64,000 nucleotides of DNA, from positions 434,001 to 498,000 of the forward strand of contig CM057058.1 in NCBI GenBank assembly GCA_029945375.1, given 5' to 3'. This DNA comes from Agaricus subrufescens (Eukaryota > Basidiomycota > Agaricomycetes > Agaricales > Agaricaceae). The position numbers and the translations under genes are program-made. A model generated the notes under the pieces. That model was given only the letters and a program-made list of their open reading frames with translations, was not told the origin of the DNA and did no database searches. Below, piece by piece: positions 1 to 64,000 of the stretch; position 1 is the stretch's first letter; each line of letters starts with the position of its first letter.

Positions 1-572
1 GAGAGTAGTACGGCTTGATTACAATGTGCAAGTGGACTTCCGGATGTCAACACGTCTCGTCTATATTTTAGGTATGAAACCGGAGATATGAAATCTGGAC
101 CGCCTTCATCATTCAAGCAGGGGTACAACAGCACACGACTATAAAACTCTGGGTATCCAAGGTAATAATTACCCAATAAAAACGTGGTTGAAGCACGCTT
201 TCGATGCGATTGTAAAAAGTGCTTGAGAAGAACAGAATAGAGTTCCCTGACGATGGCACAATCAGATGGTAGGTCATCTGACGTTCTGTGGTACTGTGGA
301 ACTCGATCAAACTCAATACCCTGCCTGAAAGCCAATGAGGTGACAGACGTCACCCGTGGGCTTCCCTGCAAAAACGTACATTTCGTCCCATGTTCCCGGA
401 TTAGATTGAACTAGTCAGTCCCAAAACAGATTAATTTTCTTTAGTGGCACCGATGCCTGACTCTGATGGTGGATGTTTGATCCTTGCGCGGGTGACCAAG
501 GGCTGTGTCAAAACGTCTTCGGGAGGCTTAAAAGTAGAGGTTCTAGTTACCTTCGATCAACGCTTCATTCCA
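1..572. other. Intergenic, no gene recognised
   Basis: I see no convincing coding exon, repeat or RNA gene here. Only short open stretches occur on either strand, none with a recognisable motif. The last part is probably the promoter and 5' leader of the downstream DUF6534-type gene. Confidence 0.5.
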
Positions 573-2247
573 TGGAACCCCTCCCCCCTCTCCCTCCGAA
601 CATTGCCGATCTGTAAGTAACGCTCGTTCGATATTTCGCTTTTTGCAGTGACTGACATGCATGTGCCCCAATAGAACCGGACCTCCGGTATGCCACTTCT
701 GCTCTAGTCTCGTCAGCGGATGCTCATTTCGCTAGTTCCTTGGTATTCTTCTCAATGGATATTTATTCGGGATTCTGACGCTGCAATACTGTAAGTGAGC
801 AACAGCTCCTGATACAAATCAGTTATCTGACAATGCGATAGACAACTACCTCTCCTCTTTTCGTAACGACCTGACATGGCTTAGAAATCTTGGTGCGGGC
901 GATACTTGAAGCTACCATTTTATCACCGCATCTGACAAACGCTCACCGCAGTTCACATCATTTTCTTTTTGGAGTTGGTGCAGACAGTCATGACGATCGC
1001 AGACGGGTTTCACTGGTTTGTCTATGGTTATGGAGACATGAAGAAACTTGGCGAATATTTCCTGGCCAACTTCGATTCGCCTATTCTGTGCTCGGTTATC
1101 GCCTTCATATCTCAAGGGGTGTACTGTTGGAGGATCTATTATCTGAGCCATTGGAAAATTCCCACAATGATAATCCTCGTGGTACGTATCCGACCTTGAT
1201 TTCCACTCGGTGATGATTTTGATCTCTGGATAGGCCGCCCTTACACAAACAGTTGGAGGACTAGGGATTGGCATCGCTGTTCGTCATCAGTTCTCTTAGT
1301 TGTATCATCAAGAAGCTTCTCTGATCTCTTCTTGTCAGAATCAAAAACTCGGCACCATCGAAGAGTGGGATCCAACCTATAATTGCTTTATGATTGTCAG
1401 TAAACAGGATTTTCTTGATGTGATCCAATTGACAAGGTGTGGTATAGCTTTGGTCTGCAGGAAGCGCTGTGGCAGATACATTGATCGCCTCAATGATGAC
1501 ATATTTGGTGCGTATCTGGGAACGATGGGACAAGAATGTTTTACCAATCTACGCAAAGTTACTTCGGTGCAAGCCATTTGAAAGGAAGAGAAGATCTTCT
1601 GTAATGACAAAATTAATCAGATTGGTGATTGAGACGAATATGGCAAGTGGTACGTGCATTTGCTGTTTATTTTTCCTGCCCGATGGTTGATCGAGCTCAA
1701 GCTATGGTCGCCTTGGCTGTCTTGCTAACCACCGTGGTTAAGCCTATTGCACCTCCGGTATGCCAAAGTGTGTTCGAATAATGTTAGTCAGCGCTGATAT
1801 TTCCTCCCCAGAAAACAAGTTACTTTCTCTGTCCGTGAGTGGGCCTTTAAGATAAACACTCTCTGAGGATGCTAAATATTTTTTAGAGGTTATGTGTTGG
1901 GAAAGCTGTAAGTTGAGATGATCAGATTATGGACCTAAAATACTCACTTTCGGCATAGGTATAGTAATTCCTTCGTCACCATGTTGAACAACCGCCAGGG
2001 CAGTGCTGGTGGAGGGCCTGATGGGTCGACCGGAAGCGGTACCGATAATTTTTCAGTGGAAAGATCGCTACCGAAAAATCAGCCTCACCAGTTAAGGAAC
2101 CTTCGTTCACCACAGGTTGCGGTGGCTATTCACAGAGAGACGAGGATGGATGATGTTTCGGACATGCCAAAGTCGCATTTTGATGATGACACTCTACCAA
2201 AGCGTAGACACTCTTCAGATGTCTTGGTCACAAATATGGGCGCATAG
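573..2247 (+). CDS. DUF6534-type membrane protein, multi-exon
   Basis: I infer a multi-exon gene of the agaricomycete DUF6534 family: integral membrane proteins with about seven predicted helices and no known function. The proposed start is the ATG at 573, reading MEPLPPLPPNIADL before a GTAAGT donor. Later exons match family landmarks: LLNGYLFGILTLQY near 745-790, VQTVMTIADGFHWFVYG near 975-1025, DSPILCSVIAFI near 1074, VADTLIASMMTYLV near 1469, KLIRLVIETNM near 1610, and the C-terminal block YSNSFVTMLNNR near 1959-1995. A polar tail then runs to the stop at 2245-2247. Several exon borders between 1260 and 1960 are unclear, so a broken gene cannot be excluded. The family match rests on remembered landmarks, not on a search. 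Confidence 0.65.
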
Positions 2248-2330
2248 AAGTGGTTTTGTATTAGTTACCGTGTACTGTATGTGGGCGATTGATGCGCAGT
2301 GATTATGATGATTGTCACGATCGAGAAAGA

Positions 2331-2734
2331 CTGTACCCAAGTGAGTTGCGGGGTCCGAGTTCCCGAATTGGCGTTCGCATCAAAACCTTCGGGGGCTATA
2401 TATTGAATATTAATGATCACACAGTGGAGCCGTACTAGAGATAAGCATATTTGTATGCTACAACTAGCTACAACTTGAAGATGTATCTTTTGGCCAGTGT
2501 ACAAAGAATGAGCCTGTCCGCCTTGTTGTTTTTGTGAAATTCTTGACACGTTCTTTGCACGATACTGAAGCATTGCTTAGTACTGTCATCCACCGATTTG
2601 GATACAGGATCAATAAAAGAATGTACCTCGTGCGTTCTTGGGAAGAGATGAATTATTGCTTGATACCACCTCATGAAGCCTTTGATGCAAATGCCAACTC
2701 GGACCCCGTAACTCAATGGGTACAGAGGGGAAAA
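2331..2734. repeat. Imperfect inverted repeat, about 60-bp arms
   Basis: The segment at about 2334-2400 is repeated in inverted orientation at about 2668-2733, with about 270 bp between the arms. Both arms read as related peptides on opposite strands (FDANANSGTRTPQLTWVQ and FDANANSDPVTQWVQ). Small indels separate them. It may be a partial inverted duplication of a coding fragment or a decayed short element. I see no target-site duplication. Confidence 0.5.
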
Positions 2735-3086
2735 ATCCGAGACAGCAACTCGCCGGATTGTCCAAGTGAGTACCCGGGGTCACTCTCTCGATCCGGACGT
2801 CCTATCAGATGTTCCGAGGGCTCGCATCCATAGAGGGTGAGCAACAGTGGATCGCACAGCAGATGGTAGTGCTATAAACATGCGGATGATATAACTCTTT
2901 CTGCTCTTCACCTCTCCGTCGCCAATTTAAAGCGTGCAGTCTGGTCCCAGAGAGTTCGTACTGTGGATTGTCACGTTCGCGTTCAGTCACGAAGTGACAG
3001 TATAGTGGCAATGTGACGGTGCATCATCGCCAGTCATTAAACTCAACAACTCGGGTCACCGACAGCCACAAGCCCTGATTGCGAAG
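2735..3086. other. Intergenic, likely RFC1 upstream region
   Basis: I recognise no gene in this stretch. It lies directly upstream of the RFC1 start codon and should hold its promoter and 5' UTR. No clear TATA element is visible. Confidence 0.4.
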
Positions 3087-6000
3087 ATGGCGCCGAAGGC
3101 GGACAAAGGCGGGAAGAAGGACATTCGCATGTTCTTTGGCGGGAGTCAGAAGTCTGCTCAGAGTGTCGGCGCCGCAGTATGAACGTTTCGTCTTTCAGCA
3201 CCTTCTGAGACTTATCATTACAATAAAGGGATCTCAACCCAAGAAGTCAGTGGGCAGCGGTGAGTGTTGGCGGGTTGCATTGACACGTTGTATATTGACT
3301 CAATGAAAGCAGTTGGGAGCCGGTGAGGAATTTGGTTTAATCCAGTGATGCCATACTTAAAAGTTGTCAAAAGCTCATTATCAATGCCGAATGCGTGAGT
3401 CTAGTTATCTACGGGACTTGCAGTACTTGACACGCACTAGATCATCAAAGGTAATCATCGATAGTGATGACGAACCTGTCGTACCCTCGAAAGGAAAAAG
3501 TCGCACTGCCGTGCGCGACAGCGAAGATGAGAAGCCGCGACCACCGGCGAAACGCAAGGCTCCTATCATTGTGGATGATGACGAAAGCGACGAGGAAGAT
3601 TCCCCTCCTAGAAAGAAGGCAGCTGTCTCGTCCAGGAAAGCGAAATCAAAGAAGTCAACCAGTTCTCGGAAGGACAAGGATTATGAAATCGAGGAATCAG
3701 TTTCGGACGATGATTTTGTCGATGACGATGACGACGACAATATCAAGCCCAAAGCCAAGCGAAAAACGGCCTCACCAAAGAAGAACAAACCGACGAAATC
3801 CGAACCTGCAAGCAAGAAAGAATCACAAACGAAGGCTGTTGCAAAACCAAAGTCAGTTAATCTTCCTCTTCAGTATTCACCCATCGCTGATCTCCTCTCA
3901 GCTGGGCTGCACTCAAGGCAGCTAAGTTGGCCGGTCCATCGGCACCAGGATCCAAAGAGGTCCCTGACGGGGCACCCAATTGTCTGTTAGGCCTTTCATT
4001 CGTCTTTACTGGAGAACTCAGCAGCTTTTCTCGGGAAGAGGCCATTGACCTGGCGAAACGGTTCGGAGGGTATGTATTTTTCTCTAGTTGTTCACTTTGA
4101 AGCTCACGCCTTCCAGACGCGTCGTTCTCCAACCATCGGGTAAGACTAATTTTGTTGTCTTGGGAGACAATGCCGGTCCCGCCAAGTTAGCCGCAATCAA
4201 GAAACACGACCTCAAGACACTCAACGAGGACGAGTTTTTGAACTTGATTGCCACCAGGAAAGGTGCTGATGAAGGTGGGCTTGATGAAAAAACAAAGAAG
4301 AAGCTAGAGAAAGAACGGGAAGACATCCGTAAAGCTGCGAAAGAAATGGAGAAGCGCGAGAAGTCTTCCTCAGAGGTACAACATGACCTTTCTATGCAAC
4401 TCTGGACCACACGTTACGCACCTCAGTCGCTTAAGGAAATTTGTGGAAATAAGGGCCAAGTGGAGAAGCTACTCCAATGGCTAAAGGATTGGTAAGTGCT
4501 TCGATCCTTGGTTGAGAATTGTGGCTAAACATTTTATGCTGCCCAGGCCCAGTAGCTTGAAATCCGGTTTCAAGAAGCCCGGGAAGATCGGGATGAATGT
4601 TTTCCGAGGTGTGTTAATTACAGGACCGCCTGGTATCGGTAAGACTACTAGCGCGCACCTTTGCGCTAAGCTGGCTGGGCTCACACCCATCGAGCTCAAT
4701 GCTAGTGTTACGCGGAGCAAAAAACTCGTTGAAGTTTGTGTAATTGCGTTTCTACATATAGCGGTCTAACCTGTCTTCTAGAACGGCATGAACATCAATA
4801 ACACGTCTCTAGATGGTTTCATTCATGGCGCAGGGGTAAGTCAAAACATTGTCTATTGTTCTGATTTTTGATATCCGCAAAATTTTCAGTCTACAAATTC
4901 CGTTGGTGTGGCCATTACCGATAAAACGTGTCTTATCATGGACGAGGTCGATGGAATGTCATCGGGTGATCGTGGTGGTGTAGGGGCGCTCAACGCGCTC
5001 ATCAAGAAAAGCAAGGTGGGTAGTTTACCTCCTGATTGATTGCGCTGTCCTTACCTCTGATGGTCAGATTCCGATTATATGTATTGCTAATGACCGGGGA
5101 GCACAAAAGTTGAAACCGCTCATGTCAACAACGTTCAGTCTGAACTTTTCAAGGTACATTGGTTGGCAGTGTGGTAGCTTGTGCTGACAGCGTTCTAGAC
5201 CTCAGGCGCAAATGGTCAGGTCACGAATATTGTCCATCATCTTCAAGTAAGCACCGCGATTTTGCGTCCATTCGATTTCACTAAGCGGCAACTGGTATAG
5301 AGAGAAGATGAAGATACCGGCCAATGTTGTAGACCAGCTCATTCAGGGCTCGCAATCCGACATTCGACAAGTCTTGAATATGCTCTCAACGTGGAAGTTG
5401 TCAAGCGACAGCATGGATTTCGATGAAAGTAAATCGCTGTATGTACACACAGCGATGATTTGGTTTCCGCTTAGCTTATACGATATCTTCCCGATAGCGT
5501 CAAAATGAATGAAAAGTATGCAATCATGACACCTTTCGACATCACCTCGAAAATCCTTGGACCGTACCTCTTCTCTTCCACCGCAAGAGAGACCCTCAAC
5601 GACAAAATGGAATTATACTTCCAAGATCATTCCTTCGTTCCGTTGTTTATTCAGGTTAGCACCTATGACAGCTTACTATAATGGTACGCTTATGAAATGC
5701 TCAGGAGAACTACTTGAAAAGTCAGCCTGCTAGAGTACGGAACTTGGAAGGACCTGAAAAGGAATTAAGGCATCTGAAACTCATGGAGCAAGCCTCGGCG
5801 TCGATATCTGATGGCGATCTAGTCGATGCCCTCATTCATGGGTGCGTCACTAGGTCTATCGCGTTATCATTCCATTCTTATCACTAATCGTAGGCCTGAA
5901 CAACATTGGAGTCTTATGCCCCTACATGCTGTGTGCTCAACTGTTAGACCGGCATCGTGTTTGTATGGTTCTGGGGTTCATTTCGGTGGCCCTAATTCAA

Positions 6001-6794
6001 TGTCGTTTCCTCAGTGCGTCTGCCATCCATCCTAGATTTGTCCATGTTATAACTATTGGCTTGAATAACAGGTGGCTCGGTCAAAATTCGAAACAAACGA
6101 AACTTTCACGTCAACTTGCTGACGTTCAAGTACGGATGAGGTTGAAAGTGTCCAGTGACAAAGCCGAAATTCGACAGACATACATTCCATCATTGTTCCC
6201 TTACGTTGTAAGGCCTTTGATGGACGAAGGTGCCGTAAGTGGATGTGATTGTCAGAAATCAACCTTTACTCATAACAGACGATAGGCTGCTGTTGATACA
6301 GTAATTGAACGCATGGACGAGTACTACTTGTCCAAGGAGGACTGGGAGACAATAGTGGAACTCGGAGTAGGTGATAATAAGGACGTGAAAATAGCGACTG
6401 CGGCCAAGTCCTCATTCACTAGAAAGTATGTTTTGTTGACGGCCTTTTCTCTGCTGTTATTCTGATTGACTGACTGGTTGATTTTTGAAGGTATAACGCG
6501 TCCGATCACCCTATACCATTCCACAAGGCCCAAGATCTTGGCAAAGTGCCGAAGAAACTTGCGGGAGGGTCCGCTCCTGACCTCGAGGAGGCATTCGTAT
6601 GTTTATATGATGAATTACATGGCGTCATCAGGACTGACCTTCACCTTCAGATCGATGATATTCCGGATGATGATGAGGAAGACGCCAAGCCGAAGGAGTC
6701 AGCTGATGACATATCAGGCGACAAACTTATTCAAGCGTCGAAGAAGAAGAAGGCTGCGGGCACGACAAAGGCGAAGGGGTCGAAAAAGTCATAG
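3087..6794 (+). CDS. RFC1: Replication factor C large subunit
   Basis: This is the large subunit of the clamp loader, which opens and loads PCNA at primer-template junctions in the nucleus. The ATG at 3087 opens MAPKADKGGKKDIRMFFGG, matching the conserved DIRxFFG start (PIP-box-like) of RFC1. Next comes an acidic and basic low-complexity region (about 3444-3851), then a BRCT domain (LGLSFVFTGELSSFSREEA, GRVVLQPSGKTNFVVLGDNA). The AAA+ module has Walker A GPPGIGKTT (about 4620), Walker B LIMDEVDGM with a following DRGG, and later STTFSLNFSRPQAQMVRSRI. The RFC1 C-terminal domain follows, ending in a basic KKKKAAGTTKAKGSKKS tail and TAG at 6792. Introns are short GT-AG types, for example 3852-3901 and 4070-4116. 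By summing exons the protein is about 900 residues, normal for the family. I see no lesion. Confidence 0.93.
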
Positions 6795-7052
6795 AACGAC
6801 GCACACTATGGAGGATTTCAACTGTAATATGGTCTTGATTCATTACTTTCGCTGGATGCTTTCGTCGGGCCCTTCTACCTGCCTATTGTATGTTGTCTAG
6901 ATGATACGCTAGGCCTGTTGATTAATTGACAATTTGACTGTTTGCTTGGATGTGTCTATTTAGACTTTCTGTAACGCGCTGCTTTATTTAGCAGCACACC
7001 CACATACTCAAACACACCACGAAACACACCTTCCAAAAACATAGCCGCAGTC
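6795..7052 (+). repeat. RFC1 3' flank, duplicated downstream
   Basis: This is the presumed RFC1 3' UTR and the spacer to FunK1 copy A. It recurs, highly similar, at about 14367-14615, with the match beginning at the RFC1 stop triplet (TAGAAC in both). Shared landmarks include CGTCGGGCCCTTCTACCTGC and TTTATTTAGCAGCACA. It marks the left border of a segmental duplication. Confidence 0.8.
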
Positions 7053-9430
7053 ATGCGTCATGCAACGCTTGTTTGTTCGGCTGAACACTTTCTCGAACAC
7101 CTTGCTCCAGTCACACCCGATAGTAGATGGGTTGCGAGTGCCCTCACCCATTTGCAGAAAGAGGGCCTGCTGGAAACATCTGCAAGACCTTCCGCCGCAA
7201 CAGTTCCCAGGTACAGAAAAACGAAGACTCCTGCTTGGGCAAGAGCAAGTGCAGTACCAGGCGTTGGAGCCCCGGAGGCTAAAGTCGACGCCAATGCATG
7301 TGCCTCTTGCTACATACATCAGTTCTCAGAAGCTTGACTTCGCTGCAATGGGAGGCATACGGCAACAGGCCACCTCAAAAAATGAAAGCGACCAAAAAGA
7401 AGATTTTCGAACCACTAGAGAAAATCGTGGAATCGCTACCCGGGCGTCCCGATCCGCGCAGCAATAGAAAGCACAACGGATACCGCTACAAGGATTGTCC
7501 CGATCAGTCAATAGAATCGCTAATTGACGGTTGTAATTGCAAGGTCGACGCTGTGTTAGCTGACCTCGAGCCTGGCGAGATTCTGAAGATTGATTTAGAG
7601 GCTGCGGAGACAGCAGATGCGATGGAAGCCGAGGAAGAAGAAACGGAGGAAGATATACAAGATGATGGCAAAAAATCGAACGTGGGTTTAAAGGTGGCGA
7701 AGATAGCAGTTCCGACGGAATTCAAGAAATACGGAACTAGTCAATATATATACGATGTAGGTGATGGGAATGCTATTTCGTCACTTTCATCTCATTTGCT
7801 GTAGAATGGAAACCAATTGCTGTCTACAGCGAACCACATCATGAAAGAGGACCCTCGCCGGAAGTGGGTGTATGGAGTATGTCTAGTTCCCGTTTATTTC
7901 CCTGTGTCATCGCTAATGTAGTAAAGATTACGATCGAGGATACTGACATGTCCCTCTGGTATTTTTCGCGGTCATACTCGATGAAATCTGAACCTTTCAA
8001 TTTCATCAAAGTAAGTGTCCTTTTTATTTGTGTGCGCCTATCTCACGTCTCTCCAGGATTTCGACAAATTCATTCGCACATTCCTGTCCTTCCTAGTATA
8101 CGCAACTCATGAGGAGCTGGTTTATGACACATCCATTGAGCAGATATATGTGAACGACACGTGGCACACTGTATACAAAATGCAAACGAAGAGCGGTCTC
8201 AAGTACTACAAGACTTTACAGCCACTGTTTAACCTTCGCACCCTATGCATTACAGTTCGAAAGTCGCGCGTGTGGAAGGTCGTCGAAGTGGTTGGTCCAA
8301 AGAGCTTGGAGCCCAAGCCGAATGCATCGGAGGTCGTACTGAAGGATTGCTGGGTGGACGGAAGCGACCTGACAGAAATGCAGAAACAGCAGAAAATCTT
8401 TGAACGACTTGCGGAGGTCAAGGAAGAGGATTATGGATGGGTACCTGACGGACTGAAGACCAAGCTTCGGGATGCACTCGCGCACCCAGAGAAGTGTCTC
8501 ATGAGGATCATATTGGATTGGACCTTGGGCTTCAACAAGGCTAAACCTCCTTGTTATCTCGATCCTGATCTGCTCTCACCTTGGGTTGAGCGGTCTGGAG
8601 CGGATAGCATACAGACCTCCCGCAGCAATGAAACAACCTCAATGACAACGAATACATCCCAGTCATCAGCACCATCTCCACTCGCTTTCTCTCTCCCCGA
8701 TTACAAACAGCATCGCTTCAATACCAAACGACACTACAGTGTCATTTATGCTGAGGTTGGTTAATCACTTGCCCATACGACGAGTCTGTCAGATGCAGTG
8801 CAAGCATTTGAAGATATATTTGTTGGTGAGTTTCGTCGTTTACAACGTATGTGGGTCCTATCTCATATGCATTCAGCATTAACTGCGCTCTATTTGGCGC
8901 GTTGGTTGCACCGAGACATTAGTGATGGTAACATCATCTTGGTGCGCGGGGAGGGTGGAGTAAGGGCAAAATTGAGTGATCTGGAGTATGCGCGGTCTTT
9001 TGAGGCTAGAAATGGAACTGTCGGCACTGATCTGAAGACGGTATGGGTTTTGTTAGGTTTTGTCCGATTCTACCTGATGTTGAGTCGCACAGGGAACTCC
9101 ATATGTATCCATCAATCTACAACACGGGCAACTGACAAGACGTTGACAATTATCGAGTCAGCTACACAAAGCTATGGGAGGGCATGGAGATTTCCATTCC
9201 CCACATGTCTTAAGTTACAAGGGAACTTGAAGACCCGCATTTGCGTCCCCCATCTCCTCCCGAGTTTCGTCACGGAGATGCGGTAGCCAGGAAGAGAGCG
9301 AGATATGTCAGTGTCTCACATAGGAATATGGCTGCAGAAGAAGGTTCGTCACAAAAGAGATCTAAAGCGGGTGGAGATGTTTTTGAAGATGGAAGTGGAG
9401 ACGGTTGAGGGAAGGACGGTGCGGACCAAG
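7053..9430 (+). pseudogene. FunK1-type protein kinase, copy A, broken
   Basis: This is a paralogue of the FunK1 gene at 11499-14215, aligning exon by exon. The start is the ATG at 7053 (MRHATLVCSAEHFLEHLAP). The kinase core is visible as LHRDISDGNIILV near 8908 and KLSDLEYARSFE near 8970. Three lesions are seen against copy B: TAG at 7802-7804 where B has CAG, TAA at 8762-8764 where B has CAA, and loss of about 400 bp after the AGGGAACTCCATA junction near 9091, which removes the C-lobe that in B starts PYFMPVEI. FunK1 kinases are a fungal expansion with mostly unknown substrates. Active function is unlikely. Confidence 0.85.
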
Positions 9431-9877
9431 ATTGGCATGGGGATAGCGGTGTAGGTGTGCCAGTGACCAGTGAAGGATAATGACTGCACGCGTCAAGAGT
9501 GAGGTTGTATTGTCTTCCACATTTCCGCATGTTTCGACTACCCTACTGGTATAGCCGAATTTTTGTACCTTTAAATTTCGTACTCTGATGCAGCGTTTTC
9601 AATTCCGTCATCAATTGTTCTATCTGTAAACATCATATTATGATGGATCATGTTTATTTGTTTGGGTATGTCTAATTATAGACTAGATTCATTCTTTTAT
9701 TTTCGCCTTCGGCATATGGCACACTGCGACAGGAGCAAAGCTTCGAGAGTCGTCAGAATGTACTTGTTTAGATTTACTCCGTGCACACAAGGCATTGGTA
9801 CATCAAGCAGAATATGACCGATTATCTTATTTCCTCCGATCAATGAGTTTGTGTGTTGTAAGCGCATGTTCACATTG
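9431..9877 (+). repeat. FunK1 copy A 3' flank, matches copy C flank
   Basis: This stretch has no gene. It is highly similar to 15436-15869, including the tract ending CTCAATTGGG, and so is the right part of the duplicated FunK1 segment. The pre-insertion version of the MITE target (GTGCGGAC) lies just upstream, at 9419-9426. Confidence 0.8.
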
Positions 9878-10729
9878 CTCAATTGGGCTTGGAATTGTTT
9901 TTCTGTTTTTCCGGACACCCCGTATTCTTGCACTAGCGAGAAAGGCACTCAGGGCAAGCGAACAAATCAGAAACAACTAACTTCGATGAACTGAAGAGAG
10001 GACGCTCTCTGGACGCCACACTAGAAATGCCCCTTTGGGTCAAGTTTCAGCTGACGATTATGAGACGGCTACAGTCTCTGCCGATGTAAAAAAAACGAGT
10101 GCAGAACACCTCGGATAAGGTTAATATGACAGCGCGGTTAAAACCACCCTCGGTCTTTGGACCATTGTCTGAGGCGAGATTGACTCTTTACACTCGGCAT
10201 GCTCTATCTTTTCTTTTTAGAAGATTGTTGAAGCACCCCCCACGGACCTTGGTATGATTTTGCTCATAAACGTATGCTTTTTTTTAGCCGACATGTTGTC
10301 AAACAAGGACAGCTCCTTCCTTTGTTTTTCTGTCTACTGCCGAACTACGGTTCTAAATTAGAAATGGTTAGATATTGCATTCCGGTTTATTATTCCGAGA
10401 TCTTTTATCTCATTTTTACGGCCTTGAACCTTGACCCCGACTTTTCACAGACATGGTTTGTGGCGTCGAGAAAGTCTGTGGCGTCTTGTTTACTTTGAGA
10501 GAAGCGTTGAAGCATGAGGAAGATACCTTCTAGAAGTCTTTTGTGCATACAAATTGCTGCTAAAAGAAGATGCCGGTAAATTTTCTGATGAGCATCTTGA
10601 CGGAGAGTACCGGGGTAGTATGTTCATGTATGGTTGTGGATTACGGAGGCCGTTAAACAGGGACCGATGACAACAAATATCAATTGATCGATCTCGGTTA
10701 GTTTTTGCGCAGCGGTAAAGCTGTAGATG
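9878..10729 (+). repeat. Dispersed repeat R, uninterrupted (empty-site) copy
   Basis: This segment matches 40248-40412 in its first 170 bp and 54639-55231 in the rest. The two halves of the distant copy are separated by the 14.2-kb KDZ element. The single CAAGTTTC at 10041-10048 is the unduplicated target. There is also an extra insertion of about 70 bp near 10280-10350 compared with the other copy. I recognise no protein, and the repeat may itself be an old transposon or gene fragment. Confidence 0.85.
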
Positions 10730-11498
10730 GATAAAAGATCCGTGCTGTTATCGGGTGGTCATCATTCCGCCTGGTAACACGTTTCTGACACAAGGATGCT
10801 CGTGGGAGTACTAATGAAGAGCAGGTCAATCAAGTGACCTGAAAATTATATATATTTTTGCTGGACTATTGTCCGTAATGTGGGTTTGTCAACATCCTGC
10901 AGGAATATATGACTGATCATAATTACATACATGCACAGCCGGTGACTATCTGCAGATCTAGAGGAAGAAATGCTCATCAGTCTCACCTAATGCGGCGGAA
11001 GAAGGAGAAAAACTTAAGGGCCACCGTATTTGGCTAATCAGAAGCTCATCGCTAGGCGGTTGTTGTCGGAGCAACTTGGGGAACAAAGGGAAAAAAATTC
11101 GAATGGCCTGTCGATGGTCCATGGCCTTGTGTCTACCACCGCGGTCGTAGGATGGAAGGTGTATTTCTACACGTATATAAGAGGGACCAGTGTATGAGAA
11201 TAGTCAGATCCCACTTCATTAGCTCTTGCTGCTCGATCGTTTGACCTGAGAGGAAGATCTTTATGGCCAACAAAAGAAAGGGGTCGGTCAATGCACTATT
11301 GCTATTCTCGAGTACCACCGTAACACATTTGATGTAGCAAACGCGATAAGCAGGACAACGTGAAGGAGTAAGTGGACAATATCAACACACGCACACGTGA
11401 CTCTCTAACACTCAAACTGCAGTTATACGCCACGAAAGTCCCGGCTTGACGGTGGTTCGGCGCGTCAGACACACCTTCGACCAGACATTGCTGAAGCC
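10730..11498 (+). other. Intergenic upstream of FunK1 copy B
   Basis: I see no gene here. A TATA-like CGTATATAAGAGGG lies near 11172, roughly 330 bp before the copy B start codon. That is rather far to be its promoter unless the leader is long or contains an intron. Confidence 0.4.
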
Positions 11499-14215
11499 AT
11501 GCGTCCAGAAATGCTTTCTTGTTATGCTGAGGACTTTCTCAACGAGCTTGCCCCGTTCACGCCCAGTAGCAGATGGGTCAAAGATGCCCTCGCCCATTTG
11601 AAGGACAAGGGGCTGCTGCTAGAAATACCTGCAGACCCTTCTTCCACCACAACGGTTTCAGGTGGCAGAAAGACCAAGAAGGCTGCTCGACGAAGAGCAA
11701 GTGCAGTACCAGATAGTGGAGCTCTGAAGGCCAAAGTCGACGCCAAAGTATGTGTTCCATGCTACCTACATTAGAGCGCAGTAGCAGATGATCAGGACAG
11801 GACACACCTTCACTGCAATGGAAGTCATATGGAACCACGCCACCTCGAGAAATGAGAGCAAACGAAAAGCAGGTTTTCAAGCCGCTGGAAGATATCGTGC
11901 AAGCACTACTTGAGTGCCCCAGTCCTGATGGCGACAGAAAGCACAATGGATGCAGCTATAGGGACTGTCCCGATCAACCAATAGAATCACAAATTGAGGG
12001 CTGTAATTTCAAAGTCGACGCTGTGCTAGTTGACCCCGAGCCTGGCGAAAAATTGGAGATTGGAACGGCGGCGGCGGGGACAGCAAGTGCGAGGAAAGCC
12101 AAGAAACGAGTAGCCGGTAAAAAAAAGGTTGATCGCAAAGCGTCGAAGACTGGTTTGAAGGCGGTGGAGATAGCAGTTCCAATGGAATTCAAGAAAGATG
12201 TTGGTGAAAATATATATAACGTAGGTGATGGAGATGCTGTTTTGTCACTTTTGTCTCATAATTTGCTGCAGAATCGAGACCAATTGGTGTCCGCGGTCAA
12301 CCACATCATGAATGACGACCCTAGCAGGAAGTGGGTATATGGAGTACGTCCTAGTTTCCTTTCATCTCCATTATCGTGACTAATGGCACAAAGATTACAA
12401 TCGAAAACACTGAGATGTCCCTCTGGTACTTTTCACGGTCATACTCGATGAAATCTGATACTTTTAATTTCACCAAAGTAAGCATACCCTGTTTATTTGT
12501 GAGCATCTATCTCACATCTATCCAGGATTTCGACAAGTTCATTCGCACATTCTTATCCTTCCTATATGCAACTCACGAGGAACTGGGTTATGACACATCC
12601 ATTGAGCAGATATATGCGAACGACACATGGCACACCGTATACAAAATGAAGACAGAGGGCGGTCTCAAGTACTACAAGACTTTACAACCACTGTTCAATC
12701 CTCGTACCCTGTGCATCACAGGTCGAAAGTCGCGCGTGTGGAGGGTCATCGAAGTGGTTGATACAAAGAATTTGGAGCCCAAGCCGAATGCGCCGGAGGT
12801 CGTTCTAAAGGATTGCTGGGTGGACAGAGACGACCTGACAGAAATGGAGAAACAACAGAAAATCTTCGAACAGCTTGCAGAGGTTAAGGAGGATGATTAT
12901 GATTGGGCACCCGACGGACTGAAGACCAGGCTGCGGGATGGACTCGCGCATCCAGAGAAGTATTTCATGAAGATACTATCGGGTTGGGACCTGGGCTTGA
13001 ACAAGGCCAAACCCGATTTTCGTCCCGATCCTGATTTGCTCCCACCTCTATTCGAGCGGTCTAGGGTGGGTAAGAAGCATGCCTCCCGTAACACTCAAAG
13101 ACTTCCAACTCCATTAAATACATCCCACACATCAGCACCACGTCTAGCTGCTTCCTCTCTCCCGGACTACAAAGGGCGTCGCTTCAATATCAAACGGCAC
13201 TACCGTGTCATCTATGCCGAAGTTGGTCAATCACTTGCCCATACAACTAGTCTGTCAGATGCGGTGCGAGCATTTGAAGATATCTTTGTTGGTGAGTGTT
13301 GTCATTTGCAACATGCGTGACGCCTATCTCATGTACATTCAGCAATAACTCTTCTCTATTTGGCACGTTGGGTACACCGAGACATCAGTGAGGGTAACAT
13401 CATCTTGGTGCGCGGGAAGGGTGGGATCAGGGCAAAGTTGAGTGATCTGGAGTATGCGCGGTCTTTTGAGAGCAGGGACGGGGTTGTAAGCACTGATCCC
13501 AAGACGGTATGACTTTTGTTGGGTTGTGTCTGATTCTATCTGATGTCGAGCCACATAGGGAACCCCATACTTCATGCCGGTAGAAATTGATAAAGGATCA
13601 TTTCTTTATCCAAAAATCTCTAAAATGAGGCCATCTCTAGCCCGCGTCTCCACCGAGAACAAGGTCGCTTCAGTTTTGACATACAGTTTTGCGCATGACC
13701 TGGAGTCGTTATGGTGGATCATGGTATGGATCATCGTTGTACGAATCAAGAATGGATGGAATGATTTCCAATCGGTCTTTACGACTATCAACTTACCCTT
13801 TGAACCAAGACAGGACTTCTTCTTACACGCCAATGAAGATTATCTCGAAACACTGACTGACCAAGCGCTTTGTGACTGCGACGCTCCCAAACTCCTTGAC
13901 AGTTATAATCGATGCCTTTGCGAATTCTATGAAAAAGGTGAACGACAAAACATTGACAGTTATCAATTCTTCTATGAGGAAATATGGAAAGAAATGGAGC
14001 CGATCATTCCGGAAATGTCCAATGTTATAATGGAACTTGAAAACCCGCATGATCGTACCCCGCCTTCTCTTAAGCGTCGTAAGGGAGATACGAAGAGGGC
14101 GAGATCTGTCAGTGACTCAGATAGTCATACGGCTGCAGAAGAAGGTTCATCTAAAAAGAAATTGAAAGCGAGTAGAGATGTCTTTGAAGATGCAGATCGA
14201 AGTGGAGACGACTAA
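11499..14215 (+). CDS. FunK1-type protein kinase, copy B
   Basis: This is a predicted fungal-type (FunK1) serine/threonine protein kinase. The N-terminal exon starts at ATG 11499 (MRPEMLSCYAEDFLNELAP). It is followed by a Lys/Arg-rich linker, then a conserved block with FDKFIRTFLSFLYATHEELG (about 12533), YKTLQPLFNPRTLCI and RHYRVIYAEVGQSL. The catalytic loop is VHRDISEGNIILV (about 13374), and the DFG position reads SDLEYA, a non-canonical metal-binding motif frequent in this family. The C-lobe follows in the last exon (PYFMPVEI, then SFAHDLESLWWIMVWI). The tail is polar and basic (SLKRRKGDTKRARS) and ends at TAA 14213. At least four short introns are needed. I find no stop in the exons, unlike copy A. 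The substrate is unknown. Confidence 0.82.
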
Positions 14216-14366
14216 GGGAAGGATCTTACAGGCTAGGATTTGGGCACGATACTGCGGGAATAACAGGATAGCGGATAAACGCGGTGTCTGAAGAACAATG
14301 GCTACGTGTTTTGCATGCTTCGAATACTTAACACTCGTATATTGTTTTGCTAATGTGAAAGCCTGA
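14216..14366 (+). other. Copy B 3' flank
   Basis: A short non-coding spacer between copy B and the duplicated RFC1 3' flank that opens copy C. I see nothing distinctive in it. Confidence 0.4.
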
Positions 14367-15870
14367 TAGAACATGCACCCTATGGAGGATTTTAACTATA
14401 ATATCGTCTTGATTCATTATTTTCGCTGGATGCTTTCGTCGGGCCCTTCTACCTGCCTATTGTATGTTGTCTAGATGATACGATAGGTCTGTTGATTGAT
14501 TGACAATTTGACTGTTTGCTTGTACATGTCTATTTAGAGTTTCTGTAACACGTGGCTTTATTTAGCAGCACATCCACATACTCAAACACACCTTCAAAAA
14601 AACATAGCCGCAGTCATGCATCATGGAATGTTTGTTTGTTCTGCTGAACACTCCATTCCCCACATGTCTAAAGTTATAATGAAACTTGAAGACCCGCATT
14701 TGCGTCCCCCATCTCCTCCCGAGTTTTGTTACGGAGATGCGGTAGCCAGGAAGAAGCGGGATATGTCAGTGTCTCACATAGGAATATGGCTCCAGAAGAA
14801 GGTTTGTCAAAAAAGAAATCTAAAGCGGGTGAAGATGTCTTTGAAGATGGAAGTGGGGACGATTGAGGGAAGGACGGTGTAGACCAAGGGGGTGGCATCG
14901 GAGAAATCCGAGCTTTCAACCGTCGTTGCCTCCTCGATGACAAGTGTCCGGAGTCCTCATAGGGACTTTACCAAATTTAGTCAATCTGCGTATGATTAGA
15001 TTACATGGGTGCAGACAAATCTATCCAAAATCCTTGTTTTTGGGAACGTTTGGGCGCTGTTTCGGCCTCCATTGCTCGCTTCGTCTCATCCTTCAACCTT
15101 TCAAAATGGCAGCTTATTAGGATTCCACTCCTTTGCAAATTTAAGTCTTTCTGGCTCGGGAACTTGCATGCCTTTTACTCTGCCGACAGATTGCTGGCCA
15201 CTCCTATGTAACAGTACATGAGGTTGTAGCCTCCCTCAATTGCTCAAGCAAAAGGCAGAGTTTTGCCCTTATAGGATTTGTAAAAGACAAAATCTAAGCA
15301 GTGACATCCAATCTAATCAGATGCAGATTAACCAAATTTGGCAAAGTCCCTATGAGGACTCCGGACACTTGTCATCGAGGAGGCAACGACGGTTGAAAGC
15401 TCGGATTTCTCCGGTGCCATCCCCTTGGTGTAGATCAGGATTAGTGTGGTGACTGAAGGATAATGACTACACGCTTCAGGAGTGAGGTTCTATTGTCTTC
15501 CACATTTCCGCATGTTTAAACTACCTTACTAGTATAGCCGAATTATTGTACCTTGAAATTTCGGACTCTAATGTAGTGTTTTCAATTCCGTCATCAATTG
15601 TTCTATCTGTAAACATCATATCATGGATCATGAGTGTTTCTTTGGATATGTCTAATTATAGACTAGATTCGTTGCTTTTCTTTTCGCCTCCAGCATATAG
15701 TGCACCGCAACAAAAGCAAAGCTCCCAGAGTCGTTAGAATGTACTTGTTTAGATTTACCCCGTGCATACAAGGCATTGGTACACCAAGCACAATATGACA
15801 AATTATCTTATTTCCTCCGATCAATGAGTTTGTGTGTTGTAAGCGCATGTTCACATAGCTCAATTGGGGG
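14367..15870 (+). pseudogene. FunK1 copy C, deletion remnant
   Basis: This is a collapsed third copy. It opens with a duplicate of the RFC1 3' flank, keeps only the first few codons of the FunK1 gene (ATG near 14616, then VCSAEHS), and jumps directly to the kinase 3' end (CCACATGTCTAAAGTTATAATG, like copies A and B). It then continues into the copy A 3' flank. Nearly the whole kinase has been deleted between. The remnant is split by a 543-bp hAT-like MITE. It cannot encode a kinase. Confidence 0.8.
14885..15427. mobile_element. hAT-like MITE with 8-bp TSD
   Basis: Terminal inverted repeats of about 110 bp face each other: the left end starts CAAGGGGGTGGCATCGGAG and the right end is ...CCATCCCCTTG, its near-exact complement. 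The flanking 8-bp duplications are GTGTAGAC (14877-14884) and GTGTAGAT (15428-15435), identical at 7 of 8 bases. The paralogous empty site in FunK1 copy A reads GTGCGGAC once (9419-9426). The 543-bp length, lack of a transposase frame, 8-bp TSD and CAAGG-type ends suggest a non-autonomous hAT element. The superfamily call is inference. Confidence 0.85.
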
Positions 15871-16401
15871 CTACAACAAATGTGCGGATTCCGCGTGCGG
15901 GTGCAGACAAATGTGGACAGACGCGGGAAAGGGAGCGGGTAAATACCAAACATGCACCAAGATATTATAAGTACTGAGGCTCAGTAATGCACTGAAGCAT
16001 TATTGATTGACACTTACAAGCCTGTAGTTCCCATTAGGCCTCTATAGAGAGTCTCTTATGGGCACAAAAGCCCTTACGGAAGCTGAGCTAAAATTCCCCG
16101 GGTTTGAGTGGGGATGACGCGGACAAGCCTCATTTTTGACGCGGACTGAGGACGCATTGGCGGGGACGCAGCACAGCATCCAGCGGATGCCTTTGTGTTT
16201 TACCCGGGACAGGGGCCGAGAGCCTGGGACACAGCTGGGCTGCCTGATTCAAATAACCAATCAAATGATAATATATATTAAAGTTTGATCTTATGCTTCC
16301 AAAACATTATAGACATATTAGGTGACTAAAAAAAGGTACAGCAACAATGATAGAGATACAAAGGCAACAACGGCGGCTAAGAGTTCAAGGGAGAGGGGGC
16401 C
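15871..16401. other. Intergenic, no gene recognised
   Basis: After the duplication border (CTCAATTGGG) the sequence becomes unique in this window. No coding region or repeat is recognised up to the solo LTR. Confidence 0.45.
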
Positions 16402-16953
16402 TGTTATAGTGACCCCGGCCCAGTCCTAAGCTGGGGCGATATGCCACTACCGATAACGCAGTTACTAATAGAGCGTATCAAAGGAGCCTTCTCGGTTGAA
16501 TGGAGATTCAACTTCAAAGGTGATAATACTGAGATGATTATACAAGCAAGAGAGGGAGCTTAGTAATTAAGACTTATAGGTTCTAGAGCTTTTAGATAAA
16601 GGCTTAGTATTAGTCTCCACCTAACCAAGTAGAAACATTGTTTCTACATGGTTGAGTTGAGGGGGTTTATATACTACAGCGAGTATCTACTTATGTAATA
16701 CTAATAAGAGTCATATCCAGTTGTAATTAGTCATAATAAGTCATATCAAGTCATAACTAATCATAATGAGTCATATCAGGTCATATAAGTCCTCCAAGTC
16801 AGTATAAGTCAAAATGATTCATAACTGTGAGTTGGAAGATTCTTGACTTTGCTGACTAAGAAATATTACATAAGAAAAGAGAAACAATATTCAATACAAT
16901 TACATCAGCAAAGGTAGGCATATTAGATAAGAAAAGAAATTGAAATCATAACA
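16402..16953 (-). mobile_element. Solo LTR of the chromovirus family
   Basis: This 552-bp copy is the reverse complement of the LTR at 30431-30980. It starts TGTTATAGTGACC and ends GAAATCATAACA on the plus strand. It is flanked by the 5-bp duplication GGGCC (16397-16401 and 16954-16958), so it is a genuine insertion reduced by LTR-LTR recombination. Confidence 0.92.
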
Positions 16954-16993
16954 GGGCCTGGAGAAGAAATGAAAGGCTGGCTGGGCAAAGCAG

Positions 16994-19671
16994 CTACATT
17001 TTCTGTAAGTGAATCTCAATATATTCCTTGGACCATTTTTCCACCTTTGATACTGCTCTTCGGGCATCGGCCAGGCCATGAAGCATCAGACGCCATTCAG
17101 TCACATTGAGAGGTTTTCCCAACTTACCCAAAGTGGGGAGGTTATCAAGCATGGCAGCATTTGCCTGCTTGGCATTCATGGCAGCCAGTATGTGCTTTCC
17201 CCAATTCAGAGGCTCATCACTATTGGCACATTTGTCACAGAAGACAGCCTCAGTGCGTTTTTCCCAAAACCTCTCAGCATGCTTGGACCAATGACCCATA
17301 TCCAAGCCACAACCTTCAAATACCCAGCATTGGGGAAGCCATGACACTTTTGCTGTGTAAAAATGATCGCCTAGAGGGAAAGTCAGCCAGGAGAAAGCAA
17401 ACCATACCTTAACAATATGACTTACCTGTGAATTGCACATACATGCCAGATAAGAGGTCATATTCCTCATCAGTGAGATCATCATCAACATACTCTATGC
17501 CGCTCGTGTCTTGCACAATGAACATTAGGTGAGGGTTATTATAACATCTGCAAGGCCCTTGTAAAGCCTCCAATGGGTCCATGAACTCCAGAGCTCAATG
17601 ATGTGTGAAGCCACCCCACATCAATGCAGCACAAGCTCTGGAAGAACTCATAATTTCCCAACATTGGCACTGGTAAAATGAGAGGTCCTCCAGGCTGAAC
17701 ATGTGGTTCAACAATCTCATAGGCATGCAACTAGACCTGGGGTAATCGGACTCAGCTACAGGCAGAACATCCCGACAACATACAGTGTGAAAATGCACAC
17801 CATCCATCACCAACTCCCGTAAGATTGCTGTTTTGTTGAGTCAATTGCACCGAACATCATCTAATCTTTCTCTCAGATGACATACCATCATCGCCGTTGC
17901 AGCCATTGGGACCGCAATATTCCATGGCACTGTTCTAGACTTGTCAAAGTCAAACATATACCAGGTTTCCTGCTTCCGGGTTATAGTTCGTATGGATTTT
18001 ACTGCAGACGAGTATGCCAGACCCAATCTGTTTTCATCCACTAGATCCCGAACCTTGCATGGTGGATGTGTAGCGTCTTTGGCTGCCAACAGTTGGATAT
18101 AAGGAGAGGCCATTTTTGCTAAAGGTGAATAGAAGAAACAGTTGTTGAGAGGTGCTGATTGAATTCCAACCACAGCCTTTAAAGATCTTCTTTCAACTTC
18201 AGGCATCCAGGAGATGTGATTGTCAGGAGGAGGAAGGGGTAGGGGAATGACCCAGCCATAATACTCGTATAGCAAGCGACTGACTTCTGATCCTAAGTGT
18301 TCTGACAAATGTTCTTCAGGTGTTTTGGCAGGCACTACATGACTAGGCAGGGGTTCCACATAATCCTCTTCATTGGGATCTTCTCCCTACTCTTGACAAC
18401 AGTCCCACTCATTGTCAAAAGTGTTGTACTTCTTTTGCTTGTCGCTGTAACTGTTCAAAGTGTCTTTGCACTCATTGTTCCTGACACGTGCTCTTACAAA
18501 CTTGGGAGGTTCTGCGTCATCCCAATCCCAAACAAACACTGGGCATGAAGTCCTCAGCAGCTGCCTCAAGTGGGACTTGTGTGCTTGTTCTGCTTTGGCA
18601 GTCTCTTTCTCCAGCTTTCTACGGTGTCTTTCCTCCTGCTGCTTGAAAAAGGGCTCCCACACAGAACGGCCGGATCCGTAGTCCCACACGGGGTCTCCGT
18701 GCTGATTTATCCACACTCATTCCTCAGGTCGGGACACGCTTGTGCCCACTTTCTTCTGTAGAGAGGAGGACAGTGGTTGAGAAGATGTTGAAGGGTTGGA
18801 GGAGGAAATGATCGGTAGGTTGTCTAAAGGGTTCCCAACCACAGGTAGTTCATCAGGATAATTGTCAAAGGTTGTATAGGATGCGTGCGACTTGTAAGAT
18901 GATGGAGAGGTAGATAGCCATGTTGTAGCATTTTGAAGGCATTCAGGAGGTGGAATGATCAGCAGGAAGTCAAGATATGTAGACGACCGCTGCTCTTGCT
19001 CACTCCAACGGTACCACACTGGCACATTATGTTCTACAAACCATTCTGCCCTTGGTTGTTGTGGGGCTTGGCCAGGATGGAGCAAAAACAAGCTGACTCG
19101 ATCGACCTGCCACCAATTTTGCAGGAGCTGGGAGGTATGAATGGTGTTGACTTGAGTCGCATTCACTTTGTTTGATCTCTTAAATACCACCATCTTGAAC
19201 CAATCGGGAGGGGAGACCTTCTGCAAATTCTGGCCCATTAGGGACCTTTCTTGTGGACCAGTACAGTAGCCCTATCCACATAGCAAACCAATCATGACCT
19301 TTGGTGATGTGGTCCATGGCCATGGCCCAACTGGGGAAAGTTTTGTGATAATGGCAACAACGAGGAGGAAAAGGAAGAGCATATTGGAGACCATACGCAT
19401 TGTGAAGAATCTCGCAAGTCTCCCACAACATGTAATCAATCTCCAGCCATTTATCACTATAGAATGGTGGTAGTCTATAACCAACACCATCTTTGCACAG
19501 CAGTTTGTTTGGGATAACGCCTAATGGTCCAAACCAGACACCTGTATATGGCACCAGTTGTTTTGGAACAAAGCCTAGCCACTCAGTACCAGCACTCCAC
19601 CAGCATGGCTGTTGAAAATTGGCAGCCGCAGAGATACCTTCCTTGAACTTCCAGGGCTTTGGTGCAGCCGG
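16994..19671 (-). pseudogene. Agaricomycete repeat-family protein, decayed
   Basis: This is a coding relic of a family common in agaricomycete genomes but with no function I can name. Reading from 19671 leftwards, conserved-looking blocks are WWSAGTEWLGFVPKQLVPYT, DWFAMWIGLLYWSTRKVP, PPDWFKMVVFKRSNKVN, VWINQHGDPVWDYGSG and DHFYTAKVSWLPQCWVFEGC, ending HLQKM at 16994. Lesions are a frameshift near 19215-19225, in-frame TGA at 18717-18719 (probable CGA), in-frame TAG near 18387 (probable CAG), and another frameshift near 17700. The 5' part is cut by the LTR-like repeat at 19672. It may belong to a transposon, but no termini are visible. Confidence 0.7.
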
Positions 19672-21035
19672 TGTTATGGCCCCAGCCGTTTTACGCGTGA
19701 AAATATATGTTTAATGCGGTTAGGTGTACGTATTAAGTTCGAGAATGAACAATTGATCACCCAGTTAGAGATAATCTCAGTCGAGGACATGTGTGAAGAG
19801 AGGTTGACCTAGGGGACAGTCGAGATTGCATCCGCGATTCCTAGCAGGAAAACTGTACTGCTAGGGGAAATATAATCGTGTTCAAGGACTTTAAAACGGA
19901 AGTCTCGAGGCTGAGTCTAGGGAGACTTTATTGGGAATTATCATCGAGACTGGCTATGGGATGGCTCGAGGACTTAGCGGAATGCAGTTCCTTCAGCGGA
20001 CCTTATGCTAAACCGAATCTATAACTACTACCTGCCTAATAAGGAAAGGGCTAGGAAGTAGACAACTTACACATGTCGGGACTGAATTAACCTGAAGCGA
20101 GACTGTTGGAATTGTCAGTCGAGGCTCTGGATCAGGCAGTAATAGTGATAATCTCGAAGCAACTAAAGGTGAGATAGAAGCATAGTCTAATCAAGGACAT
20201 CTTATCGACGGGATAATCAGTGGGGGATGCACCTCGAGAGTGTCTAGACTAGGGTTTAGGGTTGGGAGCTCGCTAGCCAATGAGGAGCGGGAGATTAGAC
20301 AAGTGCGATGTTCGGTCAAGGAGACTGTTGATTGGTGGAGAAAGATGAGTCAAGGAGACTATACCCATTCAGTGCTGGATACGGACTTGGTTATCTGTTT
20401 CATATTTGTTTATTTTGTCTCAGTTTTTTATTGTGTATCGTATATAGTCGCCAGTCGAGGACAAGGTTCAGGATTGAATCTTTGCCCAAGCGCTGTGCAA
20501 GTGAAATCAAGTTTGGTTAAACTTCGCAGTGTTCTAAGCATTTCTTAAGTTCTTTCTCGACTTGGAAGGTCTTGTGTTCTGCTCAAGAGAGTATCTTCAC
20601 TGGTCTAATAGGATTGCGATAGCATTCGGTGCTAGCTCAACTTGTCTTGCAGTCTGTCTCGAAGCGTGAAGGCAGGTCAAGGCTCTCTGAGTTTGTTGAG
20701 GCATCACTAGGGCGGACTCGCTACCCCTCCTAGATAGGTGTCTAACCCATCCTATTGAGGACAGTTGTCGCGAGCTTAGCCACTCGTCGCAAAGGTTCTA
20801 ATCGAAATGGCATAGGTCTGGAAGAGGATTCTATTCAGTCGAGACTTGTTTCACATTTCTATTCTACCCCTATTTTCATTTAATACTTAATTGAGACGCT
20901 TACTTTCACTTTCTTTCTGATTTATTCTCCCCACAAACTGCACTCAAGACTCGGTGTAATTCAAAGGGTTGCATTCACATTTGATTTTATATTTTTTATT
21001 TTATTTTCCACATTCACACTGATCTAGTCTCTTCA
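19672..21035 (+). repeat. LTR-like 1.36-kb repeat, copy 1
   Basis: It begins TGTTATGGCCCCAGCC and ends ACTGATCTAGTCTCTTCA. The same sequence recurs inverted at 61908-63842, where it is enlarged by a solo LTR. The TG...CA ends, length and lack of coding suggest an LTR or TRIM-type element. No flanking duplication is found, and both copies are preceded by CCGG. There is no coding content. Confidence 0.75.
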
Positions 21036-24000
21036 GCGTCAGTACATCTGTGAGGCACTCCATGTACCACTTGTCTCCTCTCTCTCCCTTCCTCTTCATG
21101 AATGAGCTCCTGCCTCTCCTCCTGCAGACGTCGAATGCTGATAGTGATCATGAGGGAATGGCTCAACGCTCCCAATTGCTCATGGGCACTTTGATCAACA
21201 CAGTAATAGCCCATGAGTTCTGATGATACTGAGTCAAAAGGTGCCTCTTCATACATGATACATTATCACTTCAACTGTGTAGAGCCTACAAATGCAGAAA
21301 CAAGTCTATAATCAGAAACCGATTATTAGACTAATGAATTGGGTGTGCATACAGATTAGGTGTATTGTTGATTGGGATGGCCTAGTGAATGGGTACTGCA
21401 GTCAACAGTGCAGCCAGCACTCAATTGGCTGTTGACCATGCGAGTTATGAAGGTGATCTTGATGTAGGGGTGAAAACCTGCTTCCCCAATTAGGCTTTGG
21501 TGGAGCGCATAGACTGGAGAATAACAGGTATGGATGGACAAGTTGCCTTGCTGAGCAGGCCCTGGTGGAGGCATAGAACGGGGGCAAGAGGTCAGATTGA
21601 GATATGCGTGAGTCACGAAGACATGAGCAATGGCATGTCTAAGTTTGATATCACGTGACTTTGTTGATCACTTCATGAAATCGTTGAATTGCTGTGTCAC
21701 TGACTTTGTAGGGTTTAAAAATTCTTAGGCACAGATGAGAACTCATACAGAGTAGGCAGAAGAAGCAGAATGTATTACATATAGACTTTCAAGCTACATG
21801 TTCAGGGAAAAGCAAGAACTAAGTGCATTATGCATACCCTTTAATCAAGGTGGACAGGTGCAACACTACTTCTATCAATGATACTCCAGCGATTTCTATC
21901 CCATACCCTTCCAATAAGACACTGCACCGTATTTAGATCAACCAGCTCAACTGGTCCCATCTCTGAGTAGTAAAAAAGATTGTTTTCAACCCATGTTTTA
22001 AGTGTTTCAACAACAACATAAATGATTGTTGAAGGTGTTGAAAGACCTAACTGAGGTGTTGCTGGTAGATGCAAGACAAGAACACGTTTTGCTTGTCCAA
22101 AAAATGTTCTTCTTACATATTCTGGTGTTTGATTTCGATGATGAGCATGTTTATCCACCATCTGATAGTACTAGAATCAAAATGTTGTTTAGATTAATTG
22201 ATAGATTTTGATACTAAAGATATTTTACCTTTATATATGTAGCATCTCTTGAGTCTTCACTCCGCTGAACCATGTCATGACATACAATAGTATCTCCATG
22301 TGGAAGACATGTTATCCTACCATACTGTGTGATAGGTTCATTGAGGTTGACAACAGCTTGAATATCAGCTTTACGTTTTTCAAACTGAGTAGCAAGTGCT
22401 GCATAAAGCTTATCATGGAGTTGTGTTGTGATAACATCTTGCTTTCGTGGTTGATGCAGCTTGTGAGATGGATCTATAAATATAATTTCAGCTCAAGAAT
22501 ATTGAAATATGGTAGAAACTTACATAGATCTGAGACAAATGCATTTCTTGAATATTTTTCTACCTTGGGGCTAAGACATAACTCTGAGTGAGCATTATAT
22601 TTTAGCCAAATTTGATCAAGCTGTGCCATTGCTATAACAAAAGAACTGATGGATGCATATGGATGTTGCCTGCTCCTGATAGAAGGAAGAAGAGTGTTAC
22701 AGTGCCGCTCCATGGGAAAGGCCCAGTATGTCCAAACGGGACCAGCAGACCAGATGCCCCAAGCAATATGAAGAAGAGCATGTATTGTTAGTGGACAAGC
22801 TGATAGTCGGTGGGGTTGATGATGGTAGTATAATCTACTCCAAATTAGAATTTACTCATATAATTATAAATATCAAGCTTACCTCTCATACTCTTCTACC
22901 CACAATTGAAAACCACCATCAATTTGGTCCAACATCTCTTCATCAATCTCAAGTTCAAGACACATTTTGAGAAGCTCCACAAGTTTCATGAAGTGCTTGT
23001 AATAGAGTGGTCTTTGAAATTTGTTGAGTAAAACGATTGGAACAATATAGAGAGTCCAGTTTGAATACATTTCAGAAGTCATTTGACCTCGCTGAGTGGC
23101 AATATTAGGTACTGGTGTACCAAACACTGAAGGAATTGTTGATTTTGATGCAGCTGTTTTTTCTCCAATTTCTTTCCAATCCACAGGTGAAATGACATAT
23201 GATTCCCCTTCATGATTAAGATCCTTGAAACTTGCTGTCCAGAATAAGATGAGATTGGGCATTAAATTTTCCCATATGAGGTGCATGAAGTCAAAGGGAA
23301 ATGATGCTGGAAAAGAAATTGAAGTGACTGCACTGAGAATAGGAATGCCTTTGATGCCATAGCATTTTGAAAGGTGGTCATATGCTACACGAGTTGTCGC
23401 TTTCTGTACCTCCTTGGCTTGAGCCATCAACTCATCATGAATACATATAGGAAGTTGGGCCAGATTGTATAGTGGAGGATCAGATTGTGGAAATCGTCAG
23501 AGGGGGACACAATATGTTCAAGATGTATCACCATGGATACCAGTGATGTTGTATACACAACAGGGGCTGATCCCATTTGACCCTTTCATACACATGATGA
23601 GGGCCATGGCAGGGATATCACCAAACACCAAAAGAAGATAGGCATGAAGTAGAAAAAGAGATTTTCCAATCCCATCAAAAGCTTGACTCCAACTTTGAGT
23701 TGAATTAGCTCCTGTACAAGAGGCCAGAGAAATGAATCCATATCCCATGGTTTTTTAGGGCCTGGAACTGTCCCAACGTTTATGCAAAACTGCTTTTGAA
23801 AGCAAATTTCTGGGGGGGGATTATAGTTGAATAGAATGATGGGCCAACATGTTTTATTGCGTTGCTTGAATGGAGCAAATCCATCAGTGGAAAGTCCCAG
23901 AGCAATATCACATTCATCAGAAAAATAGAAGAATGGCTGGTCACCACTTGCAGGGACAACCTGAGTCAGCAACGATTGGTAGTGAAGTCCATCAAAGATG

Positions 24001-25432
24001 TCAGAGACAGTACCAGGCTGGTGTTCGAACCTGGCCCAATAGTGCATTTTTTCAGCATGTTGACTATTAGCTACCATGGCTTGAAGGCATGGAATTAGTG
24101 GGATGTAGTCGAAAAACTTGTATGGGTTGTTCCAATTATCAAATCGGGGCTCCTGGCAGTGAGGGCACTCAGTGAGATTTGCATAGGGTCCAGTATAGCA
24201 GACACAACTGTTTACGCAACAGCTGTACTGTATTGGTGAGAAGCCAGAGAGAAGGCAGACATGTTTTTTTGTTAACTTGAGTGAGCTTTGGGAGGAATCC
24301 AGAAAAGCGGCTGCAAGCCTTTTGAAAGTGCACTCCGTCAAGTGATCCTCAACTTTGAGGACATATTTTTGGAGCAGACAGAGGTCAGTGTTGCTCAGAG
24401 ACTCATCTACAATGAGATGAGTAAAACAACAATTGGCATGAGCAAAATAAAAAAAAACGAACCTCTAGTCATCATAAAGTGAATATAATCCTTGTCAATA
24501 TGATCCCAAAGTGAGATTGCAGTGACATCTTCATTGGGCAGTTGAGATTCTCCACCACCTCCGCCTCCCTCACCTCCCTCAACTCCGGGTTCATCTTCTG
24601 TGTCTTCATCTCTTTCCTCACCCTCACTTTTGTCTTCTCCTAGCTCCTGTTCATTGTCCCTAGGCTCACTTTCTCCATCTGTAGTCACAGTCCCATCGTC
24701 TCCGCTATCACCTCCATCCTCACCCCTATTGTCCCAAGAGTTAGTTCCTGCCATTGAGAAGATGCCTAAGTCATCGTGATTTGGATCCCTTTTGGACTCA
24801 TTGTCTCCTAGATCACCAGCAGCTCGCTCCTGCTCAAGAGAACCAACTTGGTGTGCCGAGTATCCACCCCATCGATGTATGACAGTACAGTTGTTAATTT
24901 CAGTAACAAGGACTGAACAATCAGGAGATGTGGGGCGTGTGTCAGGCATTTGACAATCATACTCATCAAGCAGGGTATCATCAAGACTTCGAGCATCATA
25001 TTCATCAGGGAGAGTATCATCGACATTGGACACTTCATCGATTTCGGAACTCATATGTCTCTTTTTCAACCGCAATTCGGGGGTATTGTCTCCAGCTAGA
25101 AGTGACCCCTGCCGCTTCCTTCCAACCATACTCCCACCTGCTGACTCCTTTGCTTTCATCCGTGAAATGTGCACTCATCTTGTTTGGTATGAAACTAGTT
25201 TGTTGCACCCACAAATGCATATGACTTTACCAGTACTTTGAGATGTCATGAGTAACTGAGGAGAAAGTTGTACAAATCAGAAATAGTACTTACAGCCTGA
25301 TAGGTCCCGAATGGTGCTGGCAACGTGGGGTACACATGCATGCTGGTGAGTGTTCACCCAGTGGCACCACAGTAGGAAGTTAGTCATGCTCTGCCGCATC
25401 AAAAACAAGCAACAAATGCACCTGAGACCAGA
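21036..25432 (-). pseudogene. Plavaka-type (CACTA-like) transposase gene
   Basis: A minus-strand gene in many exons, read from about 25430 down to about 21040. The upstream exon encodes a Cys/His-rich stretch (CICCLFLMRQS...WCHWVNTHQHACV). A long acidic N-terminal exon (25174-24480) is followed by the Cys-pair region CVCYTGPYANLTECPHCQEP. The family-typical block DIALGLSTDGFAPFKQR is near 23890, and the second conserved block FPFDFMHLIWENLMPNLILF is near 23290. These are hallmarks of Plavaka transposases of agaricomycetes. Exons below 22.8 kb are hard to join. I could not verify intactness or termini, so I list it as probably decayed. Confidence 0.75.
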
Positions 25433-27613
25433 AAAAAGGGCTGGTTTTCCAAGTAGCAGGCAACAGATTGATTATGCGAGAGAGTTTGTTCGACCCAGGA
25501 AAGCCAGACTCCAGAACTAGAATAAAGTGAAGTACGTCAAATGCGCTTCCGAAAATTGAGAGAGAGGAAGACAGGGTTTAGATAATTGAGAACGACAGCA
25601 TCTTTATTGCTGCCATTACCCAGTCTCAGGCAGGATATGTCGTGACACGACACAGTGGGGAGGCAGTAGTTGGCCTTTACTCAGATCCATGTAGAATACA
25701 AACAAATCAAAACATTGTCAACAATGCTCCTCTCAACTTCGAAGCACACTGTCTCATCTCCACATTCTCATGTGTGAACACTGACACCTATCAAAAGATT
25801 GAGAAAACACTCAAACTTGGCACAGGTTTGATGGTCCTTGATGTGTGTACGCCATTTGTTTTCAACCTGATGTCTTCTAACCAAGCAACATTCAGTTATC
25901 CAATGGACTATCTGAGTTGGTCCTCGCACATTCTTTCTCTGGACTAGAAACTTACCATCTGCTCTAGGGCCTCAATCAGGCCTATCTGACGCCATTTCAG
26001 AGCATTCTCTTTTCATACTCAAAAGAGTTCTCTGTGGTTGTCTTGTAGGTCCGCCTCATCTTTTGTCATTGTACTTCAGCACTGACATTTAAGTATTAGA
26101 AAGCTCTACATTTCACACTGGGATCTTTCTGTCTTCTTTCATCTTACTGAATCTGTTGTGGCTCTAGGTGTGTCTCTTTTATCATCTTTTCCACCAATGA
26201 AAGTTGTCCTTCACATCTCTCCTGTCCCATCCAGCAACAACGGTGAGAGTACTTGATAATGGCGAGAGTCAGTGACAATGGCAAGAGTAGGTGACAATGA
26301 CAAGAGTAGGCAACAACAGCGAGAGTAGGCAACAATGGCAAAAGTAGGCAACAACGTCAATGTGAATCGACAGGAGAGATACCGGATGGATGATCAGAGG
26401 GAGGGCAGGACTGTCCAGGAGCTTTCCCCGCCGCCTCTAAGGCCCAACTGATCCCCAAAGCCCAAAGTAGCCCACTGCCCTTTCAGCATTGCAGTCCTTC
26501 CAAGAAAGATACAATGCCGCCATCTCCCCCACCTCATTGCTTCAATTCAGATGGACACTACCTTCCACGCCCTACACCTCATACAGCCCAGCTCGCTTTC
26601 AAGGCACGACGGTGGACCGAGCCTGTCATGTGCTAAATCCTGCCCCGATCCGTACCAAATACTTCTAAACTCGGTGCAGAATCAATCCAGCACTACGGGC
26701 GTAACAATATGATACGACTGGGCGAGAATTCAGCCTTCTCACTCCACTGTGTTGTAGATCAATCAAGTTCTTTTTCTACAGCCGGCCAACGTTTCGACAG
26801 TTGATCAATAGAAGTTTGGTTTGTTACAAAATTGCTGGTGATGGAGCCACAGCGGAATGTGGAGGTCCATGGGTTCCTGATGGTGGTGGCTTATGAGTGT
26901 CCACCTAAACGGTCTATTCAGTAGAAAGGCTTATTTATGTGAATGGACAAATACATGGGCATGGTTGATGAATGATTGCTGTCAAAGAAGTCTAGTAATT
27001 ACCTGTGCCATAGTCTTCTGTATACACTGCCACTATCCCTCTTTGTCCTCGAAATTCTCAAATGCAGCTGACCCAGAGAGTTTCTCTGCCTCAAAATTGC
27101 CTCTACCCCCGTCCAAGCCCTTCCAAATCAAAGCCTTTCAATTCCGAGAGACTCTATTCCTATGTGCTGTACAACAGAGCCTGAACTCACCTTTGATTTT
27201 GACAGCTCACGTACAACTTGCAGCGCCCTACTACTTGCTGCACCCCCCTGGTCATTGTTGGTACAACTCCCTTCATGCTAATGTGCTTTCCCAACTACAA
27301 CAAATAAATAAACACTTTGCTTGCATTTCCGGATCGAACACTTTGTGCTGCCCTTACACATATGGACCAAGTGGACAATAGAATTAACCATGTAGATAAT
27401 GTAGACCGATTGACTCTGACTGGGTTTCAACCACAACCAATGACGTGGTGGAATTTTCCAACCAAAAATTCCACTAGTAAACGTGGTGTAAGATGCCACA
27501 CGATGAACTGTCGGTAGACATAGAGTAAGCCATCCTTTACTTAATGAAATTCTAATGCCCCAAACTAGATGATTTCCAGTGCCATAAACTGAAGGAATTG
27601 AAAACCACCCTGA
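25433..27613. other. Gene-poor stretch with a minisatellite
   Basis: I recognise no gene. The 162-codon open frame at 26893-27381 has no motif and is not called. The repeat at about 26233-26360 is described separately. The 5' end of the LINE falls somewhere before 27640, and no endonuclease domain is visible here. Confidence 0.45.
26233..26360. repeat. Minisatellite, about 18-bp unit
   Basis: Imperfect tandem copies of a motif like AGAGTAGGCAACAACGGC run through this interval, about seven in number, with drift at the left end. Confidence 0.8.
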
Positions 27614-30430
27614 ATGCATCAATTGTCTCACATCACTGTTTACCAGTGTTTAAAACACCGGCCGAGGTCTCACAGTGATGTTAGGCAGGCTAAGCAAACC
27701 TTCTTTGATGAGCACATCAAGAAGATTGCTGATACGGCTCAGCGCCTGTGGGACCTCATAGGCTGGACTGGACCGAGGGTCACACCATCTTTTGAAGCCA
27801 TAGTGTTTCAGGACGCCCCTTGTGTCAAGCTTGCAGACCTGTGGACCACACTCCATACGACCTACAACGGGGGAGCTTTGCTCCCAGTGGATGTTTCTTG
27901 TTTGGATGAGCTGCCTTGTGTCCCTGAACACAAGTGGCTTCCCTTTAGTCACGCAGAGATGAGTGACACCCTTCAGGTGTGCTCTACCCAATCTTCTCCA
28001 GGTCCCGATCACATCACATGGCAGCACCTCAAAGCTGTTTTGCCTTATGAGGAGACTTCCCATCTCATCAGAAGTCTGGCTGATGCCTGCCTTAGGATGG
28101 GCTTCTGGCCAGATTATTTCAAGTCCTCTACCTCAGTTATCATTCCGAAGCTGGGTAAGGCGGACTATTCTACTCCTTGGGTGTACAGGCCTATTGTGCT
28201 CCTGAATACTATATGCAAGCTCATTGAGAAGATGATCTCTATGTGGCTCCAGTTTGAGGGGGTCAAGTTTGGCTTGTTCACTTCTGAACAGTTTGGGGGT
28301 ATCTGGCAGTGCTCCATGTTGGACGCTGGTTTGTTCCTTGTGCACCTGGTTAAGTCTGGGTGGAGCAGGAATCTCGACATGAGTGTCATCGCTTTTGATG
28401 TTGCTCAGTTCTTCCCATCACTCAACCACGACCTGTTGGTGGTGATCATTAAGCGTCAGGGCTTCCCTGGTTCTGTGGGGAAGTTCTTTGCATCTTATCT
28501 AGTCAAGAGGGAAACCTGCTATATGTGGGGCCCCAATCGGTCCAATCCTATGAGGGCGGATGTGGGAGTGGGGCAAGGCTCTGCCTTGCCTCCAGTCCTG
28601 TCTGCTCTCTATTTTGCTGGAGTCTTGCAAGCATTCCATGTGAGGAGCACTCATCTTGAGTGTGACCTCCTGTCTTACATGGATGACGGCACCATTGTGT
28701 GCCAGTCCCGTACCCTTGATGGTAACATTCCTAAGCTTGCGCAGGCTTATGAGATTATGTACTGCATGCTGTCTGACTTTGGCCTCTCTATGGAGCACTT
28801 GAAGTTGGAGCTGTTCCACTTCTTGAGGAGGAGGGGAGATCTGAACCTGTCCATCACACTTCCTGTTGGCCCTAATGGGGCTGGTAACCCCTTGCGCCCT
28901 AAGGCCATTTGGTGGTACTTGGGGTTCTTCTTTGATTGGAAGCTCACCTTCAGGGAGCATGTCTGTTTCTACACCACAAAGGCATTCACTATGGTTCGAT
29001 CCATGGGGATGCTGGGTAATTCAATCGAGGAATTGGCCCTGGATCAGAAGCAGCTGCTGTACCGCTTGTGCGTGGTCCCGGTGGCCACATATGGGTGCGA
29101 GCTTTGGTCTCATTTGGGCACTCAGTGTAAGGGCCTGATGGACACATACAGGAAGATGCAGTGTCGGGCTGCACTCTGGATTACGGGGGCTTCCTGCACT
29201 TCTCCCAACGGGGGGGTTGAGTCGCTTGCTGGCCTCATCCCCATCCATCTACACATCAAGAAGCTCATGGAGCAGTCATCCTATTGAGTTGCCACCCTGT
29301 CCCAGAACCACCCTTGCCAATCTCTGATTGGCCAGGGGGGTGTTGCCAGTGCCTTGCGGCACCAGTTGCACTGGAACAATCTCAGCAAGTCTGTGATATC
29401 CCCCTTCTTTGGCCACATTGTACATCTTGCTTCTTTGGAAGAACACTTTGATGTGGACTCCTCTGAGGCACAGCCTGGGAATTGGGTCATGGATCTCTGG
29501 CCTGATAGGATCCATATCATTGATATTCCGAACAATATCAAGGATGATGCCTTCCAGCAGATCCTCAGGGACTTCCACGTGAGAGCATTGGAGAAGAATG
29601 CCTCTATGGTTTCCACTGATGCGTCGGTGGATCCCAAAGGAGAGAGGGAGGCAGTTGCTGCTTCCCTTGTCTATCATGGGGGAAGGTGAGTTTGCTCTTC
29701 CCGCCACTACAAGGGGCTCTCCATGTCTTTGGACATGGAGCTCGCTGCTATTTGGTGGGGGGTGGTGGGGGCTATTGCCTATCCCAACACCTCATCCATT
29801 GTTCTCTTCACTGATTCAATTTCCATGGTGCAGGCTGCCTTGGATTGTCAAGCTCACTCGGGTCAGGAGCACTCTCTCACCATGTGCTCCCTCCTTTGTT
29901 ATTGGCTAACAGTTAATCTGGAGGCTGAAATTGCCTTTGTCAGAGTGCATTCCGTGCTTCGATGGGGCATCCACCATGAGGCCCACCTCTTTGTCAAAGA
30001 GGCGGCCTATTTCAAGCCTTTGGGCATCAACCCAAAGATGACTCTCCACAAGGTTCATACAGACCTTGCTGACTGGTGCCTGGAGGACTGGAAGCGAAAG
30101 TTTTTGGACCCCAACTACCGTGGACACAGCTTCCTTGACCTGTGGATCGAGGACAAATGGGATCGTCCCAAGTGGCTGAAGCCCACTTATGTGAATAAGG
30201 GGCCTTGGCTTCAACATTCCGGCTATGAGGCGAGGATCTTTGCTTTGGTCTGTCACTGCATCCTGGGACATGCCCCTATCGGGGAGTTTTGGGATAGGTT
30301 TAACTTAGGGGGGTGCCTCGACTGTGAGGGCTGTGGTACTGGTGCTTATCAGACACAGACTCATTTTCTATGGGATTGTTCCCATATATCCAGGCCTAGG
30401 AACTTCTTTGGGGTTCCTCAGGACCCTGGC
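27614..30430 (+). pseudogene. LINE reverse transcriptase and RNase H, 5' part
   Basis: A non-LTR retrotransposon polyprotein that would copy its RNA at the target. The RT shows SSPGPDHITWQHLKAVL, motif A AFDVAQFFPSLNHDL, motif B GQGSALPPVLSALYFAG and catalytic motif C LLSYMDDGTIVCQS. RNase H residues follow (STDASVDPKG, LDMELAAIWWG, VLFTDSISMVQ), then a CCHC-like end (CEGCGTGAYQTQTHFLWDC). The frame is continuous from 27614 to 30430 except for TGA at 29285-29287 and TGA at 29687-29689. No upstream endonuclease is seen, so the copy is probably 5' truncated. It is interrupted at 30430 by the gypsy element and resumes in frame at 38961. Confidence 0.9.
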
Positions 30431-30980
30431 TGTTATGATTTTGATTTCTTTTCTTATTTAATATGCCTACCCTTGCTGATGTAATTGTATCGAATATTGT
30501 TTCTCTTTTTTTACGTAATATTTCTTAGTCAGCAAAGTCAAGAATCTTCCAACTCACAGTTATGAGTTGTTCTGACTTATACTGACTTGGAGGACTTATA
30601 TGACTTGATACGACTCATTATGATTAGTTATGACTTGATACGACCTATTATGACTAGTTACAGCTAGATATGACTCTTATTAGTATTACATAAGTAGATA
30701 CTCGCTATAGTATATAAACCCCTCAACTCGACCATGTAGAAACAATGTTTCTACTTGGTTAGGTGGAGACTAATACTAAGCCTTTATCTAAAGCTCTAGA
30801 ACCTATAAGTCTTAATTGCTAAGCTCCCTCTCTTGCTTGTATAATCGTCTCAGTATTATTACCTTTGAAGTTGAATCTCCATTCAACCAAGAAGGCTCCT
30901 TTGATACGCTCTATCAGTAACTGTGTTATCGGTAGTGACGTATCACCCCAGCTTAGGACCGGGCCAGGGTCACTATAACA
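30431..30980 (+). repeat. 5' LTR with internal promoter
   Basis: 550 bp, starting TGTTATGATTTTG and ending GGGTCACTATAACA. It contains a series of TATGACT-like short repeats, a TATATAAA box at 30711-30718 and a 19-bp palindrome at 30736-30754. The family also occurs as solo LTRs at 16402-16953 and 62930-63481. Confidence 0.97.
30711..30754 (+). promoter_or_regulatory. LTR TATA box and 19-bp palindrome
   Basis: TATATAAA at 30711-30718 is followed 18 bp later by GTAGAAACAATGTTTCTAC, a perfect palindrome around one base. Given usual TATA spacing, transcription would start near or within the palindrome, placing a hairpin at the RNA 5' end. The same arrangement is in the 3' LTR (38686-38693, 38711-38729) and the solo copies. 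Confidence 0.6.
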
Positions 30981-31662
30981 TTAAGTAGAAACGTTCCTTC
31001 TCCATTGCTTGGAGACAAAACCGTTTGCTGCCCCATAAAACCCTAAACAAACGCTAGCGATCGTCAATTTTAGGGGTCGTAATAAAAGCACAAAGCTGTC
31101 CAAAAACTATTTGTGTTATTATTACCAGGAGATTGACGGCACCTGCCAACTAGGGAAATAGTTGAGGCTGAGCCTACCAGCTAAGCGAGGTCGCGCTTAT
31201 AAAATATATGGGACGGTTGTTGTACTGACTGCAGACTGTAATTGAAGTCTAGCAGGTCACATAACACAACTGTAGGAGGCCTGAAGAGGCTAGAGAATCC
31301 TAGTGAATCTCAGGTTACTGGAATCGGTACTGACGAAGTCACAAAGTCCAGTACAGAGTTTGGAATGACTATAAACGGATCTAGTACTGTGGAAGGAACG
31401 ATCAGAAGTCCAGAGAAAGACTATAAACTGTCTAGTACAACTTGTCTGAAAAGACTTAAATCCGCCTTTATAAAGGGAAAGGATAAATTGCCAGCGGGAG
31501 ACGAGAATCAAATCTCACCAGCTGAAGGGTATAAATATATATCAACTAACAAATATAACTTAGGCACCATAGACGGAATAAACGTAAAAACTAAAATTAC
31601 CACAACTGAATCAGAAGTTACCAATTCAGTCGAAATCAATACACCCACATCAAAGACAATTA

Positions 31663-33424
31663 AAATCAAAGTGACATCATCACGGAACAACCAAACCCCA
31701 TCCAGTTCTTCAGCACTAATCTCCAAACAACTGTCTACTTCAGCACTGCAAAAAGTGTCTGGTACTATATCAAAGAATCAGACGGAAAGAGATATCAGTG
31801 CATTGACCAAAAGGCAGTCAAACAAGAACATCAGCTTGCCGTTATCAGACAAATTAATAGAAGCGAGGAATACCCCTCAGAAGCGGATCAAGAAATTAAG
31901 CGAAAACTTATCAGGACTAACAAACTTTACGAAGGATTTCTTTCAAGTTCGGGATCAGGACTACCCAAAAATTATTCAACACTTGGAGAAACTCCACAAC
32001 AAAGAAGCTCTAATAAAGGAAAACAATCTCAACAAATTAGCCCAACAAACACAGGAACTCAGAAAACAATACTACACACCAGGAGCCGTAGTCACTCAAG
32101 AACACCAACACCACCACAACCCCCAACACAACCTAATTCACCACCAAGAACGCCAAGTCCGCCCAGACCACCAATGCCACCAAGAAGATCACCACCAGGA
32201 ACACCAAGCCCACCAAGATCACCACCAAGAACACCAACCCCACCAAGACAACCAATGGCAACAATCAAGTTCGAAAAACCCCAAGTCTACTATGGAGACC
32301 CAAAGCATTACAACACATGGATCGAAGAATGTGATATCTACTTCGAATCCCTCAACATCACAGACAACAGGACAAAAATCTTTTTCATACTCGGATCACT
32401 CAAAGGATCAGCAGCAGATTGGAAACAAGACTGGTTCAAAACAAACCAAGCAAACCCAGGAACCTATGCAGATTTCAAATCAGCAATGGAACAAGTGTTT
32501 GCTCCAATCCAGAGAAAACAAGACCTCGAAAGACAACTCAGAGCCATCAGACAGACACATGGAATGGACATCCAATCATACAACAGCAAATTCTCAGTCC
32601 TCAAAAGCCAATCTGGAATTACAGATGACACCGTCCTCTGCTCGTACTATGCAGCAGGATTACAAGATTCAATCAGAGAAGAAGCACTCAGGCAACAACC
32701 ACAAGATTTACAAGCTTGGAAAACCGCTGCCAGAGCTGCTGAAGACATCGAGATCATCAAAAACAGATACAGAAAGCAACCTAAGCTACCAAACAACTAC
32801 AAGTCATCAAGGAACCACAGCAAAACCAAACATAAGTGACAGAACCCAAGATATGCTCCATACAATCACAATCCAGTCAGACAAAGAAGTGAATGGGACA
32901 TGGACGTTGACGCACTCACCTATGCAATCAATGAGCTCGATATCCACACAGATGACGATGAAACCTCAGGATCCGAAGAATCCTACAGTGACAGTGAAGA
33001 AGAAGATTACAAAGATGAACAAGCCAACCACATTAGACAAAGAAATTCAAACTGAAAGACAATCGAATCCTTTGTCAATACAATCTTCACACCAGAACAG
33101 AAACAAGCCTTACGACGCGGAGAATGTTTCTTTTGTCATAAGACAGGACATTGGGTCGCAAACTGTCCAGAACGCAAGGCCTACCTTAAACTCTCAGATT
33201 CAAAGAGAATGGACAAGACTAACAAGTTCACTCCAAAATCTAAACCTAAACCAAGATACTCAACTAAACCAGGAAATGGAAGACCTAAAGGAAATCCCAG
33301 AAGAAAAACACAGCAACCACCACAACCACCAATAGACCCAAACGCTATGGTCTACAATCTAGAAGATGAAGACATAGATGACATCCTAGATGAATTTTCA
33401 CATGAATATGCTGAAAATTTTTAA
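31663..33424 (+). CDS. gag: Gag polyprotein, two in-frame TGA
   Basis: Structural capsid protein of the chromovirus. The frame is open from about 31663, the first ATG in it is at 32174, and a second is at about 32252. It has a Pro/Arg-rich segment, then the retrotransposon Gag core (YYGDPKHYNTWIEECDIYF, ILGSLKGSAADWKQDW, LRAIRQTHGMDIQSYNSKF). TGA interrupts at 32837-32839 and 33053-33055. The same frame then gives an acidic linker and a CCHC zinc knuckle (CFFCHKTGHWVANC, about 33125), ending in TAA at 33422-33424. Upstream, a different frame is open from 31242 right through gag to 33335. Its upstream part looks protein-like, so the real N terminus is uncertain. Confidence 0.85.
33415..33424 (+). 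promoter_or_regulatory. Candidate -1 frameshift site, gag to pol
   Basis: The heptamer A AAT TTT fits the X XXY YYZ slippery pattern in the gag frame and lies directly before the gag stop TAA. A -1 slip moves ribosomes into the pol frame, which then reads LITSEDQ and continues open into the protease. Confidence 0.65.
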
Positions 33425-36400
33425 TTACCTCTGAAGATCAAATCAATCAAATTGATCTTCAGAAATCATCAGGACAAACACTCCTAGTCCCAACAAAACT
33501 ACACACCAAAAATAACCGACATGACGTTGAAGCTCTACTAGATTCAGGAGCTAGCAGAAACTTTGTCAATCATCAATTAGTCGACAACTATCATCTCCAA
33601 AAATATCCACTAAAGGAAGTGCAATATACATTGAATGCAGACGGATCACGAAACTCTGCGGGAAAATGCTCTCATTACGTTAAAATGAAAATCACAATCA
33701 ATAACAAGACAATGATAATCAAACCAAGAATAGTTTCTCTTGGCAAACATAAACTATTTTTGGGAATTACGTGGTTAAAGAAATTCAACCCAGATATTGA
33801 TTGGCAGGCACCATCATTGTCGTGGAGAGATGAAAACCATATTCCAATACCATTGAAACATGCTCTCGAAATCAATTCTATAAATAAAATCTACCAAGAG
33901 ATCAACTACAAAACAAATGCATCACAACAATTAGCAAAGAATGCTAATTTTAAAAAGGAATCCGACCCACTCAAAGTCGTACCTAGAAGATATCATAGAT
34001 TTCTCAAAGTATTTGACAAACAAAAATCAGAAAGATTACCCCCACGACAAGAATGGGATCATAAAATTGATCTCATACCGGAATTTAAACCAAAACGCAT
34101 GCCGATATATGCTCTAACACCTAAAGAAGAGAAAGAATTGGGCAAGTTTATAGAAGAAAACCTACGAAAGGGATATATCCGCCCTTCAGAATCGCCAATG
34201 GCATCATCATTCTTCTTTGTAGGAAAGAAGAGTGGAGACTTACGCCCATGCCAAGATTACCGATATCTAAATCAAAACACTATCAAGAATGCTTACCCAA
34301 TTCCTAACATTTCGAGCATAATGAACAAATTAAAAGGATCAAAATATTTCACCAAGCTAGACGTCAGACTTGGATACAACAATGTGAGAATACGTCAAGG
34401 AGATGAATGGAAAGCTGCCTTCCGAACACCGCAAGGGTTCTATGAGCCCACAGTTATGTTCTTTGGAATGACCAATTCACCAGCAACATTCCAGTCCATG
34501 ATGAACTCCATATATAAGGACCTCATTGACTCAGGAGGAGTCATAATCTACATGGACGACATACTGATTCATGCTGATTCAAAACAACGATTACATGAAT
34601 TGACTCTACTAGTTCTAAAAATACTCCAAAGAAACAAACTCTATCTAAAGACAGAAAAATGCGAATTCGAGAAAGATCGACTAGAATATCTCGGAGTTGT
34701 CATTACTCATGACTCCATCGAGATGGAATCAACCAAACTCAATGGAATTTCTGACTGGCCTACTCCAAAAACAGTCAAGAATGTCAGACAATTCTTAGGA
34801 TTCTGCAACTTTTATCGCAAATTCATCAAGAATTATGCTCATATTGCACAACCCCTATACCAATTAACCAAGAAAACCACAAAATTCGAATGGAATTCAA
34901 ACGCACAAGCAGCATTTGAAAACCTGAAATTACAATTCCTTGAACGACCAATACTCCAAATAGCTGATCAAAATAAACCATTCGAGATCGAATGTGATTC
35001 ATCAGCATACGCAACCGGAGCAGTACTACTCCAAAGGGACACCAATGGAGATAAACATCCAGTGGCCTATTTCAGCCAAGCATTAAACGCAGCTGAAAGA
35101 AACTATCATGTTTCAGACCAGGAATTCCTAGCAATCATCAGAGCACTAAAGGAATGGAGACACTACTTAGAAGGATCAAATCACCCAGTCACCATTTGGT
35201 CAGATCACGAAAATCTTACTAGATGGAGAGAACCACAACAATTGAATCGCCGCCAAGCCCGATGGACATTATACATGACTCGATTCAACTATGTCATAAA
35301 ACACTTAGCAGGAACCAAAAATAAATTAGCCGATGCACTCAGCAGAAGACCAGACCTAGTCCCAGAAGGGAAAGACAACGAAAACGTCACCGCTTTACCT
35401 CCCGAAAATTTCATTAACTTCTTGACAGAAGAATTAATGACTCAAATTAACAATGACAAATCTCTAGTCACATTATCTGACAGATATACTGAAAACGAGG
35501 AAGACAATTTCTACAAATACCAAGGAAGAATAGTTATTCCAGACAACCCGACAATCAAGAAGCAAATCTTAATAAATGCACATGACCATGAGTCATCAGG
35601 ACACCCAGGAATAACAGAAACCTTGAGAAAACTCACTAAAGAAGTATACTGGCCAGGAATGGGAACTTACGTCCAAAACTATGTCAAAGGTTGCCCCGTT
35701 TGTCAACAGTACAAAATTAACCGACATCCTACCAAACCACCCATGCAACCTATTTCGGGACCAGGATCAACTAAACCCTTTACACAAATATCCATGGATC
35801 TCATCACGGATCTACCACCAGACGGATCATATGATTCAATATTGTCCATAGTGGACCATGGACTTACGAAAGGGATAATCCTTACAGCTACTCGAAAAAC
35901 AGCTACAGCTGATGATATAGCTGAAATTCTTATCGAAAAAGTATTTTCTAAATACGGCACCCCCCAAAAGATTATTTCAGACAGAGACCCTCGTTTTGCA
36001 GCCAAATCTATGCAGAAACTTTATGAAAAGCTAAATATAGCACCAGCATTCTCAACAGCATATCATCCACAAACAGATGGAACGACAGAACGGTACAATC
36101 AAGAAATCGAATTCTATCTCGCAGTTTACACTTATAAAAATCCAAACAACTGGAAAAGAGCCTTATCTATGATAGAATTCGTACACAACACTAAACCACA
36201 TTCAGGAAGAACACACACACCCTATGAATTAATCATGGGATACAACCCTAAAGCATTCATATCTCACGAAGAGTCAAACTCACCAACAATTGAAGAAAAG
36301 ACACTATTCTTAGAACAGACTCGACAAGCAGCATTGGAAGCACATGAACGCGCACGACTCATTATGAGTAACCGCAAAAATAAACCGTGGAATCCATTCA

Positions 36401-36870
36401 AAGAAGGAGACAAAGTATGGCTAGATAATCGAAATCTACCCATGCCATATGAGTCAAAGAAACTCAACCAACGACGAGAAGGTCCCTTCACCATAACAAG
36501 AAAGATCTCTCCCATAGTCTATGAATTAAAACTCCCAGACAGATGGAAAATTCATAACAGATTTCATGTGTCATTGCTAACACCAGTCACAGAGAATGAC
36601 ATTTATGGGAAACATAATCTAGAACCGCCACCAATACTAGTGTCAGGAGAAGAAGAATATGAAGTAGAAGCTATTATTAATCATCAAGTCAGAAGAAAGC
36701 GTGGAGTCAACAATCGACTCAGAATGACTACAGAATACCTAGTCAGATGGAAAGGCTATGGTCCAACTGAGGATTCTTGGGAAATTGAAAATGACTTGGA
36801 AAATGCAAAAGAGGCACTTGAAAAGTATAAAAGGATCAGAAACTTACCAGCAACAGACATCGGTCAATGA
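33425..36870 (+). CDS. pol: Pol polyprotein with chromodomain
   Basis: The enzyme polyprotein, intact from the frameshift site to TGA at 36868-36870. Only from 33619 is there an in-frame ATG, but the protease lies before that, so translation most likely enters by frameshift. Domains in order: aspartic protease LLDSGAS (33535-33555); RT with KLDVRLGYNNVRIRQGDEWK and catalytic VIIYMDDILIHAD (about 34540); RNase H EIECDSSAYATGAVLLQR (about 34984); integrase zinc-binding HDHESSGHPG...CPVCQQ (35581-35705); DDE core SMDLITD, SDRDPRF, and TTERYNQEIEFY (about 36090). A C-terminal chromodomain YLVRWKGYGPTEDSWEIEND (about 36739) presumably steers integration to marked chromatin. No stop or frameshift is seen. 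Confidence 0.95.
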
Positions 36871-38369
36871 CCAACTCAACTAACTCAACCACCTCAAACT
36901 CTACATCCCCTGTCATAAATGCCAAGGATTCACACTCTGAAACCCAGAGCGTCCACCAGGACATCACACCCCCTTCCATATCAGTCCAGGATAAGACTGA
37001 TCACCACCAAATTCAATTATCCTCTGAAGAGAGTGAAACCATTCGATTTCTCTTCTCATCTGGAACCACAACCCCCGACATTCTGTCCAGTTACGGCCGC
37101 GTTCCTAACATCACTGAAGCTGTCCTCAACGTTGGGACTGCTTTTAGCACACTCATTTCTGCAAGACGTTCTTACATTTGGGCCCTTGCAAAAACGGAAA
37201 CCTGAATGGCTACTCTTAAAGCACATCTGCCAAAAGGGCCCTATTCTGACACTGCTGTCAGGAGGATCAAAGAGGAAATTGGGAACCTCATTCACACATC
37301 TACGTACATCGGTAAACAAATTACAGACCGACACCAACAGACTCCTTCACACACCCCCCGATATCAATCTGAACACCCTCAATCGGCTTCTCATCAACAA
37401 GAATCATCTACAAACATGGTACTCCCAACTTCCCACACCCCAACTTCTAATCCTCATCGAAATGATCAAGGAGCTTCTTCAACTCCCTATGGAAATCAGA
37501 GTATGGCTGGAAGTCGACACATACAATGCCAGCTCTGTAATAGATTGGGTCATAGCACGATGAATTGCCAAGGATATTTCTGCCACTACTGCAGAGCTTC
37601 CCAACCTGGACACTTCGCCAAGTATTGTGATCAAAACCCTAATAAGGGAATTGAACGCTGGGATATGTCCCCAGATGCCTTGGCAATGGTCCACTCCTCC
37701 CTCACCAGTAAACGAATCAATCCGGCCTTCTGGCGTGCTAGCCAAATGGATGGCACCATCTCAATCACTGACACCCCCACCTACTTATTACAGCCTATCA
37801 ACACCTCCAACTCCAATCATCGATTGGGAGGCATATTACAACCAGGGAAACTACAACAGTCCACCATGGATTCCCTCACCAACTCCTCCTCCGGAACATC
37901 TCAGACTCACGTCACCACCACAAAGCTTGGGCCAACCTATAAGCCAGTCTTCCACCCTAAGCCCAACACCAGGACCGAGCACTCCGACCCTAAATATGGA
38001 CAACTATCAACCACCCTTGATAGAAAATCCAGCATCCATACAAACCCATCTTCCCATCACCGCCACAGTCTTATCGAATCTCCAAGAGATGCATCGGGAC
38101 TATCTTTGGAGAATCGCAGCCTACCTTCTGTGGGAAATAGTCAGACCAAGATGAAAGGGTTCACTTCGATTTCGAAACCTGGATGGAAATGGGGAAGTCA
38201 GAAAGTATACAAGTGTGACGAGTGTGGAATTTTAGTAGCAGAACATCTGAGGAAGAAGCATAGTTGTGAACAGTACTCAGGAGACGACGAATATGAGGAA
38301 TCACAAGACTTCCAACATGACGAAGTAGCTGAGTACAATATCAATGAGAAAGGTAATCTCGATTTGTAA
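36867..38369 (+). CDS. Extra zinc-knuckle ORF after pol, one TGA
   Basis: A third gene in the env position, about 500 codons. Its ATG at 36867 overlaps the pol stop as ATGA, suggesting stop-restart translation. The frame is broken once, by TGA at 37203-37205, immediately followed by ATG. The N-terminal part is Ser/Thr/Gln-rich. The middle has two knuckles (CQLCNRLGHSTMNC and CHYCRASQPGHFAKYC). The C-terminal end has a C2H2-like CDECGILVAEHLRKKHSC, then an acidic tail. I see no signal peptide or transmembrane segment, so it is not an envelope protein. It resembles a second nucleocapsid-like RNA-binding protein. The function is inferred only. Confidence 0.75.
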
Positions 38370-38405
38370 ATTTAGATGTGGACATCTAGTTTACGAAAGG
38401 GATAA

Positions 38406-38955
38406 TGTTATGATTTTGATTTCTTTTCTTATCTAATATGCCTACCCTTGCTGATGTAATTGTATCAAATATTGTTTCTCTTTTTTTACGTAATATTTCT
38501 TAGTCAGCAAAGTCAAGAATCTTCCAACTCACAGTTATGAGTTGTTCTGACTTATACTGACTTGGAGGACTTATATGACTTGATACGACTCATTATGATT
38601 AGTTATGACTTGATACGACCTATTATGACTAGTTACAGCTAGATATGACTCTTATTAGTATTACATAAGTAGATACTCGCTGTAGTATATAAACCCCTCA
38701 ACTCGACCATGTAGAAACAATGTTTCTACTTGGTTAGGTGGAGACTAATACTAAGCCTTTATCTAAAGCTCTAGAACCTATAAGTCTTAATTGCTAAGCT
38801 CCCTCTCTTGCTTGTATAATCGTCTCAGTATTATTACCTTTGAAGTTGAATCTCCATTCAACCGAGAAGGCTCCTTTGATACGCTCTATCAGTAACTGTG
38901 TTATCAGTAGTGACATATCGCCCCAGCTTAGGACCGGGCCGGGGTCACTATAACA
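38406..38955 (+). repeat. 3' LTR
   Basis: Same sequence as the 5' LTR with about eight substitutions by eye, preceded by a purine-rich GAAAGGGATAA that may serve as polypurine tract. Confidence 0.97.
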
Positions 38956-38960
38956 CTGGC

Positions 38961-39612
38961 TCTCTTCACAAGTTCATCCAAAATAACGCGTGGATGTTCT
39001 TGTTTGACCTGCCTTCTGAGTGGGCACAAGGTTAGTGGGGGTCTGTTTGGGCCTGGCTGTCTTGGGGGTCTGGGAGAAGCTTTGGAAGTGGACCAGTGAT
39101 TCTCGTTTGGGGTCTTGACGGGTGACCTGGGACTGGGGGTGGTGTATTGTTGATGGCATGGGTCAAGCTGGGCATTCCCCACCCGGCTTCTATGTCTAGA
39201 ATGACTTACACTTATGGAGGGAAAAACCTCAGGTCCTGGGGATGATATTCCCTTAGTGGCTCCATATGCAGGATAACTGTGAAATGGATGTGGTGGATCT
39301 CAGCCTGGGGCAGTGTATGGGTCTGATTGGGCAAGTGCTTTCATTTTGGTATGGGACTAGTCTGGGGGTGGTCATTCTTTCTCCTCTTCTTTCTCTTCCT
39401 TATGCTATTGGTCAGGCAATCTTAGGTACTTGTGACTTGAGGACACTGTATTTTCACTGTGAGGCAGTATGTTGTCTCAGGTTATGTTTCCTCTTGTGTA
39501 TTGGTTTTGTTTCTGCTTAGTTAACTCTATGTACAGGTGTGTATGTAGGACCGGTCTGCCTTAGAGCCCCGGTATATAAAATTATGATTGTTTAAAAAAA
39601 AAAAAAAAAAAA
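38961..39612 (+). mobile_element. LINE 3' part with poly(A) tail
   Basis: If one copy of the CTGGC duplication is kept, the LINE reading frame continues across the insertion (VPQDPG | SLHKFIQNNAW MFLFDLPSEWAQG) to a stop near 39029. A non-coding 3' tail of about 560 bp follows, ending in a run of 19-20 A at about 39593-39612. This shows the LINE was there before the chromovirus and had a normal 3' end. Confidence 0.92.
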
Positions 39613-40247
39613 GATAAGGTGAGCTCCCTCTTTTTCCATCCTGTTTTAACCCTTATGGCCCTCTGCAGGTGTGGTTTTCACACCTCTAGGTCTCCCGGCT
39701 CCAGCTCAGATTCTCTACATGCAACTGTTCGTGTATTTCACACCAATTTGCGATTTGTAGGTGGCATTCATGTCCCAAAAGTCCCTCAAAAAATGCCATC
39801 TTTCAAGGGCAGCATAAGGAAAACTTCATATTATGGAGAAATATGGGCAGAAGCCAACTTCGTGTTTACTGTCCGTGTTTCTCCCTACCATTGAAATGGC
39901 CCCTTTCTTTATCCTTTCTATATCTTGGTAGTAGCAGACATCCGCATTTGTCTCTTCAATGCAACAAAGAATCAAGTGATATTTGATCTGGTAGATTTAT
40001 ACTACAAATAAAAAGGTTCTTTGGTTATCATCTCTTTAACAGGATGTGTTAAACAACCGCCTAACCATACCTTTCTTGAAGGAGGAACCCCTGAAGGCAT
40101 GTAATGACCAAGCTCCACATGGTCCAGTCAGACTAAACATGTGGTGTGGATGTGGGGTGGTGGCATGGAAGTGCCATCATCTGGAAAAAAATGTGGGCTT
40201 GTATGCAGGATATGGCCCGCATGCATGCCTGCACTTTTCTGCGAGCC
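39613..40247 (+). other. Intergenic, no gene recognised
   Basis: The stretch after the LINE tail. A 91-codon open frame at 39619-39894 has no motif I know. I see no target duplication of the LINE. Confidence 0.4.
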
Positions 40248-40412
40248 CCTCAATTGGGCTTGGAATTGTTTTTTTTGTTTTTCTGGACACTCCATATTCT
40301 TGCACTAGCAAGTACAGCACTCAGGGCAAGCTAACAAATCAGAAACAACTAACTTCGATGATCTGAAGAGAAGACACTATCTGGATGCCACACTAGAAAT
40401 GCCCCTTTGGGC
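40248..40412 (+). repeat. Dispersed repeat R, left half of split copy
   Basis: Matches 9878-10040 (shared CTCAATTGGGCTTGGAATTG start). It ends where the KDZ element begins, and the right half resumes at 54639. Confidence 0.88.
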
Positions 40413-40420
40413 CAAGTTTC

Positions 40421-40523
40421 GGGGCAGGTGACGATCGAATAACGTCTGAGGCTCGCATGACCGGTCGTTTTGAACACGTACAGAGGGTCGTGAATTTCAT
40501 TCTCACACTGCCCTTATACACTA
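40421..40523 (+). repeat. Left terminal inverted repeat
   Basis: Starts GGGGCAGGTGACGATCG. Aligned without gaps to the reverse complement of 54528-54630, 81 of 103 bases match by my count, including the shared GGTCGTTTTGAACACGTAC. Confidence 0.93.
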
Positions 40524-40559
40524 TTATATAAGGCTACGGTATCATGATACTGTCCAGAA

Positions 40560-40935
40560 TAACATCGAGACTCTCAGACTAGAGAGTATTATAGTACTCC
40601 ATCTATGACAATCACAGAAAGGGGGGATTGCGGCCCACACTCTCTATAGCTTCAGAGTATTACAATACTCTTAATTTGTTGAAGGAAGGGAGTACTATAA
40701 TACTCTTTTGCAGTAGAGAGTACTATGATACTCTTACTTTGTGAACAGGGGGAGTATCATAATACTCTTGACAGCCTTGCAATTGAGAGTACTGTAGAAC
40801 CCGCTCTCTCGAAAAGATGAGAGTACCATAGTACTCGCTCTCTTGAAAGAGTGAGGGTACTATAATACTCTCTGGAATAAGAGTACTATTGTACTCTCTT
40901 CCGATTGAGAGTACTGTGATACTGTTACTTGGTCT
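40560..40935. repeat. Left array of near-palindromic units
   Basis: About ten degenerate units of the form GAGAGTACTATARTACTCTC, separated by spacers of variable sequence. It lies just inside the left TIR and directly upstream of the F-box gene. Confidence 0.9.
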
Positions 40936-41116
40936 AAATAAAGCGCTGGATGGAGGTACCAATTTTCTTATCGGCACCCCTATCAGCACATCCTCTCTTT
41001 TACTACTTACACTTATCGACGTCCACTCACTACATCAACTATTCAAAGGTAGCATGTCCATTTATTTAATGTTGACATTATATCTTGCTCATATCTGTGC
41101 AATCTGATCTCGTAGC

Positions 41117-42459
41117 ATGGAATCTCACGAACGTCAATCAGCTGCCACTATTGATGACTTACCAAACGAAGTGCTTCTTCGTATTATTTCTGACTCGATC
41201 AACTTCCATTGGGAGCCCCATGAGTGGAGCCCTTATACCTATCAGCACTACAAAACTCGGGCCATCCTGTATAGTGTGTCTCGTCGATGGCATGACTTAA
41301 TGGGCCTATCCCCGGAGTTGTGGACGTCATTTACCATTGGTGATGCATGGGGATCTCCATCTGACAGTAACACCACTACTCTGAGCTCCGACCTCCTTGC
41401 GTTATGGCAGGATCGATCCCAGCCCTGGCCCCTCCATCTTCATCTCTATAGTGGTCCTTACGGTCCACATGGCACACAGTATGACGACGCTTTTCATATC
41501 TGGACTGGGTTACTGCCATCAATTAACAGGTGGTGTCATATTGATTTGGCATTTGAAGAAGAGATGGTAGAGGCCTTCCTCAGATTGGATCTCCCTCGTG
41601 TGGGACTGACAGAAATATGCGCATCATCTCATGTTGGCCGTCGATATAACGATCAACTTTTGACTGCTTTTGGCCAATTACCAAATCTCACAAAGTTGGT
41701 ATGGATTTCGGCACCCCATTCCGAGAAACCAGACCAACCCAGCTTCCTTAACTCCCTTCATCTATTTCCATGGTCACGTCTTTGTCATATTTCACTCGAG
41801 GTTTGCTGGACTCTGGCTGAGTTCCGCTCATTCTTCAAATCCTCAACTTCTGCTGAAACAATTCGACTCAATTTGGATCAACACCCTGCTGGGTTACAAA
41901 TTGATGATTTGGACAGCCCAATATATTTACCACAGCTCAGGTATGCTAGTATCTTTTACATCTCAATGTTTATAAGTAATGACACAATATCAGAGCTCTT
42001 GGAATTCAGTCCGATGCAAGTGGATATAAGTATCTTGGATGCCTGGAGCTACCAAACATCCAATACCTTGCCGTCTTTCCAAAGATTGTGCTATCTGAGA
42101 TCACATCTGGCTGGGAACATGCCCCCATTTATGTATGCCCAGCATTCCAAAGCTTTCTTGAGCAGACGACTTCATCTATACAAGCCATGGTTGTTCAGGG
42201 ATACCCATTTTCAGGTGCAAGTGCTATTCATTTTTTCAGCAATGAGCACTTGGCCTACATACCTGTCCTAGAAATTGAGGTAGGAGAAGGAGTTGCTACT
42301 GATGTTGTAGACTATGTTGGTTTGAACCAACCTTTGATAGCTCAACATTTGAGCTGCCAAGGTGGAACAGTAGGATGGTGCTATGACAAAATAAGACGTC
42401 AAACACTTTTGAATACGTTTTCTACATTGTCTTCAAAATTTCATGACTTGGTATATTAG
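41117..42459 (+). CDS. F-box protein with LRR-like C-terminal part
   Basis: Two exons, 41117-41940 and 41994-42459, split by a 53-bp GT-AG intron (GTATGCTAG...TATCAG). Joined, they give an intact frame of 1,290 bp, 429 residues. The N-terminal F-box reads IDDLPNEVLLRIISDSI with the later SRRWHDLMGLSPELWTSF, the part that would bind Skp1 in an SCF ubiquitin ligase. The rest has leucine-rich stretches typical of agaricomycete F-box proteins (LPNLTKLVW, CLELPNIQYLAVFPKI). The substrate is unknown. It lies inside the 14.2-kb transposon, converging on the transposase gene with only about 56 bp between stops, so I regard it as cargo or an element-adapted gene. Confidence 0.85.
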
Positions 42460-42515
42460 TTACATTTAGATCTATTACCATGTAGTCCATTCAAGTAAAT
42501 ACTTTCTATTAAAAG

Positions 42516-45500
42516 TTACATATGTTGCATCCTCAAAATTTTGAGGCGATTCCAGATTGAGATAAAGACAGAGGTGTACAATATAGCTCTATCCTGTCCC
42601 ATGTACCGAACAGATTTACGAATTTTGGCCAACCCACCATTTCCACATTCTGCTGCACTGGAATTAATTCTACCAAGTATAGGCTGTGTTTGGACATATG
42701 TTTTAAGGAAAAATGCTGTTGAACAGCGTGTATGCCCAAGAGCGTGGAAATCATCAATAAGAAAACTGGTGTCTGCAAAGAATTCGGGTTCTCGTGCACG
42801 GCAATATGGTGCTAGTTGGCATGCAAAGTCATAGATAACATACTTTGGAGCTTTAGGCCACCGCATAACTAGAGCAGAAAAAACATCATTACGACCCTCA
42901 CTTTCAGGGATAAAGTGAAAGCCATAGCAGATGCTATGAGTGCACCAAGCAGCCATGATCCCCCCAGTTAGCTTGTTCTCACCATATTCACCATAATACT
43001 TGTTACATAGACCACCACGCTCTTTAGGCTCCTTTGAAATGTCACTTGGAAAGTTTGAGTATTGTGGTCGATGCCGTATCTGTGGTAAGCTATACTTGCA
43101 GCCACTCTGATAAAATATGTCAGAATACAATTATTATAATGTTAGTGCCAAGACTTACTGTTTTCCAACCACCATCCACAGTAGCCCCAGCAGCAATCAG
43201 TGGAGGAGTATTGTGAGGGACTGAACTTTGAATGACTTTGTTTACTCTTTTTTGAATCCATTCAAAGGCAGTCAGCAACTCGGGCGAGAATTTCTTGTTT
43301 TGAGCCCATTGATGACTGGCCAGAAGATACAGACATGGGATAAGTGACAGTTTAGACACAGTTTCATCAGAAGGCATCATGAGGAATGATTCTAGAGCCT
43401 TCAACGCAGGTCGGTTGATGACCTGCATACAAGATTCATTTGTCGAAATCTATTATCATCCAAAATAGCATGAGATATTTGGAAGCTAACGCTATAAAAT
43501 ACATACCTGTGAGAAAAACTTCCTAACTTCTACCGGTGGCTCTCCTTTATCCCGAAGTTGTGAAGAGTCATAATAATTCATCAACAAGGGTAGTAGACCT
43601 CCACATTTTTTGCTGGTGAGTTCGATAGCCTCTTCTATTTCACGGAGTTTTTGAATTGTTGCGTCAACAGATTTCAAATCAATATGTACCTACATATATG
43701 TTAAAATCCCAGACGTGGTTGAGATTGGTACACTTACATTGGATAATACATCACCTACTGAGAGTGGTCCACTTGTAACTGACGAGAGTACTTTCCTCAA
43801 GCGAGTATCATCAATAAAACACTGATTCTTGGGATATCGCTGGTCTCGAGAAATGGCATCATGGTGCTTTGACGTCGGTGGGTAAATCGTATCCAGCACT
43901 CGCTTCTTGCTATATCCTAACGTTATTCCATCCCAGATCACCGTCTCAGGTACTGGGCCACATCGAGGGCATATCATGTCACCGGAGAGGTCCAGTAAGT
44001 CAATGTATCCAAACCAAACTTTTCTGAAGACCGATTCTTCTACAAATGACGGTTGGGCAGGCCTTGACCATTTACAATATCGTCTAAGGACAACCTTTAT
44101 CCACGCGCTAAAGGGTGTTTCGGACGAGGTGAAAGCAGACGTATATTCATCTAGCAGGTCGTGGGAGAACAAGAGGTTGTTGTTATAGTTGAATATTCCC
44201 AATTCCCGACAGTCAGGCCCGATGGTTTTACTGGCATAACGAATGGTCTTGCAATTGGGGCACTTTTGGAGTTGGATGCAGGTGGAAATGGGCCTCAGCA
44301 GGGTGTACACCGTACATGGTTTTTCAATGATATCAGCTTCTTGATGAAACGGATGGCCACAGCTGCATCGCGAGTTTGTCGTCAGCACAATGGGGTTGGG
44401 CACATCTGCTACTGGCGGTGGCTCATCATAGAGCATTCGGTCGGTTGAAATCTGTGCCCAATCGGACACCATTATGGGCAAGTATGAGATATTATGCTGG
44501 CTCGCCTTGACCAGTGGCACAGACTGATTGCGAACATGATCTAAGAACGGACTCAGCGGATGATAAACAATAATTACTAGAGTCGACTCACCTGTTATAG
44601 CTATACTGTCATCGCTTATGCCATGGGTCGCCGTGAGAAGCTGCCCGAGATAAGCCTGGCAATTTGTTACATGTGCACAACCGTTTGTTCCATCTCGTGA
44701 ACATCGCCATTTCCCAAACCCAGTGTCGGGACCCACATATGTTACGACGACTCTGTTCTTCGCCATGGAATGTGTCCCCTCGAGGCCGACGGAAAACAGA
44801 TTCAACCAGCCGTCTTCTACGGCATCTCTCCAGAACAAAATGACAGGGTTAATGTCGCCTTGGTATTCTAGTGAGCATGGGTTGTCAGCAGGAAGTATAG
44901 GCGGACCTGGTACTATTGAAGGAGTGCAAGGTTCTTCTTCAGTCAGGTAGCGTTGATGGATGCATGTTTCTCTGTCTCTGGCGCAGGGACAGTAGCAGAT
45001 GGGTACGAGAATGCCTGCTTCGTTTCGGTGTATTTGAACATGATACCAGTAATGCTTTATCACGGTTAGTCATACCGTGAAAGCTGTAGCTGCGACCCTT
45101 CACTCACCGTTCTTTTCCCTACTCTAGAATCCCATCCTGTCACGACATAAAGGCTGGGCGCGAGTTGAAAAAACGGGATCGCTTCGGTCATCACAGCTTC
45201 CGCAAAAAGCTCATAGGTATCTATAGAGCTTGTTTCGTCACCAGGTAGTGGCGAGGCATCGACCATCAATGCGTCATTTTCAATGACAAACGGATCCAAT
45301 GCAAGTCCTCCTCGGTCGTCTTCAAAATGACTTAATGGCTGTACTGCAGCCATGTCTGACACAGCTGTCGATGGCTCTGCCTGGTTGGAGGATCCCTCCG
45401 GGTTTGACATTGGCCTGGCGCGCATGGAGACTACGAGGCGTCTCTTCTTCTGAGGTGAGGGTTTCAGTTCCGATTCTGGTCGCGTCGTTAACGCTGCAGT

Positions 45501-45590
45501 GCCATTCTTTCTGGTCCCTGGAGGGCGTTGAAGTATGATATGAGTGCCGGGCGGCGGGGTAAGAAAGCGGCGAGGTTTGGGGTTGGGCAT
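42516..45590 (-). CDS. KDZ-type transposase with Cys clusters
   Basis: Predicted to excise and insert the element. It starts at ATG 45590 (MPNPKPRRFLTPPPGTHI) with a basic KKRRLVV segment, and exon 1 ends at 45108. A 53-nt intron leads to exon 2 at 45054 (HYWYHVQIHRNEAGI). The N-terminal half has Cys clusters of the KDZ-associated kind: WRCSRDGTNGCAHV, CSCGHPFHQ, CPNCKTIRYASKTIGPDC and MICPRCGPVPETVIWDG. The catalytic half shows GIMAAWCTHSICYGFHF, then acidic residues in YVIYDFACQLAPYC, LIDDFHALGHTRCS and SSAAECGNGGLAKIRKS, which fit a D-D-E RNase H-fold transposase of the KDZ group. Introns occur near 43690-43740, 43430-43500 and 43100-43160. I see no stop in the exons. It ends RMQHM at 42516. 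Confidence 0.87.
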
Positions 45591-45721
45591 TTGATGGAGG
45601 AACGTGTGGAACAACTTCAAGATGTGCAACGTACGACATTCACAGTATCGTCGTACTCCCCAACATTGATACGACTCCTGTTGCCTGACAAAGCCCCAAA
45701 AAGTTGACTCCGGTTCTAATG
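45591..45721. promoter_or_regulatory. Bidirectional promoter region
   Basis: Only 131 bp separate the start of the transposase gene (minus) from the ATG at 45722 of the divergent coiled-coil gene, so the two probably share control elements. I see no defined motif. Confidence 0.5.
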
Positions 45722-46938
45722 TCACCCGCTCAACCGAGGAAATCAGCCAGGCTACCTAGATTGGGTGAAGCTGCTGCCGTGAGCTCAGCTCGGGCGCCCA
45801 GAAGGTGTCACCGGTGCCCGGATTTTCCATTGAAATCCACATGTGGGTGTTCTAGACGACGGGTTGTTGTATCGAACGCGAAGGTTCGTAGTGATTTTCG
45901 TTTATGCTCAGTGAGCGCTGAGTGACACTCTTGTTGTCTAGAACAACACTAGTGTTGCCTTTGGCGACTCAATGGTAAGTAGATGCGTGGTCAGACAACA
46001 TGTTCTACTAGCTCATGGATCAGGGGCTACAACAGGAACGTGAGCCGACACAGGCTCCATTATCGAATGGCAACACTCCTACTGGCCGTCCGAGTGCGAT
46101 TGACCGCGAGATCACATCACCGCCCATCGCTCTTAATCACAATTGGGCAATTGATCCCACTCTGCTGGCTGATGAACAAGCCCGTGTTCAAGACTCCACC
46201 TCGATCGCTGAACAGGTTGGGAGTGAAAATGGAGATGAGGGCACTAGGGGAAACTCGGAGGCTGGAAAAAGAGCGAGTCAAAGATTAACAACGACCCAGA
46301 AAGCCGCGAAACATGGAGTTGTGGATGGTGTAATGAAGGGCAATGCGGTCTATAGTTCGATTTTTCACCTACCATTGGAAGTAGAGCCTAATGTTGGACA
46401 GGGGTGGTGCGGCAGAACGACAAGCGAACCCCAATTTCGGACGCTTCCTCCGCGACCACGAGATACAATCGAGAATTGCCTTTAATCATTTCTAGGGTAA
46501 GTGGAAGACGTATACTCGCAGACTGTGAACTGGTTCTGACGTTTGAACGATAAGGCTGAAAGAATGGCACTGGAAACTGATGCTTATGTCCTTGTATTGG
46601 CACAGCAAGCAACGGGCTCATCCGCGTCGATCCATTTCGCTTCCAAACGGTTGAGAAGAGATGCATTTGATGAGTGTGCCAACTTAGTCAACGAATTTCA
46701 ATCGTTGATGACCCATTTGGTTATTGCTAAACGTTCGACGACATTGGCTCTGTCACAAAACCTGGAGGCATCCGAGAAGGCGCGTGCGCAGGCGGAGGAA
46801 ATGCTGGTGGAAAGGGAAAACGCCGTAAGCAGCGCCGAAGCGGAGTTGGCTGCTTCGAAGAGGGCCAACAATGAATTGATGTCCCAGTTAGAGACACTTA
46901 GAAGTAGCTTGGCTTCGCAGTCTCAACCTGATAATTAA
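45722..46938 (+). CDS. Cys-motif, coiled-coil protein, unknown role
   Basis: The ATG at 45722 opens MSPAQPRKSARLPRLGEAA, with a compact Cys motif RRCHRCPDFPLKSTCGCSRRR. After introns (donor GTAAGT at about 45974, acceptor before CTCATGGATCAGG) comes a polar region (LTTTQKAAKHGVVDGV). The last exon (about 46543-46938) is helical with an Ala/Glu-rich coiled coil (SEKARAQAEEMLVERENA, AELAASKRANNELMSQLE), ending at TAA 46936. One join near 46370-46500 is unclear and may contain a stop. I do not recognise the family. Its position, divergent from the transposase, suggests an accessory or DNA-binding partner, but that is inference. Confidence 0.6.
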
Positions 46939-46960
46939 TTCTGTATCAATTTCTGTATAT

Positions 46961-47763
46961 ACGAGGTTCATAAACTTATATGGCGCCATCCATGCCTTAC
47001 TTACTAGTAGGACTGAAATACAAATGTTGTCAGCATATTCACTCAGTGTCGAACAAGATCTGGGGAATATCCCTTGTATGCATTGCTTGACTTCGTGTAT
47101 GTAAGTGGCTCAATTTCTGTATATACCCGATGGACGTTTCATGAAGAATCGGCGCTGGCGATATGATAACGAGCAAATCGGAGAGCATGTCCATGAGGAG
47201 CGAATATCGCACAAGGGACAAGTCAAACGCAATTTCACAGCCGAGTTGACTTCTAGGTTTGAATATTCCGATTACGACTAGAACACGCAAGACGAGGTTC
47301 ATACAATTATATGGTGCCATCCATGCCTTACTTACTAGTAGGGCTGAAATACAAATGTTGTCAGCGTATTCACTCAGTGTCGAACAAGATCTGGGAATAT
47401 CCCTTGTATGCATTGCTTGACTTCGTGTATGTAAGTGGCTCAATTTCTCCGATGGACGTTTCATGAAGAATTGGCGCTGGCGATATGATAACGAGCAAAT
47501 CGGAGAGCATGTCCATGAGGAGCAAATATCACACAAGGGACAAGTCAAACGCAATTTCACAGCCGAGTTGACTTCTAGGTTTGAATATTCCGATTACGAC
47601 TAGAACACGCAAGACGAGGTTCATACAATTATATGGTGCCATCCATGCCTTACTTACTAGTAGGGCTGAAATACAAATGTTGTCAGCATATTCACTCAGT
47701 GTCGAACAAGATCTGGGAATATCCCTTGTATGCATTGCTTGACTTCGTGTATGTAAGTGGCTC
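46961..47763. repeat. Tandem repeat, about 322-331 bp unit, 2.5 copies
   Basis: Units start at ACGAGGTTCA: 46961-47291 (331 bp), 47292-47613 (322 bp) and a partial 47614-47763. The length difference is mainly a short deletion in the second unit near CAATTTCT. Open frames on the minus strand here only reflect the repetition. Confidence 0.93.
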
Positions 47764-50001
47764 ATAGACCATCCAATCCTCAATTGTAGGGCAGGACCAC
47801 ACATATTGTCTGTGTTTGATCTCAGTTTCAAAAAGTGTAAGTGGCCTATGATTCATCTATTCCCTAAATTGTACACATGAACTACACATAAAGCATAAGT
47901 CTCGAGACCATGAAAGTCAGATCTCGCTCTGTGGCTATCCTGCTTCAACAACGTTGACCTGACACATGCATTTCAACGTGTACAGTGAGTGAAACATACT
48001 CAGTTGTAGAAGGACTTGGCGTCTTACTGCAAAGTATTAAAGGAAGGGCACAAAGTATGGACGAATAGGCAAATATGGCGAGGGAGTGGAAGAGGATAAC
48101 ATCGTTGCCTTTACTCCGCGCGACCGTTGATATTGTCCGTTGATATTGTCTCAAGAGGCTTAAAAGCCGATGGAAAAATTGGGTGTCTTGAAGAAAGGGT
48201 ACCTGAGTTGCTAATTACACTGTTGCTTGCGACATGAACTAGCGCAATAGGTGGGGTACAGTTAATGCATTGGGATACATTGGCGGTGACTCAATACTGA
48301 TCGGTTGAGCAACACCACTGAGTGATACGACGTGAGCGGGACATAGATTACGGATGACGGTGCGGTATGATTATGAATATACGGGGAAACGATACATGCT
48401 TGTAGATTTATAACAATGGAATTACAAGTATATACTATCACTTAGAACGTAGATTGGTAGGGATCCTCTACCAATCTACGTTCTAAGTGTTCACTACTTA
48501 AGTGTTCACAACATAGATTTTATATTATAACAGAGAAGAATATGGGCGCGAGAGCTGGCAAGAAAGTTCAAAAGCGTGATTTGCGTTTAGTTAATGAGTA
48601 CTCAACTTTTCGAAGGCACAAAAGCGGCGGCGAATGCAACTGGGAAAGCATGTGTATGGGAAAAATGGCATGGCCTAGATCGGAGGTGAGTAGATTGTTT
48701 AGGAAATTCGAGCTGAATACTTGCCTAGGGTGACAACGTAGGTAGATTGGCGCCGCCAGACAATGTTGACAACGTTAAATAAGAATAAGTAGTTGTGGGC
48801 GGAAGAAAGTAAGTAATATTAGAGAGGGATTAAAAGCTAAAGACGATACACGAACCTTGCGAATCCGGGACTGCAGAGTCTTTGGCAACAGAAAGAAGCA
48901 TCGGGTTAGACTCTGGATGAAAAGTGAAATTAGTTTTAGAATGCTTCAGCGAGTGACTTACCTTGTATGATGCGCAAAAATAAACCGGGTAAGCAAGGAC
49001 ACGAAAAGGAGGCTACCGCCAAGTGTCCTACATATGGAATGTGGGTCGAAAGTGATATAATTTTGGTGGAGTACGCACCTTGAAGAGGCGGGGAGAGTAC
49101 GCTATGATGCGGATGTAGATTAGTGGTAGTCATGACCTAACTTAAGTTTGTGAGTTCGTACTCATACAAGAAATAGATAGACGGAACCATGAGGAGGCAT
49201 ACGGCTTGCACGCTGAAGGTGCTTGGGTGGCGTCCAGACAGAGCGTAGCTTACTAAAAATGCATTTAGTATAATCGTGCGAATGTTGCAGGAGACATAGA
49301 AAACGTAGCTGAGAGGAATCATATGAATCGCAAGCAAAATAAGGCGACGCTAGGTCGAAAGAGAAGCAGCGGATGTCATAAGAAGTCAAGGATGAGTATA
49401 TGCTCGTAGTGGAAACAGAAAACGACACACCTTCCCATCGCAGCAGAATGATCCCCCGCGACGAAACGCGCAGATAAGAATGGGAGCCCTCTCGCGGAAA
49501 GGACGTTCCACATTGCAGACGGCTGTCCATTGTTCCCGCTGGAGCAAGCCGACGCAAGGGAAAGTGCTGGCATACGCCGAGCGCGAACCTTCATATCAGA
49601 CATAGAAATATCCGATATCTGTAGAAGGGAGCACCGTGACCTCTTGCCCGAGGCCGACTCGCCCATTATCGCCGTCGCACTCGTAGCATACCGCGGGCGC
49701 TCGGTAATGCAGTGAGATGAACATTGACAATGGTTGAAGACGGCAGAGGTGGGGGTAGCTAAACACACGCCAGACAGGTGTTGCTCAACTTATATATTGA
49801 TCGAGGTCGCATTGATAGGGGCCCGAGTCACGTTGTAATGGATCCTGACTTGTCGGATAAACGGAATATCGTAGGCCCTGCTATGGAGCTGGACGGTGCA
49901 GATCGTACTTGTAATAAATGCAATGTGGAGTGTTAAGGTCGTTAGGAATCAGGTGATTGCTTGATAACAACATTCACCAAATATTGACAAACTTGGTTCA
50001 T
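47764..50001. other. Element interior without recognised gene
   Basis: Short open frames exist on both strands (for example minus 49376-49768) but none has a motif or convincing exon structure. It contains the hairpin at 48439-48489. Confidence 0.4.
48439..48489. repeat. Perfect hairpin, 22-bp stem, 7-nt loop
   Basis: The arms 48439-48460 and 48468-48489 are exact complements, around the loop GGATCCT. It is the longest perfect short inverted repeat I see in the element. Confidence 0.95.
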
Positions 50002-50519
50002 GTGAATGTTATACCCTAACCCACCTTATCGTCTGCCTTGGCTGCCCCTATCATCGCAATCAGACAGGGGAGTAGCCACGGTTCTAATGGGAGGGGCTAC
50101 TATTCGATCACGTTGGTATGTCTCCCTCTTTGCTATTGGCTGCCCTTTGTGAATGTTATACCCACTCGTCTGCCTTGGCTGCCCCTATGGTCGCAATCGG
50201 ACAGGGGAGAAACCACAGTGGAATGGGAGAGACTAGTATACTATTCTATCACGTTGGTATGTATCCCCTCTCCCTATTGGCTGCCCTTGGTATTGACTGG
50301 ATATCGGACATGGAGAGGCGGAACTGCCGCACTATGCAGATACCCCTGTCATACGATATTGAACATCCATGGAATTACAGTTCTGTACCCACTCGAGGCA
50401 GAACTGCCGTACAGTGCCGATGCCCCTATCATACGATATCGAATAGCCATGGAACCACAGTTCGGTGCCCACTCGAGGCAGAACTGCCGTACTATGCCGG
50501 TTCCCCTGTCATACTCGGT
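50002..50519. repeat. Two adjoining tandem repeats, 147 bp and 80 bp
   Basis: A unit of about 147 bp starting GTGAATGTTATACC occurs at 50002 and 50149. It is followed by an exact-period 80-bp unit starting GAGGC(G/A)GAACTGCC at 50315, 50395 and 50475 (the last partial). They lie directly upstream of the coiled-coil gene and may be part of its promoter. Confidence 0.88.
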
Positions 50520-50570
50520 TAAAACGTCCCTTCGAAGTCCCATTTTTTCAACCCCACCCAGTGACCTATC

Positions 50571-53040
50571 ATGGCTGATCGTGAGTGAGAGTTATTTCGC
50601 GAGACTCGGTGCTGATTATTCCGTAGACACCAAGCTGCTGCAGATAAAGGTTGATAAGGCGCATGCCAAACTCGCCGAATTCGAGTCCACAATGTCTGAC
50701 CTGGAACACGCAAAAGAGGCCGGATTATTGAAGCGAGGCGATGGTGGTGAGAAAAACCAATATTTATTCGCGTTGTGTCATTGAATAAAACTTCCTTTTA
50801 CCAGCTAGAATGCTGAGATTGCAAGGACGGATTAAAGGAGCTAGGCTTGCGCTCACTAATGCCGAGAAGAAACTCAAGGGCGCTTTGCCTGAACAAGCGG
50901 TACGTTTATTTCATGTCCTGACCTTAAATTCATCACGAGCCGCCCCAAAGTCCATCGATCCGCAACCTTCGACTGTGATTCCAGGGTCTGATGTACCCAT
51001 AGATATAGTCAGTATTTGAAGTAACATGTATGTGATGCATCTGAAGCATCGTAGGGGGCTCAAGATGATCCGCTCTTGTCGAAAAACTCCGACGTTTCGA
51101 TGGATACTGCTGTAAGTTATCTAATCGGAGTACTTGCTTCGCCCGAAGGCTAACACTACTTTGTAGGGCACCGATAATGTCACGAGCCAGCCTCCATTAA
51201 TCCATCAAGATAATCGGCTTGCAGTCATGAGTCCCAATGTTTCGCAGACAGGGGACATGGTGTGTGGATATCTGATCCGATCTTGCCGCATCTCACATTA
51301 TACATGGCTTCATAGATTGTGGACGACACTGCATGCAGCCAGCAACCGATCCTGCCAAATGTATCCACTGAACAAACCCCGAATCTGCTAGTACAGCCGT
51401 CCGGCACGATCATTGAAGCCGTGATAAGTCAGCCCCAAAACTTACTGGCCGAAGGAGCCGATAAGTTGGTCATACAGCCGTCAAGTATCATCAATGACAA
51501 TGAGGTCCTCCCTGATCCAGAGATAGACGATGTAACAGCCAATCGTCAAAGTAACACGACCTTATCGAAACATACCGAACAAGGTGAACATCAAAATGAT
51601 GAGGAATTGCTGGGGGAAGTTGTGGGTTTGAGCCTGATTACCTTAGAGGATAGTAAGTTGGGAGGCGTAGTCACTTGATTGTTAATGCTAATGCGCTTCT
51701 ACGGTAGAAGCGGAACTGCAACAGCACCTATTCAAGACTAGGTTTACCAAGGGACCGCCACCAAAGAAAAGCCAGTTGATTATCTATATCTCATATAATA
51801 ATACTTATTTTAGGGGCCTATCAGAAACGAAATACGTGGATGTGTCCAGTTCGGATGCCGAGGGCGATGATGGTATCTTTGTTGATGATGAAGCCGAACC
51901 GACAGGGGTGACCGGTCTCACCCTACCTAGCAACCCCATTCCCACTGCTGGTGCCCAGCCGAAATCTGTATTGCCTTCCAACAGCCATCAACAACCTGAG
52001 GAAGGTATCTCGAAGGGCAAGGGTCGTGCAGAGAACGTTAAAAGTCAGAAAAGGAAAGCGCCAGCAACATCAAAAACGAAGGCAGAAAAGCTACTGATAA
52101 GTGGTGGGAGGAATGCTGAGCCAATGGGCGTGAGTGGCGAAGGTAAAGATTCGGATATAGAGGGGATGGACCATGGCGGTGAGACAAACCTCATGCGAGT
52201 GTATATAACCACTGACCTCTTAATAGAATATCGTGCTTTGGATTACTCCGTGGCCAAGGCCGATCGTGAAATGAAGGAATTAGAGAAACTCCGTGTTCGA
52301 TACAGTGACAAGGGTTGGTACTTTCTAAATGATATTCATAACTTTGACTAAAATTGTGCTTAGGGGCTCATAGGCTGTTAGCTGAAAAGTGGCTAAACGC
52401 AGCAGAGGAGGAACAGCCCAAGTTCCCTACCAGTATGATGTGAGTACGACGTGATGCCGAGTACCTCCCCGATCTCGTGACTGCCGACTACGATCTCGCC
52501 TTGCAATTGCTGATGAATAAGAGCAAGAATTATCTTTGTATCCCGCACACCCTCCTGGACCGCAAAATTGTTGCACCCATTGACAACCTTGAGGGCCCTG
52601 TCCGGATCCTTGGAATACCTCTAGCCCGAAATCAGAATCGAAATGCGAGCTCAAACATCCCTCGTGTTCCGAACCATCTTCATTGTGGTTGCCATGAGAA
52701 GGTGGCCCTCGCTGGCTTTGTTATGTGGAAAACTTGGAAGGCCCGGTGGATCATTGGTAACAAGATGGTCATCGAAGGTCTTCACCAGCAAAAGCCATTC
52801 AGCCCGCAAGAAGTTTTGTTCTTTTTGCAGTTTTTGAAGAAGAAATTTGGGTTCACGGTCGAAGATATGTTTACGGGATCATTGGATGAGGAGGAGGATC
52901 CAATGAAGGAAGGTGATATGTTGGAGAAAACTGCCATCCACTGTGCTCTTCGCCGCTACCACAAGACGGGCAAAAAAATGACATTCAACATTGATTATTC
53001 ACAGGTACTGGAGGAGGATTTCGACCAGGAGTGGATTTGA
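50571..53040 (+). CDS. Coiled-coil protein of unknown function, cargo gene
   Basis: The ATG at 50571 is followed by a 46-nt intron (50581-50626). Joined, it reads MADHTKLLQIKVDKAHAKLA and continues as an N-terminal coiled coil (ESTMSDLEHAKEAGLL, GARLALTNAEKKLKGAL). The middle is polar and acidic over several small exons, with a basic stretch KGRAENVKSQKRKAPA and an aromatic/charged helix EYRALDYSVAKADREMKELE. The C-terminal exon (LVTADYDLALQLLMNKSKNY, HCGCHEKVALAGFVMWKTW, FSPQEVLFFLQFLKKKFGFT) looks like a folded domain I do not recognise. A TGA at 52441-52443 interrupts the frame before that exon. It could be a nonsense change or belong to an intron starting GTGAGT at 52440. The role is unknown. 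Confidence 0.6.
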
Positions 53041-53199
53041 TGGCTGGTACGTTGTTTTTTCATCACTACGACAAATCGTACTAATTAGTTTCCATTACAA
53101 TTTACGTGGTAGTAGTTTACAGTATAAAGTACTATAGCTTTTTCTTTGTGCTTAGCTCTAACATGTCGGAATGAGATTTTGTACTATTTTCGATACCGT

Positions 53200-54460
53200 T
53201 ATGAGCCCAGAGTACTAAACTACTCTGCTACCATATGCCTTTGTGACGAGAGAGTACTATGGAACTCTACATCGATGTGGAGAAAGTACACCCTCCATTG
53301 AGACAGAGAGAGTATTACAGTATTCTCTGTGTCGACACACAGGAGAGTATTATAGTCCTCTATGTGCCGATTAGGAGAGAGTATTACTCTGTGTTGATTG
53401 CGAGAGAGTATGATAGTACTCTCTCCGTTATAGTACTCTCTTGTGATTGACACAGAGAGTCTATGAGAGAGTATGGTAGTACTTTCTCCCTCGATCGCAA
53501 GAGGGTATTGTAGTACTCTCTCCGTCAATCGCGAGAGAGTATTGTAGTACTCTCTCGGTCAATCGCGAGAGAGTATTGTAGTACTCTCTCCGTCGATCAC
53601 GAGAGGGTATTGTAGTACTCTCTCCATCGATCATGAAAGAGTATTGTAGTACTCTCTCCGTCGATCGCGAGAGAGTATTGTAGTACTCTATCCTATAGAT
53701 AGGAGAGGGTTCTACAGTACTTTCTCTGTCGATCGTGAGAGAGTATTGTAGTACTCTATCCTATAGATAGTAGAGGGTTCTACAGTACTTTCTCCGTCGA
53801 TCGCGAGAGAGTACTGTAGTACTCTCTTCTATAGGTGGCAGAGAGTTCTAGAATACTCTCTCTCTAGGGATAGAGTATTATAGTACTCTCTCTTATAGAT
53901 GGCAGAGAGTTCTACAATACTCTCTACGTCGATGGGAAGGGAGTATCATAGTACTCTGTGCATCAATGGGAGAGAGTACCATAATACTCTCTCTTATAGA
54001 TTGCAGAGAGTTCTACAATACTCTCCACGTCAATCGGAAGAGAGTACCATAGTACTCTCTCTTATAGATTGCAGGGAGTTCTACAATACTCTCTATGTCA
54101 ATGGGAAGGGAGTATCATAGTACTCTCTTCATTGATGGGACAGAGTATCATAGTACTCTCTGTGTCGATGGGGGAGAGTATCATAGTACTCTCTGTTGTA
54201 GATGCAAGAGAGTTCTACGATTTTCTCTCCATCCACCACGAGAGAGTACTATAGTACTCACTCCTATAAATGGCAGGGAGTTCTACAGTACTCTCTGCCC
54301 GATTAGGAGAGGGTACTGTAGTACCCTCTCCGTCTACCGCAAGAGAGTATTGTTGTACTCTCTGCGTTGATCGGGAGAGAGTACTGTAGTACTCCCTCTC
54401 GATTGCAAGGGAGTGTATGGTATAATACTCTCGCTGTCAGTATTATAGTTCTCTCTTTTT
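53200..54460. repeat. Right array of near-palindromic units, 34-bp period
   Basis: Roughly three dozen copies of GAGAGTATTGTAGTACTCTC-like near-palindromes, in the regular part spaced every 34 bp by a linker such as TCCGTCGATCGC. Towards the right the linker changes to TTATAGATTGCAG-like. It lies just inside the right TIR and matches in kind the smaller array at 40560-40935. Confidence 0.95.
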
Positions 54461-54527
54461 CTGAGTACAGGCTGGAAGCCATTCATACATTAATATGCAT
54501 AGGCAGTACTATAGTATGGTGTTCCCA

Positions 54528-54630
54528 TGGTATATAAGGGCCGTGTGACAATGAGACTCACGGCCTCGCGTACGTGTTCAAAACGACCTGTCGTGCGAGC
54601 CTCACGCGCTATTCAACCATCACCTACACG
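54528..54630 (-). repeat. Right terminal inverted repeat
   Basis: Ends ...CACCTACACG. Its complement aligns gap-free with 40421-40523. Confidence 0.93.
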
Positions 54631-54638
54631 CAAGTTTC

Positions 54639-55231
54639 AGTTGACTATTTTGAGATGGCTACAGTCTCTGCCAATGTAAGTGTAGAACACCTTGGAGAAG
54701 ATGGATATGACAGCGCAGTTAGGACCACCCTCGGTTTTTGGACCATTGTCCGAGGTGAGATTAATTCTTTACACTCGGCATGCTCTATCTTTTCTTTTTG
54801 GAAGATTGTTGAAGCACCCCCCATGGACCTTGATAAGATTTTGCTCATAAATTTATGCTTTTTTGAATCAGGAATGGTCAGATATTACATCCTGGTTTAT
54901 TATTCCTGAGGTTCTTCACCTCATTTTTATGGCCTTAAGCCTTGACCCCGACTTTTCATAGACATGGTTTGTAGTGTCGAGAAAGTCTGTGACGTCTTGT
55001 TTACTTTGAGAGAAGCATTGAAGCATGAGGAAGATACCTTCTAGAAGTCTTTTGTGTATACAAAATGCTGTTAAAAGAAGATGTCGGTAGAATTTCTGAT
55101 GAGCATCTTGATGGAGAGTACCGTGGTAGTATGTTCATGTATGGTTGTGGATCATGAAGGCCATTCCAATGACAACAAATATCAGTTAATCGATCTCGGT
55201 TAATTTTTTGCACAGGGGTAAAGCTGTACAT
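54639..55231 (+). repeat. Dispersed repeat R, right half of split copy
   Basis: Resumes repeat R after the KDZ element and matches about 10049-10729, ending at GTAAAGCTGTA. No gene is recognised. Confidence 0.88.
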
Positions 55232-55844
55232 GCCCATGCCAAAATGATGTGTAATTCATATTAATAGCTAATATGCCCTCACCATATCGCATGACATGCT
55301 AAACTAATTTGAAGCATGTCAAAGTGATGTCAACTACTCACATTTTGGGAGACTCAAGTAATAATAATGTATTCCACATGTGGTGTCAGTAATCTAAGTT
55401 TTATGTACTGGGTTAATATAGCAATCAAAGATTAGTATTCATGTAACATTGCACAGCACAAATGTGATTATGCTCTTTTTTTTTTCCCTTCATGCACTAA
55501 AATTACTAAGCAGCATGTGACAGTGGTGTTGATGAATCAAACCACTTTTGAAATTTGGGTTAATGACAATATGGAAATTGGCGTGTATAGTAGAAGCAGA
55601 TCAAACAACAAAAGCAATCATATAGAGAGTAGCTATTCAAGTTCCAATACACCCATCAGTTTCCCCCCAGGTCTGGCTCCGTCTCATCTCCAGGTCCCAA
55701 ATTTTTCTTGGAGGGCATACTGGCTGGATTTATGTGGCTGAGTGCATCTTCAACTGCCCCATATAGCTCCTGGTCTTTTTTAATAACCAATCTGAAGAAG
55801 CTATAACAGGTCAGCATATAGATAATGTTTGCACTCTTTGAGAC
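55232..55844. other. Intergenic, no gene recognised
   Basis: AT-rich unique sequence between repeat R and the next transposon-type gene. Nothing is supported here. Confidence 0.4.
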
Positions 55845-57014
55845 TTACTTCTTTTGCCACAGATAATTCTGGTGACAAACCTCACCTAATTTGGTGTTGA
55901 TGTATTTCCAGTATTCTTTGTCATTGTCAGGTGTGCACTTTGTGGCCCAGCGCTGCATTATAATGTTAAACTTGAACTTCAGATTATGTAATAAGCTTAC
56001 CAGGAAGGCCATGCAAGTGCAAAGCTGAACAGAAAGTGGTACTGCAGCACTGGCATTGAGGCCAATCACTTGCTGAGTCAGGGTGACAAGATCGAGGAAT
56101 GGAGAGTTCATTGATTGAACGATCTATCTTTATTTTGAGCTATTATAATTGATAAACAGGGATATCACTTACCACCTTTTTGAGCAAGCAGTGTTGCTGA
56201 TTCAACTTGTTGCAAATGTAAGCATGGATTATGGGACACTTGTTAAGATCAGCAGCAACAGCTGAGGTGTAGCCTGAGCACAGGTCAGCCAAGAGCATTG
56301 TCTAAGAAAAAAAAATGAAGAATAATAGAAGTTGGCAGATAATGACTTACAACCACATCTTGATCAGGTCCATGGTTACTGCGTGTATCAAGGTAATTTG
56401 CTCACAAAGGATTTAGAAGAGCATAGAAAGTGAAAGTACTGATAAGTGACTGCACAGGAGTAAATGCATGCATCATTGGATATAACAAGTTACTTACCAT
56501 CATTGTCTTTGGGATATTATATTTTGCCATATCTTGTATTTCCTTATTCTCCTCCTCGTAACTGGAAATCTTGAGAAGTTCAGCATACAACTGAACTTCA
56601 CACTTGCTTGGAGAAAGCTGTGACAAATATATATTAGCAAATATACTTTGCGAGCAATATATATACCTTTGAAAAATTTGTTAATTTGTCAAACAAAATC
56701 TTTGGAAATTTTGCAGCACACCCAACTTGAGTTGCAAACTGAGTCAGATCTTCACCCTGGCACTTGCAAACAAGTGGTGGGGGTGGAGCACTACTGGCTT
56801 CGCCAGCCACAGGTGTACCAACACAGCTGTGTATTGGGGTGGAAATTTTTGAAAGAGGAATGCTATACCCAGAAGCCAATGGTGGTGGTGAAGCCAAAGG
56901 ACTAGCCTCAACTCCAGTGGCAGGTGGTGCCACCAAAGCTGGAAGAGTAGAGCATGAGACACCAAAAGAAGGAGAGGCAAAAGGAGAATTGGGAATGTCA
57001 GACATTTCAACCAT
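55845..57014 (-). CDS. Divergent gene of a transposon-type pair
   Basis: A minus-strand multi-exon frame. The likely start is the ATG at 57014 (MVEMSDIPNSPF), leading into a Pro/Ser/Ala-rich exon that ends with LVCKCQGEDLTQFATQVGCA. Small exons follow (QLYAELLKISSYEEENKEIQ; NSPFLDLVTLTQQVIGLNAS; RWATKCTPDNDKEYWKYINT) with introns of about 50-80 bp. I do not recognise the family. It starts 177 bp from the oppositely oriented gene at 57191, so both may belong to one old element. Confidence 0.45.
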
Positions 57015-57190
57015 GGTTAAGTGAATGACAGAGAGAAAGATGGGGACTTTACAGGTTTGCACAAAGTGTCTTAAGCAATTTTTTTTTAGCACACATGTAG
57101 CTCCAAGCCTTTCAACATTCTCTTTTGAGACAAATGCTTTTGAGGCCTTCAGTATTCCATCCAAAACCAGATACAAGCAAGCTTTCAGAC

Positions 57191-60100
57191 ATGGTTCCAA
57201 ATACTGGAAGTGTTGACCAAGAAGATGAGAACAAGGAGGACAACGTAGAGGATGATGAAAGCAAAGATCCAAACTGGTTCCCCTATGGCTCCAAGGCAGT
57301 GAGTGTACCTGTAGAACATATACCCACAGGCTGAATGATAATCAGATGTTCTATCTTGATTTTTTGGATAACCTGCCACGGTTACGCTTGTTGGATGATC
57401 AACTGAAGTTAGTCATTTGGGTGATGAAAAAATGTGGTGCTTTGAACATACCATCATTCAAAGCATTGCAAAAAAAGCAAGCTGAGATGACAACAAAGGT
57501 CTTGCAGCCCCAGCGACATGTCTCTGCCCTAGGCCACCAATTTTACATGAATCACCCAGTTGATTTATTGAGATTAGTCATTACTGTGGTATCACAAAAC
57601 CATTGAAATATACCCTAGGATTGGGCTAATCCTTGGGTGCAACCACATATACAACTTTATCCTGAGAACACCAATGTTATTAGTGAAAGTTGGCAAGCAG
57701 ACAAGTGGTTGAAAGAAATTCACCACAATCAACTCACACCAATGTGGGCTGCTTGGTCTACATCACCTCATTGCCATTTCTATGTCAATGAGGTGGCCCA
57801 GCTAAAGAATCAACAATACATTATGCCAATTAGATGGGTGACAGCCAAGAAACAAGAGCATCTTGAGGGTTACAGAGTCGCTTTTGATGGGATTAAGTCA
57901 TTCTCAATTGACAATCATTCACTGGTTCTCATTCCCTGCAATGATTTTTTTCGGAACTTTATGGACTTGGCAGCTACTTTTGGTGACTTGAATCTGCAAA
58001 GCAGTAAAGTATTACTATTTTTGAGCTCAATAAACACACTTATTGTAGTCATATAGGAAGGCGTCCAATTGCTATGCCCCATCCAGTCCAATCTATTGCT
58101 AAAGGGCATCCAGCATTTTGCATCCGAGTAATGCCATGGGTTGATGACATATCAGGCAATCAAAGCAAGCAGTACAATGCCCATATGAATATATACCTAG
58201 CAAATGCCAGTATACCCCACAAGAAACTTATGCAAGAATATTTTGTTTGGTTCTGTTCAACATTGCCCCACACTTTTGGAACAGAGCAGTTGGACGCATT
58301 GGCCAGTGATTTGTAATATAGTCATTTGCAAGCTGATTTTCTTACTCACCTATGGGTTTAGAGATTCTGATACCTGGCATGAAGCATATGACTGCATGCT
58401 GAATGACAATATCATTTTCAAGGTGTTTGGCCACCTTTTTGCAGCTGATAATCCACAACAAGCCAAACTGGCATCCAATTTGGGTTCCCAATCACGCTAT
58501 TGGTGTCATGCAGACATGTCAGGTGGTACACAGAATGATAGAATATCAGATGAAGGCTATAAAGCTTTATATTGCATATGGTTCACAATTCTGATGTGGA
58601 CTGGTTGGACTTATCTGCTTACCAGATACCAGATTGTCGTACAAGCACCTCCACTATTGAAAGGATCAAGGAGATACTTGTAGCAGCATGCTCTGGTGTT
58701 CAAGATGCAGTAAACCGATTGCAGACAGAGAGTGGCATGAAGGATAGGATGACAACATATTGGGTTGAGAAACTTATCCCTATGGCCCATGCACAGATCT
58801 ATGATCAAATCACATCGCCAGCCTCATGCAATCTAATTCTCAAGACTCAACTTCAAAAAGATGAGCGTAGCAAAATAATCAAAGATATCAAGGCTGAAAT
58901 TCAGGACAATCTATTCCGTTGGTTACTTACACAACCCTCAGATTGTTATACCACACTTCCACTGGACTCTCGTAAGAATTTATCTTATTTCAGGATGACC
59001 AAAACTGAAATATGGTAAAGTGTCTTGGCTGCAGCTACGCACAGGTGACCATTTCAATGCCCTTTTGGGAATCAAGGGAATAGATCCCCATACTGACACA
59101 CCCTGCAAAATTCTCCACACAATATTACTTGGAATTGAAAAATATTTATGGTATGAAACATCTCGCTTATGGAAGAAAAAAGATGAAGATCTATTTGCCC
59201 AACGTCTCCAAACTTCAAACCTTGCTTGCCTATCAATTCCCTCAATTTGAGCACAGTATATTGTTCAATACAAGAACTCATTAGTCGGTAGGCATTTCCA
59301 TGTCCTGCAGCAGCTCGCCATCTTCCACATTACTGTGGACCTCTTTCAAGACAATGCTTTGAAAGACTATGACTGATTTACCAAGCTACTAAGATTGTGG
59401 TGTGCAACTGGAGAGCTTGGAGCACTGCTGTGGTTTCCTGAAATAAGAGACATGGACCAGTATATTGTGAGTAATTAGATAATATGAGTTGCTACACAAT
59501 CTACATTCATCATATATCATAGGCTGATCTTCAAGTCTGCATAAACAATGTCCTTGACAGTTGGGGTCAATACGATCCTGCAAGAATAACTTACAAATAC
59601 AAACTTCATGTTCTGCTTCACCTTGAAAGAGACATCCGTCAGTTTGGTCCTCCAATTCTATATGCTACAGAGGTCTTTGAATGCTGGAATTCTATTTTTT
59701 GGCTGTGTAGTGTCTTATCCAACCATCAAGCTCCAAGTAGGGATATCACAAACACACTTGCTGATATGGAACAATTCAAGCATATTGCAAGTGGTGGTTG
59801 GTGGAAATTGGGTGAAACATTTACTCAAGCTGGTCCAGCAGTGCAAAAATTGCTGATAGAAGACTCAAGCCTTCAGCGTCATTTGGGTATGAAATTGAAC
59901 ACTTGTCTTATTGGTGGTATGATCATATGCATTGGATGACATAGATTGCTGATAAATTGTTTTACCAGGTCAAGCAACACCATGTCCCAAAGTCAATCAC
60001 ACACTTTTTACTGTTAGCTCAGTGCTGAGCAGCATCACTTCATCAATCAACATATGTGCATCTATAGCACAATATGCAACACAGCACTGTGAGCTTGAGG

Positions 60101-60641
60101 ATGCCTGGTTTGATGGTTGAGAGGTTGTTAGCCAGTCTCTTGACAAATGCAAAGCAGGTGGCTGGATCTTCTACGAGGTCCAAGAGTCTTCTTTGGTATG
60201 CATGATCCCTGTCTCCGATCATCTGGCTAACATGAATGTCATTCAAGGTCTTACCTCAAGTCCATGCTGGACAGATAAGTTGTATCATTTGCCCCTGCTC
60301 AACACTGGGGCATAGCCTTGTTCTAGTTCAATGGTTTATGGTTGATCCAAACAAGGATATGGTGCTCAATATGCTGATTCTTATGCAGGATAAAGTTGTA
60401 GGTGTAATCCATCCCAAGGTATGTGGCTTTCTTTTCAAGGCCATTCAGCTATATTTTACGATTATCTACCAAGGATGTTCAGTTTGATTTTAATGTCCAA
60501 CAAGTCAAGCAAGATAGTGGCTCACCTCCAGCGCAGTATATGGCCTTTGTAATCAATACTCACTCTCTCCACAACCCTCATCTTCTGTGGTACACCCTTC
60601 CAAGAAGTTTGACCATTCCAGCAAAGTTGTTTGAGGATTGA
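57191..60641 (+). pseudogene. Agaricomycete transposon-associated protein, decayed
   Basis: A long decayed gene of a family frequent in agaricomycete transposon clusters. Recognisable blocks in order: DLDNLPRLRLLDD-like NLPRLRLLDDQLKLVIWVMK (57367), KWLKEIHHNQLTPMWAAWST (57700), MPHPVQSIAKGHP with DDISGNQSKQYNAH (58074), LLGIKGIDPHTDTPCKILH (59065), DLQVCINNVLDSWGQY (about 59523) and FVINTHSLHNPHLLWY (60545). Multiple stops and frameshifts break it, for example after 58313 and near 60118. It probably encoded a transposase or partner, but I cannot assign the superfamily. Confidence 0.6.
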
Positions 60642-61907
60642 GGTGCTACACATTTGGCATTAGCAGCAATTGCACACACCAGCAAGGAGAAGCACTCAAG
60701 AGATTTGTAAAATATGCAATTTGTATCTATCTTTGAAATAGGACATTTCTTACACCTTGAGCATCTAAATGAACAAGACACAAATAAATGCATCCTAAAA
60801 TGTCCCACCAGCATCCTCCAAAGTTTCTCTGGTGATCACCACCAGACCAATGCTTAGTAATAAATGCACGCACCACCATTTGAAGGCACACGCATCACAC
60901 ATTGTGCACCACTGTTTGAATGCACGTGCACTGGATAACATAAGTGGCACGTGTGTGTCTCTGCCATGCACATTGCTACCCACCTCCACCTGCTGCCACC
61001 CGCCATGCACAGCACCCATCTCTGCCGCATGCCCCCACCTACTGCCACCCACTACGCATGGCACCCATCTCTGCCATGCGCCCCCACCTGCTGCCACCTA
61101 CTGTGCATGGTGCCCATCTCTGCCATGTGCCCCCACCTGCACAGCACCCATCTCTGCCACACGCCCCCACCTACTGCCACCCACTGCGCACCATGCCCAT
61201 CTCTGCCATGCGCCCCCACCTGCTGCCACCTGCCACCCACCACACCCATCTCTGCCACATGCCCCCACCTGCTGCTGTGCACCCCACACTGCACCCAACT
61301 TGCGCGCAGTGGCACTCACTCACATGATGCCCCAGCCACCATTCTGCCCTCATTCATTGCTTGCCATGGCCGCCTTGTAGACAATAGCGCAGGCTCACAC
61401 AATGTCCCAGCTACCATCTGCCACTGCCCACCATACACCACATCCCCCATGCAGGCAGTAGCGCTAACTCCTGCCATTCTGCCACCACCCATTGCACACT
61501 GCATCCACCTCACCTCATAGGAAGTAGTGCTAGCTTGCACAAAGTCCCAGCTGCCATTCCACTGCCATCCACCATGCAACGCCCCCCTGCAAGCAGTAGC
61601 ATTGGCTTGCATGCAGACCCAGCTGCCATCTGATTGCGCCCAACCTAGCTGGCAACCCTGCCCCTTGAGCCACAGTGCATGTGCACCTTGGAGCATGATC
61701 CCAGCTACCATCTGCCATGCCCAATTTGTGGGCAGGAGGTCTAGCTCGTGTGAAGAGGCAATGGCCCCCTGCTTGGACTCTAGGCTAGCCAGCAGTGCGT
61801 GCTTGCGCCCCAGCCTGGCAGTTGACCCCACCCCTTGAGCCAAAAGCATGCATGCACCTTGGTGTGTGGTCTCAGCTACCACCCATAGCAGCCCTCTGCT
61901 TAAACAT
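60642..61907. repeat. GC-rich minisatellite tract
   Basis: From about 60960 to 61300 a unit of about 48 bp, rich in CCCATCTCTGCCATGCGCCC and CCACCTGCTGCCACC, is repeated in tandem with drift. Looser related repeats run on to about 61880. Long open frames on both strands are by-products of this composition. Confidence 0.8.
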
Positions 61908-63842
61908 TGAAGAGACTAGATCAGTGTAAATGTGGAAAATAAAATATAAAAATATAAAATCAAATGTGAATGCAACCCTTTGAATTACACCGAGTCTTGA
62001 GTGCGGTTTGTGGGGAGAATAAATCAGAAAGAAAGTGAAAGTAAGCGTCTCAATTAAGTATTAAATGAAAATAGGGGTAGAATAGAAATGTGAAACAAGT
62101 CTCGACTGAATAGAGACCTCTTCCAGACCTGTGCTGTTTTAATTAGAACCTTCACAACAAGGGGCTAAGCTTGCAACAACTGTCCTCTATAGGATGGGTT
62201 AGACACCTATCTAGGAGGGGTAGCGAGTCCACCCTAGTGATGCCTCAACAAACTCAGAGAGCCTTGACCTGCCTTCATGCTTCAAGACAGACTGCAAGAC
62301 AAGTTGAGCTAGCACCAAATGCTATTGCAATCCTATTAGACCAGTGAGGATACTCTCTCAAGCAGAACACAAGTCCTTCCAAGTTGAGAAAGAATTTTAA
62401 GAAATGCTTAAAACACTGCAAAGTTTAACCAAACTCAATTTCACTCGCACAGTGCTTGGGCAAAGATTTGATATTGAACCTTGTCCTCAACTGGCGACTA
62501 TATACAATACACAATAAAAAACTGAGACAAAATAAACAAATATGAAACAAATAACCAAGTCTGTATCCAGCACTGAATGGGTATAGCCTCCTTGACTCTT
62601 CTTCTTCCACCAATCAACAGTCTTGACTATTCAGTCTCCTCGACCAAACATCGCACTTGCCGAATCCCTCACTCTTCATTGGCTAACAAGGTTCCAACCC
62701 TAGACCCTAGTTTAGGAACCCTTGCGACTCATCCCCCACTGATCAACCCATTGATAAGATGTCCTTGATTAGACCAAATTTCCGTCTCGCCTCCAGTTGC
62801 TTCAAGATTATCAGCATTGCTACCTAATCCGGAGTCTCAACTGATAATTCCGACAGCCTCGCTCCAATTCATTCAGTCTCGACATGTGCGAATCACCCAT
62901 TTCCTAGCCTTTCCATATCAGGCAGGTAGTGTTATAGTGACCCCAGCCTGGTCCTAAGCTGGGGCGATACATCACTACCGATAATGCAGTTACTGATAGA
63001 GCATATCAAAGGAGCCTTCTCGGTTGAATGGAGATTCAACTTCAAAGGTGATAATACTGAGACAATTATACAAGCAAGAGAGGGAGCTTAGTAATTAAGA
63101 CTTATAGGTTCTAGAGCTTTTTAGATAAAGGCTTAGTATTAGTCTCCACCTAACCAAGTAGAAACATTGTTTCTACATGGTCAAGTTGAGGGGTTTATAT
63201 ACTACAGCGAGTATCTACTTATGTAGTACTAATAAGAGTCATATCCAGTCGTAATTAGTCATAATAAGTCATATCAAGTCATAACTAATCATAATGAGTC
63301 GTATCAGGTCATATAAGTCCTCCAAGTCAGTATAAGTCAAAACAACTCATAACTGTGAGTTGGAAGATTCTTGACTTTGCTGATTAAGAAATATTACATA
63401 AGAAAAGAGAAACAATATTCAATACAATTACATCAGCAAAGGTAGGCATATTAGATAAGAAAAGAAATTGAAATCATAACAGGTAGTAGTTATAGATTCA
63501 GTCTAGCATAAGGTCTGCTAAAGGAACCGTGCTCCACTAAGTCCTCAAGCCATCCCATAGCCAGTTTTGATGATAATTCACAATAAAGTCTCCCTAGACT
63601 CAGCCTCGAGACTTCCGTTTTAAAGTCCTTGAACACGATTATATTTCCCCTAACAGTACAATTTTCCTGCTAGGAACCACGGATGCAATCTCGACTGATC
63701 CCTAGTTCACCCTGTCTTCACACATGCCCTCAACTGATCTCTTTACTAACAGGGTGACTGATTACTTGTTCTCAAGTCTAATATGTACACCTAGCAGCAT
63801 TAAACATACATTTTCACGTGTAAAACGGCTGGGGCTGTAACA
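61908..63842 (-). repeat. LTR-like repeat, copy 2, inverted, interrupted
   Basis: The reverse complement of 19672-21035, enlarged by a solo LTR (62930-63481). Its right end, read in reverse, is TGTTACAGCCCCAGCC, and its left end is TGAAGAGACTAGATCAG. No flanking duplication is seen. Confidence 0.8.
62930..63481 (-). mobile_element. Solo LTR inside the LTR-like repeat
   Basis: 552 bp, same family and orientation as 16402-16953, flanked by GGTAG at 62925-62929 and 63482-63486. Copy 1 of the host repeat lacks it at the corresponding place (near 20025-20035), a second proof of insertion. Confidence 0.93.
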
Positions 63843-64000
63843 CCGGGCTGGCTGGCATCTATGCAATGTACCAGCAGACCCTGGGATTATCAATCTCTGG
63901 ATCAAAAGATCCATCGGCAGAGATTGCCCAACTTGAGTTGACCTACAACTGTCTTGAAACCGCCAGAGTCAATATTCCCGCACTAGTTTGTGTGATGACT
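63843..64000 (+). CDS. Partial open frame at window end
   Basis: One frame is open from the repeat border to the window edge (GLAGIYAMYQQTLGLSISG, then AQLELTYNCLETARVNIPAL). It looks protein-like but is too short to assign. The 5' part is missing, apparently cut off by the LTR-like repeat. Confidence 0.3.

Follow-up and report, generated by a model that had tools for sequence, protein, structure and literature searches.

Mobile KDZ transposons of fungi are described in Cryptococcus neoformans, where the elements KDZ1-3 are about 9-11 kb long and are bounded by long terminal inverted repeats (TIRs) of 139-241 bp (PMC12810828; also PMC12510652). KDZ1 is about 11 kb long, with 241-bp TIRs and 8-bp target site duplications (TSDs), and the TSDs of KDZ2 and KDZ3 measure 4-8 bp (PMC12810828). 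Zisupton and the described Dileera element generate 8-bp duplications, and Kyakuja elements generate 7-bp duplications and are without TIRs (PMC12730594). Several KDZ elements of fungi carry TET/JBP genes, which are proposed to counter silencing (PMC12730594); the term F-box does not occur in the main text of that paper. F-box domains are known beside KDZ-related sequences in fish, as F-box::CxC7 genes and as part of a Zisupton isoform, and the same study reports no evidence for F-box domain capture by transposable elements (PMC12062965). For Agaricus bisporus, the listed families number 4 for Kyakuja and 14 for Zisupton (PMC7473861), CxC2 accompanies intact KDZ transposons in Pleurotus (PMC7641404), and in Ganoderma species KDZ and F-box-like appear merely among listed Pfam domains (PMC8955403); the available text of PMC6416283 has nothing on F-box cargo. 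In the open-licence literature searched, an F-box gene within a fungal KDZ element did not turn up, nor did a paper on CxC4 together with a transposase.

The window, that is, the whole 64,000-nucleotide stretch of DNA that we analyzed, corresponds to C2:434001-498000 in a genome of 44.65 Mb and 44 contigs. Its positions 40421-54630 very probably represent a KDZ DNA transposon that inserted as one unit into an 8-bp target, bringing with it accessory genes and a gene for a likely F-box protein, an adaptor in protein degradation. Its own predicted CxC4-KDZ transposase is the likely agent of this cut-and-paste movement. The features are given below in window coordinates; copy 2 and the divergent relative are two further elements on the same contig, at C2:985936-1047909 and C2:401293-416848, respectively.

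10041..10048, forward strand: single CAAGTTTC in a paralogous empty site with homologous flanks at about 9878-10730 (alignment to the joined element flanks)
40413..40420, no strand: left TSD, CAAGTTTC (sequence; empty site)
40421..40524, forward strand: left TIR, on the transposase side, starting with GGGGCAGGTGAC (end alignment; terminus shared with copy 2 and the divergent relative)
40525..41100, no strand: left subterminal palindromic repeats (10 matches to a 16-mer motif in 576 bp)
41117..42459, forward strand: F-box gene, predicted exons 41117-41940 and 41994-42459, 429 aa (Pfam, relatives)
42516..45590, reverse strand: predicted transposase, 5 exons, 954 aa, with a CxC4 cysteine cluster and a KDZ domain (splice model, Pfam)
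45719..46938, forward strand: gene A, predicted N-terminal exon from about 45719, then 46015-46354, 46402-46496 and 46555-46938 (splice model by comparison)
46961..47764, no strand: 322-bp tandem repeat, 2.5 copies (tandem repeat analysis)
49526..49764, no strand: segment B, kept in relatives (sequence matches)
50789..53040, forward strand: gene C, with a conserved last ORF at 52444-53040 (relative element; proteins P0006-P0008)
53200..54526, no strand: right subterminal array of 34-bp units with GAGTACTATAGTACTC-like palindromes (27.7 copies at 53465-54398)
54527..54630, reverse strand: right TIR, outer end CGTGTAGGTGA on the reverse strand (end alignment)
54631..54638, no strand: right TSD, CAAGTTTC (sequence; empty site)

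Like KDZ1-3 of C. neoformans, this element combines a KDZ transposase and a CxC zinc cluster with long TIRs and, as in KDZ1, 8-bp TSDs; however, KDZ1-3 have CxC1 instead of CxC4 and are smaller, and no F-box gene is described for them in the available text of PMC12810828. It also resembles the KDZ elements with TET/JBP genes, which are base-exact KDZ DNA transposons with an accessory gene and, in the Zisupton and Dileera types, 8-bp TSDs, but it carries an F-box gene, gene A and gene C instead of Tet_JBP. No Tet_JBP domain was detected in the subset of the element's ORFs that was scanned; in the genome we found this domain at three places, on C2 (3.85 Mb), C7 and C14, none of them in the element. 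With fish Zisupton it shares an F-box domain tied to a KDZ/Zisupton element; in fish, according to PMC12062965, the F-box is a domain within a Zisupton isoform or host fusion genes, whereas here it belongs to a separate gene inside a fungal element. Since KDZ elements delimited to the base, TIRs and 8-bp duplications included, have already been published (PMC12810828 and PMC12730594), the initial annotation overstated the case for structure in calling such elements rarely documented. The KDZ structure is known; this base-exact fungal KDZ transposon combines it with a conserved accessory gene set and an apparently lineage-specific F-box gene.

The element spans 14,210 bp and is enclosed by two exact copies of the 8-bp sequence CAAGTTTC. 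Its inverted ends align without gaps, with identity at 81 of the first 103 positions: two of the outermost five positions are identical (GGGGC and CGTGT), as are 80 of the 99 positions at 40426-40524. When 161 bp containing one end of the element were used as a query, the opposite end was recovered with E = 3.2e-19. Joining the two flanks produces a sequence that aligns with the empty site straight through one CAAGTTTC, with 87.7% identity in the 407 bp that span the junction and 87.0% in another 376 bp. The initial annotation had reported gap-free inverted ends of about 103 bp with 81 matches, an exact 8-bp duplication at both borders and a natural empty site in the same window, and our recount and alignments agree with it on all of these points. 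Internal to the TIRs, the 16-mer palindromic motif (counted with up to 2 mismatches) occurs 10 times in the left 576 bp and 31 times in the right 1,321 bp, compared with once in the 12,100 bp between the subterminal regions and not at all in the other 49,774 bp of the window. Searches of Rfam at gathering thresholds returned zero matches, and no relative was found in the viral contigs and plasmids searched.

An automatic splice search over-split the transposase gene and was replaced by a model in which four introns join conserved ORFs; this model is open across all 954 aa, with zero internal stops. The CxC4 domain (PF18717) scores 154.5 and 151.9 bits against a cut-off of 26.9, the latter in the 954-aa model. 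The KDZ domain (PF18758) scores 28.9 bits on the last-exon ORF (cut-off 26.6) and 24.9 bits, slightly under this cut-off, on the full model. Candidate D, D and E residues that may form the catalytic acidic triad are present in the model. The KDZ domain, the CxC cluster, the TIRs and the 8-bp duplication, the last two of the Zisupton/Dileera kind, bear out the original assignment to KDZ transposons, and the 8-bp TSD and TIRs of about 100 bp separate the element from the Kyakuja subgroup, which has 7-bp TSDs and no TIRs.

Copy 2 is 61,974 bp long and lies between flanks that differ from those of the window element. Its termini match (left GGGGCAGGTGAC, right CACCTACACG), and it is flanked by AGCGGTTG and AGCAGTTG, a duplication with 7 of 8 positions identical. 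At about position 3594045 of contig C3, the sequence flanking copy 2 is found with a single AGCGGTTG and no element, which constitutes an empty site; among the 13 matches listed for the left flank of copy 2, none is on C1. Copy 2 holds the whole gene set of the window element, split by two nested insertions: window positions 40421-43680 are followed by a 36,728-bp insertion (ends CACTGCGTGCGG/CCGCACGCAGTG, with a 4-bp AATC repeat), positions 43677-46623, an insertion of about 11.4 kb, and positions 46617-54630. Identity to the window element is 97.9% over 40690-43680, 99% over 43700-46600 (a stretch known from the search match alone) and 96.6-97.5% over 46617-54630, where repeat numbers differ; in the left repeat region (40418-40923), it is 82% over 532 bp. 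Over window positions 46617-49030, copy 2 lacks 648 bp relative to the window element, which is close to the length of two 322-bp tandem repeat units. Because the nested insertions hit the transposase and gene A, copy 2 is probably dead.

The divergent relative, 15,556 bp in length, lies in reverse orientation, has corresponding termini and is flanked by an exact 8-bp duplication of GTAAAAAC. Thus, the target duplications at the three insertions match at 8/8, 7/8 and 8/8 positions (window element, copy 2 and divergent relative, respectively). A clean empty site was not found for the relative, one flank match ending 51 bp short of the border. In the relative, a single stop codon interrupts the KDZ frame and another interrupts gene A, and the element is therefore probably dead; a further stop in the KDZ frame falls in a predicted intron. 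Contig C1 carries a full-length duplicate of the window element with the same borders (99.75% identity over 14,229 aligned positions). The duplicate was rejected as an independent insertion and provides no evidence of transposition, because it is part of a block of at least 139,753 bp that is shared between C1 and C2 at 99.69%, both flanks included; the divergent relative also lies within this duplicated block. Rpb2-type genes are found at only three places, the number that a single haploid set should have, so C1 and C2 match here because a block was duplicated locally or a second haplotype was retained locally.

The initial annotation proposed that the 14,210 bp move as one unit with their genes, and it looked to further copies with the same ends, 8-bp-type duplications and gene set. 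Copy 2 is such a copy, and both it and the C1 duplicate keep the same borders; together with the divergent relative, copy 2 supports insertion as a unit, and the two empty sites (in the window and on C3) support past insertion. The borders, the target duplications, both empty sites, copy 2, the divergent relative and the protein conservation in the tested stretches can all be read from the genome sequence itself, and the structure of the element and its insertion as a unit are well supported.

The same annotation regarded the genes as cargo, a view that needs to be divided. Among 24 places in the genome with CxC4, gene A lies 2.5-2.9 kb from CxC4 in 17, segment B 5.2-5.8 kb in 9 and gene C 8.1-8.8 kb in 16, and one of the 24 has no partner. 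The places are CxC4 stretches of at least 300 bp taken from DNA matches, with seven 135-bp CxC4 matches and short side matches dropped. The counts are rough lower bounds, as duplicated blocks were counted repeatedly and matches start at differing query points; the searches scored the best 40 of 45 and the best 40 of 65 candidates, and the KDZ column was built from 15 of the 94 KDZ matches. At C2:1091853, gene C at +8.5 kb was counted by hand and the gene C of a neighboring element was set aside, and the offsets for the window element and its C1 duplicate were taken from window coordinates. Comparison of the window element with the divergent relative revealed silent sites near saturation and lower nonsynonymous change in all seven stretches: pN/pS is 0.06/0.84 for the last KDZ exon, 0.17/0.83 for CxC4, 0.18/0.90 for gene A, 0.23/0.79 for gene C and 0.34/0.81 for F-box exon 1, and dN/dS is 0.07 for a middle exon of the transposase and 0.37 for exon 2 of the F-box gene. 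Copy 2 is too similar to the window element for a constraint test, and its gene A exon 3 (83%, two stops) and CxC4 (no match), where nested insertions cut the sequence, were left out of the comparison. Because their spacing is near constant and protein is kept over saturated silent sites in the stretches tested, genes A and C and segment B are, on these sequence comparisons, a recurrent set at near-constant positions in many relatives and not random cargo; the F-box gene alone looks like a lineage-specific acquisition within the element's gene set.

The splice model of gene A was built by comparison with the divergent relative and with protein P0002, and the start of its N-terminal exon was placed by eye. 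This predicted exon has a C-x2-C...C-x-C motif, and the C-terminal part a coiled coil; all three named-protein relatives listed for gene A are from A. bisporus (47-69% identity). In the structure model of one relative, P0002, pLDDT exceeds 90 along a long coiled coil. By eye, a MADS-like identity was considered for gene A and then dropped: it has no Pfam support, and the P0002 model is confident for the coiled coil only. The last ORF of gene C (198 aa) is 60% identical to that of the divergent relative over 198 aa, and its protein relatives are P0006-P0008. A structure model of gene C from four sequences failed, with a mean pLDDT of 39; of the two coiled-coil genes in the initial annotation, a long coiled coil is thus predicted for the relative of gene A. 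Both models, for gene C and for P0002, are mostly of low confidence.

The F-box-like Pfam score of the 429-aa protein is 21.8 bits, under the cut-off of 24.3; the protein is 54% identical to P0005 of A. bisporus, which has a precomputed PF12937 domain, and this is the single listed match among named proteins. Taken together with the gene A relatives, this match suggests that the host is an agaric other than A. bisporus. The protein search placed an F-box gene next to the transposase in each of three lineages: the window element, copies included; the divergent relative, where the ORF is 46-47% identical, with its C1 duplicate; and C2:1069185-1077061, where the gene is interrupted and contains stops. 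In an element on C3, the corresponding space contains repeat-like frames, and the protein search gave no F-box match there. Elsewhere in the genome, the nearest F-box matches, at C6:956758 and C9:677852, are 33% identical and have no KDZ or CxC4 match within 50 kb among the matches listed, which suggests that the F-box gene is of host origin. Among the genes of A. bisporus var. burnettii, Agabi119p4_10714 is related to gene A and Agabi119p4_10716 to the F-box gene, and the two are on contigs equal in listed size.

Two alternatives concern the unit itself. Segmental duplication, or an unpurged second haplotype, could in principle account for the window/C1 pair and other repeats without transposition, and both the large C1/C2 block and paired or tripled places with equal scores elsewhere fit this idea. 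However, it would explain no more than the C1 copy: copy 2 lies between different flanks, with a separate TSD and an empty site, and the number of Rpb2-type genes is that of a haploid genome, so we consider this explanation highly implausible. It is also very unlikely, if slightly less so, that an ancient move involved a shorter KDZ unit and that the F-box and other genes are host DNA trapped in a composite between nested or neighboring KDZ ends. In its favor are the crowding of the genome with KDZ matches, of which there are 94, and the nested insertions and neighboring elements, but copy 2 and the divergent relative have the same gene order between the same termini, A, B and C keep a near-constant distance to CxC4 in many places, and the gene stretches tested are under coding constraint.

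Insertion of the whole element as one unit being the preferred reading, the role of the F-box gene is less certain. It may be a neutral passenger, caught once, slowly decaying and without a role in transposition, and we regard this as a serious, if not the favored, possibility. The gene is the least constrained of those tested, and its exon 1 differs between the window element and copy 2, which are the closest pair, by 10 nonsynonymous and 2 synonymous changes, with no constraint signal at this short range; the interrupted gene of the third lineage and the repeat-like space of the C3 element point in the same direction. On the other hand, no stop occurs in the F-box exons where window element, copy 2 and divergent relative were aligned, about half of the residues of exon 1 are kept between window element and relative while silent sites are saturated, and in A. 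bisporus the F-box relative is two locus tags away from the gene A relative.

If the element works as its gene content suggests, the transposase would bind the long inverted ends, and gene A, with its zinc-type cysteine motif and coiled coil, and gene C would encode accessory transposition proteins, perhaps acting on the palindromic subterminal repeats. The F-box gene may have been acquired from a host F-box family and kept because it is helpful to the element. Its product could perhaps mark a host silencing or repair factor for degradation, which is the weakest step of this scheme; the roles of the accessory proteins are offered as hypotheses. More speculatively, and in our estimate improbable in its full form, the Agaricus-type KDZ clade would be a multi-protein transposon, with a transposase, a zinc/coiled-coil protein and gene C acting on palindromic subterminal arrays, one branch of which captured an F-box gene that turns host protein degradation against silencing, so that ubiquitin would serve the purpose proposed for DNA demethylation in the case of TET/JBP cargo. 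The landing of the element as a unit at two independent places, with a likely F-box gene and at least two further conserved genes beside its predicted transposase, suggests that elements of this kind acquire and retain helper genes. The F-box gene parallels the TET/JBP cargo of other KDZ elements, and it is a direct candidate for F-box capture by a transposon, for which no evidence is reported in PMC12062965. A fungal KDZ element that is delimited to the base, has conserved accessory genes and natural empty sites for two insertions, and encodes a predicted transposase free of internal stops makes the role of each gene testable.

Further ends of this type are present in the genome. At C2:1102265 and C9:1201473, which differ in their flanks, a right end matches the 14-mer CCATCACCTACACG exactly. 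A genome search with this 14-mer, allowing one mismatch, returned 19 matches, compared with 7 for a reversed control; 5 of the 19 are exact. Neighboring KDZ elements and nested insertions both occur in this genome.

The stretch of C2 studied here belongs to an inverted duplicated block, in which C2 398266-538000 corresponds to C1 1842000-1702264 with 99.69% identity across 139,753 bp, a lower bound that reflects the extent of the range compared. Paired KDZ matches suggest that the block continues to C2:733k / C1:1507k; it can be read either as a duplication or as a retained haplotype. A lone right-end-like sequence, TGTGTAGGTGATAG, lies at C2:398673, 2.6 kb beyond the divergent relative element (C2:401293-416848).

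The element's second insertion, copy 2, is interrupted twice. The larger interruption (C2:989398-1026125; 36,728 bp) has the ends CACTGCGTGCGG...CCGCACGCAGTG with a 4-bp AATC repeat; it may be a composite, or a large element of CACTA-like type. The other, of about 11.4 kb (C2 about 1029072-1040452), lies inside gene A, an accessory gene with a predicted coiled coil, and has ends near CATCAGGAAAATGTTTT.

Two further repeats were found within the window:

Window 16402-16955, 30430-30983, 38406-38957 and 62927-63483, in both orientations: repeat of ~550 bp, four copies with 94-98.5% identity
Window 7024-9103 and 11469-13569: 2.1-kb direct repeat, 78% identity

The direct repeat flanks the empty-site paralogue on both sides.

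Elsewhere in the genome, Tet_JBP matched three places with equal scores (C2:3846077, C7:2235142 and C14:163711), each about 70.6 kb from a CxC4 place; because those CxC4 places also score equally and the spacing is shared, the three likely represent a triplicated block. Eight KDZ matches (C2:3503157, C2:3589249, C13:1189014, and on C20, C29, C30, C37 and C41) score identically at 121.8 bits and perhaps belong to a different, recently amplified KDZ family.
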